64,000 nt of DNA from NCBI GenBank assembly GCA_947475995.1, contig CANJNI010000024.1, forward strand, positions 1 through 64,000, read 5' to 3'. This document shows positions 1-64,000 of the stretch, one piece after another. The notes beneath the pieces were generated by a model. That model ran no database searches. It saw only the letters and a list, made by a program, of their open reading frames with translations, and was not told the origin of the DNA. The stretch is from Beijerinckiaceae bacterium. GTDB taxonomy: Bacteria > Pseudomonadota > Alphaproteobacteria > Rhizobiales > Beijerinckiaceae. The position numbers and the translations under genes are program-made. Numbering within the stretch: the stretch's first letter is position 1; every line of letters starts with the position of its first letter.

Positions 1-78
1 AGCTTCCGGTTCAAAAGCAGCTCCGCCAAACCCGCCAGGCCCAACAAGGAGAAGAACCGAAACTTGACGACAACCTGA
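1..78 (+). CDS. C-terminal tail of a probable IstB-like transposition helper (partial)
   Basis: An open frame enters from the left edge and ends with TGA at 76-78. The 25 visible residues begin SFRFKSSSAK and are basic, resembling the basic tail of IstB helper ATPases that sit just inside the right end of IS21 elements. The ATPase core is not visible, so identity depends on the position next to the IS terminus. It could be the tail of another transposition protein. Confidence 0.45.
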   Translation, partial: SFRFKSSSAKPARPNKEKNRNLTTT

Positions 79-96
79 CCCAAATACATCATCAAG

Positions 97-144
97 CCGG
101 GTCACTTCTCGGTGGAAATCCCGGGTCAGTTCTCAGTGGAAATC
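97..144 (+). repeat. Two tandem 24-bp IS terminal repeats
   Basis: CCGGGTCACTTCTCGGTGGA plus AATC (97-120) is followed directly by CCGGGTCAGTTCTCAGTGGA plus AATC (121-144), two mismatches in 24. Such repeats are the expected transposase-binding sites at an IS21 end. On the minus strand the outer copy supplies the TGA that ends the truncated autotransporter frame. Confidence 0.8.
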
Positions 145-1647
145 AACAGTGACGCCAACGATGCCTGCGGTGATCGTCCCGGTGTTGCTGACGACGCTGA
201 GATATTTCGTCGAGACGGCCGTATCCTCGGCGATGATGGAGCCGCTGTTGGCGACGTTGCTGGAACCGCCTGCGTAGACGCCGATCGCGGCGGCCCCCGT
301 CGCGGTGATCGTTCCGCTGTTGCGCAGCGTCACATCGCCGCCCGACAGGATTCCGTAGGAATCCGCGCCGCCTGCGGTGATCTTGTTGGAGTTCACCACA
401 TTGGCCGCCGCCCCGGCCTGCACGGCGATGTTCGCGCCCGTGGTTCCGGTGCTGATGACGCCCTGGTTCGTCAGGTTCAGGATATTGTCGGCCCGCACGG
501 CCACGGCCTGCGACGTGAGGCCCGTCGTGTTGCCGGTGGTGATCGTGCCCTTGTTCGTCAGGGTCATGTCCTGAAAGGCGTGAATGCCAGCGCCGTTGTT
601 GCTGGCGGTGATCGAACCGTTGTTCGTGCCGGAGAGGTTCGTGTAGGCCGTCACCCCTGAGCCGCCGGCGCCGGTGCTTTTGATCGTACCGTCGTTGACG
701 ATGATGATGCTCGAAGCGCCGACCGTCGAAATGTCCGCGCCTGACGAGGAGACGAGGCCGCCCGCATTGTTGTTCAGCGTGAGCGCGCCGGCTGTATAGA
801 TGCCGATATTGCGACCGCCGTCGATCGTGCCCTTGTTGGCAATTGCAGTGTCGCCGTCGAGCGTGCTGACGCTGCCCGAGATGTTGCCCGAATTGTCGAG
901 CGTCAGGCCGCCATTCGATGAAATCGCAGCGCTGAGCGCTTCAGTGACGCGAATCGTGCCCTGATTGATGACCGTGGCGCCGCCGATGCCTGCGTTGACG
1001 CCCACATAGGCGGTGCTGATCGTCCCGGAATTGACGAGAGATACGGACAGACCCGCAACGCCCTGAAAGGTGCCGCCCGTCGGTCCGCTGATGGTGCCGC
1101 TGTTGATCACGGTGGCGGCGCCGGCCGCCTGGACGCCGATCTGACCCGAGATGGAACCTGTGGAATTGACCGAAACGGAGCCGTCGGAACGAATTGCAAT
1201 GCCGCCGTTCGCGGTGACCGACGCCGTGTTGTTGACGGTGAGATCGCCGCCCTGGCTTACAATGGCGTCTTCGCCGCCCGTGACGGCCCCGCCGTTGTTG
1301 ATGATCGAATTTGCGCCGACGCCGATCGCCGCCACCGAAGGAGGTCCTGCGTAAGGTCCGGCGTTCGGATCGGTCACAGGGTTTGCGCCGCCGCCAAGTA
1401 CGGTTGCGCCAGCTTCGACCGTGACTGTGACGTTCTCGGCTGGCGGATACAGGAGGTTAAGTCCGGGCCAGGAGGTCGTGCCCGAGCAGAAGTAGATGCC
1501 GCTTCCTGTTGTGGTGGTGCAGGCGGCAAGGGCTGAGTTCGGCGCAATCGAACACAGGAAAAGCCCTGTGCCCATAGCCGTCGTCGTCAACCAGATTTCG
1601 CGCAGCGCGCGCCCTCTGGCGCGGCCGCCAGACCGCTCGATCATCAT
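133..1647 (-). CDS. Autotransporter-type passenger protein, 3' end lost to an IS insertion
   Basis: The protein starts with a basic N-terminus and a signal peptide ending near SALA-AC, then consists almost entirely of short NSGTI/NKGTI/NNGSI-type repeats. These are typical of the right-handed beta-helix passenger of type V autotransporters. No C-terminal beta-barrel is present: the frame crosses into the insertion sequence, whose terminal repeat provides the last residues (VDFH) and the stop. The secreted product is therefore probably non-functional or not surface-anchored. The start is uncertain. ATG 1647 follows an AGAGG-like site, while a TTG at 1692 would add 15 residues. Adhesin or surface function is inferred from the family. 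Confidence 0.75.
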   Translation of the reverse strand: MMIERSGGRARGRALREIWLTTTAMGTGLFLCSIAPNSALAACTTTTGSGIYFCSGTTSWPGLNLLYPPAENVTVTVEAGATVLGGGANPVTDPNAGPYAGPPSVAAIGVGANSIINNGGAVTGGEDAIVSQGGDLTVNNTASVTANGGIAIRSDGSVSVNSTGSISGQIGVQAAGAATVINSGTISGPTGGTFQGVAGLSVSLVNSGTISTAYVGVNAGIGGATVINQGTIRVTEALSAAISSNGGLTLDNSGNISGSVSTLDGDTAIANKGTIDGGRNIGIYTAGALTLNNNAGGLVSSSGADISTVGASSIIIVNDGTIKSTGAGGSGVTAYTNLSGTNNGSITASNNGAGIHAFQDMTLTNKGTITTGNTTGLTSQAVAVRADNILNLTNQGVISTGTTGANIAVQAGAAANVVNSNKITAGGADSYGILSGGDVTLRNSGTITATGAAAIGVYAGGSSNVANSGSIIAEDTAVSTKYLSVVSNTGTITAGIVGVTVDFH

Positions 1648-1919
1648 CCTGCCTCTGTGACCCTCGCGACCGCTTTTTTTGGCCGCTTTCAAAGTCCCTG
1701 CAGAAGCAAAAAAGCACCCCGTCGTTTAAGATTGTCATAAAATGCCGAGCTCTCGTAACGAACGAGAAGACGTTAATTTTCTTAAGGTAAACGGGGCTTG
1801 ACGGTGGCGGCGGACGCGCCGTGGACGCACGTTTTTTGCGGTCCTTTTCCGGCGAATTCCGGCTTTCCCAAAACGAATCGCCCAGCTCCCTTGACTCTCC
1901 CGGCATCTGAGTCAGAATA

Positions 1920-1934
1920 GAACATATCAGGAAC
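1920..1934 (+). promoter_or_regulatory. LexA (SOS) box of the imuA operon
   Basis: GAAC-ATATCAG-GAAC is a perfect match to the alphaproteobacterial LexA operator (GTTC-N7-GTTC read on the other strand). It ends 4 bases before the imuA ATG at 1939, so it covers the ribosome-binding zone and lies just downstream of a possible -35 (TTGACT, 1891-1896) and -10 (AGAATA, 1914-1919). Bound LexA would block transcription start directly. imuAB-dnaE2 cassettes are known SOS targets. Confidence 0.85.
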
Positions 1935-1938
1935 GATC

Positions 1939-2745
1939 ATGAACGCGCAGCGCGATGCACTCGCGGCGCTGAAGCAACGTCTTTTGCCTCACGGGCAAGA
2001 CGGGGCCAGGGCTGCTTTTTTCTCCACCGGCGTCCCGGAGCTGGACGGTCCGCTCGGCGGCGGCTTGCCGCTGGGGGCGTTGCACGAGGTTTACGCCCGG
2101 GCCCCCGCCGACAGCGCGGCCGCCAGCGGCTTCGCCCTGGCTCTCGCCATACGTGGCGCGGGGAAAAAGCCGCTGCTCTGGGTCCGGCAGGATTTTGCCG
2201 ATGGAGAGGCCGGGCGGCTCCATGCGCCGGGGCTGGTGGAACTGGGCCGCGATCCGGCGAGCCTCGTTCTGGTGCGGGCGCGCGATGCTTCGGGCGTTCT
2301 GCGGGCCGGACTTGAGGCTCTGCGTTGCGGGGCGCTTGGGGCGGTCGGGCTCGATCTCTGGGGCGAGCCGGGTCTGCTGGACCTCACCGCCTCGCGGCGC
2401 TTCGCGCTGGCCGCCGCCGCATCCGGCGTTCCGGCCATCATGGTCCGCATCGCCGCAAAGCCGCAGCCGAGCGCCGCGCTCACCCGCTGGTCGGTCGCCG
2501 CCGCGCCGTCTCGCCCGCTGCTCGCCAATGCGCCGGGCGCGCCGTCTTTCAGTATTCGTTTGTTGCGTCACCGCGCGGGTCTTGAAGCCCGTGACTGGCA
2601 TGTGGAGTGGGACCGTGACCGATGCAGCTTCCGCGAAGGATCGCCCCGACCCGAAGGATCGACGCTATCTCGCCCTGTGGTTCCCCTTCCTGCCCACCGA
2701 CCGTTTGCGGCGGGGCAAACAGGAGACCTCCGACGCGCCGGTTAA
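1939..2745 (+). CDS. imuA: ImuA, SOS mutasome accessory protein
   Basis: This 268-residue protein has the ImuA signature near residue 30 (STGVPELDGPLGGGLPLGAL), a RecA/SulA-like fold without a canonical Walker A lysine. ImuA works with ImuB and DnaE2 in translesion synthesis and damage-induced mutagenesis. It is first in a LexA-controlled cassette. The 3' end overlaps imuB by about 130 bases in another frame. The last ~45 residues lie in that overlap and are low-complexity, so a shortened product is possible. Confidence 0.88.
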   Translation: MNAQRDALAALKQRLLPHGQDGARAAFFSTGVPELDGPLGGGLPLGALHEVYARAPADSAAASGFALALAIRGAGKKPLLWVRQDFADGEAGRLHAPGLVELGRDPASLVLVRARDASGVLRAGLEALRCGALGAVGLDLWGEPGLLDLTASRRFALAAAASGVPAIMVRIAAKPQPSAALTRWSVAAAPSRPLLANAPGAPSFSIRLLRHRAGLEARDWHVEWDRDRCSFREGSPRPEGSTLSRPVVPLPAHRPFAAGQTGDLRRAG

Positions 2746-4189
2746 GCCACATGCGCTGATAGAGAAGCAGCAGGGCGCGATGCGCCTCGCGGCGGTCGAT
2801 GCGCGAGCGGTCGAACTCGGACTTGTTCCCGGCCTCACGCTGGCGGACGCCCGCGTCCGCACGCCCGATCTTCTGGTGGCGGATCACGATCCGTTGGCCG
2901 ACGCTGATTTTCTGCAACGGCTGGCGGACGGCTGCTGCCGCTACACGCCGCTGGTGGCGGTGCGGGGCGCGGACGGGCTGGTGCTCGACATTACGGGCTG
3001 CGCGCATCTGTTCGGCGGCGAAGCCCCGCTGGCGCGCGATATTTTCGCCCGGCTCGCCCGCCGCAAACTCGCCGCTCGTTGCGCCATTGCCGGAACGCCC
3101 GACGCCGCCTTCGCGCTCGCCCGTCATGGCCGTCAGGGCGCCGTGCCGCCGGGTCAAGAGGCCCATGCGGTCCGGGGACTTCCCCTTCGGGCATTAGGGG
3201 CTGCGCCGGAAATCGTCACGGCGCTCAATCGCGCCGGTTTGAAGACCATCGCGGATCTGGCGGCGCGTCCGCGCGCGCCGCTCGCGGCGCGGTTCGGCGA
3301 CGACCTACTGGGGCGGCTCGACCGCACGCTCGGCAGGATCGACATCCGCATCACCCCGCATCGCGCCGCGCCATCGTGCATTGTCGAGCGCTGCTTTCCC
3401 GAACCTATTGCTCGGAGCGAGGATTTCGAGGCCGCGCTCGACATGCTGCTCGGCAAGGCCGTGCGTACTCTGGAAGAACGCCACGAAGGCGGGCGCATTT
3501 TCGAGGCGAGCTTTTTCCGCACGGACGGGCGCGTGCGTTACATCGTGGTCGAGACCGGCCGTCCCTCGCGGGACTGCAAGTCCCTCATGCGGCTCTATCG
3601 GGAGAAACTGGATTCGCTCGCCGATCCGCTTGATCCGGGCTTCGGGTTCGATCTCATTCGTCTGGCGATCCTGCATTCGGAGTCGCTTGATCCCGCGCAG
3701 CAAAGTCTCGATGGACGCCAGGTTGACGATGAGGAAATCACCGCGCTTGTCGAGCGTCTGTCGGCGCGTTTCGGACGCGACCGCGTGTTGCGTTATGCGC
3801 CGCAGGACACGCACGATCCGCAGCGCGAGGCGACGCTGCGCCCCGCCGTGGAGGCGCAAGTCGAAACCGCCAGCTGGCGCGAGCCTTTGGCGGACGATCC
3901 GCCCGCGCGGCCGCTGCATCTGTTCGAGCCGCCGCAACCCATCGAGACTTTGGCCGAAGTGCCGGATGGGCCGCCGCTGAAATTCCGTTGGCGCCGCGTC
4001 ATGCACGAGATCGCCCGCGCCGAAGGTCCCGAACGCATCGCGCCCGAATGGTGGCGAACGGATGCTGCGACACGGGATTACTACCGGGTGGAAGATGCTG
4101 CCGGCCACCGCTTCTGGGTGTTTCGCGACGGGCTTTACGGTCGCGATACGGAGCGCCCACGCTGGTTCATGCACGGATTGTTCGCATGA
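2615..4189 (+). CDS. imuB: ImuB, catalytically inactive Y-family polymerase homologue
   Basis: The protein (524 aa) is a Y-family polymerase-like scaffold. Its N-terminus RRYLALWFPFLPTDRL replaces the DxD-bearing motif of active DinB enzymes, as expected for ImuB, which bridges ImuA, DnaE2 and the beta clamp. A PLHLF segment near residue 440 may be the clamp-binding motif (inference). GTG 2615 was chosen because GGAG lies 7 bases upstream and the conserved region starts about 16 residues later. ATG 2600 is an alternative. The open frame extends far upstream to 2153, but that part overlaps imuA and is not conserved-looking. The stop overlaps the dnaE2 start (ATGA). Confidence 0.88.
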   Translation: MTDAASAKDRPDPKDRRYLALWFPFLPTDRLRRGKQETSDAPVKPHALIEKQQGAMRLAAVDARAVELGLVPGLTLADARVRTPDLLVADHDPLADADFLQRLADGCCRYTPLVAVRGADGLVLDITGCAHLFGGEAPLARDIFARLARRKLAARCAIAGTPDAAFALARHGRQGAVPPGQEAHAVRGLPLRALGAAPEIVTALNRAGLKTIADLAARPRAPLAARFGDDLLGRLDRTLGRIDIRITPHRAAPSCIVERCFPEPIARSEDFEAALDMLLGKAVRTLEERHEGGRIFEASFFRTDGRVRYIVVETGRPSRDCKSLMRLYREKLDSLADPLDPGFGFDLIRLAILHSESLDPAQQSLDGRQVDDEEITALVERLSARFGRDRVLRYAPQDTHDPQREATLRPAVEAQVETASWREPLADDPPARPLHLFEPPQPIETLAEVPDGPPLKFRWRRVMHEIARAEGPERIAPEWWRTDAATRDYYRVEDAAGHRFWVFRDGLYGRDTERPRWFMHGLFA

Positions 4190-7100
4190 GCTATGCGGAA
4201 CTCGCGGCCGCCACCAATTTCTCGTTCCTGCGCGGCGCTTCGCATGCGCACGAACTTGTCGCGCAGGCGATGGCGCTCGGCCATACGGGCATCGGCATTG
4301 CGGATCGCAACACCGTGGCTGGCGTCGTGCGCGCCTATGCGGCGATCAAGATCGCGCAGGAAGAATGGAACGAGCGCAACGGCAAAACACCCTTGCCGTT
4401 CAAGCTCGCGGTCGGCGCGCGCCTCGTGTTTCGCGACGGAACGCCTGACGTCATTGCCTATCCGGAAAACCGCTCCGGCTGGGGCCGCCTGTGCCGCCTG
4501 CTGACGGAGGGAAATTTCCGCGCCCGGAAAGGCGAATGTCATCTCGATCTGGATGATCTTCTGAAAGATACCGGCGATCTTTTGTTGATCATCATTCCTG
4601 ATCGCAAACTCGAAGCCACGAAAGCAGCTCTGCCGAGACTGGCTGAAGCCGCGCCCGGCGCGCTCTGGCTTGCCGCCGCGATGCACCGCCGTGGCGATGA
4701 TCGCCGTCGTCTGGCGCGATTGAAATCGCTGGCGGCGCAAACCGGCGTTCCGCTGGTGGCCATCAACGATGTGCTTTACGCCACGCATGAACAGCGCGCC
4801 TTGCAGGATGTTCTGACCTGCGTGCGTGAAAAGACGACCATCGATTCCACCGGCCGCCTGCTGGAAGCCAACGCCGAACGTCACCTGAAAGAAACCGCCG
4901 AAATGCAGCGGCTGTTTCAGGATGCGCCCGAAGCTATTTTGGAAACGCAGCACATTCTGGATCGCGTGAATTTCTCGCTGGCGCAATTGCGCTACGAATA
5001 TCCCGACGAAACCGTGCCGCCCGGCTGGAACGCTTCGGATTATCTGGAGCACATCACATGGCGGCGCGCCGAAATGCGCTACGGCGGCGCGGTGCCGGAG
5101 AAAGTCGCAAAGCTTTTGCGGGAAGAACTCGCACTCATCAAGCAGCTTGAATACGAGCGTTATTTTCTGACCATCGTCGATATCGTGCGCTTTGCCGAGA
5201 AGGAAGGCATTCTGTGCCAGGGCCGCGGCTCGGCGGCCAATTCCGCCGTATGCTATGTGCTGGGCATCACGGCTGTCGATCCAAACGAATATAACCTGCT
5301 CTTTGCGCGTTTCATTTCGACCGAGCGGCGGGAGCCGCCCGATATCGACGTGGATTTCGAGCATGAGCGGCGTGAGGAAGTCATCCAGCATATTTATGAA
5401 AAATACGGCCGCCACCGCGCCGGAATCGCCGGAACCGTCATCACCTATCGGCCGCGCAGCGCCATTCGTGACGTGGGCAAGGCGCTCGGCCTTACCGAGG
5501 ATGTGACGGCGCGTCTGGCCGGCACCGTCTGGGGAAGCTGGGGCGACGACATTCGCGACCAGCAGATTGCACAGGCGGGACTGGACGCCACCAATCCGAT
5601 GATCAGGCAGGCGGTGGATTTCGCCATTCAGATTCTGGGCTTTCCACGCCACCTGTCGCAGCATGTTGGCGGGTTTATTCTGGCGCGCGGGCGTCTGGAC
5701 GAAATGGTCCCCATCGGCAACGCCGCAATGGAAGACCGCACCTTCATCGAATGGGACAAGGACGATATCGATACGCTGGAACTGATGAAGGTGGATGTGC
5801 TGGCGCTCGGCATGCTCACCTGCATCCGCAAGGCCTTCGATCTCCTGCGCCTGCACAACAATCTCGATCTCGGCCTCGCGGATGTGGAGCGCGACGACCC
5901 AGCCGTTTACGACATGCTTTGCAAAGGCGATTCCATCGGGGTGTTTCAGGTGGAAAGCCGCGCGCAGATCAACATGCTGCCGCGCCTCAAGCCGCGCGAA
6001 TTCTACGATCTCGTCGTGCAGGTGGCGATCGTGCGCCCCGGTCCCATTGAGGGCGAGATGGTGCATCCGTACCTGCGCCGCCGCAGCGGGCTTGAACAGG
6101 CCGAATTTCCGGCGCCGAAGTTCGATCCTGCCGCCAAAAACGAATTACGCGAAATTCTCGGCAAGACCTATGGGGTGCCGCTGTTTCAGGAACAGGCCAT
6201 GCGCCTTGCGATGGTGGCGGCGAAGTTTTCGCCCGAGGAGGCAAATCGCCTGCGCAAGGCCATGGCGACCTTCCGCAATGTCGGGACGATCCAGACCTTC
6301 GAGACGCTGATGGTCGAGCGCATGACGGCGCGCGGCTACGAGCGCGATTTCGCCGAACGCTGCTTCGCGCAGATCAGGGGCTTCGGCAGCTATGGCTTTC
6401 CGGAAAGCCACGCGGCCTCCTTCGCCAAGCTGGTCTATGTGTCCTCCTGGCTGAAATGCCACCACCCGGCAGCCTTCGCCTGCGCGCTGCTGAACTCGCA
6501 GCCGATGGGTTTTTACGCGCCCGCCCAGATCGTGCGCGATGCGCGCGATCACGGCGTCGAGGTGCGGCCGATCGATGTGAACCACAGTTTCGGGGACAAT
6601 ACGCTGGAGCAACGGGAGGACGGGACGCTCGCGCTCCGCATCGGCTTCCGGCAGATCGACGGGTTCCGGGAGGAATGGGCGAAGCGGCTGACGGACCATC
6701 GCGGCCGGGGCTTTGAGGCAGTGGAGGTTCTGGCCCACCGGGCGCGCCTGCCGGCCCGCGCCATGCGGCTTCTGGCGGATGCGGACGCCTTTGGGTCCAT
6801 CGGCATGGACCGGCGGCAGGCGCTCTGGGCCGTCCGCCGCCTGCCGGACGATCAGCCCCTGCCCTTGTTCGCGGCCGCGCAGGCGCGCGAACTCGCCGAA
6901 GAACACGACGCCAGCCTGCCGGACATGTCGCTCGGCGAGCATGTGACGACCGATTACCAGACCGTGCGCCTGTCGCTGCGGGGGCACCCGATGGGGTTGC
7001 TGCGAGCCCTGTTTCACCGCGAACGTGTAGCAAGCTGCGCCGAGACGGCGGGACGCCCCAACGGCGCCTGGACCCGCACGGCGGGCGTCGTTCTGGTGCG

Positions 7101-7446
7101 CCAGCGCCCCGGCAAGGGCAATGCGATCTTCATGACGCTGGAGGACGAGACCGGCATCACCAATGTGGTGCTCTGGGCGCGGCAATTCGAGAAATTCCGC
7201 CGTGAGGTGATGAGCGCCCGCCTTCTTCTGGTCGAAGGGCGGGTGCAGAAAAGCCCCGAAGGCGTGGTCCATCTGATGGCGGAGCGGCTTTTCGACCGGA
7301 CTGCCGAGCTTTCGCGCCTGTCGGACGACCGGCTGCTGGACCCCGAATTAGCCAATGCGGACGAAATCCGCCGCCCGCAATATCCGCGTACATCGAACCA
7401 TCCGCGCAATGTGCGGATTCTTCCGGCCTCGCGGGACTTCCACTAA
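4186..7446 (+). CDS. dnaE2: Error-prone DNA polymerase DnaE2 (ImuC)
   Basis: This 1086-residue C-family polymerase has an N-terminal PHP domain (NFSFLRGASHAHELV), the catalytic palm motif PDIDVDFEHERREEV, a helix-hairpin-helix region and a C-terminal OB fold (GVVLVRQRPGKG). DnaE2 performs lesion bypass during the SOS response with ImuA and ImuB. ATG 4186 overlaps the imuB stop by 4 bases, indicating translational coupling. The length matches the family (about 1080 aa), shorter than replicative DnaE. The three-gene order is the standard alphaproteobacterial mutasome. Confidence 0.95.
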   Translation: MSYAELAAATNFSFLRGASHAHELVAQAMALGHTGIGIADRNTVAGVVRAYAAIKIAQEEWNERNGKTPLPFKLAVGARLVFRDGTPDVIAYPENRSGWGRLCRLLTEGNFRARKGECHLDLDDLLKDTGDLLLIIIPDRKLEATKAALPRLAEAAPGALWLAAAMHRRGDDRRRLARLKSLAAQTGVPLVAINDVLYATHEQRALQDVLTCVREKTTIDSTGRLLEANAERHLKETAEMQRLFQDAPEAILETQHILDRVNFSLAQLRYEYPDETVPPGWNASDYLEHITWRRAEMRYGGAVPEKVAKLLREELALIKQLEYERYFLTIVDIVRFAEKEGILCQGRGSAANSAVCYVLGITAVDPNEYNLLFARFISTERREPPDIDVDFEHERREEVIQHIYEKYGRHRAGIAGTVITYRPRSAIRDVGKALGLTEDVTARLAGTVWGSWGDDIRDQQIAQAGLDATNPMIRQAVDFAIQILGFPRHLSQHVGGFILARGRLDEMVPIGNAAMEDRTFIEWDKDDIDTLELMKVDVLALGMLTCIRKAFDLLRLHNNLDLGLADVERDDPAVYDMLCKGDSIGVFQVESRAQINMLPRLKPREFYDLVVQVAIVRPGPIEGEMVHPYLRRRSGLEQAEFPAPKFDPAAKNELREILGKTYGVPLFQEQAMRLAMVAAKFSPEEANRLRKAMATFRNVGTIQTFETLMVERMTARGYERDFAERCFAQIRGFGSYGFPESHAASFAKLVYVSSWLKCHHPAAFACALLNSQPMGFYAPAQIVRDARDHGVEVRPIDVNHSFGDNTLEQREDGTLALRIGFRQIDGFREEWAKRLTDHRGRGFEAVEVLAHRARLPARAMRLLADADAFGSIGMDRRQALWAVRRLPDDQPLPLFAAAQARELAEEHDASLPDMSLGEHVTTDYQTVRLSLRGHPMGLLRALFHRERVASCAETAGRPNGAWTRTAGVVLVRQRPGKGNAIFMTLEDETGITNVVLWARQFEKFRREVMSARLLLVEGRVQKSPEGVVHLMAERLFDRTAELSRLSDDRLLDPELANADEIRRPQYPRTSNHPRNVRILPASRDFH

Positions 7447-7546
7447 TGTGGCGCGGCGCTTTCCCGCAGTTCGGAGAATCCGCCAAACCTTGTCTTTAGG
7501 GGCGGGCGAGGCATATAAGATTGCGTTGCAACAAAAGGCTGCTGCT

Positions 7547-8431
7547 GTGTTTTCCGTGCCGATCATCCGCCGCCGCGTGAAAATCGACTTTGAACATGCG
7601 CGCGCCGGCGACTGGATGGCGGGCAACAAGGACTATGAAAACGTCCTCAACGCCATCTCCTTTCTGTTCCCGGCAGGCGAGACCTATTTCTGCCATTCCC
7701 TGCAGAATTACATGGCCAGGATCACCGACCCGAAGCTGAAGGAACAGGCGCGCGAGTTCATCTATCAGGAAGCGATGCACACCAAGGAGCACATGCGCTC
7801 CAATCGCGAACTGATGAAAACCTTCCCGCACGGCGCGGAAATGGACCGGATCGCGCGCGGCCTTCTGAACTTCAGCCGCGCCGTCAATCCAAAGCCCACG
7901 CAACTCGCCACCACCTGCGCGCTGGAACATTTCACGGCGCTCTTCGCCGACACGCTGCTGCGCCAGCAGGACGGCTTCCGGGCGAGTTCAGACCCGGCCT
8001 TCGCGGCGCTGTGGCTCTGGCATGCGGTGGAGGAAACCGAGCACAAGGCCGTCGCCTTCGACGTTTACCAGCATTGCGTCGGCAAGGGGCCGATCGCCTA
8101 CCTGCATCGCGTCATCATCATGGGCTCGGTGAGCCTGATGTTCCTCGGCGGTCTGGCTTTCGGTTTCACGATGATCAAGTGGAAGGAAGCGCGCGACCGC
8201 CGCAAGTCCGGCACAACTCCAGCAACTCCCGCCGAAAAGGCCGCCGCGAAAGCCGGCAAGCCGACATTGCGGGAATTGTTCAAGGCTTTTCCGGCAAGGC
8301 TCTATTTCGATTATTATCGTCCCTCGTTCCACCCGTGGAACCATCAGAACGCCTATCTGATCGACAAGTGGCGCGAGGCTTACGCGACCTTCGGTGATGC
8401 TCCCGAGGACCCTGCGCCAGCGGCGGCCTGA
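7547..8431 (+). CDS. Metal-dependent hydrolase family protein (PF10118 type)
   Basis: The 294-residue protein matches the predicted metal-dependent hydrolase family (COG3687/PF10118). It is helical, with spaced acidic/histidine motifs such as FIYQEAMHTKEH, ALEHFTALFAD and WHAVEETEHKAVAFDVY, which resemble a ferritin-like or di-metal four-helix core. A hydrophobic segment near residue 190 (VIIMGSVSLMFLGGLAFGF) suggests membrane attachment. Substrate is unknown. The start is uncertain: GTG 7547 follows AAAGG by 8 bases, and GTG 7556 is possible. Confidence 0.7.
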   Translation: MFSVPIIRRRVKIDFEHARAGDWMAGNKDYENVLNAISFLFPAGETYFCHSLQNYMARITDPKLKEQAREFIYQEAMHTKEHMRSNRELMKTFPHGAEMDRIARGLLNFSRAVNPKPTQLATTCALEHFTALFADTLLRQQDGFRASSDPAFAALWLWHAVEETEHKAVAFDVYQHCVGKGPIAYLHRVIIMGSVSLMFLGGLAFGFTMIKWKEARDRRKSGTTPATPAEKAAAKAGKPTLRELFKAFPARLYFDYYRPSFHPWNHQNAYLIDKWREAYATFGDAPEDPAPAAA

Positions 8432-8475
8432 ATCCGTCGTACGGATGCGCGGCGACGCCGCCCCGGCAAAGACCG

Positions 8476-9318
8476 CTAGGCCTTCCGGAAGCTCAGCAGC
8501 GTGTAATTCAGCAGTCCCGAGCGGCCCAGCCCGCGACCCATGTTCAGGATCGTCTTGAAGATCAGGCCAGCGCCCTTGCCGGTTCCGCGCTCCAGCATCG
8601 CTTCAATGTAGCCATAGGTGGGCAGCGTGTTCAGCGAGATGTTGCGCACCTGCGCGACCTCGAAGCCCGACTCCTTCGCCAGCCGATCGTATTCCGCTCG
8701 CGTCGCCTCGAAATTGCAGTCGCCGAAATCATTGAGCTTCTTCAGGAACGGCGCACGGCCGATCCATAGAGCCGGTAAAAAAAATGGCGATGGCACGAAA
8801 TCCGAAAGCGCCAGAACCCCGCCCGGCTTCAGCACCCGGAAGGCCTCGCGAAAAAAATCGTCGCGGCTTGGGAAGTGGAAGATGCATTCCACCGCCAGCA
8901 TCCGGTCGAAGCTCGCATCAGCGAAGGGGAGCTTGCAGGCGTCGCCCTGCACGAATTCAATCGCGTTCTGCGCGCGGGGCTTGACGATCTCGCGCGCCCG
9001 TTCGAGCTGCCGCTCGTCGATGTTGAGGCCGGTCATGTCCAGCCGGTCGAACCGCTCGTTCAACGATGCGATCGTTCCTCCGAAGCCGCAGCCCACGTCA
9101 GCAACCTTCTGGCCGTCCTCGATGCCGCACATGCCGGTCAATTGCAGGGTCAGGTTTTCGGCCGCAGTTCCGTAATCCTCATCCGTATAGGTCGCGGCGG
9201 CAGGATTTTCCCAGTAGCCCCAATGGACATGCCGTCCGAAGCTCTTGGCCACGGCCTCATTTCCCTTCCCGATCTGCGCGAGAAGAAAATCGAAATAGGG
9301 AAGGCGGAGATCGCTCAT
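8476..9318 (-). CDS. Class I SAM-dependent methyltransferase
   Basis: This 280-residue protein has motif I VADVGCGFGGTIASL, an acidic loop after strand 2 (GLNIDERQ), motif GDACKLPFADASFD and post-motif RVLKPGGVLALSDF. These mark a Rossmann-fold methyltransferase of the UbiE/sterol C-methyltransferase type. It lies 22 bases downstream of the acyltransferase gene on the same strand, so the two are probably co-transcribed and may both act on lipids. The substrate cannot be read from the sequence. Confidence 0.8.
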   Translation of the reverse strand: MSDLRLPYFDFLLAQIGKGNEAVAKSFGRHVHWGYWENPAAATYTDEDYGTAAENLTLQLTGMCGIEDGQKVADVGCGFGGTIASLNERFDRLDMTGLNIDERQLERAREIVKPRAQNAIEFVQGDACKLPFADASFDRMLAVECIFHFPSRDDFFREAFRVLKPGGVLALSDFVPSPFFLPALWIGRAPFLKKLNDFGDCNFEATRAEYDRLAKESGFEVAQVRNISLNTLPTYGYIEAMLERGTGKGAGLIFKTILNMGRGLGRSGLLNYTLLSFRKA

Positions 9319-9340
9319 GGGCGCCCTTCGGGAAACATCG

Positions 9341-10351
9341 TCAGAAATCGTTATCGAGGAAATACCACTGGTCGAGATGCGCCGCCACGATGGGTTCGAT
9401 GCGGGCGTTCAGCATTTTCACATCGTCCAGCAATTGCGATGGATTTTGTGGGCCTTTCGGCAGTTCGATGGCTTCCTCGAAGAATACCTCGAACCGGCAA
9501 GCCTGCGTCCGTACTGTATAGCCGACCACGATTTGCGCACCCGTCAGGCGCGCCAGCCTCGCCGCAATGGCCAGATTCCCGTCGATATGCGGCTCTCGCC
9601 CGAAAAATGGGGCCATGACAGTCTCGAAATGCACCTCGTCGCAGAAGACCGACAAGCAGCCGCCGGCATTCAGTTCCCGGATGGCCGGTCGAACTCCCGC
9701 GCGGCCGGGCGGCAGCATCTTGATGCCGAAGGTCTCGCGGATCTCGTTGGCGAGCTTGTGCTGAACCTCGCTGTTGGGGGGCACGTAAAAATCGGCCCAT
9801 TTCATCCCCAGCATGTTCATGGCCGAAGCCCCGACTTCCCAGTTGCCGGTGTGGCAGGAGACGACGATGACCGGACCCCTTTTTCGCGCTTCCAGCAGGG
9901 CTGAGCCATTGTGGATCGTGATGCGGCCTTCGCCCTCAAGCCGGGTCAAGATGGCAAATTCGGTCATTACCCGCCCGATGTGCCGGTACAGTCGGTCTAT
10001 GGCGGCATCAACCTCCGCGTCGCTCCAGTCTGGTCGCAAGCGCCGGAAATTGCGGCGTGCGCCCTTGACGGTCTTCGGTTTGAATTTTCGAACGACGAAC
10101 CAGCCCAGATGCGCGCCGAAGTCGGACACCCAGTCCACCGGCAGGCGGCGCAGGACCGCATACAGGACAAGGTAAAGCCGATCCTGGATTTGCCCGAAGA
10201 TCCAGTAATCGATCCAGCCGCGCGCCTTGGCTCCGCCCGCCCGCAGGTCGGCGAGCGTCGGCTTGGCCGTGGGAGCCCATTCGTAGACGCGACGGCTTTT
10301 GACCGGCGCTGCCGCAACCTCGGAATCCAACCGATCTCTCCGGTCCAACAA
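9341..10351 (-). CDS. LpxL/HtrB-like lysophospholipid or lipid A acyltransferase
   Basis: The protein (336 aa) belongs to the LPLAT superfamily, HtrB/LpxL branch. The catalytic H-x4-E box is visible as HTGNWE, followed by PPNSEVQHKLAN, LPPGRAGVRPAI and FFGREPHIDGNLAIAARLA, the usual acyl-acceptor motifs. It likely transfers a secondary acyl chain to lipid A at the inner membrane, but an ornithine-lipid or other phospholipid role is not excluded. The N-terminal ~45 residues before the domain are unusual in composition, so a later start is possible. It is first in a two-gene transcript with the methyltransferase. Confidence 0.78.
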   Translation of the reverse strand: MLDRRDRLDSEVAAAPVKSRRVYEWAPTAKPTLADLRAGGAKARGWIDYWIFGQIQDRLYLVLYAVLRRLPVDWVSDFGAHLGWFVVRKFKPKTVKGARRNFRRLRPDWSDAEVDAAIDRLYRHIGRVMTEFAILTRLEGEGRITIHNGSALLEARKRGPVIVVSCHTGNWEVGASAMNMLGMKWADFYVPPNSEVQHKLANEIRETFGIKMLPPGRAGVRPAIRELNAGGCLSVFCDEVHFETVMAPFFGREPHIDGNLAIAARLARLTGAQIVVGYTVRTQACRFEVFFEEAIELPKGPQNPSQLLDDVKMLNARIEPIVAAHLDQWYFLDNDF

Positions 10352-10466
10352 TCGCCCGGACCTTGGGGAATGTCGTTCGGTGGGTCAAGGCCGGGTCCAG
10401 CGCGCCCCAAGAACCCGGACTCGACTTGTGTTACTCGTCTGCAGAAGACCGCATAGGAGAGGAAAC

Positions 10467-11222
10467 ATGACCTTCGTACCGCCCCCGTCCTACGATTTCA
10501 TGCCCAGGCGCAAGCTCGGCATCCTCTATCCGCTGGCGGTGATCGACAATTCGCCGTTCGAATTCTACCGCATGGTCAAGGACGTCATGCTGGTCGGCGC
10601 GGGCGTCGGCCTTCAGGAGTTTTCCGCCGCAGACGTGAAACGCGTCTTCGCCCATGCGGAGGAACTGACCGGGGCCATGATGGGCCGCGAGATCGACCTC
10701 ATCATGCAGTCAGGCGTGCCGCTGCCGATCCTGATCGGTCTCGACGCCCACGACGAACTCGTCGGGCGGCTGGCGAAACAGACCGGCAAGCCCGCTACCT
10801 CCTCGGTGCTGGGCGTCGTGCAGGCGGCCAAACATCTGGGGATCAGGAATATCGCGCTGGCCAACAAGTGGCGGCCCGAAATGAACAAGGTGCTCGGGCA
10901 GTTCTTCGGTCGAGAGGGGATTTCCGTTGCTGGCGCGGCCACGGACGTGATGGGGCCGGAGCGTTTCCAGAAGATGGGCATCAAGGAGAGCTTCGATCTC
11001 GGCTGGGAGCTCGGGCGTCAGGCGCTTGAAAAGTATCCCGAGGCGGACGGTCTCTACATCGGCGGCGGGGCGTGGATGATCAACTCGCTGGTGGAGCCGC
11101 TCGAACGCGAGTTCGGCAAGCCGGTCATCTGCAACCAGAATGCGATGATCTGGAACACGCTGAATATGGTGGATTTCTGGAAACCGATTCCGGGCTACGG
11201 GCGGCTGCTCGCCGGCGCCTGA
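10467..11222 (+). CDS. Asp/Glu racemase superfamily protein (maleate isomerase/AMDase-like) lacking both catalytic cysteines
   Basis: The 251-residue protein has the two-lobed Asp/Glu racemase fold signature: first-lobe loop IMQSGVPLP (about residues 79-87) and second-lobe segment ADGLYIGGGAW (193-203) followed by KPVICNQNAMIW. Active racemases and maleate isomerases have Cys in both loops, and arylmalonate decarboxylase has one. Here both positions are Ser/Gly, and the only Cys (222) lies downstream in the ICNQN segment. Activity is thus unclear. A strong AGGAGAGGAA site precedes ATG 10467. No functional partner is visible: the flanking genes are an acyltransferase and a small membrane protein. 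Confidence 0.72.
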   Translation: MTFVPPPSYDFMPRRKLGILYPLAVIDNSPFEFYRMVKDVMLVGAGVGLQEFSAADVKRVFAHAEELTGAMMGREIDLIMQSGVPLPILIGLDAHDELVGRLAKQTGKPATSSVLGVVQAAKHLGIRNIALANKWRPEMNKVLGQFFGREGISVAGAATDVMGPERFQKMGIKESFDLGWELGRQALEKYPEADGLYIGGGAWMINSLVEPLEREFGKPVICNQNAMIWNTLNMVDFWKPIPGYGRLLAGA

Positions 11223-11225
11223 GCG

Positions 11226-11486
11226 CTAGGCATTGAGCTTGCGGCGACGCATGCCGCGCCAGGCTCCAAATCCCGCCCCGGCCAGCGCGCCGGGGATGAT
11301 GGAGACGAAGGCGAGGCTGCCGACGCCCATCTCGCACCCCCCGGAGTCGCCCGGCTTGCCGCATCGCGAATCCAGCGAATAGGCCAGCGTGAGCCCAAGG
11401 ATCATGACCAGAACGGGCGTCACGATCATGCCGAGGACCCCGAACAGAACCGCGCGCAGGACGATGGACCACATGGGAAGCCTCAC
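11226..11486 (-). CDS. Small two-helix membrane protein, function unknown
   Basis: This 86-residue protein has two hydrophobic segments (about residues 7-37 and 54-74) separated by a loop with two cysteines (SRCGKPGDSGGCEMG) and a basic tail (GMRRRKLN). I do not recognise the family. It is convergent with the racemase-like gene, with only 3 bases between stops. ATG at 11474 (MWSIV) is an alternative start. Confidence 0.55.
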   Translation of the reverse strand: MRLPMWSIVLRAVLFGVLGMIVTPVLVMILGLTLAYSLDSRCGKPGDSGGCEMGVGSLAFVSIIPGALAGAGFGAWRGMRRRKLNA

Positions 11487-11532
11487 GGAAGCAGTGAGCC
11501 CAGACTAGGCCGCATTGGCGAAACCGCCAAAT

Positions 11533-12993
11533 CTACGCGGCTTCGACGCCGGACGCCGTTTCCGCATCGAGATCGGGAAAAGCAATCACCCGGGGCTGCT
11601 TGCCATCCCCGCGCGGGATAATGACGTCCAGTTGCTCCAGTTGGGCCAGCACGCGACGGGCGCGGCCAGGCGAATGGCTGCCGAAGAAGCGGGCGATCTC
11701 GTCATCGGCCGGACAGGGATTGCGGGTCGCGGCCGCGCGCGCCAGCAGCAGGAAGACGCCCTGCAGATCGACCGGCAGGCGTGCAGCGACTTCGACCGCC
11801 CTGCCCCACAGATCCTCGTCGGCGCCCTCCGGCATGGCCGCGCATGCGCGCGCGATGGTCAAGCGCAGGCGAAAGGCGTTCAGGTCCGGGACCGCAGAGC
11901 CAAGCCGCCGGATGCGGCAGCGCACCAGAAAATCGCGATGCAGTTCGAGCAATGGTTTGAAACTCGCAGCATCGTCCAACAGCATGGTGGCGATGATTTC
12001 GTCGATGGCGGCCTCTCGCTGCCCGTCGGTCAGTTCGGGCGGCGGCGGCGCGACGAAGGCCGGTCTGGCGATCTCCTCGATACGGGCCAGAACATCGGGC
12101 GCTTTCTGGCGCGGCGCGCGCGGCGGCGGCGCAGGCATCTCGACGCGAGCGAACAGGAGATCCTGCAAGTCCTCGCTCTCGGCCGCCTCCGGCAAGGGCA
12201 GAAGTTTCGGCGCGCCTCCGCGGTCCGACGTCTCCACGTCGCCGACGCGCACATTCAACGGACGGCGCGAGATGGCCGGTCCGAGCCCGATGAACGAGCC
12301 GCGCTGGAGATCGCGAAACGCCTCCGCCTGCCGTCGCTCCATGCCCAGCAGGTCGGCGGCGCGGGCCATGTCGATATCGAGGAAGGTGCGGCCCATCAGG
12401 AAATTGGAGGCCTCGGCGGCGACATTCTTGGCGAGCTTGGCCAGTCGCTGCGTGGCGATGATCCCGGCGAGGCCGCGCTTGCGGCCACGGCACATGAGGT
12501 TGGTCATGGCCGCAAGGCTCAGGCGGCGCGCTTCGTCGGAAGCGTCGGCGGAGGCCGCAGGCGCGAAGAGCTGGGCTTCGTCCACCACCACCAGCGCCGG
12601 AAACCAGCATTCGCGGTCTGCCTCGAACAGGGCGTTGAGAAAGGCAGCCGCGCAGCGAAGCTGGCCGTCCACTTCCAGCCCTTCGAGATTCAGCACGACG
12701 GAGACGCGATGGCGGCGCACGCGGGCCGCAATCGTCGCGAGCTCCGCCTCGCAATCGGCGGCGTCCAGCGCCACATGGCCGTATTTTTCGGCGAGCGAGA
12801 CGTAATCGCCTTCGGGGTCGATGACGACCTGCTGGACGCGCCCGGCGCTCTGTTCGAGAATCCTGCGCAGCAGATGCGATTTCCCGGAACCCGAATTGCC
12901 CTGCACCAGCAGGCGGGTGGCCAGCAACTCCTCCAGGTCGATCGCGACAGGCGCGTTGCCGCCCGTCACGCCGATATCGATATCGGCTCCCAT
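11533..12993 (-). CDS. HerA/DUF87-type ATP-binding protein
   Basis: This 486-residue protein has Walker A GNSGSGKS (32-39), Walker B ALVVVDEAQLFAP and a downstream arginine-containing motif IIATQRLAKLAKN, as in HerA-like bipolar helicases and related hexameric translocases. The N-terminal part is a short beta-rich stretch, and the C-terminal half is helical and may be a winged-helix region. HerA proteins commonly pair with NurA nucleases or act in anti-phage systems, but no nuclease gene adjoins it here. A chromosomal DNA-processing role is the default guess. Confidence 0.75.
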   Translation of the reverse strand: MGADIDIGVTGGNAPVAIDLEELLATRLLVQGNSGSGKSHLLRRILEQSAGRVQQVVIDPEGDYVSLAEKYGHVALDAADCEAELATIAARVRRHRVSVVLNLEGLEVDGQLRCAAAFLNALFEADRECWFPALVVVDEAQLFAPAASADASDEARRLSLAAMTNLMCRGRKRGLAGIIATQRLAKLAKNVAAEASNFLMGRTFLDIDMARAADLLGMERRQAEAFRDLQRGSFIGLGPAISRRPLNVRVGDVETSDRGGAPKLLPLPEAAESEDLQDLLFARVEMPAPPPRAPRQKAPDVLARIEEIARPAFVAPPPPELTDGQREAAIDEIIATMLLDDAASFKPLLELHRDFLVRCRIRRLGSAVPDLNAFRLRLTIARACAAMPEGADEDLWGRAVEVAARLPVDLQGVFLLLARAAATRNPCPADDEIARFFGSHSPGRARRVLAQLEQLDVIIPRGDGKQPRVIAFPDLDAETASGVEAA

Positions 12994-13141
12994 CCGCTCC
13001 TCAAGGTCGAATCGAGGCGAATTGGTAGCATGATGCGACGGGCGGATCAGGCTGTCCTCGGCCCCGATGCACAGAAATCAAGGCTCGCGGAAGCCTGACC
13101 GGACGTGCCATAAGGCGGCTTCCCCAACCTGAAGGCCCCCG

Positions 13142-13357
13142 ATGAGCGACACGCGCGACAGCAATGGAAACATCCTGAAGGACGGCGATTCCGTCACGCT
13201 CATCAAGGATCTGAAAGTGAAGGGCACATCGGTGACGCTGAAGCGCGGCACGATGGTCAAGAATATCCGTCTGACGGATGATCCGGCCGAGGTCGAATGC
13301 AACGCCGAGAAGGTGAAGGGACTGGTGCTGCGCACCGAGTTTTTGAAAAAAGCCTGA
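13142..13357 (+). CDS. PhnA/YjdM-like domain protein
   Basis: The 71-residue protein has the compact beta-barrel region of the PhnA (YjdM) family: SNGNILKDGDSVTLIKDL then LKRGTMVKNIRLTDD. The usual N-terminal zinc ribbon is absent, as in many short homologues. Despite the historical name (alkylphosphonate uptake) the family's role is unsettled. Its stop is immediately adjacent to the convergent transglutaminase stop. Confidence 0.82.
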   Translation: MSDTRDSNGNILKDGDSVTLIKDLKVKGTSVTLKRGTMVKNIRLTDDPAEVECNAEKVKGLVLRTEFLKKA

Positions 13358-14239
13358 TTACTTCGTTACCGGCGCGACATCGACGCTGACGGACAGTTTT
13401 TGCCCGCCGGAACCCAGAATGACGCCGTCGATGGGCGACACGTCCGCATAGTCGCGCCCGAACGCCAGCACGATGTGATCGTTTCCCACATGCAGCGCAT
13501 TGGTCGGATCGAGATCGCGCCAGCCGAATTCATCGCCGCACCAGACGGACACCCATGCGTGCGAGGCGTCCGCGCCTTCGAGACGCGGCTTGCCGGGCGG
13601 CGGGATGGTGCGGATGTAGCCGCTCACATAGGCAGCCGGAATGCCGATGCCGCGCAGGCCCGACACCATGATATGCGCGAAATCCTGGCACACGCCGCCG
13701 CGCCGCTCGAAGGCTTCGCCGACGGGCGTCGATACAGCGGTCGCGGCCGGATCGTACTTGAATTCGGTACGGATGCGCCGCATCAGATCGTCGGCGGCTT
13801 CCAGAATGGGGCGACCCGCCGGAAAGCTCTTGCGCGTGTAGGCAGTGATGCTTTCGAGGACCGGCACGAGGCGGCTGCGGAACAGGTAATGCGCGGGCGA
13901 TTCCGGCGCCAGAGATTGCGATCCTGCGGCGGCGAGCTTCACCTGTTCCCATGCGGGCGTCAGCGCGGCCAGCGGCGGCGAAGCACGATCTACCTCGACG
14001 CGGGACAGGGCGACAATGCGCAACTCGCGGTGGGATTTCTCGACCGAAAGCGTCTCGACGCGGTTGCCGAAAAAGTCCGACCGGATGGTGCTTTCGGACG
14101 GCGGCGGAGACACGTCGACGCCGCTGTCGAAAACCTTCTGGCCGTGGCCGTCGCGCGGCGAAAGGCGCAGCGTGCAGCGGGCGAAGGCGACGGGCGCTTC
14201 GTAGCGGTAAGTGGTGACGTGGCGAATATCGTAGATCAC
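13358..14239 (-). CDS. Bacterial transglutaminase-like protein
   Basis: The protein (293 aa) has an N-terminal Bact_transglu_N-like domain (IRHVTTYRYEAPVAF) and a papain-like transglutaminase core with a complete Cys-His-Asp triad: RRGGVCQDFAHIM, ADASHAWVSVWC and GWRDLDPTN. Activity could be a peptidase or amide-bond rearrangement. It is last in a three-gene minus-strand operon, its ATG overlapping the stop of the ATP-grasp gene by 4 bases. The arrangement recurs in many proteobacteria and has been proposed to be a peptide-ligation and maturation system, without a defined substrate. Confidence 0.85.
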   Translation of the reverse strand: MIYDIRHVTTYRYEAPVAFARCTLRLSPRDGHGQKVFDSGVDVSPPPSESTIRSDFFGNRVETLSVEKSHRELRIVALSRVEVDRASPPLAALTPAWEQVKLAAAGSQSLAPESPAHYLFRSRLVPVLESITAYTRKSFPAGRPILEAADDLMRRIRTEFKYDPAATAVSTPVGEAFERRGGVCQDFAHIMVSGLRGIGIPAAYVSGYIRTIPPPGKPRLEGADASHAWVSVWCGDEFGWRDLDPTNALHVGNDHIVLAFGRDYADVSPIDGVILGSGGQKLSVSVDVAPVTK

Positions 14240-16767
14240 GCCAGATCCGTCAGCTTGTCGCCACGCACCGCGTGCGGCCCCTGCAGGAAGTAGCGTTCCG
14301 CAATCGCGTCCGCCATGCCCATGAGACGTTGCTCGATGCTGAAAATCTTGTTCGTGTCGAGCAATTCCGCCTCTTCGGTCGAAAGATCGGACAGAATGCG
14401 CACGCTGAGGCGGCGCGGCGTTTCCAGCATTCCATCCTCGCGCAGCACCGGCAAAGTCGCCAGATGTTCGTCGATCCGCTCCACCTGAAAGCCGACGGAG
14501 CGCGGGTTGAACGTGTCGAGCATCACCATGTCGCGCACCGGCGCGAGGGCCACGCCGATGAGATAGCGCGAGCGATAGGTGATCTGCGAGTCGATCAGAT
14601 CAAGCACGACATCGAGATTATCGGCGGTTGCGGCGTTGTCGGCGAATTGCCGCGCGAAACGGCATGTGTTGATGCCGCGCTCGATGCGCCTGCCGATATC
14701 GAGGAAACGCCAGCCGGCGACACGGTTGACGTTTTCCTGAATGAGACCGGAGAGCGCGGCCAGAACGCGCAGGGCGCGGTCGGCGCGATCGAAACATTCA
14801 GGCTCGGACAGCACGCGATCGACCTTGGCGGTCAGGCGCGCTTCGAGCCCGCTGACGAGTTGCCAGGTGTCGGTGGACAAACGTTCGCGGATGACGGAGG
14901 CGGCCCGCATCGAACCTCCGGCGAGCGAGCTCGCAGAGCCGTAATGCTCTGCCGAGGTCAGCGCGACGGTGGCGAGTTCTCCCGGCGTGGAGCCGACAAG
15001 TTCCTGCGGCGCAGCGCCCCATGCGACCAGCATGCGCTGCAGACGATCGATGGACTGACGTGCCGGCGAGACCCCCGCATCCGCATCAGTGACGCGGTTG
15101 CTGAGGCAACGCACGAGCCGGAGCGTGGCCTCGACACGCTCAAGATAGCGGCCGAGCCAGAACAGGTTGTCGGCGGCGCGGCTCGGCAGGTTGCCCAGCA
15201 GGCGGCGGATTTTCACGCTGTCGCCGGTCGGCAGCAGGCTCGCCATTTCCACCGGCTTGTCGGACAGAACCCAGACGTCCGCCGATTTCACCCCGTCGCC
15301 CATGGAGACGGCGCGCGCGTCCATCTGGTCCGAGATGCGGCAGAAGCCGCCCGGCATGACCTCCCAGCCCTTTTCGGTCGCGGCGGCAAAGACGCGCAGC
15401 ACGAAGGGACGCGGGACGATCTTTCCCTGCACCCATGCGGGCGTGGTGGAAAGGCGCACCACTTCCTGCCCGACGAAATCCACGCCGCGCTCCTGAATGG
15501 AGCGCACAAGCTTCGCGCGGTCTTCCGTGCCGAGTTCGCTGCCGAGCAGGATGCGCTTGCCCGGAAAGCCGGGGACGTTCTCCCCATAGGCCGACGAAAT
15601 CGCCATTTCGTCGAGACGTTCGAGGACGAACTCGCGCTCTGACTTCTGTCCGCACCACCAGGTGGCGATGTTGGGCGTGCGCAATTCCTGTCCGAAAACG
15701 CGGCGGTTGAGCGCCGGAAGGAAGCCGAGCAGCGCCTTGGATTCCAGAATGCCCGATCCGGGCATGTTGGCCATCACGACAGCGCCCTTGCGGATGGCCT
15801 CGATGAGCCCTGGCACGCCGAGGCGCGAGGCGGCGTTCATTTCCAGCGGATCGCAATAATCGCCATCGACGCGCCGCCAGATGACGTCGGCGCGCTTGAG
15901 GCCCGCAATGGTGCGCACATGCACCTGACCGTCGCGCACGACGAGATCGTCGCCCTCGACCAGCAGGAAGCCCAGATAGCGGGCCAGATAGGCCTGTTCG
16001 AAATAGGTTTCGCTGAAGGGGCCGGGCGTCAGCAGGCAGACGCGCGGCTCGGCGCGCTGCGCCGAATGGGTCAGGCCATCGCGATAATCCCGGAAGAAGG
16101 GCGCGAGGCGCTCGACATTCATGTCGCGGTAGAGCGAGGGAAAGGCGCGCGACAGAACGAGGCGGCTTTCCAGCGCATAACCGGCGCCGGAAGGCGCCTG
16201 CGCGCGATCGCCCAGCACCCACCAGCGCCCGTCCGGGCCGCGCCCGATATCGGCCGCGTAGAGATGCATCCAGCGCCCGCCGGGCGGCTTGATGTTGCGC
16301 ATGGGCGGCAGGAAATCCTGCGAGCCCGCGACTGCGGCGGCAGGCAACGCGCCGTCGGCGATCAGGCGGCCTTCGCCATAGACGTCCGACAGGACATGCT
16401 CGAGCAGTGTGGCGCGCTGCGCCACGCCTGCGGCGATCTGTTTCCATTCATTGTCAGCGATTAGCAGAGGCAGATGGCTCAGCGGCCAGGAACGCTCGTT
16501 GGTCTCGCCGTACACGCGGTAGGAAATTCCCATATCGTGGATATGGCGGTCCGCAGCTCCGAAGCGGCGGTTGATCTCGTCGGGATCCTGCAGGGCGAGC
16601 GAATCAAGGAAACGCGCCCAGTGAGCGCGAGGCGCGCCATCGGCCCCGATATATTCGTCCGGAATGCCGCTCAGCGGCGCATAGCCGCTGGTCCATTCGG
16701 CAATGCGCCTTTCCGCGAGCGCACGTTTGTTGACGGGGCGCGACTGCTTCACACGTTCACCGGACAA
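14236..16767 (-). CDS. Circularly permuted ATP-grasp and alpha-E domain fusion protein
   Basis: This 843-residue protein fuses a circularly permuted ATP-grasp module (about residues 75-470, with [17 protein letters not shown] and [12 protein letters not shown]) to a C-terminal alpha-E helical domain (from about 510, [28 protein letters not shown]). These domains are often separate proteins (COG2308 and COG2307). Fusion confirms that they work together. ATP-grasp enzymes form amide bonds, so a peptide or amide ligase role is inferred. It overlaps the upstream gene by 11 bases and the downstream gene by 4. Confidence 0.85.
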
Positions 16768-19700
16768 AAGGTCTCCGCAGGTCGAGCGTCAGCGGGAACT
16801 CGCCGGGTGATTCTTCCGGCGGCGCGACGATCTGGCCGGGAGTATGCCCGTGATCCTGAAATCTTGCGAGCCTGCGGGCCTCGGCTTCGTAGGAATTTAC
16901 CGGGAACGTGTCGTAACTGCGGCCCCCGGGATGCGCGACATGATAGACGCAGCCGCCCAGTGACCGCCCGTTCCACAGATCCAGCAGGTCGAACGTCAGC
17001 GGTGCATGAACCGGAATCGTCGGGTGCATTCCGGACGGCGGTTGCCACGCCTTGAAACGAACGCCCGCCACGAACTCTCCCGAACGACCGGTCGAAGTGA
17101 GCGGCATGCGGCGACCGTTGCAGACGAGTGCATGGCGTCCCTCGACAAGTCCCTGGGCGGAAATCTGCAATCGCTCGACGGAGGAGTCGACGTAACGGAC
17201 AGTGCCGCCGACTGCGCCCTCCTCGCCCATGACGTTCCACGGCTCCAGCGCCTGCCGCAACTCCATGCGGACGCCGCCGTGTTCGACACGGCCACACAGC
17301 GGGAAGCGAAATTCGCGCTGCGCCTCGAACCACAGGGGATCGAAATTGTATCCTGCGTGGCGCAGGTCATCGAGCACGCCGAGGAAATCCTGCCAGACGA
17401 AATGCGGCAGCATGAAGCGATCATGCAGCGTCGTACCCCAACGCACCAGATTGCCGCGCTGCGGTTCGCGCCAGAACATCGAGATCAGGGCGCGCAACAG
17501 CAATTGCTGGGCGAGCGACATGCGCGGGTCAGGCGGCATTTCAAAGGAACGGAACTCGACGAGCCCGAGACGACCTGTCGGTCCATCGGGCGAATAGAGC
17601 TTGTCGATGCAGATTTCGGAGCGATGCGTGTTGCCCGAAACATCGACGAGCAGATTGCGATAGAGACGGTCCACCAGCCAGAGTGGGAAATTTGTCTCCC
17701 CCGCCGCTGGCGTGTTGGCGAGCGCGATTTCCAGTTCGTAGAGCGAATCGTGGCGCGCTTCGTCGACACGCGGCGCCTGACTCGTCGGGCCGATGAAAAG
17801 GCCCGAGAAAAGGTACGACAGGGACGGATGCCGCTGCCAGTAGAGCACCAGACTTTTCAGCAGGTCCGGCCGACGCAGGAACGGCGAATCCTGCGGCGTT
17901 GCGCCGCCGACAACAACATGGTTGCCCCCACCAGTGCCGGTATGGCGGCCGTCGGTCATGTATTTGTCCGTGCCGAGACGGCACTCGCGCGCATCCTCGT
18001 AAATGCCAGTCGTGGTCTCCACCGCCTGCCGCCAGCTTGCGGCAGGATGAACGTTCACTTCGATCACGCCCGGGTCCGGCGTCACCTTGATGACGTCTAT
18101 GCGTGGATCGGGCGGCGGCGGATAGCCTTCAATATGAACCGGCAGGCCGGTGTCGCGCGCCGTGACCTCAATGGCGGCGAGAAGTTCCAGATAATCTTCA
18201 AGACGTTCGACCGGCGGCATGAAGACGCACAGAACGCCGTCGCGCGGCTCGATCGACATGGCGGTGCGAACCACGCCTTCGACGGCCTGCTGGCCGAACA
18301 ATGATTGCCGGCCTTCAGCATCTGGTGTGTAGAGCTGGCGCAGCCTGTGCGGGTCGGGCAGATCGCCGCGGGGCTCCAACGGGTCTTGCGTGTGGATGAA
18401 TGGGTAGGCCGAAGGCGCCACCCACGGCAGCGAATTGATCGGCAATCGATAACCGACAGGCGAGTCGCCCGGCAACAGGAACAGCTTGCCGCGCCGCAGG
18501 GGCCAGCGTTCGCTTTTCCAGCGCGGCGCCGCGAGCGCATTCCAGCGCTGGATCGGCAGCACAAAGCCTGTCGGCTTCGTCAGACCGCGCTCGAAGGTGC
18601 GCACCATGCGGGCGCGTTCTTCCGGGTCTTCGATCTTAGGGTTGGAAGGGTCCACATTGACCGGAAGATCGCCTTCCTTGACCATCCAGTGCGCGACGTC
18701 CTCATAGGCGGGCACAACGAATGAAGGTCCGATCCCCAGACGTTCCGCCACATCGTTGACGAGTGTCCGGGCGTCCTCGATCGATTGATTTCGCGGACCC
18801 GCCTCGGCGGCAATCAGGCCGGGATCAGTCCAGATCGGCTTGCCGTCCTTGCGCCAGTAGAGGGCGAAAGCCCAGCGCGGCAGGCTCTCGCCCGGATACC
18901 ATTTGCCCTGCCCGTAATGCAGAAAACCGCCCGGCGCGAAGCGCTTGCGCAGACGCCGGATGAGATCATCCGCCCTGCCTCGCTTAGTCGGCCCGACCGC
19001 AGCGGTGTTCCATTCGGCTCCTTCAAAATCGTCGACCGAAATGAACGTCGGCTCGCCGCCCATCGTGAGACGAACGTCCTGCGCGGCGAGATCGCGGTCG
19101 ACAACTTCGCCCAGCGCGTCCAGCTTTTCCCAGGCATCGTCAGGAAAGGGCCGCGTGACGCGCGGCGCTTCCCGGATGCGGGTGACCTTCATGTCGAAGG
19201 CGAATTCGACCTGCGCGGGCTCCACCAGCCCGGTGATGGGTGCGGCCGACCGGTAATGCGGCGTGGCGCAGACCGGAATATGGCCCTCGCCGCACATCAA
19301 ACCCGACGTCGCGTCGAGACCGATCCAGCCAGCGCCCGGCAGATAGACTTCGGCCCAGGCGTGCAGATCGGTGAAATCGTGATCCGTTCCTTTGGGCCCC
19401 TCCAGCGGGTCCACATCGGCCTTCAGCTGGATCAGGTAGCCGGAGACGAAACGCGCAGCCAGCCCCAGACGGCGGAGAATCTGCACCAGCAACCAGGCGG
19501 AATCCCGACATGATCCAGACGCCAGCGCCAATGTGTCTTCCGGCTCCTGCACGCCGGGTTCCATGCGGATGACGTAGCGGATGTCCCGCTGCAACCGGGT
19601 GTTGAGATCGACCAGAAACTCGATTGTGCGGACCTTGTCGGTCGGAAGGCCATCCACAAAACGCTTCAGGAGCGGGCCAGCAGGCTCGGGATCGAGATAG

Positions 19701-20047
19701 GCGGCGAGTTCGACCGCGTGTTCGTCGGTGTATTTGAACGGAAATTCTTCCGCATATGGCTCGACGAAAAAGTCGAACGGGTTGACCACAGCCATGTCGG
19801 CCACCAGATCAACCTCGATGCGAAATTCCGTGGCCTTCTCGGGAAAGACGAAACGCGCCAGCCAGTTGCCATGAGCGTCCTGCTGCCAGTTCACGAAATG
19901 CTGCTCGGGCAGCACCTTCAGCGAATAGCTCTCGACCCGCGTACGGCAATGCGGCGCGGGGCGCAGCCGAATGACCTGCGGACCCAGGGCGACCGGCCGG
20001 TCATACTTGTAATCGGTGAGATGATGCAGCGCGACGAGAATGGACAA
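16757..20047 (-). CDS. Transglutaminase-like protein with C-terminal DUF2126
   Basis: The product (about 1096 aa) has an N-terminal transglutaminase-like module with triad motifs [26 protein letters not shown] and [12 protein letters not shown] long DUF2126 region follows, with [29 protein letters not shown] and [13 protein letters not shown]2126 resembles glutamate-ammonia-ligase-like amidoligases. TTG 20047 was chosen because family members begin close to the [18 protein letters not shown] segment; an ATG at 20128 would add 27 residues. It is first in the operon with the ATP-grasp/alpha-E and short transglutaminase genes. Confidence 0.8.
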
Positions 20048-20253
20048 TACCAGTACCCCCGGCCAGCCCCTTTGCAGGAACCGTGCCCCGGAAGGTTTTC
20101 CGGCAGACGGCCCGCGCATGTCAAACAATGAAGCATCTTATAAGCAGCTTTGCCTTCCGAAAGGGCGCTGAAGCACTATTTCGCCTGTATTATGATCAAT
20201 CCTGACCGCAGACGCATAAATCGGCATCATACGAAAGTCCAAAGGAGTCCCGG

Positions 20254-21513
20254 ATGAGCATCTATACCGGACCGGTTTTCGAGATGGCTTGCAGGCAGTT
20301 CGAGACCATCGCGGACCATCTGTCGATCCCCGCCGACGAGCGACGTCACCTGATCATGCCGAAGCGCTCGGTGACGGTGTCCTGCCCCGTTGCGATGGAC
20401 AATGGCGAAGTGGCGGTCTTTCAGGGCTACCGGGTGCAACATCACCTGACGCTGGGACCGACCAAGGGCGGCATCCGCTTTTCAGCCGACCTCGACATCG
20501 GCGAAGTGGCGGCGCTGGCGATCTGGATGAGCTGGAAATGCGCCCTCGTCGGGCTGCCCTACGGCGGCGCGAAAGGCGGCGTGACGGTTGATCCCTACAA
20601 ATTATCGAAGCGCGAACTGGAAGGCGTCGCGCGCCGCTACATGCAGGAGATGATTCCGTTCGTTGGCCCGCGCACGGACGTGATGGCGCCCGACATGGGC
20701 ACGAACGAGCAGATCATGGCCTGGTTCATGGACACCTATTCCATGTATCAGGGCAATACGGTGCCGGAGATTGTCACCGGCAAGCCGGTGGCGCTCGGCG
20801 GCACCGAAGGGAGGCGCGAGGCCACGGGACGCGGCGTCGCCTTTGTGGCTGCACTCGCGATGGAGCACCTGTCCATCGACCCCAACAACGCCACCGCCAT
20901 CGTGCAGGGCTTCGGTAATGTTGGTTCTAACACGGCGCTCGAACTCGCCGCGCGCGGGGTGAAAATCATCGGCGTCAGCGACCATACCGCCGCCTATTAC
21001 GATCCTGCCGGGTTCGATCCGCATGTGCTGACGCGCCATGTGGCGCAGCACGGCGTGCTGAAGGACTTCTCGACGCAAAGTCTGATTGACCCGAACGATC
21101 TACTGACGCAGCGTTGCGACATCCTTGCGCCCGCTGCGGTCGAGCGTGTGATTACTGAAAAGAACGCAGGCCGGTTGCAGTGCCGCATTCTGGCGGAAGG
21201 CGCGAACGGGCCGACAACTCCGGACGCCGACGCGATCCTCGATCAACGCCGCGACGAAATTCTGGTCCTGCCGGACATTCTGTGCAACGCTGGCGGCGTG
21301 GTGGTCAGCTATTTCGAATGGGTGCAGGATCTACAGCAATATTTCTGGGATGAGAAGGAAATCACCGACAAGATGACGTCCATTCTGGGGCGCGCCTTTC
21401 ACCAGATATTGGCCCGCACGATCCGCGACAAAATCTCGATGCGCACCGCCGCAACCGCCATCGGCGTCAAGCGCGTGCGACTCGCCAAGCAGCAACGGGG
21501 CCTGTTTCCATAG
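20254..21513 (+). CDS. gdhA: Glutamate dehydrogenase (Glu/Leu/Phe/Val dehydrogenase family)
   Basis: This 419-residue protein has the substrate-binding GPTKGGIRF and the catalytic-lysine motif PYGGAKGGV, then the Rossmann motif VQGFGNVGSNTA. It interconverts glutamate and 2-oxoglutarate. The two-domain length fits hexameric catabolic NAD-type enzymes. An AAAGGAG site precedes ATG 20254. It is divergent from the transglutaminase operon, and the 206-base gap holds a weak TATTAT -10 candidate at 20188-20193 but nothing else I could support. A branched-chain or phenylalanine dehydrogenase activity is less likely. Confidence 0.88.
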   Translation: MSIYTGPVFEMACRQFETIADHLSIPADERRHLIMPKRSVTVSCPVAMDNGEVAVFQGYRVQHHLTLGPTKGGIRFSADLDIGEVAALAIWMSWKCALVGLPYGGAKGGVTVDPYKLSKRELEGVARRYMQEMIPFVGPRTDVMAPDMGTNEQIMAWFMDTYSMYQGNTVPEIVTGKPVALGGTEGRREATGRGVAFVAALAMEHLSIDPNNATAIVQGFGNVGSNTALELAARGVKIIGVSDHTAAYYDPAGFDPHVLTRHVAQHGVLKDFSTQSLIDPNDLLTQRCDILAPAAVERVITEKNAGRLQCRILAEGANGPTTPDADAILDQRRDEILVLPDILCNAGGVVVSYFEWVQDLQQYFWDEKEITDKMTSILGRAFHQILARTIRDKISMRTAATAIGVKRVRLAKQQRGLFP

Positions 21514-21635
21514 CCGGTCCCCTGTTTCCAGCGCGCGATTGACGGCTCTCGTATGATGAATGTCATCAGCAGATGATGCTCATCATATGCTGATGCGTTT
21601 CATGACAAACAATTCATGTTCCATCAGGCCGATGC

Positions 21636-21649
21636 TTGACATGGATCAA
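21636..21649 (+). promoter_or_regulatory. FNR/FixK-type box
   Basis: TTGAC-ATGG-ATCAA matches 9 of the 10 defined bases of the FNR/FixK consensus TTGAT-N4-ATCAA. It lies 73 bases upstream of the ATG at 21722, and its first six bases (TTGACA) could also serve as a -35. Oxygen-limited or nitrogen-oxide control of the two exported proteins downstream is inferred. Confidence 0.65.
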
Positions 21650-21662
21650 GGCCCTCCCTGTT

Positions 21663-21682
21663 ACATTAGTTTTTTCTAATGT
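21663..21682 (+). promoter_or_regulatory. Perfect 7-6-7 inverted repeat, possible repressor operator
   Basis: ACATTAG-TTTTTT-CTAATGT is a perfect dyad between the FNR-like box and the gene at 21722. Its core ATTA-N8-TAAT (21665-21680) has the same 4-8-4 spacing as the BigR/SqrR-like candidate operator at 28434-28449. The T-rich centre could alternatively form a weak hairpin, but location favours a protein-binding site. Confidence 0.55.
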
Positions 21683-21721
21683 TATTGAAACGCCTGCGAC
21701 GCAGGCTTCCGGGAGCATCTG

Positions 21722-22441
21722 ATGAAACGCGCATCTCTCTTTGCGGCGACCTTGATGGCGTCGTCGATCCTGTCCACCATGGCCTGGAGCGGCCCGTTCA
21801 ATGATTTTGAGACGCAGGCGCGCAGCGCCTATGCGGGCTATCGGGCGGCATTGTTCCAGACCAACAAGAACGACAAGGCCGCGACTGAAGAAGCCCTGAA
21901 CGGCCTGTCTTCGAAATGGAGCGCTCTGACCGCCCAGTGGGGCAAGTCGCCGCCTCCCCAATATGTGGACGATGCGAAGTTCGGAGGAACGCTCGACAGC
22001 GTTGCGAAGATCATCGACACCGCGAAAGCTGAAACAGCAAAAAATGAACTCGCAAAGGCGCATGAAACGCTCGAGAAGATCCGCGACGAACTGGCCGCAC
22101 TTCGCGAACGCAACGGCGTCATTGTCTTCTCGGACCGTATGAACGCCTACCACACCAAGATGGAAGAGGTGCTGGCGAAAAACTACACCGGCTTCGACGC
22201 CGCAGGACTTGCGGCGTTGCGCGAAGACGCTGCGGTGCTGGCCTATCTCTACGCAGACATCGCCGCCAGACCGCCGGCGGATGGCGTCGGCAAGGAGGAT
22301 TTCAAGCAGGCGCTCGGCGCATTCAAGAATTCGGTTGATGCGCTTGTCGCCGCCAGCCGCGGCTCGGACGCCGCAGCCGCCAAGAAGTCCGTCGACAGCC
22401 TGAAAGGTCCCTATTCCATGCTGTTCCTCAAGTTCGGCTGA
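21722..22441 (+). CDS. Exported helical protein of unknown function
   Basis: The protein (239 aa) begins with a clear signal peptide (MKRASLFAATLMASSILSTM, cleavage near AWS) and is then mostly amphipathic helix (KAETAKNELAKAHETLEKIR, ELAALRERN), with no cysteines or CxxCH haem motif. A periplasmic four-helix bundle of cytochrome-b562-like shape would fit, but I do not recognise the family. It heads a two-gene unit with the low-complexity exported protein and lies behind an FNR-like box and a perfect dyad. Confidence 0.7.
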   Translation: MKRASLFAATLMASSILSTMAWSGPFNDFETQARSAYAGYRAALFQTNKNDKAATEEALNGLSSKWSALTAQWGKSPPPQYVDDAKFGGTLDSVAKIIDTAKAETAKNELAKAHETLEKIRDELAALRERNGVIVFSDRMNAYHTKMEEVLAKNYTGFDAAGLAALREDAAVLAYLYADIAARPPADGVGKEDFKQALGAFKNSVDALVAASRGSDAAAAKKSVDSLKGPYSMLFLKFG

Positions 22442-22460
22442 ACGTTCAAAGGAGACTGAT

Positions 22461-22955
22461 ATGATGCAGACACGCAGAAACCTCTTGCTGGGCCTGTTGG
22501 GCGCAGCCGCTTTCCCGGCTCTCGCGCTGGCGCAGGAAGCAAGGCCCGAAGGCGAGCGCCGCCCCGGCCAGGGAGAAGGCGAGCGCCGCGAAAGCGGCGA
22601 ACAGCGCGGCCAGTCCGAACGTCAGGGACAGGGACAGGGACAGGGACAGGGTCAAGGCCAGACGCGCGGCGAAGGTCAGGGCCAGAACCGCAGCCAGGGC
22701 GAACAGCGCGAGGGTCAGGGTCGCGAAGAACAGCGCCGCCAGGGCTCTGAAGGCGGACGCGGCGAAGGCCAAAGCGGTAGTCGCCGCAGCGAACGTGACG
22801 GGCGCTCCGGCGAGGGACGCGGAGGCAGCCGCGGTGAAGAAAACCGTGGCCGAGGCGATGATCGCCGCAGCAGGATGCGCCGTCGCATGAGAGAGGAACA
22901 ACGTCGCCGCCAGATGCGCGAGCGTCGCGAAAGACGCGGTCGCAACCGCGACTAG
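22461..22955 (+). CDS. Exported Gln/Gly/Arg-rich low-complexity protein
   Basis: After an N-terminal signal peptide (TRRNLLLGLLGAAAFPALAL, cleavage near ALA-QE; the TRRxLL start is Tat-like), the mature ~138 residues are nearly all G, Q, R, E, S and D. They contain (QG)n stretches and a strongly basic tail (RMRRRMREEQRRRQ). No domain is recognisable; the protein is probably disordered and might bind nucleic acid, polymer or metal. GGAG lies 6 bases before ATG 22461, 19 bases after the preceding stop. An overlapping antisense frame (22446-22958) also stays open, but it lacks a ribosome-binding site and context. Confidence 0.68.
   Translation: MMQTRRNLLLGLLGAAAFPALALAQEARPEGERRPGQGEGERRESGEQRGQSERQGQGQGQGQGQGQTRGEGQGQNRSQGEQREGQGREEQRRQGSEGGRGEGQSGSRRSERDGRSGEGRGGSRGEENRGRGDDRRSRMRRRMREEQRRRQMRERRERRGRNRD
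22623..22652 (+). repeat. Five tandem copies of a CAGGGA/T hexamer
   Basis: CAGGGA occurs four times in a row and is followed by CAGGGT, encoding repeated Gln-Gly within the low-complexity exported protein. Such a tract is prone to slippage in steps of two residues, so length variation between strains is plausible. Confidence 0.85.
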
Positions 22956-22964
22956 CAATCAACG

Positions 22965-22996
22965 AAAATCCCGGCCGATCACCCGGCCGGGATTTT
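22965..22996. terminator. Bidirectional intrinsic terminator
   Basis: A perfect 12-bp stem AAAATCCCGGCC / GGCCGGGATTTT with an 8-base loop lies between the convergent genes ending at 22955 (plus) and 23017 (minus). The terminal T runs on both strands fit termination in both directions. Confidence 0.85.
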
Positions 22997-23016
22997 TCAT
23001 TCATGCGTCCAAGCAA

Positions 23017-23466
23017 TCAGAATCGCGCGTTGCGCACGAACTGCATGATTTGTTCGCGGCTCATGGCGCCGCTCTGGCGCGCAACCTCCCGCCCCTTCGC
23101 GAACAGAATCAGGGTCGGAATGCCGCGTATGCCGAAACGCGCCGAAACATCCGGTGCAGCTTCGGTGTCGAGCTTGGCAAGGCGCATCACGGGCTCCAGT
23201 TGCGCGGCGGCCGCCTCGAACTGCGGGGCCATCATCTTGCACGGCCCGCACCAGTCGGCCCAGAAATCGACCAGCACCGGAATGTCCGTCTTGCCGACCA
23301 GCCGGTCGAAGTCCTGCGCGCTGCGCAGATCAACCGGATGCCCGTCAAACAATGGTTCGTGGCAACGCCCGCAATCGGGCTTCTGGCCTGCATTGAGCCT
23401 CGTTTGCGGCGAACGATTCAGTCCACCGCAATGCGGGCATGCGATTATGACATTGTCGTCCGCCAT
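23017..23466 (-). CDS. trxC: Thioredoxin 2 (TrxC)
   Basis: This 149-residue protein has the TrxC N-terminal zinc ribbon (C10-x2-C13 and C32-x2-C35) and a thioredoxin domain with active site WCGPC (72-76). TrxC is a stress-induced cytoplasmic disulfide reductase. ATG 23466 was chosen over GTG 23478 because GGAGAG sits directly upstream and the zinc ribbon begins at residue 10. It is last in a five-gene minus operon with rhodanese, AhpD-like protein and RND pump. Confidence 0.92.
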   Translation of the reverse strand: MADDNVIIACPHCGGLNRSPQTRLNAGQKPDCGRCHEPLFDGHPVDLRSAQDFDRLVGKTDIPVLVDFWADWCGPCKMMAPQFEAAAAQLEPVMRLAKLDTEAAPDVSARFGIRGIPTLILFAKGREVARQSGAMSREQIMQFVRNARF

Positions 23467-23477
23467 CAAACTCTCCA

Positions 23478-23825
23478 CTACATCGCCATCGGGCCGCCAC
23501 GCGCGCGCCAGCCTGCGGTGCCGGGCGCATAGTGCTTGATGTCGGTACGGCCGGCATCATGCGCAAGCCCGAGAGCCCGCGCCGAGCGTCCTCCCGCCTG
23601 ACAGACCAGAACGACCGGCTTGTCCTGCGGCAACGCAGAAGGCACGAAGCGCGACAATGGATGGTTGACGGCGCCCTCAATATGACCCGATGCATATTCT
23701 GCCGGTTCGCGCACATCGACGACATGGCATGCGCCTTTCAGACAGGCCTGCACCAGTTCCTCGTGCTCGATGGCGGGCACGCTGCTGCCGCCCTTCAGCA
23801 TGGACATGAGATTGGACAGAGACAT
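23478..23825 (-). CDS. Single-domain rhodanese-like sulfurtransferase
   Basis: The 115-residue protein shows the rhodanese signature VVDVREPAEYASGHIEGAVN and the active-site loop VCQAGGRS with Cys75. It would move sulfane sulfur to thiol acceptors. It lies between trxC and the AhpD-like gene, so persulfide formed on Cys75 could be passed to or reduced by TrxC (inference). Two additional cysteines (28 and 33) precede the domain. Confidence 0.9.
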   Translation of the reverse strand: MSLSNLMSMLKGGSSVPAIEHEELVQACLKGACHVVDVREPAEYASGHIEGAVNHPLSRFVPSALPQDKPVVLVCQAGGRSARALGLAHDAGRTDIKHYAPGTAGWRARGGPMAM

Positions 23826-23840
23826 TCCGGGCTCCTTCGA

Positions 23841-24209
23841 TTACGCGCTTTTTGCAGCGCTGAATTGCAGATAGGCGTCCATCGCATGGCTTGCATACAT
23901 GGCCGATGGCCCCGCCCCCATGTAGATGGCCATGCCGAGCGTTTCGACGATTTCCTCGCGCGAAGCGCCGGCGTCTATCGCCGCCTTGACGTGGAAGGCG
24001 ATGCAATCGTCGCAACGCACCGCGACGCCGATTCCAAGCGCCATGAGTTCCTTGGTCTTCGTATCGAGCGCTTTCGGAGCAAGCGCTGCTTGCGCAATGG
24101 CCCCGAAGGACTTCATGACTTCAGGCGCGTTGGCGCGCAGATTGCGCAGATCTGCGGACAGCTCCTTCGTCCACGATGGCCAATCAATATCAGTTCCGGA
24201 CATGCTCAT
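23841..24209 (-). CDS. Carboxymuconolactone decarboxylase/AhpD-like protein with CxxC site
   Basis: The protein (122 aa) has the AhpD-type redox motif RCDDCIAFH (C66, C69, H73) in a helical CMD fold. CxxC-bearing members are peroxidase or disulfide-reducing partners rather than decarboxylases. Its ATG overlaps the RND permease stop by 4 bases, so it is translationally coupled to the pump and lies 15 bases before the rhodanese gene. A redox or peroxide/persulfide role is inferred from neighbours. Confidence 0.85.
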   Translation of the reverse strand: MSMSGTDIDWPSWTKELSADLRNLRANAPEVMKSFGAIAQAALAPKALDTKTKELMALGIGVAVRCDDCIAFHVKAAIDAGASREEIVETLGMAIYMGAGPSAMYASHAMDAYLQFSAAKSA

Positions 24210-27200
24210 GCTCCTTGATGTGTTGTGGAAGGTTGGTCATCGCGCAGCCAGACATAGATCGCCGGGATCACCAGCAATGTCAGAGCCGTGGAAGATGCGA
24301 GCCCGAACACCATCGAGATCGCCAGCCCCTGAAAGATCGGGTCGGTGAGGATGAAGGCGGCGCCGATCATCGCTGCGGCGGCAGTGAGGAAGATGGGCTT
24401 GAACCGGATGGTTCCGGCCTCGATCAAGGCTTCGCGCAGGGGCATGCCCTTCTCCCGCAGATGGCGAATGAAATCGACCAGCAGGATCGAGTTGCGCACG
24501 ATGATGCCCGCCAGCGCAATGAAACCGATCATGGACGTCGCCGTAAACGCCGCGTTGAGCGCCCAGTGGCCCAGCACGATTCCGATCAGCGTCAACGGCA
24601 CGGGAACGAGGATCACAAGCGGCAGCTTGAACGAGCCGAACTGCGCGACGACCAGAAGATAGATTCCAAGGATCGCCACCATGAAGGCCGCGCCCATGTC
24701 GCGGAACGTCACATAGGTGACTTCCCATTCGCCGTCCCAGAGCAGCGTCGGCTTCGATTCATCCACCGGCTGGCCGTGATACCTGATCGTCGGCGCGCCT
24801 GCCGAACCCCAGTCGATTTTCTTCATGGCGTCCTCGACCGCGAGCATGCCGTAAATCGGCGCCTCGAACCGGCCCGCGACTTCCGCCGTGACCATTTCGG
24901 CGAAACGGCCGTTGTGGCGGAACACCGGATAGGACGACATTTCGCGTTTCGCCGTAACCACGTCGCCGAGTTCGACATTGGCGCCCTGACGCGCCGTGCC
25001 GCCGGCAGGCAGAGGCGTCGACAGGATGCGCTCTCCGGATGTCATGGCCGTTTGCGGCAGCGCCACCGAAATATCAATCGGTTTCAAGCCGCCTCCGCGC
25101 TGCGAATAGCCGATCTTCACACCGCCGATGAGGGCCCCAAGCGTGTCATACACTGCCTGCTCCTGCACGCCGTGGAACTCCAGAGCCTCCTGATCAATCG
25201 CGTAGCGAAGGCGCTCCTGCTGCACGCCGAAACTGTCGTCGACATCCACCACGAAATCGACGGACGAGAAAGCCTGGCGCACTTTCGCGGCAAGCGCTCG
25301 GCGCGCATCAGCATCGGGACCGTAGATTTCCGCCAGAAGCGTCGACAGAACCGGCGGGCCGGGCGGAACCTCCACGACTTTCAGCGAAGCGTGCGGCGGC
25401 AGCGTCAGGCTCGCCAGACGCTGCCGAATGTCGAGAGCAATGGCGTGGCTGGCGCGCTTGCGTTCCGCCTTCGGGGCAAGGTTCACCGAAAGGTCGCCCA
25501 TCTCCGGATTGGCGCGCAGATAATAGTGCCGCACCAGGCCGTTGAAGTTGAATGGCGAGGCCGTGCCTGCATAGGACTGGATCGAGCTGAGTTCAGGCAG
25601 ATCGCGCAACCTTTCGGCCGCAGCGGCCAGAATCCGATCCGTCTCCTCGACGCTCGCGCCGCGCGGCATGTCGAGCACCACCTGTATCTCCGACTTGTTG
25701 TCGAAGGGGAGCAGCTTCACGCTAACGCTTTTCGTCGCGAACAGGGTGAGCGACGCCAGAGTGGCGACTCCAATCGTCACCAGAAAGACTTTCGAACGAA
25801 GGCGGCCCTGAAGGAGCGGGCGCGCGAGGCGCGCATAGGCGCGTCCCATCATGCCCGGATCGTGATGATGATCATCGCCTGATGCCTCGACGCCCTCGAA
25901 CTTGCGGCGCGCAATCTTCAGCAGCAGCCACGGCGTGATCGTGACGGCGACAAAGAACGAGAACAGCATCGCCATCGACGCATTGGCCGGTATGGGGCTC
26001 ATGTAGGGGCCCATGAGGCCGCTGACGAACATCATCGGCAACAGCGCCACAACGATCGTGAGCGTGGCAACGATAGTCGGATTGCCGACTTCCGCAACGG
26101 CTTCGACAGCCGTTTCGACAAGCCCGCGCGAGCCGCGCATCTGCCAGTGCCGGACGATGTTTTCAACCACCACGATCGCGTCGTCGACCAGAATGCCGAT
26201 GGAGAAGATGAGCGCGAACAGGCTGACGCGATTGATCGTGTAGCCCATCAACCAGGAGGCGAAGAGCGTCAGCAGAATGGTCGTGGGGATGATGACCATC
26301 ACCACAACCCCCTCGCGCCAGCCAATCGCAAAGGTGATGAGCAGAACGATGGAGACAGTCGCCAGCGCAAGATGAAACAGCAGTTCGTCCGCCTTCTCGG
26401 TGGCGGTTTCGCCGTAATTGCGCGTCACGGTCACGTCGATGTCGGCGGGCAGGCTCCTGCCTTTCAGCGTGTCGAGACGTTGCAGAATGTCATCCGCAAC
26501 CACAACCGCATTGGCGCCCTTGCGCTTGGCGAGCGCGATGCTGACAGCCGGGTTCCTGTCGAGACCGCCCTTCCCGTTCGGCGTGAACGTCCACGAATAC
26601 TGGTTCGGCTCGGCAGCGCCGACGCGCACCTCCGCAACATCCTTGACATAGACCGGGCGGCCATCCCGCGAGGTGAGCAACAGAAGTCCGATATCCGGGA
26701 CGCCCTGCAGGGTCTGCCCCGCCACCACCGGCATGGACTTGCCGCCGTCACGGAAATTGCCGATCAGAAAGGAGCGATTGGCGTTGGTCAGTTTGTCGAT
26801 GAGCTGGTTGAGCGTGACGCCATAGAGCGACAGCCTTTCGGGATCGGGTTCGACACGTATCTGGTTCGTCGCGCCGCCGACGAGCGCCGAGCCGCCGATG
26901 TTATCGACCTTGCTCAACTCATGCTGAAGCTCTTCGGCCACCTGATGGAGACCATTCGGGGTCCATGCAGCGGTTCGTTCCGGCTTGGGAGACAGCGTCA
27001 GAACCAGGATCGCCACATCGTCGACGCCGCGTCCGACGACGAGCGGCTCCGCGATGCCTTTCGGCAAGGCGGTGATGTTGGCGCGCATCTTGTCATGCAC
27101 GCGCAACACCGCGGCGTCCTGGCTCGTGCCGACGAAGAAACGCGCCGTCACCATGACGCGATCGTCCTGCGTCTGTGAATAGACGTGTTCGACGCCGTTG

Positions 27201-27436
27201 ATGCTCTTGACGATGTCTTCGAGCGGACGAGTGACCAGTTCGACCGCATCCGTCGCCTTGTAGCCGTTGGCGGCCACGAAAATATCCACCATCGGAACGC
27301 TGATCTGCGGCTCCTCCTCCCGCGGCAAAGCCACGAGCGCGATGGCGCCGACAACGAGCGCGGCAATCAGCAGAAGCGGCGTCAGAGGCGACCGTATGAA
27401 GCTGCGCGTCAAATGACCTGAAAGACCGAGCTTCAT
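24206..27436 (-). CDS. RND efflux permease (AcrB/MexB superfamily)
   Basis: This 1076-residue transporter has two repeats of large periplasmic loops and 12 predicted helices, including the TM4 proton-relay motif GILVDDAIVVVENI with paired Asp, and GIIVRNSILLVDF in the second half. The N-terminus (TRSFIRSPLTPLLLIAALVV) and EEEPQISVPMVDIFV fit the HAE1-like branch rather than the heavy-metal branch. It is coupled to its adaptor by a 4-base overlap. No outer-membrane channel gene is nearby. Substrate unknown; the neighbours suggest sulfur or electrophile stress. Confidence 0.92.
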   Translation of the reverse strand: MKLGLSGHLTRSFIRSPLTPLLLIAALVVGAIALVALPREEEPQISVPMVDIFVAANGYKATDAVELVTRPLEDIVKSINGVEHVYSQTQDDRVMVTARFFVGTSQDAAVLRVHDKMRANITALPKGIAEPLVVGRGVDDVAILVLTLSPKPERTAAWTPNGLHQVAEELQHELSKVDNIGGSALVGGATNQIRVEPDPERLSLYGVTLNQLIDKLTNANRSFLIGNFRDGGKSMPVVAGQTLQGVPDIGLLLLTSRDGRPVYVKDVAEVRVGAAEPNQYSWTFTPNGKGGLDRNPAVSIALAKRKGANAVVVADDILQRLDTLKGRSLPADIDVTVTRNYGETATEKADELLFHLALATVSIVLLITFAIGWREGVVVMVIIPTTILLTLFASWLMGYTINRVSLFALIFSIGILVDDAIVVVENIVRHWQMRGSRGLVETAVEAVAEVGNPTIVATLTIVVALLPMMFVSGLMGPYMSPIPANASMAMLFSFFVAVTITPWLLLKIARRKFEGVEASGDDHHHDPGMMGRAYARLARPLLQGRLRSKVFLVTIGVATLASLTLFATKSVSVKLLPFDNKSEIQVVLDMPRGASVEETDRILAAAAERLRDLPELSSIQSYAGTASPFNFNGLVRHYYLRANPEMGDLSVNLAPKAERKRASHAIALDIRQRLASLTLPPHASLKVVEVPPGPPVLSTLLAEIYGPDADARRALAAKVRQAFSSVDFVVDVDDSFGVQQERLRYAIDQEALEFHGVQEQAVYDTLGALIGGVKIGYSQRGGGLKPIDISVALPQTAMTSGERILSTPLPAGGTARQGANVELGDVVTAKREMSSYPVFRHNGRFAEMVTAEVAGRFEAPIYGMLAVEDAMKKIDWGSAGAPTIRYHGQPVDESKPTLLWDGEWEVTYVTFRDMGAAFMVAILGIYLLVVAQFGSFKLPLVILVPVPLTLIGIVLGHWALNAAFTATSMIGFIALAGIIVRNSILLVDFIRHLREKGMPLREALIEAGTIRFKPIFLTAAAAMIGAAFILTDPIFQGLAISMVFGLASSTALTLLVIPAIYVWLRDDQPSTTHQGA

Positions 27437-28401
27437 GGCGTCACCACAATATCGCCGTCACGCAGGCCCGACAGGATTTCGACGCCCTGGGGATGCGCCT
27501 CGCCGGGCTGAACGACAATCTCGGCGCCGCTCTTGAGCCTGACGAATTGGACGCCTGCGCGCGTGTAGATAGCCGATGGCGGCACGAGAAGCGCATCGCG
27601 CTTTCCGGTCGAGACATAGACGCGCGTGCGTTCTCCGGCGAAGTAGTTGCCGAGGCCGTCGACATCCACGTCGGCAATCACCAGCCCAGCCTGAATTTCC
27701 GGATAAACGAGCCGCACGCGGCCTTCCCGAGTGGTCTCGCCTGTGGCGGACTGAAGGCCTCGCGCACCGATCTGGACGCTCTGGCCTGCCTGCATGAACT
27801 GCGCGTGACGTTCGGGCAGACGCAGGCGCAGAATGTATTTGTCTTCCGCAATGGTGGCGACGATTTCGCCCGGCAGGACCACGCGGCCCTGCGAAACCGG
27901 TACGCTCAGCACGCGACCAGCGCCCGGCGCGACAACAGCGCCTTCGCTCATCTGCTGCTCGATCACGCTGTAATCGGCCTGCATGGCGGCGAGATTGCGC
28001 TCCGCCACGTCCAGCATTGTGCGCGCCTGATCGAGCTGCGTCTGCGTGGAGACGCCTCGCCGCTGCAATTCCTGAATGCGTTCGAAGTCCGTGCGGGCCT
28101 GATCGCGCTGGGCCTGTTGCGAACGGATGCGCTGCTCCAGCGCCTGCATCTGCAGAACGAGCTTCTGGTCTGCGACCGTGGCGACCTCTACGCCCGCCGC
28201 GACTTCATCGCCCTCCTTCACCTTGAGCTGGGCAATGGTTCCGCCGATGCGAGCGCGGGCCACCAACTGGCGCACCGGCTCGACGGTTGCGATGACGGCC
28301 TTGCGATCCTCGACGACTGTGGCCTTCACCGCAACGTCAGCGGCAAAGACGGACGATGCGCCTGCGGACAGAATGGAAATGGCCAGAAACGAACGTCGCA
28401 T
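27433..28401 (-). CDS. RND periplasmic adaptor (membrane fusion) protein
   Basis: This 322-residue protein has a signal peptide (MRRSFLAISILSAGASSVFA), a biotinyl-lipoyl half (GGTIAQLKVKEGDEVAAGVE), a coiled-coil hairpin (about residues 75-145) and a beta-barrel/MP domain. It links the permease to an outer-membrane channel. It is the first gene of the operon and divergent from the ArsR regulator, with which it shares a 57-base promoter region. Confidence 0.92.
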   Translation of the reverse strand: MRRSFLAISILSAGASSVFAADVAVKATVVEDRKAVIATVEPVRQLVARARIGGTIAQLKVKEGDEVAAGVEVATVADQKLVLQMQALEQRIRSQQAQRDQARTDFERIQELQRRGVSTQTQLDQARTMLDVAERNLAAMQADYSVIEQQMSEGAVVAPGAGRVLSVPVSQGRVVLPGEIVATIAEDKYILRLRLPERHAQFMQAGQSVQIGARGLQSATGETTREGRVRLVYPEIQAGLVIADVDVDGLGNYFAGERTRVYVSTGKRDALLVPPSAIYTRAGVQFVRLKSGAEIVVQPGEAHPQGVEILSGLRDGDIVVTP

Positions 28402-28407
28402 TGGATG

Positions 28408-28458
28408 GTCCTCGATCAGGTCTTGACATATATATTCGATACTACTAATTTAGCAAGC
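28408..28458. promoter_or_regulatory. Divergent promoters of the RND operon and arsR-type gene
   Basis: On the plus strand TTGACA (28423-28428) is spaced 17 bases from TAATTT (28446-28451), placing transcription start at or beside the ATG at 28459, so the regulator mRNA would be leaderless or nearly so. On the minus strand TTGCTA is spaced 16 bases from TATATA in front of the adaptor gene. Both promoters lie across the 4-8-4 dyad, so one bound repressor could silence both directions. Confidence 0.6.
28434..28449 (+). promoter_or_regulatory. Candidate BigR/SqrR-type operator
   Basis: ATTC-GATACTAC-TAAT is close to the ATTC-N8-GAAT pattern I recall for SqrR, with one mismatch in eight defined bases. 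It sits inside the divergent promoter region between the RND operon and the ArsR-family gene, the expected site for autoregulation. Confidence 0.5.
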
Positions 28459-28809
28459 ATGAATTTTGAAGAACTCGCCCCCAAGGCCGCGCAGGCAGAG
28501 GCATTTCTGAAGGCGCTGGCCAATGCGAACCGGCTCATGATCCTGTGCGAACTGCACAAGGGAGAGCGGTCCGTGACGACCATCCAGAGCGCGATCGGGC
28601 TCAGCCAGTCCGCGCTCTCGCAACACCTCGCGCGGTTGCGTGAGGACAATCTGGTGAAGACGCGACGCGAGTCGCAGACGATCTTTTATTCGCTCGCCGA
28701 CCAGAACGTCTCGCGGTTCATCGGCCTGCTTTACGAGATCTATTGCGCTGAGGAATGCAACGTCGCCCCCGCTGTCGGGGCGAAAAAGCCGAAGGGGAAA
28801 AAGCCATGA
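28459..28809 (+). CDS. ArsR-family repressor of the BigR/SqrR (persulfide-sensing) type
   Basis: This 116-residue winged-helix protein has the ArsR recognition region [18 protein letters not shown]. Cys30 (LMILC) and Cys96 (LLYEIYC) are 66 residues apart, the same spacing as the Cys41/Cys107 persulfide-sensing pair of SqrR; Cys100 is extra. No ArsR-type metal-binding CVC motif is present. It should repress the divergent RND-AhpD-rhodanese-trxC operon until cysteines are modified. ATG 28459 begins the conserved region and overlaps a predicted transcription start. The stop overlaps the next gene (ATGA). Confidence 0.82.
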
Positions 28810-29006
28810 CCATCGACCGTTTCGTTCTGGCCTTCGCGGGCCTCATGATTCTGGCCAGCATTGCGCTGGCGCATTTCGTCAGCCCGTGGTGGCTGTTACT
28901 GACTGGCTTTGTCGGGCTCAACATGCTGCAGGCGGCGTTTACGCGCTTCTGCCCGCTGGCGATCATTCTGAAGAAATGCGGCGTCGCGCCCGGCGCGGCC
29001 TTCTAG
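28806..29006 (+). CDS. DUF2892/YgaP-transmembrane-like small membrane protein
   Basis: The 66-residue protein has two hydrophobic helices ([19 protein letters not shown] and [18 protein letters not shown]) and the typical ending [13 protein letters not shown]. This matches the DUF2892 membrane domain found fused to rhodaneses such as YgaP and next to BigR regulators. It starts inside the stop codon of the repressor gene. The two C-terminal cysteines may be redox-active. Confidence 0.82.
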
Positions 29007-29033
29007 GAAGTCCTGTTCACGAAGGAGAGCACC

Positions 29034-29237
29034 ATGAGTAAGAATGTTGGCGGCATTGACAAGGTTCTGCGGATCATCGTCGGCCTCGTGCTGATCGCCT
29101 ATGCGATTCCGCTCGGCTTCCCGCAGACGGGCTGGAACTGGGTCGGCTGGATCGGTATCGTACCGCTGCTGACCGCGATCTTCGGCATTTGCCCGCTTTA
29201 CAGCATCGTGGGCATGAACACATGCTCGCGTAGCTGA
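29034..29237 (+). CDS. Second DUF2892 small membrane protein
   Basis: The 67-residue protein starts KNVGGIDKVLRIIVGLVLI and ends with GICPLYSIVGMNTCS, a standard DUF2892 member with two membrane helices. It follows the first DUF2892 gene by 27 bases with GGAG upstream. Its pairing with the persulfide-sensor-like regulator supports a sulfur-trafficking membrane role, although the biochemical function is unknown. Confidence 0.85.
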   Translation: MSKNVGGIDKVLRIIVGLVLIAYAIPLGFPQTGWNWVGWIGIVPLLTAIFGICPLYSIVGMNTCSRS

Positions 29238-29296
29238 ATTGATCAGCGGAGCGGCATGTGATGCGACACATGCCGCCTCGTCCGGAGGAGCAAGCA

Positions 29297-29902
29297 TTGA
29301 GCGAATTTGCCCGTTGGGAAGGCCGCTACGCGGTCCCGGACTATGTCTTCGGCGAAGAGCCGAACTATTTCCTCGCCGCCAGCAAGCCGCTGCTGCCGAC
29401 AAGCGGCAAAGCGCTCGCGGTCGCGGATGGCGAGGGCCGCAACGGCGTGTGGCTGGCGCAACAGGGGCTTGATGTCCTGTCGCTCGACTTCTCGCCCGCC
29501 GGACAGGACAAGGCGAGGAAACTGGCGACGGCGCGCGGGGCCAAACTGTCCTTCGAGATCGGCGACGTTCATGCGTGGGCCTATCCGGATTCAACCTTCG
29601 ACGTGGTGGTCGAAATCTTCACGCAGTTCAGTTCGCCCGCCGAGCGCGCGGTAAAATGGGCCGGCATGAAGCGGACGCTCAAGCCCGGCGGACTTCTGAT
29701 CCTGCAAGGCTACACGCCGAAGCAGCTTCAGTACGGCACGGGCGGCCCGAAGCAGATCGAAAACCTCTACACGCGCGAAATGTTGCTGGAGACATTCGGC
29801 GATCTCAAGGACATCCGCGTCACCGAAGAAGAGCTTGAGATGCACGAAGGCGCGGGCCACGGCGGCATGTCGGCGGTGATCGGACTGACGGGCCGCAAGT
29901 AA
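29297..29902 (+). CDS. Class I SAM-dependent methyltransferase (TehB-like)
   Basis: The 201-residue protein resembles TehB/thiopurine-methyltransferase-like enzymes: SEFARWEGRYAVPDYVFG, motif I ALAVADGEGRNGVWLA, then GLDVLSLDFSPAG and RTLKPGGLLILQGYTP. TTG 29297 is preferred because GGAGGAG ends 6 bases upstream and homologues begin near SEFARWE; ATG codons at 29258-29270 are alternatives. It follows the DUF2892 gene by 59 bases, so sharing the transcript is possible. Detoxification of a soft electrophile or chalcogen is a guess. Confidence 0.75.
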   Translation: MSEFARWEGRYAVPDYVFGEEPNYFLAASKPLLPTSGKALAVADGEGRNGVWLAQQGLDVLSLDFSPAGQDKARKLATARGAKLSFEIGDVHAWAYPDSTFDVVVEIFTQFSSPAERAVKWAGMKRTLKPGGLLILQGYTPKQLQYGTGGPKQIENLYTREMLLETFGDLKDIRVTEEELEMHEGAGHGGMSAVIGLTGRK

Positions 29903-29966
29903 GCCCCGCCGGTTGGCGGCTGCATTCAGGCCTGCTAGGCTTCCCGAAACAGCATGGGAGCCCGAG

Positions 29967-30254
29967 GTGGACGAGCAAAAGCCGACGCCCGTCGACATTC
30001 CAGTCGACCGGATGGTCCCCTACCGGACGCGAGCGACCCGGGACAAGCCGATCCGCTGGTGCTCCTGCGGCCTCAGCGCCAATCAGCCATTTTGCGATCA
30101 GGCGCACCGCGGCACCGGTCACCGTCCGAAGGCGTTTCAATTGCCCGAGGACATCACGGTCGCGCTTTGCGGTTGCAAGGCCACACAGAACCCGCCCTAT
30201 TGCGACGGCAGCCATCTGGCCGCGACGGCCAGGGTCATCGGGAGCGCGACATGA
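29967..30254 (+). CDS. Dual CDGSH-type iron-sulfur protein
   Basis: This 95-residue protein carries two CDGSH zinc-finger-like 2Fe-2S motifs: CSCGLSANQPFCDQAH in the first half and CGCKATQNPPYCDGSH in the second. The ligands (three Cys, one His) are retained in both, although the first has QA in place of GS. Likely an electron-transfer or redox-sensing protein. GTG 29967 has GGAG 6 bases upstream. The stop overlaps the cupin start (ATGA), so the two are coupled. Confidence 0.85.
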   Translation: MDEQKPTPVDIPVDRMVPYRTRATRDKPIRWCSCGLSANQPFCDQAHRGTGHRPKAFQLPEDITVALCGCKATQNPPYCDGSHLAATARVIGSAT

Positions 30255-30625
30255 CGATTCAGGTCATTACGCCGGACGACTGGAAGCTGGTTCCGGCCAG
30301 CGAGCGCGGCGCGCCGCCTACCGCCAAAATGCTCGGCATGCTGCTGAGCGACGCCAATCCATGCCTCTTTCTGCTTGAGGAACCACCGAACTATTACACT
30401 GCGGTCCACAGTCATAGCGAGCCGGAGGTGATTGTAATCCTCGAAGGCCGCATGATGTTCAACGGCAAATGGGTCGGACCCGGAACCGTCGTGAATGTTC
30501 CGGCGAATGAAGATTATTGGCATGCGACGGGCGATGAGCGTTGTGTGGTGGCGCTCATGCGCCCGACGACGCGCGGCAAGATCAGGCGCGCGATCGAACT
30601 GAAGGCTCCCGAGACTGTGGCCTGA
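30251..30625 (+). CDS. Single-domain cupin protein
   Basis: The 124-residue protein has cupin motif 1 HSHSEPEVIVILEG and motif 2 PANEDYWHATGD, giving two His, one Glu and a third His for a metal. Small cupins act as dioxygenases, isomerases or binding proteins. Translation is coupled to the CDGSH gene. The substrate cannot be predicted. Confidence 0.8.
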   Translation: MTIQVITPDDWKLVPASERGAPPTAKMLGMLLSDANPCLFLLEEPPNYYTAVHSHSEPEVIVILEGRMMFNGKWVGPGTVVNVPANEDYWHATGDERCVVALMRPTTRGKIRRAIELKAPETVA

Positions 30626-30661
30626 GTTGCCGATGCAACCCGGCCGCGCTAGGCGTCATGC

Positions 30662-31579
30662 ATGATGAGCGGCGAAACGGGACGCGAGCTTCTTGCAGGC
30701 GTGGAACTGGGAGGCACCAAATGCATCTGCATTCTGGGCTCCGGGCCGCACGACGTTCGGGCGCAACGCGCCATAACGACGACAGACCCCGAGACAACGC
30801 TTTGGAACATCGAGCGCGCACTTTCTGAAATGTTCGAGATGCACGGGCCGCCTTCCCGGCTCGGCATCGCGTCTTTCGGCCCTGTCGATCTGGATGTTTT
30901 GTCGCCGCGTTACGGTTTCATCACGTCGACGCCCAAGCCCGGCTGGCGCGATACGAATGTGGCTGCACGCCTGCGCGATGCTTTCGGCATTCCTGTCTCG
31001 TTCGACACCGACGTGAATGCGGCGGCGCTGGCGGAGGGCCGCTGGGGCGCAACGCAAGCTTTGGGCGACTACGCCTATGTGACGGTCGGCACGGGCATCG
31101 GGGTCGGCCTTGTGGTGAATGGAGCGACCGTCAAGGGCTTCGGGCATCCGGAAGCCGGTCACATCCGGGTGGCGCGCCGTGCAGGCGATGTATGGCCCGG
31201 CCATTGCCCGTTCCATTCTGATTGCGTTGAAGGTCTCGCGTCAGGCAGCGCCCTGGCGGCGCGAGCCGGGAAGCCGGCGTCGGAGATCGCCCCCGACGAT
31301 CCGCTATGGACCGATGTCGCGCATACGCTCGCGCAGCTTTGCGCAACGCTGGCGCTCACCACGGCGCCCAGGCGCATCCTGTTCGGCGGCGGTGTGATGA
31401 ATGCGCAGGCCCATCTGTTCGGGCGTATCCGCGAAGCGTTTCGAAACTCGCTGGCGGGCTATGTGGACGTTCCGGCGGTCATGGACCGCCTCGACGATTA
31501 CATCCGCCCCGCAGGTCTCGGCGACCGCGCGGGACCCCTCGGGGCTCTGGCGCTGGCACGATCCGTCAGGCCAGATTGA
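30662..31579 (+). CDS. ROK-family sugar kinase (fructokinase-like)
   Basis: This 305-residue protein shows the ROK phosphate motif GVELGGTKCICIL, the catalytic-Asp segment SFDTDVNAAALAEGRWG, TVGTGIGVGLVVNG and the zinc-binding motif GHCPFHSDCVEGLASG. These fit Mak/ScrK-type fructokinases using ATP. No sugar transporter is adjacent. Its 3' end overlaps the convergent amidohydrolase by 14 bases. Confidence 0.85.
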   Translation: MMSGETGRELLAGVELGGTKCICILGSGPHDVRAQRAITTTDPETTLWNIERALSEMFEMHGPPSRLGIASFGPVDLDVLSPRYGFITSTPKPGWRDTNVAARLRDAFGIPVSFDTDVNAAALAEGRWGATQALGDYAYVTVGTGIGVGLVVNGATVKGFGHPEAGHIRVARRAGDVWPGHCPFHSDCVEGLASGSALAARAGKPASEIAPDDPLWTDVAHTLAQLCATLALTTAPRRILFGGGVMNAQAHLFGRIREAFRNSLAGYVDVPAVMDRLDDYIRPAGLGDRAGPLGALALARSVRPD

Positions 31580-32429
31580 GAACGCGCATCGCGTTCTGCT
31601 TCAGGATCAGGTCATGCACTTCGGGCTTGAACCCGGACGCCTTGAAATCCGCGATCCAGCGCCCCGGCTTGATGAGCGGGAAATCAGAGCCGAACAGCAT
31701 CTTGGTACGCAATTGCGTGTTGGCGTATTGCACGATCTGCGGCGGAAAATATTTCGGCGACCAGCCCGATAGGTCGATGTAGACATTCGGCTTGTGCAGC
31801 GCGATCGACAGGGCCTCGTCGGTCCAGGGCCACGAAGGGTGCGCCAGAATGATCGTCATGTCGGGAAAGTCGACCGCGACGTCGTCAAGGTGAATGGGCT
31901 GGGAATATTTCAACCGAAGGCCGCCGCCGCCGCGCATGCCGGTGCCGATGCCCGAGTGGCCGGTGTGGAAAATGGCCGGCAGCTTGTATTCGGCGATGAC
32001 CTCGTACAGCTTGTAGGCCATCCGGTCGTTCGGAAAAAAGCCCTGACACGTCGGGTGGAACTTGAAGCCGCGCACCACGCCGTCCTCGATCAGCGCGCGC
32101 GCTTCCCTCGCGCCCATGATCCCTTTGTGCGGATCAATCGACGCGAAGGCGATCAGAATGTCCGAATTGTCGCGCGCGGCGTCGGCGATTTCCTCATTCG
32201 GGATGCGGCGGTTGCCGATCTGGAACTCGGTGTCCACGGTGAACATCACGAGGCCGATCTTCATCTCGCGGTAATAAGCCACGGTCTCGGCGATGCTCGG
32301 ACGCTTGCCGGCCTTGAAATACTTGTTGGCCGCGTCCTCGTATGGCTGCCAGAACGCATCCGGCTCCTGACGGCACGACACTTCGGCGTGCGTGTGCATG
32401 TCGATGGCGATCAGGTCCTGAACGTTCAT
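31566..32429 (-). CDS. Amidohydrolase_2 (ACMSD-like) family protein
   Basis: The protein (287 aa) has an ACMSD-type metal site: DMHTHAE near the N-terminus, FHTGHSG, LAHPSWPW and FGSDFPL. Members are decarboxylases or hydratases of aromatic or oxo acids. ATG 32429 follows GGAGAAA. It lies 15 bases after the MarR gene on the same strand, with the crotonase gene upstream, so the three are probably one transcript linked to aromatic-acid catabolism. Confidence 0.82.
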   Translation of the reverse strand: MNVQDLIAIDMHTHAEVSCRQEPDAFWQPYEDAANKYFKAGKRPSIAETVAYYREMKIGLVMFTVDTEFQIGNRRIPNEEIADAARDNSDILIAFASIDPHKGIMGAREARALIEDGVVRGFKFHPTCQGFFPNDRMAYKLYEVIAEYKLPAIFHTGHSGIGTGMRGGGGLRLKYSQPIHLDDVAVDFPDMTIILAHPSWPWTDEALSIALHKPNVYIDLSGWSPKYFPPQIVQYANTQLRTKMLFGSDFPLIKPGRWIADFKASGFKPEVHDLILKQNAMRVLNLA

Positions 32430-32444
32430 GGCTTTCTCCAAAAT

Positions 32445-32966
32445 TCAGATCGCCGCCTTGCGACGCGGCTTGCGCGAGGCTGTCGCGGCGGATGTCTCCG
32501 GCTCCGGTGCGTCGAGCGCGCCGTGCATGGAATCCATCAGCGTCGTCAAAGCGTCGTCGCCCGCGCCCGGTAAAGCCTTTTGCAGAAGGTCGTCCTGCAT
32601 CCGGAAATAGCCGCCCACCTCGGCTATGACTTTCTCGCCCTCCGGCGTCAGCGCAAGCACCACGCGGCGCTTGTCGCCGGGCGATCCCTTGCGGCACAGC
32701 AGGCCGCGCGTTTCCAGCCGGCGCATGAGCTTTGTCATGTTGGGGCGGCGTATGAGCAGAGCATCCGCGAGCTCGCCGTGGCGCACACCCGGATTGCTGC
32801 GGATCACCATCAGCACGGATGCGGAGGCAGGCGTAAGCCCGTGGCGCGCACAACGCTCGCCGAGCCAGCGCATCATGTGCAGGTCGAGCATATGCACGCG
32901 AAAGCCGATACGGTCCTGCAGGACCGAAAGATCGAGGCCGCCGGATTTTTTCGCAGGTCCGGCCAT
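32445..32966 (-). CDS. MarR-family transcriptional regulator
   Basis: The 173-residue protein has the winged helix ADALLIRRPNMTKLMRRLETRGLL and the wing GSPGDKRRVVLALTPEG. MarR proteins controlling hydroxycinnamate genes (CouR/FerR type) respond to the CoA thioester. Here the gene sits between a crotonase and an amidohydrolase and opposite a feruloyl-CoA-synthetase-like gene, consistent with that role. The basic C-terminal tail (SRKPRRKAA) is unusual. Confidence 0.85.
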   Translation of the reverse strand: MAGPAKKSGGLDLSVLQDRIGFRVHMLDLHMMRWLGERCARHGLTPASASVLMVIRSNPGVRHGELADALLIRRPNMTKLMRRLETRGLLCRKGSPGDKRRVVLALTPEGEKVIAEVGGYFRMQDDLLQKALPGAGDDALTTLMDSMHGALDAPEPETSAATASRKPRRKAAI

Positions 32967-32970
32967 CAGG

Positions 32971-33750
32971 TCAGTCGCGCGGCTTGGCGAGGCGATCGGC
33001 CCGCTTTTCGAGGAAGGCGCGCAGACGCTCCACGGCGTCGGGGGAAGTCTGGGTGAAAGCCGCCATCAGGGCCTCGAAGAACAGTCCGTCATTGTGGGAC
33101 AGATCCTGAATGCGCGGCAAGGCCTGCGTGATGGCGAAATTGGACAGCGGCGCATTTGTGCCGATCTTGCTCGCCAGCCCCAGCGCCTCGTCGAACGCCT
33201 TGCCGGGTTCGGACACGTATTGAATGAGGTTCAGCTGCTCGGCCTTGGCGGCCGACAGGGTGCGGCCGGTCAGCATCAGATCCGCCATGCGGGAGGCCGT
33301 CATCAGCCGGGCGATGCGGACCGAGCCGCCGCCGCCGACAAAAATGCCGCGCTGGCCTTCCGGCAGGGCGAAAAATGAAGTGGGTTCGGCGACGCGAATC
33401 TGGGCCGCAGCCGCCAGTTCGAGGCCGCCGCCCACGACCGCGCCGTGCAGAGCAGCGACCCATGGAATCGGGCCGCGCTCGATCTCGTCGAATATGCGGT
33501 GCCATTTGCGCGACTGGAGAACGCCCTCGAAGGGCGTCCGCTCGGCATGTTCGGCGAGGTCGAGGCCGGCGCAGAAATGGTCGCCGTGGCCGTAGATCAC
33601 CGCAACCTTGGCGCTTGCGCCCGCGGCCGTCACCGCAAGGCCGAGTTCGTCGATCAGCACGTCGTTGATGGCGTTGCGCTTCAGCGGGCGGTTCAATCCG
33701 ACGAGGGCGACATTCTCCCTGATCTCGAAAGTCAGATTGCTGAAGTCCAT
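32971..33750 (-). CDS. Enoyl-CoA hydratase/isomerase (crotonase) family protein
   Basis: This 259-residue crotonase has the oxyanion-hole and active-site segments GHGDHFCAGLDLAEH, AVVGGGLELAAAAQIRVAE and ALPEGQRGIFVGGGGSVRI. Both catalytic glutamates of typical hydratases are present. Next to a feruloyl-CoA-synthetase-like ligase it could be the hydratase/lyase releasing an aromatic aldehyde, or a beta-oxidation hydratase working with the neighbouring acyl-CoA dehydrogenase. ATG 33750 is preferred over an upstream GTG at 33756. Confidence 0.85.
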   Translation of the reverse strand: MDFSNLTFEIRENVALVGLNRPLKRNAINDVLIDELGLAVTAAGASAKVAVIYGHGDHFCAGLDLAEHAERTPFEGVLQSRKWHRIFDEIERGPIPWVAALHGAVVGGGLELAAAAQIRVAEPTSFFALPEGQRGIFVGGGGSVRIARLMTASRMADLMLTGRTLSAAKAEQLNLIQYVSEPGKAFDEALGLASKIGTNAPLSNFAITQALPRIQDLSHNDGLFFEALMAAFTQTSPDAVERLRAFLEKRADRLAKPRD

Positions 33751-33872
33751 TTCCACCCAAACTCCCCGAAACGACTACCTTGGCCGCCGCCTGTTGATCG
33801 CCTAGAATGTTTTCCAGTATCACGATCTGACGCCGGGGCGCAACGCGCCCGGTTCTGGGAGGACGCACGCTC
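33751..33872. other. Divergent control region (122 bases)
   Basis: This gap separates the divergent crotonase-MarR-amidohydrolase and ligase-dehydrogenase units. A GGGAGG ribosome site precedes ATG 33873. I found no convincing MarR palindrome or sigma-70 promoter by eye, though the stretch CTAGAATGTTTTCCAGTATC (33821-33840) is AT-rich and is the likeliest binding region. Confidence 0.35.
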
Positions 33873-35723
33873 ATGGTCACAGCCGCTGCAATGCCGGGCT
33901 TCCGCCATTTTGTCATGGGCGAATGCCGGGCCACAATGGAGAAAAGGCCAGACGGTTCGCTGCTGGTGCGCAATGCGCACCCGATCAGCCCCTACCCGCG
34001 CAAGATCACCGAAAAGCTCGAACATTGGGCGAAGGCAGCGCCGGACCGCGTATGGCTGGGCGCGCGCGAGAATGGCGAATGGCGGCGCATCACCTACCGG
34101 GAGGGCCTTGCGTCGGTCCGCAAGCTGGCGGCGGCGCTGCTGAAGCGCAATCTTTCCGCCGAGCGCCCCCTGATGATCCTGTCCGGGAACGACCTCGACC
34201 ACGCCCTGCTCGGCATGGCGGCGCTTTACGCGGGCATCGCCTATGCGCCCGTGTCGCCTGCCTATTCGCTGATATCCAGCGACCATTCCAAGCTGAAATA
34301 CATCATCGACCTGCTGACGCCCGGCGCGTTCTTCATCGCCGATGGAGCACCGTTCGCCAAGGCCATCGCCAATGCGGTTCCGGCAGATGCTGACCTGATC
34401 GTCTCGCGCAATGCGCCCGCCGGCCGGAAGGCGCTGCTGTTCTCCGACATGCTGGCGACCGAGGCAGGCCCCGAAGTGGACAAGGCGCATGACGCCGTCG
34501 GGCCGGACACGATTGCGAAATTCCTGTTCACGTCCGGATCGACCGGAATGCCGAAGGCCGTCATCAACACGCAATTGATGCTCTGCGCAAACATGTCCAT
34601 GTGCAGCGATCACTTCGCCTTCATGAAGCATGAGCCGCCCGTGACGCTCGACTGGTCGCCTTGGAACCATACGGCAGGCGGCAATCACGATTTCAACCTG
34701 ATGCTCTACAACGGCGGCTCGTTCTATCTCGACGAAGGCAAGCCCACGCCGGGCGGCATCGAGGCGACGGTCCGCAACCTGCGGGATGTGTCGCCCACCT
34801 GGTATTTCAATGTGCCCAAGGGCTATGCGGCGCTGGCGCCGTATCTGCGCGACGACGAGGCCTTGTGCCGCAACTTCTTCAAGAACCTGAACATGCTCTG
34901 GTATGCGGGCGCCGGCATGGCGCAGCATGTGTGGAACGAACTCGATGAGCTTTCCGTCCGAACGACCGGGGAGCGCATCATCATCCTCACCGGCCTGGGG
35001 TCGACCGAGACCGCTCCTTTCGCGATCGCCGCGAACCAGCACATGCACGGCGCGGGAAACATCGGCATTCCGGCGCGCGGGCTAGACCTCAAACTCGTTC
35101 CCACCGACGGCAAGTGGGAGGCGCGCGTGCGCGCCGTCACGATCACTCCCGGATACTGGCGCCAGCCCGACCTGACCGAAAAAGCTTTCGACGAAGAGGG
35201 CTTCTACAAGCTCGGCGATGCGCTGAAATTCGTCGATCCGAACGACGTCAATCGCGGCCTGCTGTTCGATGGACGCATTGCGGAGGACTTCAAGCTGAAC
35301 ACCGGCACGTGGGTGCAGGTGGGGCCGCTACGTGCGAATTTCATCGATCATTTCGCGCCCTTCGTGCAGGACGTGGTGATCGCGGGCCTCGATCAGGATT
35401 ACATCGCGGCTCTCGTCTTCCCTGATATCGAAGGCTGCCGCCAGCATGTGGGCATGCCCAACGCCACAATGGACGAGCTGCTGGCGCATCCGGGCACCAA
35501 GGCCGCCTTCTGCGAGCGCCTGAAGAGCTTCGCGAAGATCAGCACCGGCAGTTCGATGATGGTCCGCCGCGCCATCATTCTGGAAACCGGACCGTCCATC
35601 GACAAGAGCGAGATGACCGACAAGGGCTCGATCAACCAGCGCGCCGTGCTGGCCAATCGCGCCGACCTCGTGCAGATGCTTTACACGCCGGGCGCCAATC
35701 CGCGCATTCTCGAAGCCGTCTGA
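33873..35723 (+). CDS. AMP-forming acyl-CoA ligase, feruloyl-CoA-synthetase-like
   Basis: The 616-residue protein shows the ANL adenylation motifs: P-loop FLFTSGSTGMPKAVI, aromatic-binding WSPWNHTAGGNHDF, GLGSTETAPF, GDALKFV and FDGRIAEDFKL. The catalytic lysine region near SEMTDKGSINQRA is close to the C-terminus. The size and WNHTxGG segment match feruloyl/hydroxycinnamoyl-CoA synthetases. It activates an aromatic acid with ATP and CoA. The stop overlaps the next start (TGATG), so it is coupled to the acyl-CoA dehydrogenase. Confidence 0.85.
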   Translation: MVTAAAMPGFRHFVMGECRATMEKRPDGSLLVRNAHPISPYPRKITEKLEHWAKAAPDRVWLGARENGEWRRITYREGLASVRKLAAALLKRNLSAERPLMILSGNDLDHALLGMAALYAGIAYAPVSPAYSLISSDHSKLKYIIDLLTPGAFFIADGAPFAKAIANAVPADADLIVSRNAPAGRKALLFSDMLATEAGPEVDKAHDAVGPDTIAKFLFTSGSTGMPKAVINTQLMLCANMSMCSDHFAFMKHEPPVTLDWSPWNHTAGGNHDFNLMLYNGGSFYLDEGKPTPGGIEATVRNLRDVSPTWYFNVPKGYAALAPYLRDDEALCRNFFKNLNMLWYAGAGMAQHVWNELDELSVRTTGERIIILTGLGSTETAPFAIAANQHMHGAGNIGIPARGLDLKLVPTDGKWEARVRAVTITPGYWRQPDLTEKAFDEEGFYKLGDALKFVDPNDVNRGLLFDGRIAEDFKLNTGTWVQVGPLRANFIDHFAPFVQDVVIAGLDQDYIAALVFPDIEGCRQHVGMPNATMDELLAHPGTKAAFCERLKSFAKISTGSSMMVRRAIILETGPSIDKSEMTDKGSINQRAVLANRADLVQMLYTPGANPRILEAV

Positions 35724-37438
35724 TGAGCTACGTCGCGCCGCTGTCCGAAATATCCTTCCTGCTGCGCAGCGTTGCGCCGCTGGAGGATCTCTGCCGTCTC
35801 GAAGCCTATGCGCATACGGATGCGGAGACGGCGCTGGCCGTGGTCGAGGAAGGCGCGAAAATCGCGCGGGACGTGATCGCGCCGCTCAATGCCGGAGCCG
35901 ACGAGATCGGCGCGCGGTTGATCGACGGGCGCGTCGTCGCCCCGCCCGGCTTCCGCGAAGCCTATGCGAAACTGTCGGCGGACGGATGGACATCGCTGGC
36001 CGTGCCGGCGGACTTCGGCGGGCAGGCTTTGCCGCAGCTTGTGAACACGATCGCGGCGGAAATGTTCGCAGGCGCGAGCGTTGCGTTCCAGATGGCGCTG
36101 CTCACCGGAAGCCCTGCCGCAAAGGTGATCGCCGCGCATGGCAATGAGGCGCAAAAGGCCGCGTGGCTGCCGAAGATCGCCAGCGGCGAAGCAGCCGCAA
36201 CAATTGTCATTACGGAACCGCAGGCCGGCTCCGATGTCGGACTTATCCGAACGAAGGCCGAGCTGCGTGCGGACGGGTCATGGTCGATCAGCGGGACTAA
36301 AATCTTCATCTCGCAGGGCGACCACGACCTCACCGACCAGATCGTCCATGTCGTGCTCGCGCGCACGCCCAACGGAGCGCCCGGCTCGCGTGGCCTCAGC
36401 CTGTTTCTCGTCCCGAAGCGGCTCGATGACGGGACCGCAAACGGCGTGCGCGCCATGCGGCTCGAACACAAGATGGGTCTCGCAGGCTCGCCGACCTGCG
36501 AGATGATGTTCGATAACGCCGTGGGGACGATTGTCGGGCGCGAGGGCGACGGGTTGCGCAACCTTTTCGCGATGATGAACGCAATGCGGCTCGATGTGGC
36601 CGCGCAAGGCGTGGGCGTCGCTTCGGCGGCGCTGCGCAAGGCGTTCGTCTATGTTCATGAGCGGCGACAGGGCTCCATCGGGAAGAACGGCCCGGCAGCC
36701 ATCGTCGAGCATCCCGATGTTCGCCGCATGTTGATCCAGATGCGCGCATGGACGGACGGCCTGCGCGCCCTGCTCTACACGGCCGCATGGTGGGAAGACC
36801 AGGCGCTTGCGGGCGCGGACGAGAACATCCGAAAAGATGCGGCGGGGCTGGTGGGCTGGTTCCTGCCGTTGCTGAAGGCGGGCGGTTCGGAAGCGGCTTT
36901 CACGGTGTCGTCGCAGTCGCTGCAATTGCACGGCGGCCACGGCTATGTGCGCGACCACGGAGTCGAGCAGCTTGTGCGCGACTCGCGGGTGTTCGCCATC
37001 TACGAAGGCGCGAATGCGATTCAGGCCAACGATCTCGTCATGCGCAAGCTGGGATCGGACGGCGGCGCTGTCTATCGCCGCTTCCGCGACATGGCGCTCG
37101 CCGAGATCAAGGCAGCCGATGCGCGCGTGGCTGATGTGGCCGGGAACCTCGCCGCTGCGGTGAATGCGCTTGAACGCGCGTCAACCTATCTGCTGGAGCG
37201 CATCGGCGCCACGGACGCATTCGCGGCCGCGCCGCTCTACCTGCAACTTTCCATCAACGTCGCGGTCGGCTGGATGTGGCTCAGGATGGCGCAAGCCGAA
37301 GACGATGCTTCGCGCCTGCTGCATGCGCGCTGGTTTGCGGCGCATATCCTGCCGGAAACGGATTTGCTGGCGATGCGCATCGAAAAGGGCGCGGCTTTCG
37401 TGGCGGAGACGAGCGCGGCCGACTTTCAGCCCTGGTGA
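35723..37438 (+). CDS. Large acyl-CoA dehydrogenase with C-terminal extension
   Basis: This 571-residue flavoprotein has the FAD/substrate motif ITEPQAGSDVGLI and the catalytic-Glu region FAIYEGANAIQANDLVMRK preceded by LQLHGGHGYVRDHG. It has an extra C-terminal domain (about residues 455-571), typical of the larger acyl-CoA dehydrogenase class. It probably oxidises the CoA thioester made by the upstream ligase, for example a dihydro-cinnamoyl-CoA. The gene overlaps the convergent livM gene by 13 bases. Confidence 0.88.
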   Translation: MSYVAPLSEISFLLRSVAPLEDLCRLEAYAHTDAETALAVVEEGAKIARDVIAPLNAGADEIGARLIDGRVVAPPGFREAYAKLSADGWTSLAVPADFGGQALPQLVNTIAAEMFAGASVAFQMALLTGSPAAKVIAAHGNEAQKAAWLPKIASGEAAATIVITEPQAGSDVGLIRTKAELRADGSWSISGTKIFISQGDHDLTDQIVHVVLARTPNGAPGSRGLSLFLVPKRLDDGTANGVRAMRLEHKMGLAGSPTCEMMFDNAVGTIVGREGDGLRNLFAMMNAMRLDVAAQGVGVASAALRKAFVYVHERRQGSIGKNGPAAIVEHPDVRRMLIQMRAWTDGLRALLYTAAWWEDQALAGADENIRKDAAGLVGWFLPLLKAGGSEAAFTVSSQSLQLHGGHGYVRDHGVEQLVRDSRVFAIYEGANAIQANDLVMRKLGSDGGAVYRRFRDMALAEIKAADARVADVAGNLAAAVNALERASTYLLERIGATDAFAAAPLYLQLSINVAVGWMWLRMAQAEDDASRLLHARWFAAHILPETDLLAMRIEKGAAFVAETSAADFQPW

Positions 37439-38394
37439 GATTTTCCGGTGGTCCGATGCAGGCGGTCGAGCAGCGCATGCGCTTCGCCGACGACGCCGCG
37501 CCGGAAGAGCAGGATGCAGAGAATGAAGATCGCTCCGATCACGGCCTGAATTGGCAGGCCTGAATCGGCCAGATAATTCTCGAGCGCCACCGTGATCAGC
37601 GCACCCACGAAAGGCCCCAGCAACGTGCCGAGGCCGCCGAGCAGCGTCATCAGGATCACGCTGCCGGACGTCGTCCAGTGGACGTCGGTGAGCGTCGCAA
37701 GCTTGAAGGCGATGGCCTTGTTGGCGCCCGCAAGCCCGGCGAGCGCGGCCGAGAGCACGAAGGCCTGCAGCTTGAAGCGGTTCGCCACATAGCCGAGCGA
37801 AATGGCGCGCGGCTCGTTATCGCGGATCGCGTGGAGAACCTGACCGAAGGGCGAGTGAATGATGCGATGAATCAGCATCAGTGCGCCGACGAAAATCGCC
37901 AGGGTGGTAAAATAGAGCACCGTCAGGTTGTCGAGATCGAAGAGGCCGAGCACCCTGCCGCGCGGGATGGAGGTCAACCCGTCTTCCTTGCCGGTGAACG
38001 GCAATTGCACGGCGAGAAAATAGATCATCTGCGCCAGCGCAAGCGTGATCATCGCGAAATAGATGCCCTGACGGCGGATCGCCAGATAGCCGAAGACCGC
38101 GCCGAGCGCCGCCGCCGCAAACACACCGAGGATGATAGAAACCTCGAACGGCATGCCCCACGCCTTCGCCGCATGCCCCGCCACATAGGCAGCCGCACCG
38201 AAATAAGCCGCGTGGCCGAACGAAAGAAGGCCGCAGGAGCCGAGCAGCAGATTGAACGCGCTGGCGAATAGCGCGTAGCAGAGCACCTTTGTGAGGAACA
38301 GCGGATAAAACAGGAACGGCGCGGCCAAAGCCGCGACAGCCGCGACGGCGAGCAGGATCAGGTTTGTGCGGTTGCGCAGCGCATCGGCGGCCAT
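37426..38394 (-). CDS. livM: Branched-chain-type ABC permease (LivM-like)
   Basis: This 322-residue membrane protein has about nine hydrophobic helices and LivM signatures: GSCGLLSFGHAAYFGAAAYV, AIRRQGIYFAMITLALAQM and HAIRDNEPRAISLGYVANRFK. ATG 38394 was chosen because the conserved domain starts there; the frame is open further upstream into livH. Gene order on the minus strand is binding protein, livG, livF, livH, livM. Confidence 0.9.
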   Translation of the reverse strand: MAADALRNRTNLILLAVAAVAALAAPFLFYPLFLTKVLCYALFASAFNLLLGSCGLLSFGHAAYFGAAAYVAGHAAKAWGMPFEVSIILGVFAAAALGAVFGYLAIRRQGIYFAMITLALAQMIYFLAVQLPFTGKEDGLTSIPRGRVLGLFDLDNLTVLYFTTLAIFVGALMLIHRIIHSPFGQVLHAIRDNEPRAISLGYVANRFKLQAFVLSAALAGLAGANKAIAFKLATLTDVHWTTSGSVILMTLLGGLGTLLGPFVGALITVALENYLADSGLPIQAVIGAIFILCILLFRRGVVGEAHALLDRLHRTTGKSHQG

Positions 38395-38396
38395 CG

Positions 38397-39266
38397 TCAG
38401 CGCTCCCGTCCGAAAAGGCCGGCAGGGCGCACCAGCAGAACGAGGATCATCACCACGAACACGACCATGTTGGAGCCTTGCGGATAAAGCACTTTCGCAA
38501 GTCCCTCCAGCAGGCCGAGACTGAGACTCGTGACGATGGAGCCGAGGATCGACCCCATGCCGCCGATGACGATGATGGCGAAGACGACGATGATCAGGTC
38601 TGCGCCCATGATGGGGCTGACCGTGTAGATAGGAGCGGCCAGAACGCCTGCCGCGCCCGCCAGCGCAACGCCTGCACCGAACCCGAAAGTCATCAGGGCC
38701 GGGACGTTGACGCCGAAAGCGCGCGTCAGCGCCGGGTTTTCGGTCGCGGCGCGTAGCGTACGCCCCAGCGAGGTTTTCTCCAGCGTGTACCAAGCGGTGA
38801 AACAGGTCACGATGGACGCCACCACGACCCAGGCGCGGTATTTCGGCAGGAACATGAAGCCGAGATTGTAGCCGCCGGCCAGTTCCGGCGGCACCGGATA
38901 GGGCCGCCCGGCGGTCTGGAATATGTAGATGAAGATGCCCTGCGTGAACATCAGCACGCCGAAAGTCAGCAGCAATCCATATTCATGCGGCAGCTTGTAG
39001 ATCCGGCGCAGAAGCGTGCGCTCCACAGCGGCTCCGATGAGACCGACGATCAGCGGAGAGAGGAAGAGCGCATAAAAGTAGGTGACGCCAAGCTCCCGGA
39101 GCAGCAGCCACGAAAAGAATGCGCCCATCATGTAAAAGGCGCCCTGCGCGATATTGGCGATGCCGAGCAGGCCGAAGATGATTGCTAGGCCAAGGCTCAT
39201 CATGGCGTAGAACGAGCCGTTGATGAGGCCGACGAGCAACTGGCCGAAAAGAACCTGCGTCGACAT
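38397..39266 (-). CDS. livH: Branched-chain-type ABC permease (LivH-like)
   Basis: The 289-residue integral membrane protein has about eight helices with LivH motifs LVGLINGSFYAMMSLGLAII, RAATENPALTRAFGVN and IVVFAIIVIGGMGSI. It pairs with LivM to form the channel. It starts at the base where livF stops and ends 2 bases before livM. Substrate is likely an aromatic acid given the neighbours, as in CouHTWUV-type importers. Confidence 0.9.
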   Translation of the reverse strand: MSTQVLFGQLLVGLINGSFYAMMSLGLAIIFGLLGIANIAQGAFYMMGAFFSWLLLRELGVTYFYALFLSPLIVGLIGAAVERTLLRRIYKLPHEYGLLLTFGVLMFTQGIFIYIFQTAGRPYPVPPELAGGYNLGFMFLPKYRAWVVVASIVTCFTAWYTLEKTSLGRTLRAATENPALTRAFGVNVPALMTFGFGAGVALAGAAGVLAAPIYTVSPIMGADLIIVVFAIIVIGGMGSILGSIVTSLSLGLLEGLAKVLYPQGSNMVVFVVMILVLLVRPAGLFGRER

Positions 39267-39970
39267 CAGACCCCCAGATAGCTTTTGATCTGGTCGGCGC
39301 GAGACGTGACCTCGTCGCGGCGGATCATGTCGACGATCTTTCCGTGCTCCATCACATAGTGACGGTCGGCGATGCGTGAGGCGAAGCGAAAATTCTGTTC
39401 CACAAGAATCATCGTGTGGCCCATGGCCTTCATGGCCGCGATGGCGTGGCCGATCTGCTGGATGATGACCGGGGCCAGTCCTTCGGTCGGCTCGTCGAGC
39501 AGATAGATGTTTGCGCCGGTCCGCAAAACGCGGGCGAAGGCGAGCATCTGCTGTTCGCCGCCCGACAGTCGCGTGCCCTGACTGCGACGGCGCTCTTTCA
39601 GGTTCGGAAACAGCTTCCAGATGTCCTCAAGGCTCATGCCGCCTTCAGCAAGCTTGGGCGGCAGCATGAGGTTGTCCATCACGTCGAGGCTGGCATAGAT
39701 GCCGCGCTCTTCCGGCACATATCCCATGCCGAGCCGCGCGATACGCTCCGACGGCCAGTCGATCGTCTCGTTGCCGCAGATTCGGATGGAGCCCTGACGC
39801 TTTTCGAGAATCCCCATGATGGCGCGCATCGTGGAGGTCTTTCCTGCGCCGTTGCGGCCGATGATGGTGACGACCTCGCCGCGCGAGACTTCCAGATTCA
39901 CTCCATGCAGCACGTGGGATTCGCCGTAGAACCCATGCAGGTCGCGGATCGCGATGACCGGCTCAGTCAT
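39266..39970 (-). CDS. livF: Branched-chain-type ABC ATPase (LivF-like)
   Basis: The 234-residue ATPase has Walker A GRNGAGKTS, signature LSGGEQQML, Walker B IYLLDEPTEGLAP and the H-loop region. It energises the LivHM permease. ATG 39970 lies inside the livG end (8-base overlap), and the open frame continuing upstream is not conserved-looking. Confidence 0.92.
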   Translation of the reverse strand: MTEPVIAIRDLHGFYGESHVLHGVNLEVSRGEVVTIIGRNGAGKTSTMRAIMGILEKRQGSIRICGNETIDWPSERIARLGMGYVPEERGIYASLDVMDNLMLPPKLAEGGMSLEDIWKLFPNLKERRRSQGTRLSGGEQQMLAFARVLRTGANIYLLDEPTEGLAPVIIQQIGHAIAAMKAMGHTMILVEQNFRFASRIADRHYVMEHGKIVDMIRRDEVTSRADQIKSYLGV

Positions 39971-40727
39971 GGTCGGTCCCCACATAGGCTTCGATGACGG
40001 CGGGATCGCGCGACACCTGCTCATAAGTGCCTTCGGCCAGCACCTCTCCACGCGCCAGAACCGTGATGTAATCGGACAGATGCGCCACTACTGACAGATT
40101 ATGTTCGACCATCAGAACCGTGCGGTGGTCGGCGACGCGGCGAATGAGGGCGGCCGTTCGCTCCACGTCCTCATGGCCCATGCCGGCCATGGGCTCGTCC
40201 AGCAACAGCAACTCGGGATCGAGCGCCAGAGTCGTGGCGAGTTCCAGCGCACGACGGCGGCCGTAGGGCAATTCGCCGGCCTTGCGGTCACGCAGTTCAT
40301 CGAGACCGACCTCGTTCAGCAGTTCGCGCGCCCGATCATCCAGCACATGCAACACGCGCTCGGACTTCCAGAAGGCGAAATCGTCCTTGCGAAAGCGCTG
40401 CAGGGCGACGCGCACGTTTTCCAGAGCCGTCATGCTGGCGAAAACCGCCGAGATCTGGAACGAGCGCACCATGCCAAGGCGCGCGACCTGGCTGGGCGCA
40501 GTCGAGGTGATGTCGAGGCCCTTGAAGGTGATCTTGCCGGACGTCGGCTGGTGAAACTTCGTTGCGAGATTGAAGACAGTCGTCTTGCCGGCGCCGTTGG
40601 GGCCGATCAGCGCGTGGATCGTGCCGCGCCGCACATCGAGATTGAGATCGCGCACGGCGACAAAGCCCGCGAAAGTCTTTCGCACGGCTCGCATCTGCAG
40701 GATGGGCGCTGCCGGATCGACGCTCAT
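39963..40727 (-). CDS. livG: Branched-chain-type ABC ATPase (LivG-like)
   Basis: This 254-residue ATPase has Walker A GPNGAGKTT, Walker B LLLLDEPMAGMGHEDV and a LivG-type C-terminus (EVLAEGTYEQVSRDPAVIEAYVG). The signature motif is weak (AGELPYGRRRALELA), which is usual for LivG. It is separated from the binding-protein gene by 61 bases containing a hairpin. Confidence 0.92.
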   Translation of the reverse strand: MSVDPAAPILQMRAVRKTFAGFVAVRDLNLDVRRGTIHALIGPNGAGKTTVFNLATKFHQPTSGKITFKGLDITSTAPSQVARLGMVRSFQISAVFASMTALENVRVALQRFRKDDFAFWKSERVLHVLDDRARELLNEVGLDELRDRKAGELPYGRRRALELATTLALDPELLLLDEPMAGMGHEDVERTAALIRRVADHRTVLMVEHNLSVVAHLSDYITVLARGEVLAEGTYEQVSRDPAVIEAYVGTDHD

Positions 40728-40751
40728 GGGAGTATCAATTCATGAAAGGCG

Positions 40752-40783
40752 AGGGCCGCGCGGACAAATGTCCCCGCGGCCCT
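40752..40783 (-). terminator. Intercistronic GC-rich hairpin
   Basis: AGGGCCGCG (40752-40760) pairs with CGCGGCCCT (40775-40783), with an inner GGAC/GTCC stem. There is no good T run, so on the minus strand it more likely attenuates or stabilises the message after the binding-protein gene than fully terminates it, letting the binding protein be made in excess over the transporter. Confidence 0.6.
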
Positions 40784-40788
40784 GCTGC

Positions 40789-42000
40789 TTACTTCTTGAA
40801 GGCCGGGCAATCGCCTTCGGGGATCGGGCGGAATGCGTCCTTCCCGGGGATCGTGGCGACGACCTTCTGGAGGTCCCATTCGCCCTTCGATTCCGACGGC
40901 TTCTTGATCTGCACGAGATAGACGTCGTGGATCATGCGGCCGTCTTCACGCAGCGTGCCGGCGGACGTGAAGGCGTCCTTCACGGGCGTCTTGCGCATCT
41001 GGGCGATGACGGTTTTCGGATCGGTGCTGTTCACGGCCTGCACGGCCTTGAGATAGTTCAGCACGGCCGAATAGGTGCCGACCTGGAAGGTCGACGGAGC
41101 CGTCTTCCGGCGCTCGATGAACTTCTTCATGAAGGCGGCGGCTTCCGGGCTCATGTCGGCGTGCCAGGTGGTGACGTACATGCCGTCCTGCGCGACATCG
41201 AGGCTGGCGCTCTTGATCGCCGGCAGCGAGTCGAGGCCGAGCGCGACGATCTTCTGGCCCGCAGCGGTGAGGCCGAATTCCTTGGCGGCCTTCACGGAGT
41301 TGATGGCGTCGTCGCCGCCATTGTTCATGGCGATGACGTCAGCCTTGGAGGCCTGCGCCTGAAGCACGAAGGACGAGAAGTCCGTGGTGCCGAGCGGCGC
41401 CTTCACGGAGCCGACGACTTCGCCGCCCGCCGCCTTCACGGCGCCAGAGACTGCGCCTTCCAGAGCAGCGCCGAAGGCATAGTCGGCGGAAATGAAGAAC
41501 CACTTCTTCCCGAGGGTCGGAACCGCGAGGCCGATGCCCTTGCCCATCTGGTACGTGTCATAGACCCAGTGCACGGAATTGTCGGGCGCGCAGGCCTTGC
41601 CGGTGAAATCGGCGGAACCGGCGCTGGTCAGCAGCACGGTCTTGTTCTTTGCCTTGGCGACATCCACGACCGCGAAACCGACGGCGGAATTGACGAGATC
41701 GGTGACAGCGTCAACCTTGTCGACGTCGAACCAGCGATTGGCGACGGAGACGCCGACGTCGGGCTTGTTCTGGTGGTCGCCGGCCAGAATCTCGATCGGA
41801 ACGCCGTTGATCTTGCCGCCCATTTCTTCGGCGGCCATGCGGGCGGCTTCAACCGAGCCATTGCCGGAATTCTGTTCGTAACCGCCCGACAGATCGGTCA
41901 GGACGCCGATGCGGACGCGGCCGTTGGCAATTTCGGCCTGGGCTGCGGAAACCATCAGGGCGGCAGCGGCGGCCGCACCCATCAAATTGCGGATCAACAT
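40789..42000 (-). CDS. Periplasmic substrate-binding protein of Liv-type ABC importer
   Basis: This 403-residue protein has a signal peptide (cleavage near AQA-EI) and a type I periplasmic binding fold (VRIGVLTDLSGGYEQNSGNG, KKWFFISADYAFG). It heads the operon. Aromatic-acid-type homologues fit the catabolic neighbours better than leucine uptake (inference). A promoter is visible upstream. Confidence 0.9.
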   Translation of the reverse strand: MLIRNLMGAAAAAALMVSAAQAEIANGRVRIGVLTDLSGGYEQNSGNGSVEAARMAAEEMGGKINGVPIEILAGDHQNKPDVGVSVANRWFDVDKVDAVTDLVNSAVGFAVVDVAKAKNKTVLLTSAGSADFTGKACAPDNSVHWVYDTYQMGKGIGLAVPTLGKKWFFISADYAFGAALEGAVSGAVKAAGGEVVGSVKAPLGTTDFSSFVLQAQASKADVIAMNNGGDDAINSVKAAKEFGLTAAGQKIVALGLDSLPAIKSASLDVAQDGMYVTTWHADMSPEAAAFMKKFIERRKTAPSTFQVGTYSAVLNYLKAVQAVNSTDPKTVIAQMRKTPVKDAFTSAGTLREDGRMIHDVYLVQIKKPSESKGEWDLQKVVATIPGKDAFRPIPEGDCPAFKK

Positions 42001-42043
42001 ATGCGTTTCTCCCCTTGTATGTCGCCTTGAGCGACGTGGGGAG

Positions 42044-42071
42044 AGATTAGAGCGCCGCGTCGGCTTGTCAA
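42044..42071 (-). promoter_or_regulatory. Sigma-70-like promoter of the ABC importer operon
   Basis: On the minus strand TTGACA (42071-42066) is followed after 16 bases by TAATCT (42049-42044), about 45 bases before the ATG at 42000. A TTAT-N5-ATAA dyad (42076-42088) sits immediately upstream and could bind a regulator. Confidence 0.6.
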
Positions 42072-42117
42072 TTCGTTATCTGGTATAATTGATCAGGCCG
42101 CGCCCAAACGGCATCGA

Positions 42118-42133
42118 CCGCCCCGAAGGGCGG
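42118..42133 (-). terminator. Short hairpin after irr
   Basis: CCGCCC-CGAA-GGGCGG forms a 6-bp stem-loop 24 bases after the irr stop on the minus strand. No T run follows, so termination is only possible. Confidence 0.4.
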
Positions 42134-42156
42134 CTCGCGCGCCGGAATGGCCGTAT

Positions 42157-42621
42157 TCAGCCCTGATCGACGGGAAGCGGCTCCAGCCGGACCACGACGT
42201 CCACGCCCACCACGCGCATTCCGGGCGGGGGCTGGATCTGAAGTTGCGGTACCAGATTGTCGGGTATGTCGAACAGTTCGTCCGAACCGTCCATGAAGTA
42301 ATGGAAATGCGGGCCGACCGTCGTGTCGAACCAGATGCGGTTCCCGTAGACCGCAACCTCGCGCAGAAGCCCGTTCTGGGCGAATTCACGCAGCGTGTTG
42401 TAAATGGTCGCCAGAACCGGGCGAGGCCGGAAAATCGCGGCTTCCTCGTAAATCTGCTCCGCCGTGAAGTGGCGACCGCCCTCCTGGAACAGCAACTGGC
42501 CGATCTGCACGCGCGGGCGCGTCGGGCGTATGCCCTTTGCGGCCAGAAGCGCTCTGGCGGTCGCAGGAGATACGATCCCCTGCGCGCCATCCCCGGTGGG
42601 CCGAATTGTAGGCTGCGCCAT
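42157..42621 (-). CDS. irr: Irr, Fur-family iron/haem-responsive regulator
   Basis: The 154-residue protein is a Fur-superfamily regulator with GIRPTRPRVQIGQLLF, the recognition region RPVLATIYNTLREFAQNGLL and the Irr hallmark GNRIWFDTTVGPHFHYF, with the HxH haem/metal site. It has no cysteine, so the Bradyrhizobium-type haem motif is absent, as in many rhizobial Irr. It represses or activates iron genes under low iron. ATG 42621 has AGGGGAAG upstream; a start at 42639 is possible. A candidate Irr box lies about 80 bases upstream. Confidence 0.88.
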   Translation of the reverse strand: MAQPTIRPTGDGAQGIVSPATARALLAAKGIRPTRPRVQIGQLLFQEGGRHFTAEQIYEEAAIFRPRPVLATIYNTLREFAQNGLLREVAVYGNRIWFDTTVGPHFHYFMDGSDELFDIPDNLVPQLQIQPPPGMRVVGVDVVVRLEPLPVDQG

Positions 42622-42699
42622 CAACGACTTCCCCTGCATACGAACACGATGCCAAAGCCGACGCCAGGGAGCAACGCCAAAATCCCGCCATTTGCGAAA

Positions 42700-42714
42700 T
42701 TAGAACCTGTCTAA
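42700..42714 (-). promoter_or_regulatory. Candidate Irr box (iron control element)
   Basis: TTAGAA-CCT-GTCTAA is one mismatch away from the Irr-box pattern TTAGAA-N3-TTCTAA that I recall for rhizobia, and it contains a perfect TTAGA-N5-TCTAA dyad. It is upstream of irr, in the gap after the FAH gene, suggesting autoregulation. Confidence 0.55.
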
Positions 42715-42734
42715 GTCCGCCGTCGATGGCAGCT

Positions 42735-43619
42735 TCAGCCGTTCGCCATCACGGGAATCTGCATGCGGCCGATGCCCTGCATTTCGAACGTCATCACGTC
42801 GCCCGGCGCGACGCGGCCCACGCCCGAGCAGGTGCCGGTCATGATGATGTCGCCCGGCAGGAGCGTGTAAAAGGACGAAGCCAGCGCGATCTGCTGACGG
42901 ACCTTCATGATCATGTCGCTGGTGTTGGACTTCTGCCGCAGGTCGTCATTGACCCACAGGCTGAAATCGAGCGTCTCGGGATCGGCGATCTCGTCCTTCG
43001 TGACGAGCCACGGGCCCAGCACCGAATAGGTGTCGATCGACTTGCGGAACGAGCGATCTTCCTTGCCGCGCACCACCATGTCGAGAGCCATCGCGTAGCC
43101 GACGACATAATCGAGCGCATCCTTCTCGGCGATATCCGAGCCGCGCTTGCCGATGACAAGGCCGAGTTCGGCTTCATGATCATTGCGGCGATCAGGAAAG
43201 CGCAGCTTCACGCCCTCGGAGGGACCGACAAGCGAGGAGTTGGCCTTCAGGAAGAAGCCTTGATCGAGAACAGTCTGCACGCCCGAGGACGAGTCGCGCT
43301 CGCCGCGGTTGCGGTGCTCGATGGTGGTGTCCGCGGCCATTTCCGCCCGGTGCGCCTGATAATTGGTCGGCACGCCGATGATCTTGCTGGGGTTGGCGAC
43401 AGGGCTCAGGAACCGGACCGAGGCTGCATCGAAGGTCTGTCCCTTGTCGGCGAGCTTTTCGATATCGGCGCGCCATGCGTCGAGATTGGCGATCAGGCGA
43501 TCGCTGACCGGGGCCGGATAGCGGACGGGTTCAAGCCGGTCGAGGATGGAAGTGACGTCATGGACCTTGTCGCCCCGCACGACCCCGATACGATTGTCAT
43601 TGAACCGACAGATCCTCAT
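42735..43619 (-). CDS. Fumarylacetoacetate hydrolase (FAH) family protein
   Basis: The 294-residue protein has the FAH metal site and core: DHEAELGLVIGKRGSDI, VRGKEDRSFRKSIDTY, WVNDDLRQKSNTSDMI and DIIMTGTCSGVG. FAH-family enzymes cleave C-C bonds of acylpyruvates late in aromatic catabolism. ATG 43619 follows a GGGGAG site. It precedes irr on the same strand. Confidence 0.88.
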   Translation of the reverse strand: MRICRFNDNRIGVVRGDKVHDVTSILDRLEPVRYPAPVSDRLIANLDAWRADIEKLADKGQTFDAASVRFLSPVANPSKIIGVPTNYQAHRAEMAADTTIEHRNRGERDSSSGVQTVLDQGFFLKANSSLVGPSEGVKLRFPDRRNDHEAELGLVIGKRGSDIAEKDALDYVVGYAMALDMVVRGKEDRSFRKSIDTYSVLGPWLVTKDEIADPETLDFSLWVNDDLRQKSNTSDMIMKVRQQIALASSFYTLLPGDIIMTGTCSGVGRVAPGDVMTFEMQGIGRMQIPVMANG

Positions 43620-43807
43620 CCGTTTTCTCCCCAATGAATTGCGCTGCGCCCCCCGGGGGCGTCGGGCGCAGTGTTACTATGGGGCGCGCGCAAAAGCACC
43701 GGGTTTTCTGGGGCCGGCGGTGGCGGCGCAGCGATGGTCAGCGCCCGTCTCATTGCTGGACCCGCCTCGCCCCTGTAGGCTCCGCGCGTCTCCCGCACCG
43801 GAAAGCC
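43620..43807. other. Divergent intergenic region (188 bases)
   Basis: The gap separates the FAH gene (minus) from the SbcD-like gene (plus). I found no LexA box, palindrome or strong promoter here by eye. Confidence 0.3.
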
Positions 43808-45037
43808 ATGAATTTCTCCTTCCTGCATGCCGCCGACCTGCATCTCGGCAGTCCCCTGCTGGGCCTGACCAGCAAGGACGAAGCGGTTGCGCGCCGTTTT
43901 GCAGCCGCCAATCGTGATGCCTTCAGCGAACTCGTGACTGTGGCGATTCAGGAAAAGGTCGCCTTTGCGGTGCTGGCCGGCGATCTGTTCGACGGCGAAT
44001 GGAAGGACGCCAGCATCGGGCTTTTCTTCAACAAGGAAATCGCCCGCCTCGCCCGCGCCGGTATCCCGGTCTATTTCATTCGAGGCAATCACGACGCGGA
44101 AACCGAGGTGACCAAGGCGGTCCCGCTGCCGCCGACTGTGCATGAATTTTCCACGCGCGCGCCGCAGACGAAGCGAATCGAAGAGCTGAAAGTCGCCCTG
44201 CACGGCAGGGGATTCGCGGATCGGGCCGTAACGGACAACATCGCCGTCACCTACCCTCCGCCCGTCGATGGCTGGTTCAACATCGGCCTGTTGCACACAT
44301 CCTGCGAGGGCCATACGGCGCACGCCACCTATGCGCCCTGCTCCACGGCCGATCTCGTCAATCGCAATTATCATTACTGGGCGCTCGGCCATGTCCATGA
44401 TCACGCGGTGCTGCATCGCGACCCATGGATCGTCTATCCGGGCAATCTGCAGGGACGCAGCATCCGTGAATGCGGTCCCAAGGGGGCTGTGATCGTCGAC
44501 GTGCGCGACGGGCATGTGGCCGGCGTCCGGCGGGTCATCGTGGACCGCGCCCGCTGGCTGGAAGTTCAGGTGGACCTTTCGGGAGCCGACGGGCTCGAGC
44601 GCGCGCTGCTTCTCGTCAAGGACGCTCTGGCGGACCCGCTGGGCGAGGCCAAGGGCCGGATGGCGGCCGTGCGGGTGACGCTGACCGGGCCCTGCGCGCT
44701 GCATGGCGAGTTGATGACGCGCGCGGCGGACCTGCGCGACGACGTGCAGGCGTTCATCGACCATGCCCACGATGAGGCCTGGCTCGAAGCGCTGAAGATC
44801 AGGACGACGGCGCTGGTCTCGACGCGCGGCGCGGCCTTGCCTGCGCTGGACCCGGAAGCCATTCTGACCGGGATGGAACATGATCCCGAGTTGCTCGACC
44901 GGGCCAAGGACCTTGTGGGGCTGATCAAGACGCGCCTTCCGGGCAATCTTGCGACCAGCGAACTCGACGACCTCGACGCGCTCATCCGCGAAGCCCGTAT
45001 TGTGGCCATCGCGCGCGCCTCCGCTGCGGAGTGCTGA
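43808..45037 (+). CDS. SbcD/Mre11-like metallophosphoesterase (YhaO type)
   Basis: This 409-residue protein has the metallophosphoesterase motifs LHAADLHLGSP, AVLAGDLFDGEW, RGNHDAETE, LLHTSCEGH and ALGHVHDHAVL. It is the nuclease partner of the following SbcC-like ATPase and likely processes DNA ends or hairpins. The stop lies just before the ATPase start (45040). I saw no obvious SOS box upstream. Confidence 0.88.
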   Translation: MNFSFLHAADLHLGSPLLGLTSKDEAVARRFAAANRDAFSELVTVAIQEKVAFAVLAGDLFDGEWKDASIGLFFNKEIARLARAGIPVYFIRGNHDAETEVTKAVPLPPTVHEFSTRAPQTKRIEELKVALHGRGFADRAVTDNIAVTYPPPVDGWFNIGLLHTSCEGHTAHATYAPCSTADLVNRNYHYWALGHVHDHAVLHRDPWIVYPGNLQGRSIRECGPKGAVIVDVRDGHVAGVRRVIVDRARWLEVQVDLSGADGLERALLLVKDALADPLGEAKGRMAAVRVTLTGPCALHGELMTRAADLRDDVQAFIDHAHDEAWLEALKIRTTALVSTRGAALPALDPEAILTGMEHDPELLDRAKDLVGLIKTRLPGNLATSELDDLDALIREARIVAIARASAAEC

Positions 45038-45039
45038 AG

Positions 45040-48000
45040 ATGCGCATCGCAAGGCTGCATCTGGACCGCTACGGACCGTTCACCGACAAGGTTCTCGACT
45101 TTTCCCCGAATGCGAAACTGCATGTCGTGTTCGGTCACAACGAGAGCGGCAAGACGAGTTCCCTGCGGGCCGTAACCGATCTGCTTTTCGGCATTGAACG
45201 ATCAACGAGCGCGGATTTCCAGCATCCGGCAAAAGACCTCCGGATCGGCGCTGTCCTGCGGAGCACATCAGGCGCGGAGCTTTGCTTCCGACGTCGCAAG
45301 AACAAGCCGGTGCTGACGGACTTCGCCGACAAACCGATCGCAGACGACGCGCTCGCGCCCTATCTGGGCGGGTTGACGCGCGACGTGTTCCGCAGGGCCT
45401 TCGGGCTCGATGCAGAGTCCCTGCGCAAGAGCGGCGACGACCTGAAGGCGAGCGAGGGCGAACTCGGCGCGGCGCTGTTCTCGGCTGCGTCCGGCCTGCG
45501 CGGCTTCAACGATCTGAAAGCCCGTCTGGAGTCCGAGGCAGACGGCATCTTCGCCGAACGGAAGGCACAGTCGCGAATCTTCTATCAGGCGCAGGAACGC
45601 TACGACGCGGCGCGCAAACTGCTCAAGGACCGGGAAACCCGGACCAGCGACCTTCGGCAATTACGCGACGGCATCAAGCAAAGCGAGGAATTGCTGGAAA
45701 GCGTGAAATCGCGCCGCGCCGCAATTACGGCCGAGCAAAGCCGCCTCCAGCGTCTCAAGCGCGTGAACCCCATCCTGCGCGCAATCGACGGGATCGAAGC
45801 CGACATCCGCAACCTGGGCGATGTTCCCGACGCTTGCGAAGGTCTCGGGTCGGGGCTGGTCGCCGCGCTTGAGGCCTGCGGGTCGACCACAAGGAGACTT
45901 GAAGAGGCCCGGCGACACGAAGCGCAGTTGCGCGAGACGCATGACGCCATCGCGGTCGACGAGCGCTTGCTGGCGGCCGCCGGCGCCATCGAGGCGCTGG
46001 TGCGCGAGTCAGGCGCCTACCGCAAGGCCCGGAACGATTTGCCGGGGCTCGAACGAGAAACCGACGAGGCGTGGCGGCATCTCGAAGGACTTGCGGCGCG
46101 CCTCGGGGCCCGCGCCGCAAACGATCTCATTGCGGCGCAACCGGACGATGCGAGCCGCGCGCTGGCGGCCGAACTGATCGAAGCGGGAAAGAAGCTTCGT
46201 GCCGACTCTGCTGCCTGTGCGGCGCAGCTCGATCGCGAACGCGCAGACCGCGCGGAAAAAGCCGTAGATCGCGACAGGCGCGGCCATGTGCAGGACCCTC
46301 GCCCCGCGCGCGAAAAGCTCGCGAGCCTTGCTCCGCTCGCGACTCTTGCGCAGCAGACCCGGCAAATGGCCGACGAGATTGCGGCTGACAAAGCCGAACT
46401 GGCCCGGGCGGGCCTGCGTTTGTCGCCGCCTCTGGCGGATATCGGGCGTCTGGCGGCGATGTCCCTGCCGCATCCGGACAGGGTGGCAAAGGCCGCAAAA
46501 CATTTTGAGGAGCTCGAGCGGCGCAAGGCCGAAACAACACGCGACCTTCAATCTGTACGGGCCGATATCGCACAACTCGAAGCGGAGTTGCGCCGCCTTG
46601 CGGAGCTCGGCGACATTGCGACGCCGGACAGGATCGACGCCGCGCGGAAGGCGCGCGATGCTGACTGGCGGGCGCTTTCAGCCACCTTGCTGAACGCGCC
46701 GGGCGGACTTTCCACGCATGAAGTGCCCGCGCGGGTTACGGCCTTCGAGCGCCATGCGGCAGAAGCGGACCGTCTGGCTGATCTCGCAACCGCTGATGCA
46801 AGGCGCGTGGCCGCCTATGCGGAATCCGGGCGCCGCCATTTCGCTGAATTGAAACGCCTGCAAGACCTTGAAAATCGCGAAGCAGGCATTGCGCGGGAGT
46901 TCGATGAAGCACTCTCGGCGTGGCGCGCCGAATGGCTGCCGACAGGCATTGCGCCCCTGACGCCCCGCGAGATGCAGACGTGGCGCAGCCAGGCCGACCT
47001 GCTGATTCAGCAGCACGAGAAGATCGCGCGGCGCAATGCGATGCTGTCAGCGAACGAGGAGGCGATTGCGCAGGCGAGACCGGCATTCGAAAAGCTCGCG
47101 CAGGATCTGCGGCTCGACCCGCTGCGCGAACTCGACATTCCCGCCCATGCGCGCCGCATCGCCAGCGAACTCGATCGGCTGGACAGGGCCTGGGAGGCAG
47201 GCCGCGAGCTCGACACCCTGATCGTCGCGCTGGATGGCCGCATCGAGCGCGCGGCCTCGGCGGTGCAGAAAGCCGAGACTGCGCTCACTGCATGGACGGA
47301 GCGCTTTCGCGCCGCCCTGCCCCGCATCGGACTTGGCGACGCCGCAGACATGATCGAGGCGGAAGCTGTGCTTTCCGTGTGGAAGGAAGCGCCGGGCGCT
47401 GTCGAGCGTCACAGGAGTCTCGAACGCCGCGTGGCGGGCATCAATCGCGATTCAACAGCGTTTCAGTCGGCCTTGCGCGATCTCGCGCAGGCGACCGGCC
47501 ATGTGCTCTCTGACGAACGCCCTGAAGATGCGTTGAGCCGCATTGCGGAAAAGATGAAAGAGGCGCGCACGCGCGAGACGCGCAGGCAGGAACTCGCACG
47601 CCAGCTTGAAAAGGCCGCGCAGGACGGCGAGGACTGTCTGGCGAAGCACGAAGCTGCGCTCGCCGGCGTCAGGAACCTCGCAACGAAGATCGCCGCGCCG
47701 TGCGACGAAACGCCAGAGCCGCTCGCTCGCAAACTCATTGCAAGAGACGAGTTGCGGCGTCTTGCGCGCGAGAAGCGGCTTGAACTCAACAATGCAGCAG
47801 ACGGTCTTGACGAACATGCGCTGCGGGAAGAACTCGCATCGTTCGATCCGGATGCCGCCGACGCCGAACTTGCGCGCCTGCGCGATGAGGAAGACCAACT
47901 CGTCAAGTCCGGTCAGGTCGCCTACGCCGAACTGACCGCAGCGCAAGACCGTCTGCGCATTCTGGAAGGCTCGGTCGAGGCCGAAGTCGCTTTGCAGCAA

Positions 48001-48516
48001 CGCCGCAATGCAGAAGCCGAGATGCTGGACGCGGCGCGTCGCTGGGCGGTGCTGCGCATCGGGGCGCTGATGATCGGCACGGCCATCGAGCGTCAGCGCG
48101 CCAGCGGACAGGAACCGATGATGCAGCGCGCGGGCGACCTGTTCGCGGCGCTCACGGGCGGCGCCTTCGAAGGGCTGGGGCAATCGTTCGACGATCAGGA
48201 CAGGCCTTTTCTGGTGGGGCGGCGGCCGGGCGCGCATGAGATAGAGGTCGGGGCGATGAGCGAAGGCGCGCGCGACCAGCTCTATCTCTCGCTGCGGCTC
48301 GCGTATCTGGAAGACTATGCGAGCCGCTCCGAACCGGCGCCGTTCATCGCCGACGATCTCTTCGCGTCATTCGACGACGAGCGCACCGCGCATGGACTGC
48401 GCGCGCTGGCGATGTTCGGCGAGAAGGTCCAGCCCATCGTGTTCACTCACCACCGCTTCGTGGTGGACACGGCGATGCGCGAACTGGGCGACGGGGCGGA
48501 TATCATCGAACTTTGA
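45040..48516 (+). CDS. SbcC/Rad50-like ATPase (YhaN type) lacking a zinc hook
   Basis: The 1158-residue protein has Walker A FGHNESGKTSSL near the N-terminus, long coiled-coil arms (about residues 190-930) and a C-terminal half-ATPase ending in EGARDQLYLSLRLAYLED and FIADDLFASFDDER. Unlike SbcC/Rad50, no CxxC hook is visible at the coiled-coil apex. Partner of the SbcD-like nuclease. ATG 45040 follows GGAG by 8 bases. Confidence 0.88.
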   Translation: MRIARLHLDRYGPFTDKVLDFSPNAKLHVVFGHNESGKTSSLRAVTDLLFGIERSTSADFQHPAKDLRIGAVLRSTSGAELCFRRRKNKPVLTDFADKPIADDALAPYLGGLTRDVFRRAFGLDAESLRKSGDDLKASEGELGAALFSAASGLRGFNDLKARLESEADGIFAERKAQSRIFYQAQERYDAARKLLKDRETRTSDLRQLRDGIKQSEELLESVKSRRAAITAEQSRLQRLKRVNPILRAIDGIEADIRNLGDVPDACEGLGSGLVAALEACGSTTRRLEEARRHEAQLRETHDAIAVDERLLAAAGAIEALVRESGAYRKARNDLPGLERETDEAWRHLEGLAARLGARAANDLIAAQPDDASRALAAELIEAGKKLRADSAACAAQLDRERADRAEKAVDRDRRGHVQDPRPAREKLASLAPLATLAQQTRQMADEIAADKAELARAGLRLSPPLADIGRLAAMSLPHPDRVAKAAKHFEELERRKAETTRDLQSVRADIAQLEAELRRLAELGDIATPDRIDAARKARDADWRALSATLLNAPGGLSTHEVPARVTAFERHAAEADRLADLATADARRVAAYAESGRRHFAELKRLQDLENREAGIAREFDEALSAWRAEWLPTGIAPLTPREMQTWRSQADLLIQQHEKIARRNAMLSANEEAIAQARPAFEKLAQDLRLDPLRELDIPAHARRIASELDRLDRAWEAGRELDTLIVALDGRIERAASAVQKAETALTAWTERFRAALPRIGLGDAADMIEAEAVLSVWKEAPGAVERHRSLERRVAGINRDSTAFQSALRDLAQATGHVLSDERPEDALSRIAEKMKEARTRETRRQELARQLEKAAQDGEDCLAKHEAALAGVRNLATKIAAPCDETPEPLARKLIARDELRRLAREKRLELNNAADGLDEHALREELASFDPDAADAELARLRDEEDQLVKSGQVAYAELTAAQDRLRILEGSVEAEVALQQRRNAEAEMLDAARRWAVLRIGALMIGTAIERQRASGQEPMMQRAGDLFAALTGGAFEGLGQSFDDQDRPFLVGRRPGAHEIEVGAMSEGARDQLYLSLRLAYLEDYASRSEPAPFIADDLFASFDDERTAHGLRALAMFGEKVQPIVFTHHRFVVDTAMRELGDGADIIEL

Positions 48517-48682
48517 TGAGCCGTCACGACACGTTGAGCATCAATTCTGCGGCCGGCCGCCCATGCTTGAAGGCGGCATCGGCGATGTCGATCTGGCCGG
48601 GATGATGGGCGGGCAAACGAACGGGTTTCGTCCGTCTGGCGTCCCAATTGCGGCTCTCCTATATTGATCGCGGAGGATCGCT

Positions 48683-49060
48683 TTGCAGAATCATGCTTTT
48701 ATCGAAGCCGAAATTGTCGCCATCCGGGGCATGCGGCTGATGTTTGAAGCCGGGGTCGAGATGTCGCGCCAGATCTGGCTCGAACAGGCCGGCTATTGCG
48801 ATTTCCTGCTTTTGGCGTCGCCGTTGCACGAGGGTCGTTACCGCTGGCGCGTGCGCTTCGAGGACGTGGAGTCTGCGCTCGAGGCTCGCGGCAGCCGGGT
48901 GCTGGCGGCCGACCTGTCGGCGCTGATCGGCGATTGCCTGCTGGAGCCGCTGATCTGGTCGATCTACATCGAGGCGGCCCGGGGCCAGATGTCTGATGAG
49001 CGTCCGCGACCGCCTGCCCGCAACGCGGCGCCGGTTCTAGCCGGGTCGTCCAAAAGATGA
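48683..49060 (+). CDS. Small protein of unknown function
   Basis: I do not recognise this 125-residue protein. It is mixed alpha/beta, rich in aromatics (WLEQAGYCDFLLLASPLHEG and RYRWRVRFEDVE), with a Pro/Arg-rich tail. A TTG start at 48683 is supported by GGAGG 6 bases upstream. Its 3' end overlaps the start of the Gfo/Idh gene by 4 bases, so it is probably co-transcribed with that gene. Confidence 0.5.
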   Translation: MQNHAFIEAEIVAIRGMRLMFEAGVEMSRQIWLEQAGYCDFLLLASPLHEGRYRWRVRFEDVESALEARGSRVLAADLSALIGDCLLEPLIWSIYIEAARGQMSDERPRPPARNAAPVLAGSSKR

Positions 49061-50175
49061 TCCGCGTCGGTCTCGCGGGTCTTGGAGCGGCGGCCCGGAT
49101 GGTTCTGCCGATCTTCGAGGATATCGACGGGTTCGAACTTGCCGCAGCGGCAGATGTGCGTCCGGACGCAAGGGAAGGTTTTTCCAAATCGTACGGGCGG
49201 CCCGCCTTCGTCAGCATCGAAGCCATGTGCGAAGCAGCCCGGGTGGATGCTGTCTGGATCGAGACGCCCAACGAGCTTCACTGCGAACATGCACTTACGG
49301 CGGTGGCGCACGGCAAGCATGTGATTTGCGCGAAGCCATTGGGAGTCACGCTTGACGAGTGCGAGCGCATGATCGAGGCCGCGCGCGCGGCGGGCGTTCA
49401 TCTGGTGCAGGCGCATTGCCGGGCAATCGATCCGCCCGTGCTGGCCATGCGCGATCTGGTGCGCTCGGGGAAACTTGGTCAGGCGATCCAGATCGAAACT
49501 TCGATCCATAACGACTGGCTGCAACGGCCGCGTCTGGCCGAGGAACTGGATGAAAATGTCGGCGGCGGCGTGTTGCTGCGCCAGTTGCCGCATCAGGTGG
49601 ACATCGTCCGCGCGATTGCGGACTCGCCCGTGAGCGAGGTTTATGGAGTCACCGGTCGCTGGGACCCGGCCTTCGCGTCCGACGGCAATTACGTCGGGTT
49701 GCTCAAATTCGCCAATGGAGCAAGCGCGACGATTGCCTTCAACGGTTATGGCTGGTTCGACACAACCGAACTGACATGGGGAGTTGACGGTCTTGGAAAG
49801 CGCAACAAGGTTGCGCGGCCGGCGTCCGTACGGCGTACCGGGACACTGTCAGCCAGCGAAAAATACGCCGCCGCGCCCAGCCAGACTTCTCGGGCCGGAC
49901 GCTCGTTTGCGCCGATCTTCGGCCAGACGATCGTGTCCTGCGAGCGCGGTTCGGTCCGGCAGTCGCCTGCCGGCTTGCTCGTTTACGATGCGAACGGACG
50001 CCATCGGCTCGGCATCCCGCCCAACCTTGGCCGCCGCGCCGAATTGCTGGCCCTGCGGCAAGCAATCGAAACGGGCGAGAGGCCATTCCCGGACGGGGAA
50101 TGGGGGCGGGAGACGCTGCGCGTCTGCCTCGCCCTGAGGGAATCGGCAAGAACCGGAAAGCCGGTCGCGCTTTAG
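49057..50175 (+). CDS. Gfo/Idh/MocA-family NAD(P)-dependent dehydrogenase
   Basis: This 372-residue protein has a Rossmann fold (VGLAGLGAAARMVLP), the cofactor segment VWIETPNELHCEHAL and the catalytic-lysine loop ICAKPLGVTLDECE. The family includes phthalate dihydrodiol dehydrogenase (Pht4-type). Its neighbourhood with a Rieske oxygenase points to dehydrogenation of a cis-dihydrodiol (inference). It overlaps the preceding small gene by 4 bases. The convergent Bug gene shares its end. Confidence 0.82.
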   Translation: MIRVGLAGLGAAARMVLPIFEDIDGFELAAAADVRPDAREGFSKSYGRPAFVSIEAMCEAARVDAVWIETPNELHCEHALTAVAHGKHVICAKPLGVTLDECERMIEAARAAGVHLVQAHCRAIDPPVLAMRDLVRSGKLGQAIQIETSIHNDWLQRPRLAEELDENVGGGVLLRQLPHQVDIVRAIADSPVSEVYGVTGRWDPAFASDGNYVGLLKFANGASATIAFNGYGWFDTTELTWGVDGLGKRNKVARPASVRRTGTLSASEKYAAAPSQTSRAGRSFAPIFGQTIVSCERGSVRQSPAGLLVYDANGRHRLGIPPNLGRRAELLALRQAIETGERPFPDGEWGRETLRVCLALRESARTGKPVAL

Positions 50176-51203
50176 CGATCCTGGAGACCGAGCAAGTCGC
50201 GAACACGGGCGATGGTGGCAGCCGGAGTGGCGTAAATCGCCTCCACAGTTTTCAGAATGTCGGCAGGCGCAACCGGACGAACGTCGAGCCTTTGCTTTGC
50301 CATCTCGTCAAGGAAGGCCGGATCGCGAACCGTCTTGTCAAAGGCTGCGCGCAACGCCTCCGCGCGATCAGCCGGCACGCCCGGCGAGGTCATGACGGGC
50401 CGCATATAGCTCAGCGGCGCATACACGACCCGCATGATGTCCCGCTCCTCGTCGGTCTTCGCCTGCTCCGCAAGGTTCGGAACGGCTCCGAGATCCGGAT
50501 TGCTCTTGATGCCCAACTGGAGCGGAATGACGATCTTCTTGTCCGCCAAGAGTTGCTGCAGCTCGGCCTTGATGGTCGAACCGGGGAGTCCGCACTGTCC
50601 GTCCACCTCTCCGCGCTCGGCGGCGAGGCGCACTTCCACCATGCCCGGATAACCTGTCACGACGCGGAAGCGGTAACCGAAAAGCGCGTTGAGAATTTTT
50701 CCGTCAATGGCCGATCCCCCGGTGGAGCCGGTCGCGCCGACGACAATTTCACGTTTCTTGAGATCGTCGAGCGACTTGAGGTCCTTGGCCCAGAACGCAC
50801 AAGCTGTCGTGTCATCCGCCACGCTCCCGATCCACGTAAACTTACGCGGATCGTAGCTGGCGCTCTTGGGTTCCAGCAAAGGGGCCGTTGTGCTTTGCGG
50901 ATTGGACAGCGACAGCGTCAGCCCATCCGGAGCAGCCACGCTCGCCACGTAGGAAACCGCATTGATCCCGCCCGCTCCCGGCATGTTCTGGATCACCACG
51001 GTGGGCGAGCCGGGAATGTGCTGCCCCATATGCCGCCCAAGTGCGCGCGCATAGAGATCGAACGTCGATCCGGGCGGATATCCCACCACGATGCGGACAG
51101 TCTTGCCGCCGAAGAAGTCTGCAGCGGTCTGGGCCCTGACGCCTGCAGTCGCACAATATGCCGCGACGGTCAGCGCGAGACCAAGCTTGAGTTGGCGGAT
51201 CAT
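50172..51203 (-). CDS. Bug-family TTT solute-binding receptor (orphan)
   Basis: This 343-residue protein has a signal peptide (ending near GVRA-Q) and the Bug signature KTVRIVVGYPPGSTFDLYARA plus PGAGGINAVSYVA. Bug proteins deliver carboxylates to TctAB. ATG 51203 is preceded by GGAGGG. No TctA or TctB gene adjoins it, so it may feed the TctBA system encoded at 61114-63088 or act as a sensor. Confidence 0.85.
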   Translation of the reverse strand: MIRQLKLGLALTVAAYCATAGVRAQTAADFFGGKTVRIVVGYPPGSTFDLYARALGRHMGQHIPGSPTVVIQNMPGAGGINAVSYVASVAAPDGLTLSLSNPQSTTAPLLEPKSASYDPRKFTWIGSVADDTTACAFWAKDLKSLDDLKKREIVVGATGSTGGSAIDGKILNALFGYRFRVVTGYPGMVEVRLAAERGEVDGQCGLPGSTIKAELQQLLADKKIVIPLQLGIKSNPDLGAVPNLAEQAKTDEERDIMRVVYAPLSYMRPVMTSPGVPADRAEALRAAFDKTVRDPAFLDEMAKQRLDVRPVAPADILKTVEAIYATPAATIARVRDLLGLQDR

Positions 51204-51348
51204 TTTCCCTCCCTGGCCCATCTGTTTGCGGGCCGCATTCGTTTGGTGCCTAGCGGAGACCAGGAGTTTGCACAATCTGCGTCGGAGCGACAATCTTGAT
51301 TTTCCCGGACCGAAGGGCGACAAACGTTCAAACAGATGAGGAAGCGAA
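51204..51348. other. Divergent region between Bug receptor and Rieske oxygenase genes
   Basis: The 145-base gap carries ribosome-binding sites on both sides (GAGG before ATG 51349 and GGAGGG before ATG 51203). I could not identify a clear promoter or operator by eye. Confidence 0.3.
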
Positions 51349-52620
51349 ATGCTCACTGAAGCGGAAAACAGGACGCTTACGGAAATCGGACCGGGCTCTC
51401 CGATGGGCGATTTGATGCGCCGCTACTGGCAGCCCGTCGCCGCGAAGGCGGAACTGGCCGGCCGCTGGACGAAACGTGTTCGCATCCTCGGCGAGAACCT
51501 CGTTCTTTACCGCGACAAGTCCGGCCATTATGGCCTGGTAGGTGAGTTCTGTCCTCACCGGGGCGCATCGCTCGCCTACGCCATTCCGCAGCAGAACGGC
51601 ATCCGCTGCCCCTATCATGGATGGCAGTTCGATGCTGAAGGCACTTGCATCGACCAACCGAACGAAACGCGCCATGCGCTGAACGGCAAGAAAGCCATTG
51701 CGGGATATCCGGTGCAGGAAATGGGCGGACTTCTGTTCGCCTATATGGGGCCGGCCCCCGCGCCCTTGCTGCCGAAACTCGACGGACTCGTGGCGGAAGG
51801 CACCATCAGGCACATCGGACGCGCGATCATTCCCTGCAACTGGCTCCAGATCATGGAGAATTCTGTCGATCCGGTTCATGTGGAATGGGCGCACGGGGCC
51901 CTCCTCGAATTCCTGCACGAGGATGAAGGTCTGAAGACGCCCTGGTCCCGCAAGCATGCCAAGATCGGCTTCGACGAATTTCCACACGGAATCATCAAGC
52001 GTCGCATGCTGGTCGGCCAGACCGAGGAGCATTCGGACTGGAAGGTCGGCCACCCGCTGGTTTTTCCGAACACTTTGGCGGTGGGGGTCGGCGGCGGCGA
52101 CTGGCAGGAATATCGTTTCCAGTTTCGCGTGCCGGTCGACGACACCAACACGCTGCACTTCTGGTATTCCGCCTATACCACTCCTGCGGGGGCGGAAGTT
52201 CCTGACCATCTCCTGCGTGACACGCCGGTCTATGAAGTGCCCTTCGTGGACGACAAGGGCGAATATCTGCTCGATCTTGTCCATGCGCAGGACATCATGA
52301 ACTGGGTGACGCAGGGAGCCGTTGCGGATCGCAGCAAGGAAAGTCTGGGGGCGAGCGACCGGGGCCTCGTCGTCTACAGGCGGATGCTGCTTCGGGAAAT
52401 GGAAAAGGTGAAAGCCGGGCAAGACCCAATTCATACATTCCGCAATCCGGACGACTATCCGGTCATCCACCTGCCTCTCGAGATCAAGGGCAACATGGCG
52501 GCGCGCGGCTTCGAGCTGAACTTTCGTCAGCACATGACGTCCTTCTCGCCGATTGCGGACGACATCGTCGCCGTGTTCACCGGGGTCGAGAAGCAAAAGG
52601 AGGCGGCGGCCTCCCGATAA
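51349..52620 (+). CDS. Rieske non-haem iron aromatic oxygenase, alpha subunit
   Basis: This 423-residue oxygenase has the Rieske site C68-x-H70 and C87-x2-H90 (CPHRG then CPYHG), and the mononuclear iron ligands D174, H177, H182 in NSVDPVHVEWAH. The N-terminus (IGPGSPMGDLMRRYWQPV) is like phthalate-dioxygenase-type enzymes that use a separate reductase. No reductase or ferredoxin gene is visible in the window. The aromatic acid substrate is inferred. Confidence 0.9.
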   Translation: MLTEAENRTLTEIGPGSPMGDLMRRYWQPVAAKAELAGRWTKRVRILGENLVLYRDKSGHYGLVGEFCPHRGASLAYAIPQQNGIRCPYHGWQFDAEGTCIDQPNETRHALNGKKAIAGYPVQEMGGLLFAYMGPAPAPLLPKLDGLVAEGTIRHIGRAIIPCNWLQIMENSVDPVHVEWAHGALLEFLHEDEGLKTPWSRKHAKIGFDEFPHGIIKRRMLVGQTEEHSDWKVGHPLVFPNTLAVGVGGGDWQEYRFQFRVPVDDTNTLHFWYSAYTTPAGAEVPDHLLRDTPVYEVPFVDDKGEYLLDLVHAQDIMNWVTQGAVADRSKESLGASDRGLVVYRRMLLREMEKVKAGQDPIHTFRNPDDYPVIHLPLEIKGNMAARGFELNFRQHMTSFSPIADDIVAVFTGVEKQKEAAASR

Positions 52621-52631
52621 AACCCGCATTC

Positions 52632-52661
52632 CCCCATTGTCTGCATTGGCAGGCAATGGGG
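52632..52661. terminator. Bidirectional hairpin between convergent genes
   Basis: A near-perfect 13-bp stem (CCCCATTG-T-CTGC with GCAG-G-CAATGGGG, loop ATTG) lies between the Rieske gene end (52620) and the class II aldolase gene end (52670). No long T run is present, but the position and stability favour a terminator. Confidence 0.65.
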
Positions 52662-52669
52662 CGCATCGC

Positions 52670-53419
52670 TCAGCTGTCGGTGAGCCTTTTATAATAACGC
52701 CACAACGTGAGCGTCATTCCCGATACCGAGCCATCCGACCCGTCAAATCTGGTTCGGGGCTTCATGATCGGCTCAAGGACCTTTTGGTCTTCTTCCGAAA
52801 TCGGCTGAGCGCCGCCGAGGAGATGCGCATCATAGTTCATTTCAGCCAGCTCATTGAGATGAATGGCTGAAATACACGCTTCCTCGATGCTTCCCCCCAT
52901 CGTGGTGATGCCATGGCCGCGCATGAGGCAGACAGGGGAGTCGCCCATCGCGGCGACCAGATCGCGCCCGAGGGCGGGAGAGTTGATCAAGATGCTCCGC
53001 TCATAGGTCGGGACGCCTTCACACGCGAAGCCTGCGCTGCCGGGATTGAAAGCGCCATAGAGCGGCAGCAAGGGCTTGCAGCAGATCGTGAACAGAACCA
53101 CCTTGGGCGGGTGGATGTGCACAACAGACTGGACATCCGGGCGGGCTCTGTAGACTTCCGTGTGGATGAAGACTTCCTGCGGCGCGGCCAGACCGGGATC
53201 GCCGCTGACAAGCGCGCCATCAAGATCAACCTCGATGACCTGATCTTCCGTCGTATAACGAACGCCGACCTCGCCGGGCCCCCGCGCCCGGATCAGAATG
53301 CGATCAGTGCCCGGTACGCGCGCGCTAACGTGCCCCAACGCTGCTCTCGTGAGTTCAAGACGGCCCAGAACCCGACAGGCTGTAGCTATGCGCTCGCGCA
53401 AATCCTGAATGTCAGCCAT
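52670..53419 (-). CDS. Class II aldolase/adducin family protein
   Basis: This 249-residue protein has the family zinc site VVHIHPPK (two His) and LMRGHGITTMGGSIEEA. The family includes fuculose aldolases and also dihydroxyphthalate-type decarboxylases of aromatic pathways. Last gene of the minus-strand catabolic run, 9 bases after the CitE-like gene. With a Rieske oxygenase and dihydrodiol-type dehydrogenase nearby, decarboxylation of a dihydroxy aromatic acid is one hypothesis; retro-aldol cleavage is another. Confidence 0.8.
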   Translation of the reverse strand: MADIQDLRERIATACRVLGRLELTRAALGHVSARVPGTDRILIRARGPGEVGVRYTTEDQVIEVDLDGALVSGDPGLAAPQEVFIHTEVYRARPDVQSVVHIHPPKVVLFTICCKPLLPLYGAFNPGSAGFACEGVPTYERSILINSPALGRDLVAAMGDSPVCLMRGHGITTMGGSIEEACISAIHLNELAEMNYDAHLLGGAQPISEEDQKVLEPIMKPRTRFDGSDGSVSGMTLTLWRYYKRLTDS

Positions 53420-53428
53420 AGACTTTCC

Positions 53429-54313
53429 CTATGCTCCCGATTCGTCGCGCATCACCTGCAGCCGGGCGCGCTCCAGAATGCGACGCGCGCCTTTCAGATG
53501 CGGTGCGTCAAGCATGCGCCCGTTCAGGGACGCCACGCCGCTCTCGGTATTCTCGAATGCAGCCAAAACGGCTTTCGCGTGCGCGATGGCTTCTGCGCCC
53601 GGCGTGAAGGCCGCATTTATTATCGCGATCTGATCGGGGTGAATCGCGGCCTTTGCTGTAAAGCCGTCACGCGCGGCTTGCTCCGCTTCGGCCCTTAATC
53701 CATCCGGGTTGCGAAAATCCACATAAACCGCGTCAATCGCCGCAGCTTCCATCGCACTTGCGGCCAGCAAGCACTGATTGCGAACGGCCTCGAAAAGCGG
53801 GCGATAGCGGCCGTTCGCTTCGCGGTTTGCGCTTGCGCCGATATCTGCTCCGAGATCCTCGCCGCCCCACAGCAGCCCCGCGACACGTCGCAAAGGTGCC
53901 CGGTATTCAGCAAGCGAAAGAACCGCCTGCGCGGTCTCGGTCGCGATCGGGTAGATTTCGATCTGCCCTTCGCCGAGGTCCTCACGGACCTCAAGAATCT
54001 CGATCATGTCCGCCAGCCGACGCATGTCGGCAGGACCCTGACATTTCGGCAGCATCACGCCGTCCGGATTGCCTCGCACGATGGCCGCCAGATCATGCAG
54101 GGCATGGGGCGTGTCGAATGCATTGATGCGTACGATGACGCGTTTGCCGTTGCGCGGCGAACCAAGCACCTCGGCGCAAAGCGCCCGCGCCGCTTCTTTT
54201 CTGGACGGCGCAACCGCATCCTCAAGATCAAGAATGAGCGCATCGGCGGGAGTGCCGAAACCCTTTGCGATCTTGCGTTCGCTGTCGCCCGGAACAAAAA
54301 GAAGCGAGCGCAT
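53429..54313 (-). CDS. HpcH/HpaI-family (CitE-like) CoA-ester lyase
   Basis: The 294-residue TIM-barrel protein has CitE-like motifs: MRSLLFVPGDSERKIAKG, ALILDLEDAVAP, VIVRINAFDT, GVMLPKC and IYPIATETAQAVL. Its relatives cleave citryl-, malyl- or citramalyl-CoA. With an acetyl-CoA-transferase-like gene and a crotonase in the same run, (S)-citramalyl-CoA cleavage to acetyl-CoA and pyruvate is the best guess. Confidence 0.85.
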   Translation of the reverse strand: MRSLLFVPGDSERKIAKGFGTPADALILDLEDAVAPSRKEAARALCAEVLGSPRNGKRVIVRINAFDTPHALHDLAAIVRGNPDGVMLPKCQGPADMRRLADMIEILEVREDLGEGQIEIYPIATETAQAVLSLAEYRAPLRRVAGLLWGGEDLGADIGASANREANGRYRPLFEAVRNQCLLAASAMEAAAIDAVYVDFRNPDGLRAEAEQAARDGFTAKAAIHPDQIAIINAAFTPGAEAIAHAKAVLAAFENTESGVASLNGRMLDAPHLKGARRILERARLQVMRDESGA

Positions 54314-54319
54314 GCGGCC

Positions 54320-55486
54320 TCAAAAATTGTCGAGACTGAAGAAGCCGTCCGTGTCGGAGAAATCCGCCACGATCTTCTTGCCCACGAGGTCTTTCAGGGT
54401 TTCGGTCGCGCCGCCGCCAAGCGTGCCGTAGCGGGCGCCGCGGTAGAAATGCGAAACCAGATATTCGTCCGTGAAGCCATAACCGCCGTGCGTTTGCAGC
54501 GCTTCGCTGGTGACGCGGATCGCCATCTCGTTCACATACATCTTGGCGACTGCCGCCAGATAGGGATCAGGAAACGGATTGGCCGAACAGGCAGCGCGAT
54601 ACAGCATGGAACGCCCAACTTCGATATCGCGGTACATTTCGGCGATCTTCCAGCGCATCCCCTGCATCGACGCAGTGGTCTTGCCGAAAATTTCGCGTCC
54701 GCGCGTGTAGCGGATCGCTTCTTCAAATGCGCCTTCGGCGAGGCCCAGCGACACGGAAGGATTCATGCAGCGCTGCGTGTTGAAGGCGCTCAGAAGCTTC
54801 TTGAAGCCGTTGTCGGTGATGATGAGATTCTCGACCGGAAGCTCCATGTCGTGGAACTGTATCTCCGCAAGATTTTCGCCGCCCATCGTGTGATAGCGCG
54901 CCGTCACCTCGAAGCCCTTGGTCTTCGGGTCGACCAGAACGCAGCCGATGCCTTCGCGGCCCGGCACACCGTTGACGCGCGTAAACACGATGAAGCAATG
55001 CGCTTCGTCGGCACGGCTGATGAGCGTCTTCGTGCCGTTCAGCACCACGCGATCGTTGTGAACGACCGTGTTGGTCTTATAGTTGGCGACGTCAGTGCCG
55101 GCGTGCGGCTCGGTCATGCAGATGGCGAGAATCGTCTCGCCCGTCACGACGCCGGGCAAGAACTTCTGCTTCACATGGTCGGGCGCATAGACCGAAATGA
55201 TGCGGTTCTGCGCGCCCATGGCGCTCATCACGGCCATTGAGGTCGCGTAGCAGACCTTGGCGATTTCCTCGAGCACCAGAACGCAATCGAGCACCGGCAG
55301 CCCCAGCCCGCCATATTCCTCCGGCACTGCCATGCCGAGAACGCCGATATCCGCCAGATCCTTGATGTTCTCGAACGGGAAGGTTCCATCCTGCCACTTG
55401 TGGACACGGGGACGGAATTTTTCCTGTACGAGTTCGCGAACGCTGCCGACCATGGCGCGCTGCTCGGCTGTCATTCGGAAGTCCAT
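54320..55486 (-). CDS. Acyl-CoA dehydrogenase
   Basis: This 388-residue flavoprotein is a standard-length acyl-CoA dehydrogenase: AICMTEPHAGTDVANYK, LNGTKTLISRAD, the helix EALQTHGGYGFTDEY and the flavin-binding end YGTLGGGATETLKDLVGKK. At the end of that helix the usual catalytic Glu region reads GTLGGGATE, so the base should be checked. ATG 55486 follows GGAGTGG. It lies between MmgE/PrpD and the CitE-like gene. Confidence 0.88.
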   Translation of the reverse strand: MDFRMTAEQRAMVGSVRELVQEKFRPRVHKWQDGTFPFENIKDLADIGVLGMAVPEEYGGLGLPVLDCVLVLEEIAKVCYATSMAVMSAMGAQNRIISVYAPDHVKQKFLPGVVTGETILAICMTEPHAGTDVANYKTNTVVHNDRVVLNGTKTLISRADEAHCFIVFTRVNGVPGREGIGCVLVDPKTKGFEVTARYHTMGGENLAEIQFHDMELPVENLIITDNGFKKLLSAFNTQRCMNPSVSLGLAEGAFEEAIRYTRGREIFGKTTASMQGMRWKIAEMYRDIEVGRSMLYRAACSANPFPDPYLAAVAKMYVNEMAIRVTSEALQTHGGYGFTDEYLVSHFYRGARYGTLGGGATETLKDLVGKKIVADFSDTDGFFSLDNF

Positions 55487-55569
55487 CGTTCCACTCCATT
55501 CGGTGAACCGGAAGCATCGGTCCGGCAAATCTCTCAAACCTGAATCACAAAGGCTGGTCTGTCTTGTCT

Positions 55570-56997
55570 TCAGGCTGTTGCTAGCAAACGCACGAGTGAT
55601 TCTGCCTTCGGAAGCTGTTCCAGATTTGCAATCGCCTCGCTGAAACGCCTTGCGGTATCGGCAGGCCACGCCAATCCGCTGAAGCGCAGGCAATCGGCAA
55701 ATTTCTTGTCGAAATCCGCCCGCGTCATCGGAGCGTTCGGGTGTCCGCGCGGATAATCCACGCGCGCCTCGAAGACGCCATCTTCCGTCTCTACGCGCAG
55801 CAGCGTGGGCGAGATCGTGCGCCCCCACTCGCGTTCAATCTCCGCGTCCTCGAAACATTCGGTCATGGCCGCGAGGCGCAAGGGTTCGGGACGCTTCAGG
55901 CCTTCCGCCGACAGATGCATCAGCCCGACCTCTCCGTCGGCCAGCGCGCAACCTACCGTGTAGGGAATGCTGAACTGCGCCTGGACAACCGTCGTCGGCG
56001 CACGGCGAATGTCAGGCGGCGTACAGACAGCCTCGTAGGCCTGATGATTGGTGAAGGACTGGATGCGCCGCACGCGGTCGAGCCGGAAGCCGGGTTGCTG
56101 ACGAATGATCAATGCCGCGTCAATGGCCGTGTGGTCGAAGCGGCAGCACGGATAAGGCTTGTAGCTCAGGCCCTCCAGCTCGAACCGCGCTCCCAGATCG
56201 GCGCGCAAGACTTGCGGATCGTAGGCGTCGCGCAGATAGGACCGGAACAGGCCGTCAACGCCCTCGAACGTCTGCTGCGCGCCACGAATTTCGCGCAGCG
56301 CAAGTTCCACCGCAACGATGGCCGATCTTGCGGCAAAGCCGGGCTGCATACGTTTTGTGGTGGCCGCATCGCGGGTGACCTGATGGGTCCCGGCCGCCTG
56401 ACTGTAGACGATGCCCAGCGCATTCATGGTCTGGCGCGCATCGAGTTTCATGATGCGGGCGGCCGCAGCGGTCGCGCCGAAATGCCCGAACAGCGAGGTA
56501 TACATGAACCCGCTTTCGATGATCCCGATGCGGGTCGCCATTCCCAGACGACACACAAGTTCGAGCCCGGCCACGGCGCCCGCGATCAGATCCGCGCCGG
56601 TGGCGTCGCCGGAGAGTTCGGCTGCCGCAAGAGCAGCCGGAACCACCGAGACGCCCGCATGCAACACTGCCGCGTCGTGCGTGTCGTCATAATCGCGCGC
56701 GTGGGCCATCATGCCGTTGATGAGAGCAGCGTGGTGGGCGGGTACGCGATGCGGCGAACACAGGATGGATGCCTGCGGGGTTCCGCCCCACGAGGTGACG
56801 AGATCGAGCACTTCGGGCACGCCCGGCGCTGATATCCCGGCTGTTGCGCAAGCCAGCGTGTCGAACAGGTTGGCCTTGGCGGCTTCCACCACCGAAACAG
56901 GAAGGTTGCTGACATTGATGGCGGAACTGAATGCGGAATAAACCTCCGCGAAATCGGGTCCGGTGTGCTTTCGCGCGTGTCCGCCGTCGCCGTGCAT
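55570..56997 (-). CDS. MmgE/PrpD-family protein
   Basis: The 475-residue protein is a full-length MmgE/PrpD member (2-methylcitrate dehydratase and cis-aconitate decarboxylase family), with NGMMAHARDYDDTHD, GLELVCRLGMATR, FGHFGATAAAARIM and KPYPCCRFDHTAIDAAL. The active-site Asp-His segment is intact. Activity on a C5 or C6 dicarboxylate is likely. ATG 56997 follows GGAGG, and a candidate operator lies just upstream. Confidence 0.88.
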   Translation of the reverse strand: MHGDGGHARKHTGPDFAEVYSAFSSAINVSNLPVSVVEAAKANLFDTLACATAGISAPGVPEVLDLVTSWGGTPQASILCSPHRVPAHHAALINGMMAHARDYDDTHDAAVLHAGVSVVPAALAAAELSGDATGADLIAGAVAGLELVCRLGMATRIGIIESGFMYTSLFGHFGATAAAARIMKLDARQTMNALGIVYSQAAGTHQVTRDAATTKRMQPGFAARSAIVAVELALREIRGAQQTFEGVDGLFRSYLRDAYDPQVLRADLGARFELEGLSYKPYPCCRFDHTAIDAALIIRQQPGFRLDRVRRIQSFTNHQAYEAVCTPPDIRRAPTTVVQAQFSIPYTVGCALADGEVGLMHLSAEGLKRPEPLRLAAMTECFEDAEIEREWGRTISPTLLRVETEDGVFEARVDYPRGHPNAPMTRADFDKKFADCLRFSGLAWPADTARRFSEAIANLEQLPKAESLVRLLATA

Positions 56998-57019
56998 GAA
57001 GAGTCCTCCCGGCTCCTAT

Positions 57020-57047
57020 TCCTATAAATCCTCTATAGGATATAGGA
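57020..57047. promoter_or_regulatory. Nested inverted repeat, probable GntR operator
   Basis: An outer TCCTATA/TATAGGA pair (57020-57026 and 57041-57047) encloses a perfect ATCCT-CTAT-AGGAT dyad (57028-57041). It lies between the GntR gene and the MmgE/PrpD start, 23 bases upstream of the latter, where bound regulator would block transcription of the downstream run. Confidence 0.6.
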
Positions 57048-57095
57048 GGTCATCGCAAGCTGCTGCGCCCCCTGGAGCCAGCAGGAAATGCATGA

Positions 57096-57842
57096 TTAGA
57101 CGATACGTCGCCCCTCCCGGGCCAGAACACTGGTCGGCTGGTCCAGCAGGTGTTTGTAGCGATTGCGCACCAGGTGTTCGAGCGCCTCGACATGCGCTTC
57201 CATCTGCGCAGCAGCGGCTTCTCCATCGCGTTTGCGGCAGGCATCCAGAATGCGCTCGTGCGCTTCCACCACATGCTTCTGGTTGCCGAACGAGTAGCGC
57301 ATTCCGTGATGCTCGCCGTCGGCCAGCAGGCTGATGGTGGACCAGAATGTCTCCAGCACCTTGTTGCCGCTGGCGCGCGCCACGATGCCGTGGAAGACCC
57401 GGTTTTCCTCGATAAAGGCAGGCTGGTCGTCCTTGATGGCCCGCATGCGGTTGATGGAGGATTCCATTTCAGCGAAGTCCGCCTCGGCGCCGTTGACGGC
57501 CGCTTCGCGGGCGAGCGCAGGTTCGACGACTTCGCGCGCCTGCAACAACGAGATGAAGGGCACATCATGCAGGCGCAGAAAAACCGAGAGCCCATGCGCC
57601 AGAACGTCGACGCTTGGATGCCGCACCAGTATGCCGCCGCCCGGTCCCGGTCGCATTTCGATCACGCCCTGGGATTCGAGAATCCGCAGACTTTCGCGCA
57701 GGGTGGGACGGCTGACGTTGTAAGTCGCCAGAAGGTCAGCTTCCGTGCCGAGGCTGTGTCCGGGCTTCAGGTTTTCCCGGATCACCTTTTCCAGAAGCGC
57801 CTGCACCACCTGCTCGGCCTTGCTGCTGCTGACCGTCACCAT
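57096..57842 (-). CDS. GntR-family (FadR subfamily) transcriptional regulator
   Basis: This 248-residue protein has an N-terminal winged helix (LGTEADLLATYNVSRPTLRESLRILESQG) abbreviated here as TYNVSRPTLRESLR, and a helical FCD effector domain with metal-type His residues (NRVFHGIVARAS, EAHERILDA, EAHVEALEHL). FadR-type FCD regulators sense carboxylates or their CoA esters. The gene is embedded in the operon it probably controls, beginning 3 bases from the crotonase stop. Confidence 0.85.
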   Translation of the reverse strand: MVTVSSSKAEQVVQALLEKVIRENLKPGHSLGTEADLLATYNVSRPTLRESLRILESQGVIEMRPGPGGGILVRHPSVDVLAHGLSVFLRLHDVPFISLLQAREVVEPALAREAAVNGAEADFAEMESSINRMRAIKDDQPAFIEENRVFHGIVARASGNKVLETFWSTISLLADGEHHGMRYSFGNQKHVVEAHERILDACRKRDGEAAAAQMEAHVEALEHLVRNRYKHLLDQPTSVLAREGRRIV

Positions 57843-57844
57843 AT

Positions 57845-58669
57845 TCAAGCTTTCTTGCTGCGCGGAGCAAAACGAGGCGGCCGCTTTTCAGCAAAGGCAG
57901 CAAGTCCCTCGGCGTAATCCGTCGAACCTAGCACATGCATCAGCGCCTGCCGTTCGATCTCCAGACCCTTTGCGAGCGTCGTTTCGATTCCCTCGCGGAT
58001 TGCTTTCTTGGCCAGAGCCGAAGCCGTGGGAGAACGACTCGCCAGAAGTGCGGCGAAGGCCACGAGCTTTTCGTCGAAGCTTTCCGGCGCAAAGACCATG
58101 TTGACCAGACCGATCTCGGCGGCCCGTTCGGCCGTCACCGGCTCTCCCGACAGGATCATTTCCAGTGCGCGCGGCACGCCGACAACGCGCGGCAAACGTT
58201 GCGACCCCCCTGCTCCCGGAAAGGCTCCGATGCGGGCCTCCGTGAGGCCGATCTGCACGCCCGTCATGGCGATGCGTATGTCGCATCCGAGCGCCATCTC
58301 GCAACCGCCCCCGAGCGCCAACCCATTCAACGCGGCGATGGTGGGCATCGGGGCGGCATCGAGCGCATTGATGGCGTCATTGATGGCGCGATTGTGGGCG
58401 ATGCGCGCGAGCTCCGCCATGTCCCGACGTTCCTTGAGGTCGGCGCCTGCGCAAAACGCCCTGCCCGTGCCACGCACGACCAGCACACGCGCGTCCCCGG
58501 CCAGCACGTCCTGCACGATGTCGCGCAGGGCGTTGGTCATGTCCACGCCGAGCGCATTCATCCGCTCGGGGCGATTGAGACGTATCTGGGCGACGCCTGT
58601 CGCGATCTCTTCGACCACAACGCCATCGCGCGACATCGGCAAGGATAGAATCTTTTCAAAGCCGCTCAT
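57845..58669 (-). CDS. Enoyl-CoA hydratase/isomerase (crotonase) family protein
   Basis: The 274-residue crotonase has GTGRAFCAGADLKERRD, LALGGGCEMALGCDIRIA and LTEARIGAFPGAGGSQRL, including both catalytic glutamates. It would hydrate an unsaturated acyl-CoA; in this operon it could replace the MaoC-type itaconyl-CoA hydratase. Its ATG overlaps the CoA-transferase stop by 4 bases. Confidence 0.87.
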   Translation of the reverse strand: MSGFEKILSLPMSRDGVVVEEIATGVAQIRLNRPERMNALGVDMTNALRDIVQDVLAGDARVLVVRGTGRAFCAGADLKERRDMAELARIAHNRAINDAINALDAAPMPTIAALNGLALGGGCEMALGCDIRIAMTGVQIGLTEARIGAFPGAGGSQRLPRVVGVPRALEMILSGEPVTAERAAEIGLVNMVFAPESFDEKLVAFAALLASRSPTASALAKKAIREGIETTLAKGLEIERQALMHVLGSTDYAEGLAAFAEKRPPRFAPRSKKA

Positions 58670-59955
58670 TGGGCCGCCATATGTTGAGCGGCGGATGCTG
58701 AGTGCACTGCTGCCAGAAGGCTTTCACGGAAATCCGGATGAGCAATCGCCGCGAGCCGTTCGGCGCGCACCGACAGAGGCTGGCCCCACAATTCCGCGAC
58801 GCCGAATTCCGTCACCACCACATCAATGTCGGACCGCGCAGTCGTTACCGGTCGACCGCCCAACGAAGCCACGATGCGAGAATTCTTTCCGTCCGGAGTT
58901 GTCGATGGAATCGCAAAGATCGACCGTCCACCGCGCGAGACGCGAGCGCCACGCACAAAGTCAACCTGCCCTCCGACTGCGCCGAGATAGCGCCCGCCGG
59001 CAATCTCGGAATTAGCCTGCCCGGACAGGTCGATCTCGATAGCCGAATTGATGGTGTGCAGGGCGTGAAGTTGGGCCATGGTCGCCGGGCTGTGCGTATA
59101 TTCAACCGACTTCAGCGCAATTGCGGGATTATCGTGCGCGTGATCGAGCAACCTTCGTGTGCCGAACAGGCCGCCGATGGTGGACAGTCCGGCGTCGAGA
59201 CCGCGATACGCATTTGTGACAACGCCGCGCTCGACCAGATCGACAAACACATCCGACACCACGCCGCTGTGAACCCCGAGATCGCGATGATGGAACAAGG
59301 CCCTGCCGACCGCGACGGGCAGCGTGCCGATCCCAAGCTGCACGGTGGCGCGATCCGGGATGAGTTCCGCAACACGACGCGCGACAGCGACTTCAGTGCT
59401 GGATGGTTCCGGATCGGGCATCAGTATTTCATCGCCATCAGCGATGACAAAATGATCGATATCCTGCGCCTGCACCAGCGCATCGTGGCGGGTCAGCGGC
59501 AAGCGCTCGTCAATTTCCGCAATGACGCAACGGGCGGACTGGATCATCGCTTGCGTAAAGTCGCAGATGACCCCCACGGAATAAACGCCGGTTTCCGGCA
59601 TCGGACGGGCGCGGATCAGCGCAACATCAACCGGAATGATGTGGCGGCGCAGAAGCTCCGGCACCTGCGACACATGTGTGGGGATGATGTCGATCAAACC
59701 CGCAGCCGTGAGACGACGGTTGGACCCTGCTCCGTTTAATCCGAAAACCGAAAACGGATGCAAATTGCGGGGCGCGAGCGTGTCGCCCGCCAACATGCCG
59801 ACGAACAGGCGAACACCGGACGGCAAAAAGTCCTTTTGCGACATCAGCGCGCGCGTCAACCCTCGCGGCTCGCCAATCGCTTGCGGCCAGCTGATGACAT
59901 CGCCGATTCGAAGAACCGCCGCGAAGTCGAAAGAACTGGCGGAAGGATGCCCCAT
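58666..59955 (-). CDS. Acetyl-CoA hydrolase/4-hydroxybutyrate-type CoA-transferase
   Basis: The 429-residue protein is a class I-type CoA-transferase of the acetyl-CoA hydrolase family with VQLGIGTLPVAVGRAL and the conserved-Glu segment INSAIEIDLSGQANSE, followed by GGQVDFVRGARVSRGG and VVTEFGVAELWG. The family includes itaconate CoA-transferases (Ict/RipA). It is first in the catabolic run and coupled to the crotonase. Confidence 0.85.
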   Translation of the reverse strand: MGHPSASSFDFAAVLRIGDVISWPQAIGEPRGLTRALMSQKDFLPSGVRLFVGMLAGDTLAPRNLHPFSVFGLNGAGSNRRLTAAGLIDIIPTHVSQVPELLRRHIIPVDVALIRARPMPETGVYSVGVICDFTQAMIQSARCVIAEIDERLPLTRHDALVQAQDIDHFVIADGDEILMPDPEPSSTEVAVARRVAELIPDRATVQLGIGTLPVAVGRALFHHRDLGVHSGVVSDVFVDLVERGVVTNAYRGLDAGLSTIGGLFGTRRLLDHAHDNPAIALKSVEYTHSPATMAQLHALHTINSAIEIDLSGQANSEIAGGRYLGAVGGQVDFVRGARVSRGGRSIFAIPSTTPDGKNSRIVASLGGRPVTTARSDIDVVVTEFGVAELWGQPLSVRAERLAAIAHPDFRESLLAAVHSASAAQHMAAQ

Positions 59956-59972
59956 GGTGGAATGCCTGTATG

Positions 59973-59985
59973 ACGACTCAGTCGT
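59973..59985. promoter_or_regulatory. 13-bp palindrome upstream of the CoA-transferase gene
   Basis: ACGACT-C-AGTCGT is a perfect 6-1-6 inverted repeat 18 bases upstream of the ATG at 59955. It differs from the nested repeat at 57020-57047, so it may be a second operator for another regulator or be fortuitous. Confidence 0.45.
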
Positions 59986-60051
59986 GTATCCGGCGAGCCA
60001 TGCACGCGCTTCGCCATCAGCAGAGACAGAGCGGCTCGTCGACCGACGATG

Positions 60052-60085
60052 AAAAAGCGTCGGCCCGGCGCAAACCGGGCCGACG
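60052..60085 (-). terminator. Intrinsic terminator of the TctB-TctA-Bug operon
   Basis: Read on the minus strand, an 11-bp GC stem (CGTCGGCCCGG with CCGGGCCGACG, loop of six) is followed by CTTTTTC. It lies directly after the Bug receptor stop at 60094. Confidence 0.88.
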
Positions 60086-60093
60086 ATGCGAGA

Positions 60094-61050
60094 TCAATCT
60101 CCGGTGATGTTGTTCTTCTCGGCCAGTTCCTTCCAACGACCCAATTCGGTCAGCACTGTCTTCGAGAATTCGTCGATGGACATCTTCGCCGGCAAGGCCG
60201 CCTGCTTCTCGATGAACGCGACCGCTTCCGGCGTATTCACGACGGTGTTCACGCCCTCATTGATCTTGGCCAGCACGTCGGCAGGCGCTCCGCTGGTGAC
60301 GAAGACGCCCCACCAGATATCGGTTTCGGCGCCCGGGAATCCGGCCTCGGCGACGGTGGGAACATTCGGCAGCGCCGTCGTCCGCGTCGGGCTCATGACG
60401 CCGACCGCCGTCACTGATTTGTTGAGGACGGCGGGCAGCACGGTGGTGACGGTGCCGAAGTAAATGTCGAGCCTGCCGCCGAGGAGATCAATCATCGCCT
60501 CGTTGCCGCCCTTGTAGTTCACCGCTTCCAGCTTCACGCCCGCCACGCTCGCGAACAGTTCCGCCGCGAAAGTGGTGCTGCTTGCGCCCAGCGCGCCGTA
60601 GAAAATCTTCTGCGTCTTGGCGAGGCGCACGACCTCTTTCAGATCGGGCAACGGAATGCGGCTGCCGGTCACGCCGATCATCTGGCCGCGCATCGCCATC
60701 GCGACAGGCTTGAGATCCTTGAGCGGATCGAACGGCATCGACTTCTGCACCGCCGCATTGATCGTGTAGCTGCTGGAGCTGAAGAGCATGGTGTAACCGT
60801 CGGGCCGCGCCTTCGCGACTGCCGCAGCGCCAATCGCGCCGCCCGCGCCCGCGCGGTTCTCGACAAGCACTGACTGCTTCCAGAGCTTGCTCAGTCCGTC
60901 GGCCACGAAACGTCCGAAAATATCGTTCGACGCGCCGGCGGAAAAAGGGATGATCAGCGTCACCGGCTTGTTGGGATATTGCTGCGCCAAGACAGGCGAT
61001 GTCGCCAGCACCATGCTTGCCAGCAGCAGCTTTGAAAGACTGGATTTCAT
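60094..61050 (-). CDS. Bug-family TTT solute-binding receptor
   Basis: This 318-residue protein has a signal peptide (ending near VLA-QQ) and the Bug motifs KPVTLIIPFSAGASNDIFGR and NRAGAGGAIGAAAVAKA. It is the extracytoplasmic receptor of the adjacent TctBA importer. ATG 61050 has a GGAGGAGG site upstream. Ligand probably a di- or tricarboxylate, unresolved. Confidence 0.88.
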   Translation of the reverse strand: MKSSLSKLLLASMVLATSPVLAQQYPNKPVTLIIPFSAGASNDIFGRFVADGLSKLWKQSVLVENRAGAGGAIGAAAVAKARPDGYTMLFSSSSYTINAAVQKSMPFDPLKDLKPVAMAMRGQMIGVTGSRIPLPDLKEVVRLAKTQKIFYGALGASSTTFAAELFASVAGVKLEAVNYKGGNEAMIDLLGGRLDIYFGTVTTVLPAVLNKSVTAVGVMSPTRTTALPNVPTVAEAGFPGAETDIWWGVFVTSGAPADVLAKINEGVNTVVNTPEAVAFIEKQAALPAKMSIDEFSKTVLTELGRWKELAEKNNITGD

Positions 61051-61113
61051 GTTCGTTTCCTCCTCCGTTGCAACGTCATGCACGCACGACGTCTGAACAT
61101 CTCAACACATGCG

Positions 61114-62619
61114 CTAACCGGCTTCCGCGAACACCTCGTCGCGGCTCTTGCGGATCTTCGGCAGGCTTGCGGCGATCAGCAGAATGGCTGCAAGCGTCAG
61201 GAAACCGGCCGAGATCGGCTGCGTTAAGAACACGCTGTAGTCGCCCTGCGAGAAAATCAACGCACGGCGGAAGTTTTCTTCCAGCAGCGGCCCCAGCACG
61301 AAACCCAGGATCAGCGGCGCAGGCTCGCATTCGAGCTTGCGGAACATGTAGCCCACGAAGCCGAAACCTGCAGCGAGAAACACATCGAAGCTGGTGAAGC
61401 GCGCCGAATAGGCGCCGATGCAGCAGAACAGCAGGATGGCCGGGAACAAGGCCCTGTAGGGAATGCTCAGCAATTTCACCCACAGGCCGACAAGCGGAAG
61501 ATTCAGGACCAGCAGCATCAGATTGCCGATCCACATCGACACGACCATCCCCCAGAAGATTTCCGGATTTTTGGTCATGACCTGCGGGCCGGGCTGAATA
61601 TTGTACATGATCATGGCCGCCAGCATCAGCGCCATGGTGGGGCTGCCCGGAATGCCGAGCGCCAGCGTCGGGATGAAAGCCGTCTGGGCTGCAGCGTTGT
61701 TGGCGGATTCAGGTCCCGCCACGCCCTCGATTGCCCCCTTGCCGAGCATGTGGCGATATTTCGAGACTTTCTTTTCCAGCCCGTAGGCAAAGAACGAGCC
61801 CAGCACGGGTCCGGCGCCCGGCAGAATGCCCAACAGACTGCCGATAGCGGTGCCGCGAATGATCGGCGGAACCATGCGACGAAAATCCTCGCGGTTCGGC
61901 ATCAACTGGCCGATTTTCTTGACGGAGGTTTCCCGCACCGTGTTGTCGCCAAGGCTTGCGATGACCTCGCCAAACGCGAAGACGCCAACGGCGATCACGA
62001 TAAACTCGATGCCTTCCTGCAACTCCGGATAGTTGAAGTTGAAACGCTGCGCGCCCGACGTGATGTCCGTGCCGACCATGCCAAGCAGGATGCCGATGAA
62101 GATCATCCCCACCGCCTTCGGGACGGAACCCGACGACAGCGAGATCGCCCCCACCAGTCCAACCACCATCAGGGAGAAATATTCCGGCCCGCCGAACCTG
62201 AAGGCGACGGTTGCGAGCGGCGCAGCAAAGGCGGCCAGCACGATGGTGCCGACGCAGCCCGCCGCAAAGGAACCGATAGCGGCTGTCGCAATCGCGACGC
62301 CCGCGCGGCCCTGCCGGGCCATCTGATAGCCGTCAATGACGGTGATGACCGACGATGTTTCTCCCGGCAGATTCACCAGAATGGCGGTCGTCGAACCACC
62401 ATATTGCGCGCCGTAGTAAATCGCCGCGAGCATGATGAGCGCGCCCGTCGGATCGAGCGCAAATGTAAACGGCAGCAGCATGGAGATCGTCGCCAGCGGG
62501 CCGAGACCCGGCAAGACGCCGATCAGCGTTCCCAGCGTGCATCCGATCAGCGCATAGAGCAGGTTCTGCGCCGACATGGCGGTCGAGAACCCGAGAGCGA
62601 GATTGCTGAAAATGTCCAT
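61114..62619 (-). CDS. tctA: TctA-family large permease subunit
   Basis: The 501-residue membrane protein has about 11 hydrophobic helices and the TctA motifs GCTLGTLIGVLPGLGPLATI, YYGAQYGGSTTAILVNLPGE and GVAGPESANNAAAQTAFIP. It carries out transport of a carboxylate driven by an ion gradient. It lies between TctB and the Bug receptor genes, with short gaps. Confidence 0.93.
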   Translation of the reverse strand: MDIFSNLALGFSTAMSAQNLLYALIGCTLGTLIGVLPGLGPLATISMLLPFTFALDPTGALIMLAAIYYGAQYGGSTTAILVNLPGETSSVITVIDGYQMARQGRAGVAIATAAIGSFAAGCVGTIVLAAFAAPLATVAFRFGGPEYFSLMVVGLVGAISLSSGSVPKAVGMIFIGILLGMVGTDITSGAQRFNFNYPELQEGIEFIVIAVGVFAFGEVIASLGDNTVRETSVKKIGQLMPNREDFRRMVPPIIRGTAIGSLLGILPGAGPVLGSFFAYGLEKKVSKYRHMLGKGAIEGVAGPESANNAAAQTAFIPTLALGIPGSPTMALMLAAMIMYNIQPGPQVMTKNPEIFWGMVVSMWIGNLMLLVLNLPLVGLWVKLLSIPYRALFPAILLFCCIGAYSARFTSFDVFLAAGFGFVGYMFRKLECEPAPLILGFVLGPLLEENFRRALIFSQGDYSVFLTQPISAGFLTLAAILLIAASLPKIRKSRDEVFAEAG

Positions 62620-62626
62620 GGCGCCG

Positions 62627-63088
62627 CTACTGGTAGAAGAACGCGGGAAGAAGACGGAGCTGTAATCCGAGCAATGCGACGAAAATCACCCATGTCATCG
62701 GCAGCAGGACCGCGATCGAAATCGCAACATTCCGCCATGATATCGGGGGATGCGCGAGCGCCGCGCCCACGAGCAGAACCGGCACGGTGACGACGAGCCC
62801 GGTGGGTTCGATCAGCAGACCGAACAGAACGACAGCCGCAAGGACTGCAAAGACGGTGCGGAAAGAGAAGCCTTCAAACTTTGTGGATTCCGCATGACCG
62901 CGTACCGACGCAACCAGCAGCACCAGGCCGGTGATTGCGAGCCCTATGGCGACGACCAGCGGAAAGAACCCCGGTCCCATCCGGGTGCTCGTGCCGAGCC
63001 GATAAGTAGACGCCACATACGCGACGCCGATTCCGAAAAGCAGATAGAAGAGACCGGTGAAGAAGTTCTTCTGGTCGACGATCTTCAC
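62627..63088 (-). CDS. tctB: TctB-family small permease subunit
   Basis: This 153-residue protein has four predicted helices and the TctB pattern (FTGLFYLLFGIGVAYVAST, TSTRMGPGFFPLVVAIGLA). It is the small membrane subunit of the tripartite tricarboxylate transporter and the first gene of the operon, 7 bases before tctA. Confidence 0.88.
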   Translation of the reverse strand: MKIVDQKNFFTGLFYLLFGIGVAYVASTYRLGTSTRMGPGFFPLVVAIGLAITGLVLLVASVRGHAESTKFEGFSFRTVFAVLAAVVLFGLLIEPTGLVVTVPVLLVGAALAHPPISWRNVAISIAVLLPMTWVIFVALLGLQLRLLPAFFYQ

Positions 63089-63222
63089 GTTCCGCTCCCG
63101 CGTTGCGCCGTTTCATTCGCCGCATTTCGCCGATCAAAGGCGCTTGTCGATCATCTCCGGTCGCGACCGCAAGGTCGACCCGCATTCCGCCCCTGACCAA
63201 AAGGGTAGGGTGGATGCGAAAG

Positions 63223-63251
63223 ATATTAATCTAAATGATTTCACCTGTCCA
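63223..63251 (-). promoter_or_regulatory. Promoter of the TctB-TctA-Bug operon
   Basis: On the minus strand TGGACA (63251-63246) is spaced 17 bases from TAATAT (63228-63223), upstream of tctB by about 135 bases. It lies in the gap after the CoA-transferase gene, so the importer can be expressed separately. Confidence 0.6.
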
Positions 63252-63271
63252 TGGCGTTTCACGAAGGCGTT

Positions 63272-64000
63272 TCAGATCACGCCGTCCTTTTTCAACAGGT
63301 CGATTTCGTCCTTCGACAGGCCAAGCCAATCGCCATAGATCTCGCTGTTGCTGGCCCCCAGCGGCAGGTTGGGCTCCAGTGGCAAGCGAGGCAATCCGAC
63401 AAAATTGAGCGGCGTGCCGGGCATGTTCACGCGCCCGAGGGTGGGATGATCCATCGGTTGCAGGCTGCCGCGCGCCAGCATGTTACGGTCGTTCAGGACT
63501 TCCCTGAGATTGCGGACCGGCGCGCACGGAATGCCCTTGGCGAGCATCGCATCCGCGACGTGATCGCGGTCCCGGCCCGATGTCCAGTTCTCGATCAACT
63601 CGTCGACGAGTTCGAAATTCGCAACGCGCGCGGGCCTGGTCTTCAGACGCTCGTCGTCCTTCAGGTCCTCGCGGCCGATCACTTCCAGAATGGCTTTCCA
63701 GTGATGGTCGGCGGGCGCATTGACCACGACATAGCCGTTGCTGGCCGGGTAACAATTGTAGGGCGCAACGCCGAGGCCCCCGTGGCGGTTGCCAGTGCGC
63801 TCGGGAGCGGCGTCGCCACGCGCGTGAAACATGCCGTAGTTGGATGCGAGCGAAAAGAAGGTCGAATCCTGCATCGACACTTCGACCTGGCGTCCGCGCC
63901 CCGTGCGCTCGCGATCGTAGAGCGCGAGCATGATCGCCGAGAAAAGATGAATGCCGGCGAAGAAGTCGCAGAGCGCCGCGCCTGATTTTACCGGCGGTTG
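63272..64000 (-). CDS. Class III (CaiB/BaiF) CoA-transferase, N-terminal part outside the window
   Basis: The visible 242 C-terminal residues are a CaiB/BaiF CoA-transferase. The frame is open through the right edge, so the gene starts outside the window. The catalytic-Asp segment PVKSGAALCDFFAGIHLFSA is present (Asp at residue 12 of the visible part), followed by YDRERTGRGRQVEVSM and the small-domain motifs VIGREDLKDDERLK and RVNMPGTPLNFVG. It activates a carboxylate with CoA from a donor thioester. It may begin the pathway fed by the TctBA importer. Confidence 0.88.
   Translation of the reverse strand, partial: QPPVKSGAALCDFFAGIHLFSAIMLALYDRERTGRGRQVEVSMQDSTFFSLASNYGMFHARGDAAPERTGNRHGGLGVAPYNCYPASNGYVVVNAPADHHWKAILEVIGREDLKDDERLKTRPARVANFELVDELIENWTSGRDRDHVADAMLAKGIPCAPVRNLREVLNDRNMLARGSLQPMDHPTLGRVNMPGTPLNFVGLPRLPLEPNLPLGASNSEIYGDWLGLSKDEIDLLKKDGVI

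Follow-up and report, generated by a model that had tools for sequence, protein, structure and literature searches.

The window, the 64,000-nucleotide stretch of DNA analysed here, carries a run of eleven minus-strand genes that extends from position 52670 to contig position 64504 (Table 1). In gene order, these encode a CaiB-type CoA-transferase (CaiB), TctBAC, a CoA-transferase-like protein, a crotonase, a GntR regulator, an MmgE/PrpD protein (PrpD), an acyl-CoA dehydrogenase (ACAD), a CitE-like lyase (CitE) and a class II aldolase. The original prediction had described an itaconate-like operon, and ORF and domain matches place every gene that it named on the minus strand where it had been located. 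The run does not end at 59955, since TctC, TctA and TctB (60094-63088) and CaiB continue it, and the predicted gene list had left out the FadR/GntR-family regulator.

Table 1. Genes of the run and two neighbouring genes. Start positions are approximate for the GntR gene and for the genes of related loci.
Feature	Position	Strand	Domain or model	Remark
CaiB-type family III CoA-transferase, 410 aa	63272..64000 in window, gene to contig 64504	-	PF02515, 385.7 bits	
TctB, small membrane protein of tripartite tricarboxylate transporter	62627..63088	-	PF07331, E 1.4e-16	
TctA, large membrane protein of tripartite tricarboxylate transporter	61114..62619	-	PF01970, E 8e-157	
TctC substrate-binding protein	60094..61083	-	PF03401, E 1.9e-51	start probably 61050
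Family I CoA-transferase relative (Cat1/4-hydroxybutyrate/RipA group)	58666..59955	-	PF13336/PF02550	Gly231
Crotonase, proposed hydratase	57845..58669	-	PF00378	
FadR/GntR-family regulator	57096..57842	-	PF00392 + PF07729	between crotonase and PrpD
MmgE/PrpD protein	55570..56997	-	PF03972 + PF19305	
Acyl-CoA dehydrogenase (ACAD), GGG + Gln type	54320..55486	-	PF00441/PF02770/PF02771	ORF extends to 55828; homology begins near 55486
CitE-like beta-hydroxyacyl-CoA lyase	53429..54313	-	PF03328	
Class II aldolase/decarboxylase, PhtC-like	52670..53419	-	NF053537	last of run
Rieske oxygenase, LigXa-like C-terminal domain	51349..52620			convergent with run
Gfo/Idh/MocA oxidoreductase	49057..50175		best models inositol/sugar-type	far below cut-off

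The itaconate/methylsuccinate pathway has been described in two convergent forms, and its Pseudomonad/Cupriavidus cluster, the known system nearest to this run, comprises ich, mcd, mmgE/msi, ict and ccl, encoding a hydratase, an ACAD, an MmgE/PrpD protein, a CoA-transferase and a CitE lyase (PMC12290011). As predicted, all five classes are present in one cluster here, with the crotonase as the hydratase. The reference clusters, which we recognised by gene order (L159-L162), carry a family III CoA-transferase as in CaiB, and an uptake protein lies nearby in both cases: TRAP in L159, a gene for a TctC-type binding protein near the C. necator cluster (PMC12290011), and TctABC here. However, the enzymes in common share only 26-34% identity with the reference-cluster rows, and the run adds a Glu-less CoA-transferase relative and a GntR regulator. 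Identities of this order cannot settle function, so we set aside distance to that cluster as a guide and used residues and trees instead. The crotonase does stand in place of what we assume, following the original prediction, to be a MaoC-type hydratase in the itaconate cluster, and no MaoC occurs among the eleven genes. By their sequences, three enzymes of the run deviate at catalytic positions: the CoA-transferase-like protein, ACAD and PrpD.

The protein encoded at 58666 contains family I CoA-transferase domains by Pfam and PDB searches and matches 3eh7 (E 4e-79) and RipA 3qli (E 9e-64). Its predicted Ict/RipA-family membership holds insofar as it falls in the RipA/4-hydroxybutyrate CoA-transferase group, but the catalytic Glu is replaced by Gly231, which faces that residue in 5/5 displayed PDB alignments. 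RipA-type itaconate/butyryl CoA-transferase shares both family and domain order with this protein, whereas the catalytic residue of RipA is Glu249 (PMC3180442). Because the Glu is missing, a role as itaconate CoA-transferase is not supported. Glycine occupies this position in 77/103 homologue rows, all on one side of one branch in a quick tree (split support 90). CitE genes lie within 3.5 kb of Gly-type genes at 24/63 loci and of Glu-type genes at 0/17 (21/52 and 0/12 with full flanks only). Both relatedness and the HSG-containing search pattern confound this contrast. The same Glu-to-Gly replacement is described for IpdAB, a hydrolase within the type I CoA-transferase superfamily that showed no transferase activity (PMC5380842), although IpdAB has two subunits and is related to glutaconate CoA-transferase, and the 58666 protein is of the single-chain Cat1 type. 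By analogy, the Glu-less relative is probably a hydrolase-type partner like IpdAB, and a transferase role appears unlikely.

The candidate for a competent CoA-transferase is instead CaiB, whose full-length protein (read from locus L061) contains a CoA_transf_3 domain and an Asp in YPAMDLV, which we take to be the family III active-site motif. In the crotonase, E124 and E144, presumably the two hydratase catalytic Glu residues, are invariant in a three-row alignment with the related loci L080 and L081. CitE has an HpcH_HpaI domain and keeps R62, E126, D153 and D269, to which we assign metal or catalytic roles and which are conserved in five rows. It scores 185 bits against the RipC_Ccl model, under the cut-off of 375, but this cut-off is not decisive given that CitE of the reference cluster L160 scores 136 bits. 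A CitE-type end reaction giving acetyl-CoA and a 2-oxo acid would be the likeliest outcome, in line with the original prediction.

In ACAD, GGG and Gln stand at both known base places in 16/16 clade rows, as read from an alignment and not a structure. In an ACAD census, 15 rows have no acid at either position, and nine of these are distant paralogues that are probably misaligned. GGG is also found in ACADs that retain the alternative Glu (4/9 GGG rows, with the window counted twice). The clade is supported at 100/100, and Mcd-like rows are placed elsewhere in the tree. Reference Mcd rows, assigned from gene order and not name, retain Glu in LNAER, whereas the window ACAD has no Glu at either base position; it lies outside the Mcd clade and lacks the combination of catalytic Glu and orthology to the reference that marks an Mcd. 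For PrpD, the nearest PDB entry is IDS epimerase (5e-45), and the motif table gives IESGFMY in the window against HY..FH in the reference isomerase rows. PrpD belongs to a group with (M/I)Y replacing the His motif, and it lacks the Tyr and His that we take to be catalytic in Msi, as counted on the IDS epimerase alignment.

These residues bear on whether the run encodes a third convergent itaconate/methylsuccinate pathway with unusual active sites. CaiB would then be the itaconate CoA-transferase, the crotonase the itaconyl/mesaconyl-CoA hydratase, ACAD the methylsuccinyl-CoA dehydrogenase, PrpD the methylsuccinate isomerase and CitE the citramalyl-CoA lyase. The crotonase AUH can hydrate itaconyl/mesaconyl-type substrates, and its structure 1hzd matches the window crotonase at 1.1e-44. 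The shared list of enzyme classes, the two convergent forms already described and the TctC-type gene near the C. necator cluster (PMC12290011) also speak for such a pathway, and the rest of the genome contains no close relative of Mcd or of the isomerase (best scores 197 and 258 bits). We nevertheless consider it unlikely: ACAD has no counterpart of the LNAER Glu of Mcd, PrpD lacks the Tyr/His motif common to the reference isomerase rows, and the CoA-transferase originally named lacks its Glu. On residue evidence, the textbook mechanism is impossible for two of the named activities.

The core of the run (CoA-transferase-like gene, crotonase, ACAD, CitE and CaiB) recurs in four other genomes (L080, L081, L184 and L186), indicating a real module whose association goes beyond chance. 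Identities in L080, L081, L184 and L186 are 71, 66, 58 and 66% for CaiB and 58, 56, 61 and 62% for the crotonase; for GntR they are 65, 63 and 69% in L080, L184 and L186, and none was found in L081. PrpD in L184 is of another type. A fifth locus, L079, has CaiB (59%), PrpD, the CoA-transferase-like gene and CitE, but nothing within its 15 kb matches ACAD or the crotonase. These departures in L079, L081 and L184 weigh against the pathway favoured below. CoA-transferase-like matches at E <= 1e-60 occur in 13/248 other genomes of the same order, none above 45% identity, and the core is absent near six of them (L055-L060). The PrpD query found 1/397 other genomes of the phylum at E <= 1e-60. The ACAD profile found 2/384 other genomes of the class at E <= 1e-140, and neither of these two has the operon. 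CitE was rejected as a marker gene, being too common (117/248 other genomes of the order at E <= 1e-50). None of the plasmid matches L063-L065, L067, L068 and L073-L078 carries the full core.

The class II aldolase is the last gene of the run, as predicted, but we reject it as a fixed part: it is unmatched at E <= 1e-3 in all five related loci, as are the Rieske and Gfo proteins, and its nearest NCBIfam model, narrowly passed, is 3,4-dihydroxyphthalate decarboxylase PhtC (NF053537; 207.9 bits, cut-off 200). Class II aldolase genes beside ACAD in L185, L187 and L188 were rejected as counterparts, since they are of another subfamily at 25-31% identity; the two scanned, in L185 and L188, are of the PRK07044 type. 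The PhtC match raises an aromatic-acid (phthalate-type) pathway, in which the PhtC-like decarboxylase, the Rieske and Gfo/Idh/MocA proteins and a second TctC-like gene would act on a phthalate-like acid, with the product of ring cleavage passing to the CoA genes. The LigXa-like domain of the Rieske protein is consistent with this, and Rieske-type genes also lie near similar rows elsewhere, beside ACAD, CitE, a Gly-type CoA-transferase-like gene and a crotonase row in Sphingobium L062 and about 8 kb away in L090. Such a pathway is nonetheless quite improbable, given the three genes unmatched in related loci, the convergent orientation of the Rieske gene and a Gfo protein closest to inositol/sugar-type models.

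The best matches of ACAD are to 3-sulfinopropanoyl-CoA desulfinase in NCBIfam (NF042439) and, in the PDB, to 5af7, whose sequence is identical to that of the desulfinase entry 5ahs (named as such in PMC8360864). The desulfinase has Gln at the same place as the window ACAD and no Glu at both places, and a desulfinase-named row (L075) is among the five rows nearest outside the ACAD clade, at a 21-row fork supported at 100/100, with the grouping of the five among themselves at only 91/41. However, ACAD scores 281.9 bits against a cut-off of 600, and its rows have Met or a gap, not Arg, opposite 5af7 Arg84, which we presume to be functional in the desulfinase. A sulfur-containing dicarboxylate pathway, in which a desulfinase-like ACAD would strip a sulfino group from an acyl-CoA, is very improbable on these grounds and because no thiol dioxygenase or sulfite gene is named among the scanned neighbours, a subset of the neighbour ORFs.

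PMC8360864 singles out GGG for YEG as the hallmark of IaaF, a decarboxylating benzylmalonyl-CoA dehydrogenase for which decarboxylation is proposed to replace proton abstraction, a reaction that its authors call unprecedented. The window ACAD likewise has GGG instead of YEG. IaaF serves indoleacetate breakdown, whereas domain and model searches found no B12 mutase or other indoleacetate gene among the eleven genes. The presence of GGG in ACADs with the alternative Glu, and a desulfinase as the nearest named model and structure, also count against a decarboxylating ACAD here. Members of the ACAD clade adjoin SucC/SucD-like CoA ligases, TctC and a PrpD of the same motif in L192 and L193, and an HpaI-type aldolase and SucC/SucD-like CoA ligases in L189-L191, neighbours in keeping with an ACAD substrate in which CoA is esterified to a small carboxylic acid.

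We tentatively favour, at slightly less than even confidence, a catabolic operon that parallels the itaconate/methylsuccinate cluster without being orthologous to it and acts on a small di- or tricarboxylic acid, with activation by CaiB followed by a decarboxylating ACAD, the crotonase and CitE. We infer every reaction, the step order and the substrate from what is directly established, namely gene content, order and recurrence, residues present or absent and the separate ACAD clade. TctABC would import the acid, the PrpD-family protein would isomerise it and CaiB would put CoA on it. By the mechanism proposed for IaaF, ACAD would probably oxidise a 2-carboxyacyl-CoA through loss of CO2 rather than of a proton. 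The crotonase would add water to the enoyl-CoA so formed, and the CitE-like lyase would split the beta-hydroxy acid thioester into acetyl-CoA and a 2-oxo acid. More broadly, the operon may well degrade a small acid related to, yet different from, itaconate/methylsuccinate. A bolder reading, possible though doubtful, posits two unnamed subfamilies in an undescribed acid-catabolic pathway: a base-less ACAD clade oxidatively decarboxylating 2-carboxyacyl-CoA esters of small dicarboxylates/tricarboxylates outside indoleacetate metabolism, and a large group of Glu-to-Gly single-chain CoA-transferase relatives turned C-C/thioester hydrolase and working with CitE-type lyases.

Routine annotation would label this run an itaconate/methylsuccinate cluster or a set of CoA-transferase, acyl-CoA dehydrogenase and enoyl-CoA hydratase, and could predict the wrong chemistry. 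If the decarboxylating reading is true, the IaaF-type reaction (PMC8360864) would reach beyond the breakdown of indoleacetate into the small-acid metabolism of Proteobacteria, and the operon would make a broad group of CoA-transferase relatives that lack the nucleophile open to experimental test.

All of the genes named in the original prediction, which proposed an itaconate-like operon with a crotonase and a class II aldolase, were found on the minus strand where it had placed them. They lie in a co-directional run of eleven genes, in the order CaiB, TctB, TctA, TctC, a CoA-transferase-like protein, crotonase, GntR, PrpD, acyl-CoA dehydrogenase (ACAD), CitE-like lyase and class II aldolase. 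From the coordinates, the crotonase and CoA-transferase-like genes overlap by 4 bases, and spacings of 6 and 9 bases separate ACAD from CitE and CitE from the aldolase. The window has a G+C content of 63%, and the host assembly is a 4.14 Mb draft in 73 contigs. Beyond the window, an iron-containing alcohol dehydrogenase gene is followed by the start of a PaaI-type thioesterase, judged by eye, which breaks off. The window also holds a second CoA-thioester cluster.

Operon features, neighboring genes and comparison loci (L-numbers, fetched from genomes); percentages are identities to the window proteins
Feature or locus	Coordinates	Strand	Content or source
CaiB-type CoA-transferase	63272 to contig 64504	-	genome search with PF02515; rest read from contig past the window
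CoA-transferase-like protein	58666-59955	-	in the eleven-gene run
Class II aldolase	52670-53419	-	in the eleven-gene run
Genes beside the aldolase	49057-52620		Gfo/Idh/MocA oxidoreductase, weak TctC-like protein, Rieske oxygenase with LigXa-like C-terminal domain
Second CoA-thioester cluster	31566-43634		amidohydrolase, MarR regulator, crotonase, AMP-binding ligase, large ACAD, periplasmic binding protein, fumarylacetoacetate-hydrolase family protein
L061 (contig 24, just past the window)	2689-3857		iron-containing alcohol dehydrogenase, divergent from CaiB
L080 (Burkholderiales MAG)		one strand	PrpD 56%, TctC 39%, CoA-transferase-like 57%, crotonase 58%, GntR 65%, ACAD 67%, CitE 53%, CaiB 71%
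L081 (Alcaligenaceae MAG)			CoA-transferase-like, crotonase, ACAD, CitE, CaiB, without GntR; cut PrpD about 4 kb further
L079 (Rhodospirillum MAG)			CaiB, PrpD, CoA-transferase-like, CitE
L159 (reference cluster)			ACAD, PrpD, CaiB, CitE, TRAP genes
L160 (reference cluster)			ACAD (cut), PrpD, CaiB, CitE
L161, L162 (reference clusters)			ACAD, CaiB, PrpD, CitE
L185	9529-14745 (from the dehydrogenase to ACAD)		two TctC; isocitrate/isopropylmalate-type dehydrogenase, class II aldolase, SucC-like, SucD-like, GGG-type ACAD, these five consecutive
L187, L188			class II aldolase adjoining ACAD
L189-L191			HpaI-type aldolase, SucC-like, SucD-like, ACAD, SDR
L192, L193			PrpD, SucC-like, SucD-like; other strand: TctC, ACAD
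L194			as L192 and L193, without PrpD

The core of the operon recurs in other genomes. Genome contigs were searched with the CoA-transferase-like alignment A1, and the best 80 of at least 588 loci were kept; a search with the ACAD alignment found a close ACAD in 12 of 199 genomes around the L080 genome, its own included, and two others of these 12 carry the same core (L184 and L186). The order CoA-transferase-like, crotonase, (GntR), ACAD, CitE is thus shared by the window and four other loci, as seen in L080, L081, L184 and L186. CaiB follows CitE in these four and stands at the front of the run in the window, while PrpD (window) or an extra CaiB (L184) lies between GntR and ACAD. No ACAD or crotonase match was present in the 15 kb of L079. 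Within the host's own taxonomic group the operon is rare: of 248 further genomes sampled from the order, none had a CoA-transferase-like protein above 45% identity, and two of 384 others from the class had a window-type ACAD, both without the operon. Separately, ten sphingomonad or Caulobacter loci (L062, L066, L083, L084, L088-L091, L097, L113) have ACAD, CitE, a CoA-transferase-like protein with Gly at the catalytic Glu position and crotonase in a row; their ACADs have APV and, in the alternative position, a Glu; CaiB is near in 8 of 10, and Rieske-type genes adjoin the row in L062.

The nearest known system was taken from the available part of PMC12290011, and layout-matched clusters of this itaconate/methylsuccinate type came from genomes reached via Pseudomonas and Paraburkholderia loci. 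These clusters were recognized from their gene order rather than by name; their hydratase gene was not among the genes identified. By BLASTP, the window proteins share 26-33% (ACAD), 28-31% (PrpD), 27-28% (CaiB) and 32-34% (CitE) identity with the reference rows. At E ≤ 1e-20, the reference methylsuccinyl-CoA dehydrogenase (Mcd) profile matched nine host ACADs, the window enzyme ranking fifth; the isomerase profile matched eight PrpDs, with that of the window third. The best of these matches reached 197 and 258 bits, and the window CoA-transferase-like protein is the sole one of its kind in the host at E ≤ 1e-20, so that a search of this draft assembly revealed no obvious canonical cluster elsewhere. 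No publication on this gene set was among the matches listed in a search that left most subscription papers outside, so novelty is not proven.

By sequence, the CoA-transferase-like protein belongs to the 4-hydroxybutyrate CoA-transferase/RipA group, in which Glu249 is the catalytic residue of RipA (PMC3180442, in part). In a profile alignment, each of the five PDB rows displayed, RipA's not among them, has the glutamate of HTE/HSE at the position of its Gly231 (HSG). Counting the window and duplicates, this position holds Gly in 84 of 111 rows, Glu in 25, Asp in one and a gap in one; without duplicates and fragments, the counts are 77 of 103, 25 and one. The Gly rows form one side of one branch (n = 103, quick tree, SH-aLRT 90). 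In the sample from the order, whose selection did not depend on the motif, the 15 non-self rows comprised six Gly, eight Glu and one Asp, and the Gly rows were the closest. Among the best 80 of at least 588 loci, a neighbor within 3.5 kb was found for Gly-type versus Glu-type proteins in 24/63 versus 0/17 (CitE; 21/52 versus 0/12 with full flanks only), 26/63 versus 0/17 (crotonase) and 21/63 versus 0/17 (CaiB). This contrast is only suggestive, since the search pattern contained HSG and loci were ranked by similarity to the window protein. The same replacement of Glu by Gly occurs in IpdAB, for which, in the accessible part of the source, transferase activity was not found and the authors assigned a hydrolase role (PMC5380842). 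Because IpdAB belongs to another branch, the window protein could work like IpdAB without being of its type.

The ACAD active site is also altered. Its best NCBIfam and PDB matches are to 3-sulfinopropionyl-CoA desulfinase, far under the NCBIfam cut-off, and it has GGG for the YEG glutamate and Gln for the alternative glutamate of isovaleryl-type enzymes. In our census, 93 of 97 rows had letters at both base places, with an acid at one in 78 and at neither in 15. The latter comprise four rows from the window's clade, in which the window itself appears twice, L075 (annotated desulfinase), L076 and nine distant rows that are probably misaligned. GGG with FN(T/M/V)QR is present in all 16 rows of the window clade (support 100/100), and Mcd-like rows fall outside it and keep the Glu in LNAER. 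GGG for YEG also marks benzylmalonyl-CoA dehydrogenase (IaaF), for which the proposed mechanism substitutes loss of the 2-carboxy group for proton abstraction; the same source, seen in part, lists further Glu-less ACAD groups with other reactions (PMC8360864). The likeness to IaaF rests on the motif as published, not on its sequence, and four of nine GGG rows keep the alternative Glu, cautioning against over-reading GGG.

Neighbors of this ACAD clade were domain-scanned for one member per family (L190, L185, L188, L189), and the rest were grouped by BLASTP. Because succinyl-CoA synthetase-type CoA ligases replace CaiB there, these contexts suggest that the substrate of the clade is a small carboxylic acid in the form of its CoA ester. 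The consecutive genes of L185 are putatively another acid pathway using the same clade. No such partner genes were recognized beside the ACAD of L182 and L183.

For PrpD, an extra catalytic Tyr is used by IDS epimerase and methylsuccinate isomerase (PMC12290011, in part). The PrpDs of the window, L079, L080, L186, L192 and L193 share the motif (V/I)(E/D)(S/G)G(F/W/Y)(M/I)Y and retain DDxH, Lys and the later His; in place of this motif, the reference isomerase rows (L159-L162) have HY..FH. We take the extra Tyr to be Tyr145 of IDS epimerase, which agrees with the residue count on the PDB alignment. This PrpD and a GGG ACAD occur together in five loci (window, L080, L186, L192, L193). The known methylsuccinate isomerase and dehydrogenase are likewise paired, although the window-motif PrpD differs in its active site. 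The cut L081 PrpD does not include the motif region, and L184 has a PrpD of a different type.

The class II aldolase, which the original prediction placed at the end of the pathway operon, scores just above the cut-off of the PhtC model (207.9 versus 200 bits). Neither it nor the Rieske and Gfo proteins had a match at E ≤ 1e-3 in L079, L080, L081, L184 or L186, and the aldolase was matched weakly (25-31%) in L185, L187 and L188 by class II aldolases that belong to a different subfamily. The Rieske gene is convergent with the run. The aldolase may be part of a separate aromatic-acid module or a local addition; the genes at its side could form such a module with it. The Rieske gene is also divergent from the weak TctC-like gene.

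The conventional enzymes of the pathway are crotonase, CitE and CaiB. Both crotonase Glu are kept in all three rows, and R62, E126, D153 and D269 of CitE are kept with four other rows. CaiB carries the Asp-containing active-site motif and scores 240 bits with the succinyl-CoA:mesaconate CoA-transferase model versus 191 for the Ict-like row of L160, both far below the cut-off of 700. The operon is real, rare and recurring. It is of the itaconate/methylsuccinate type, but its enzymes are non-orthologous and three of their active sites are altered; the likely end reaction is a CitE-type cleavage that yields acetyl-CoA plus a 2-oxo acid.
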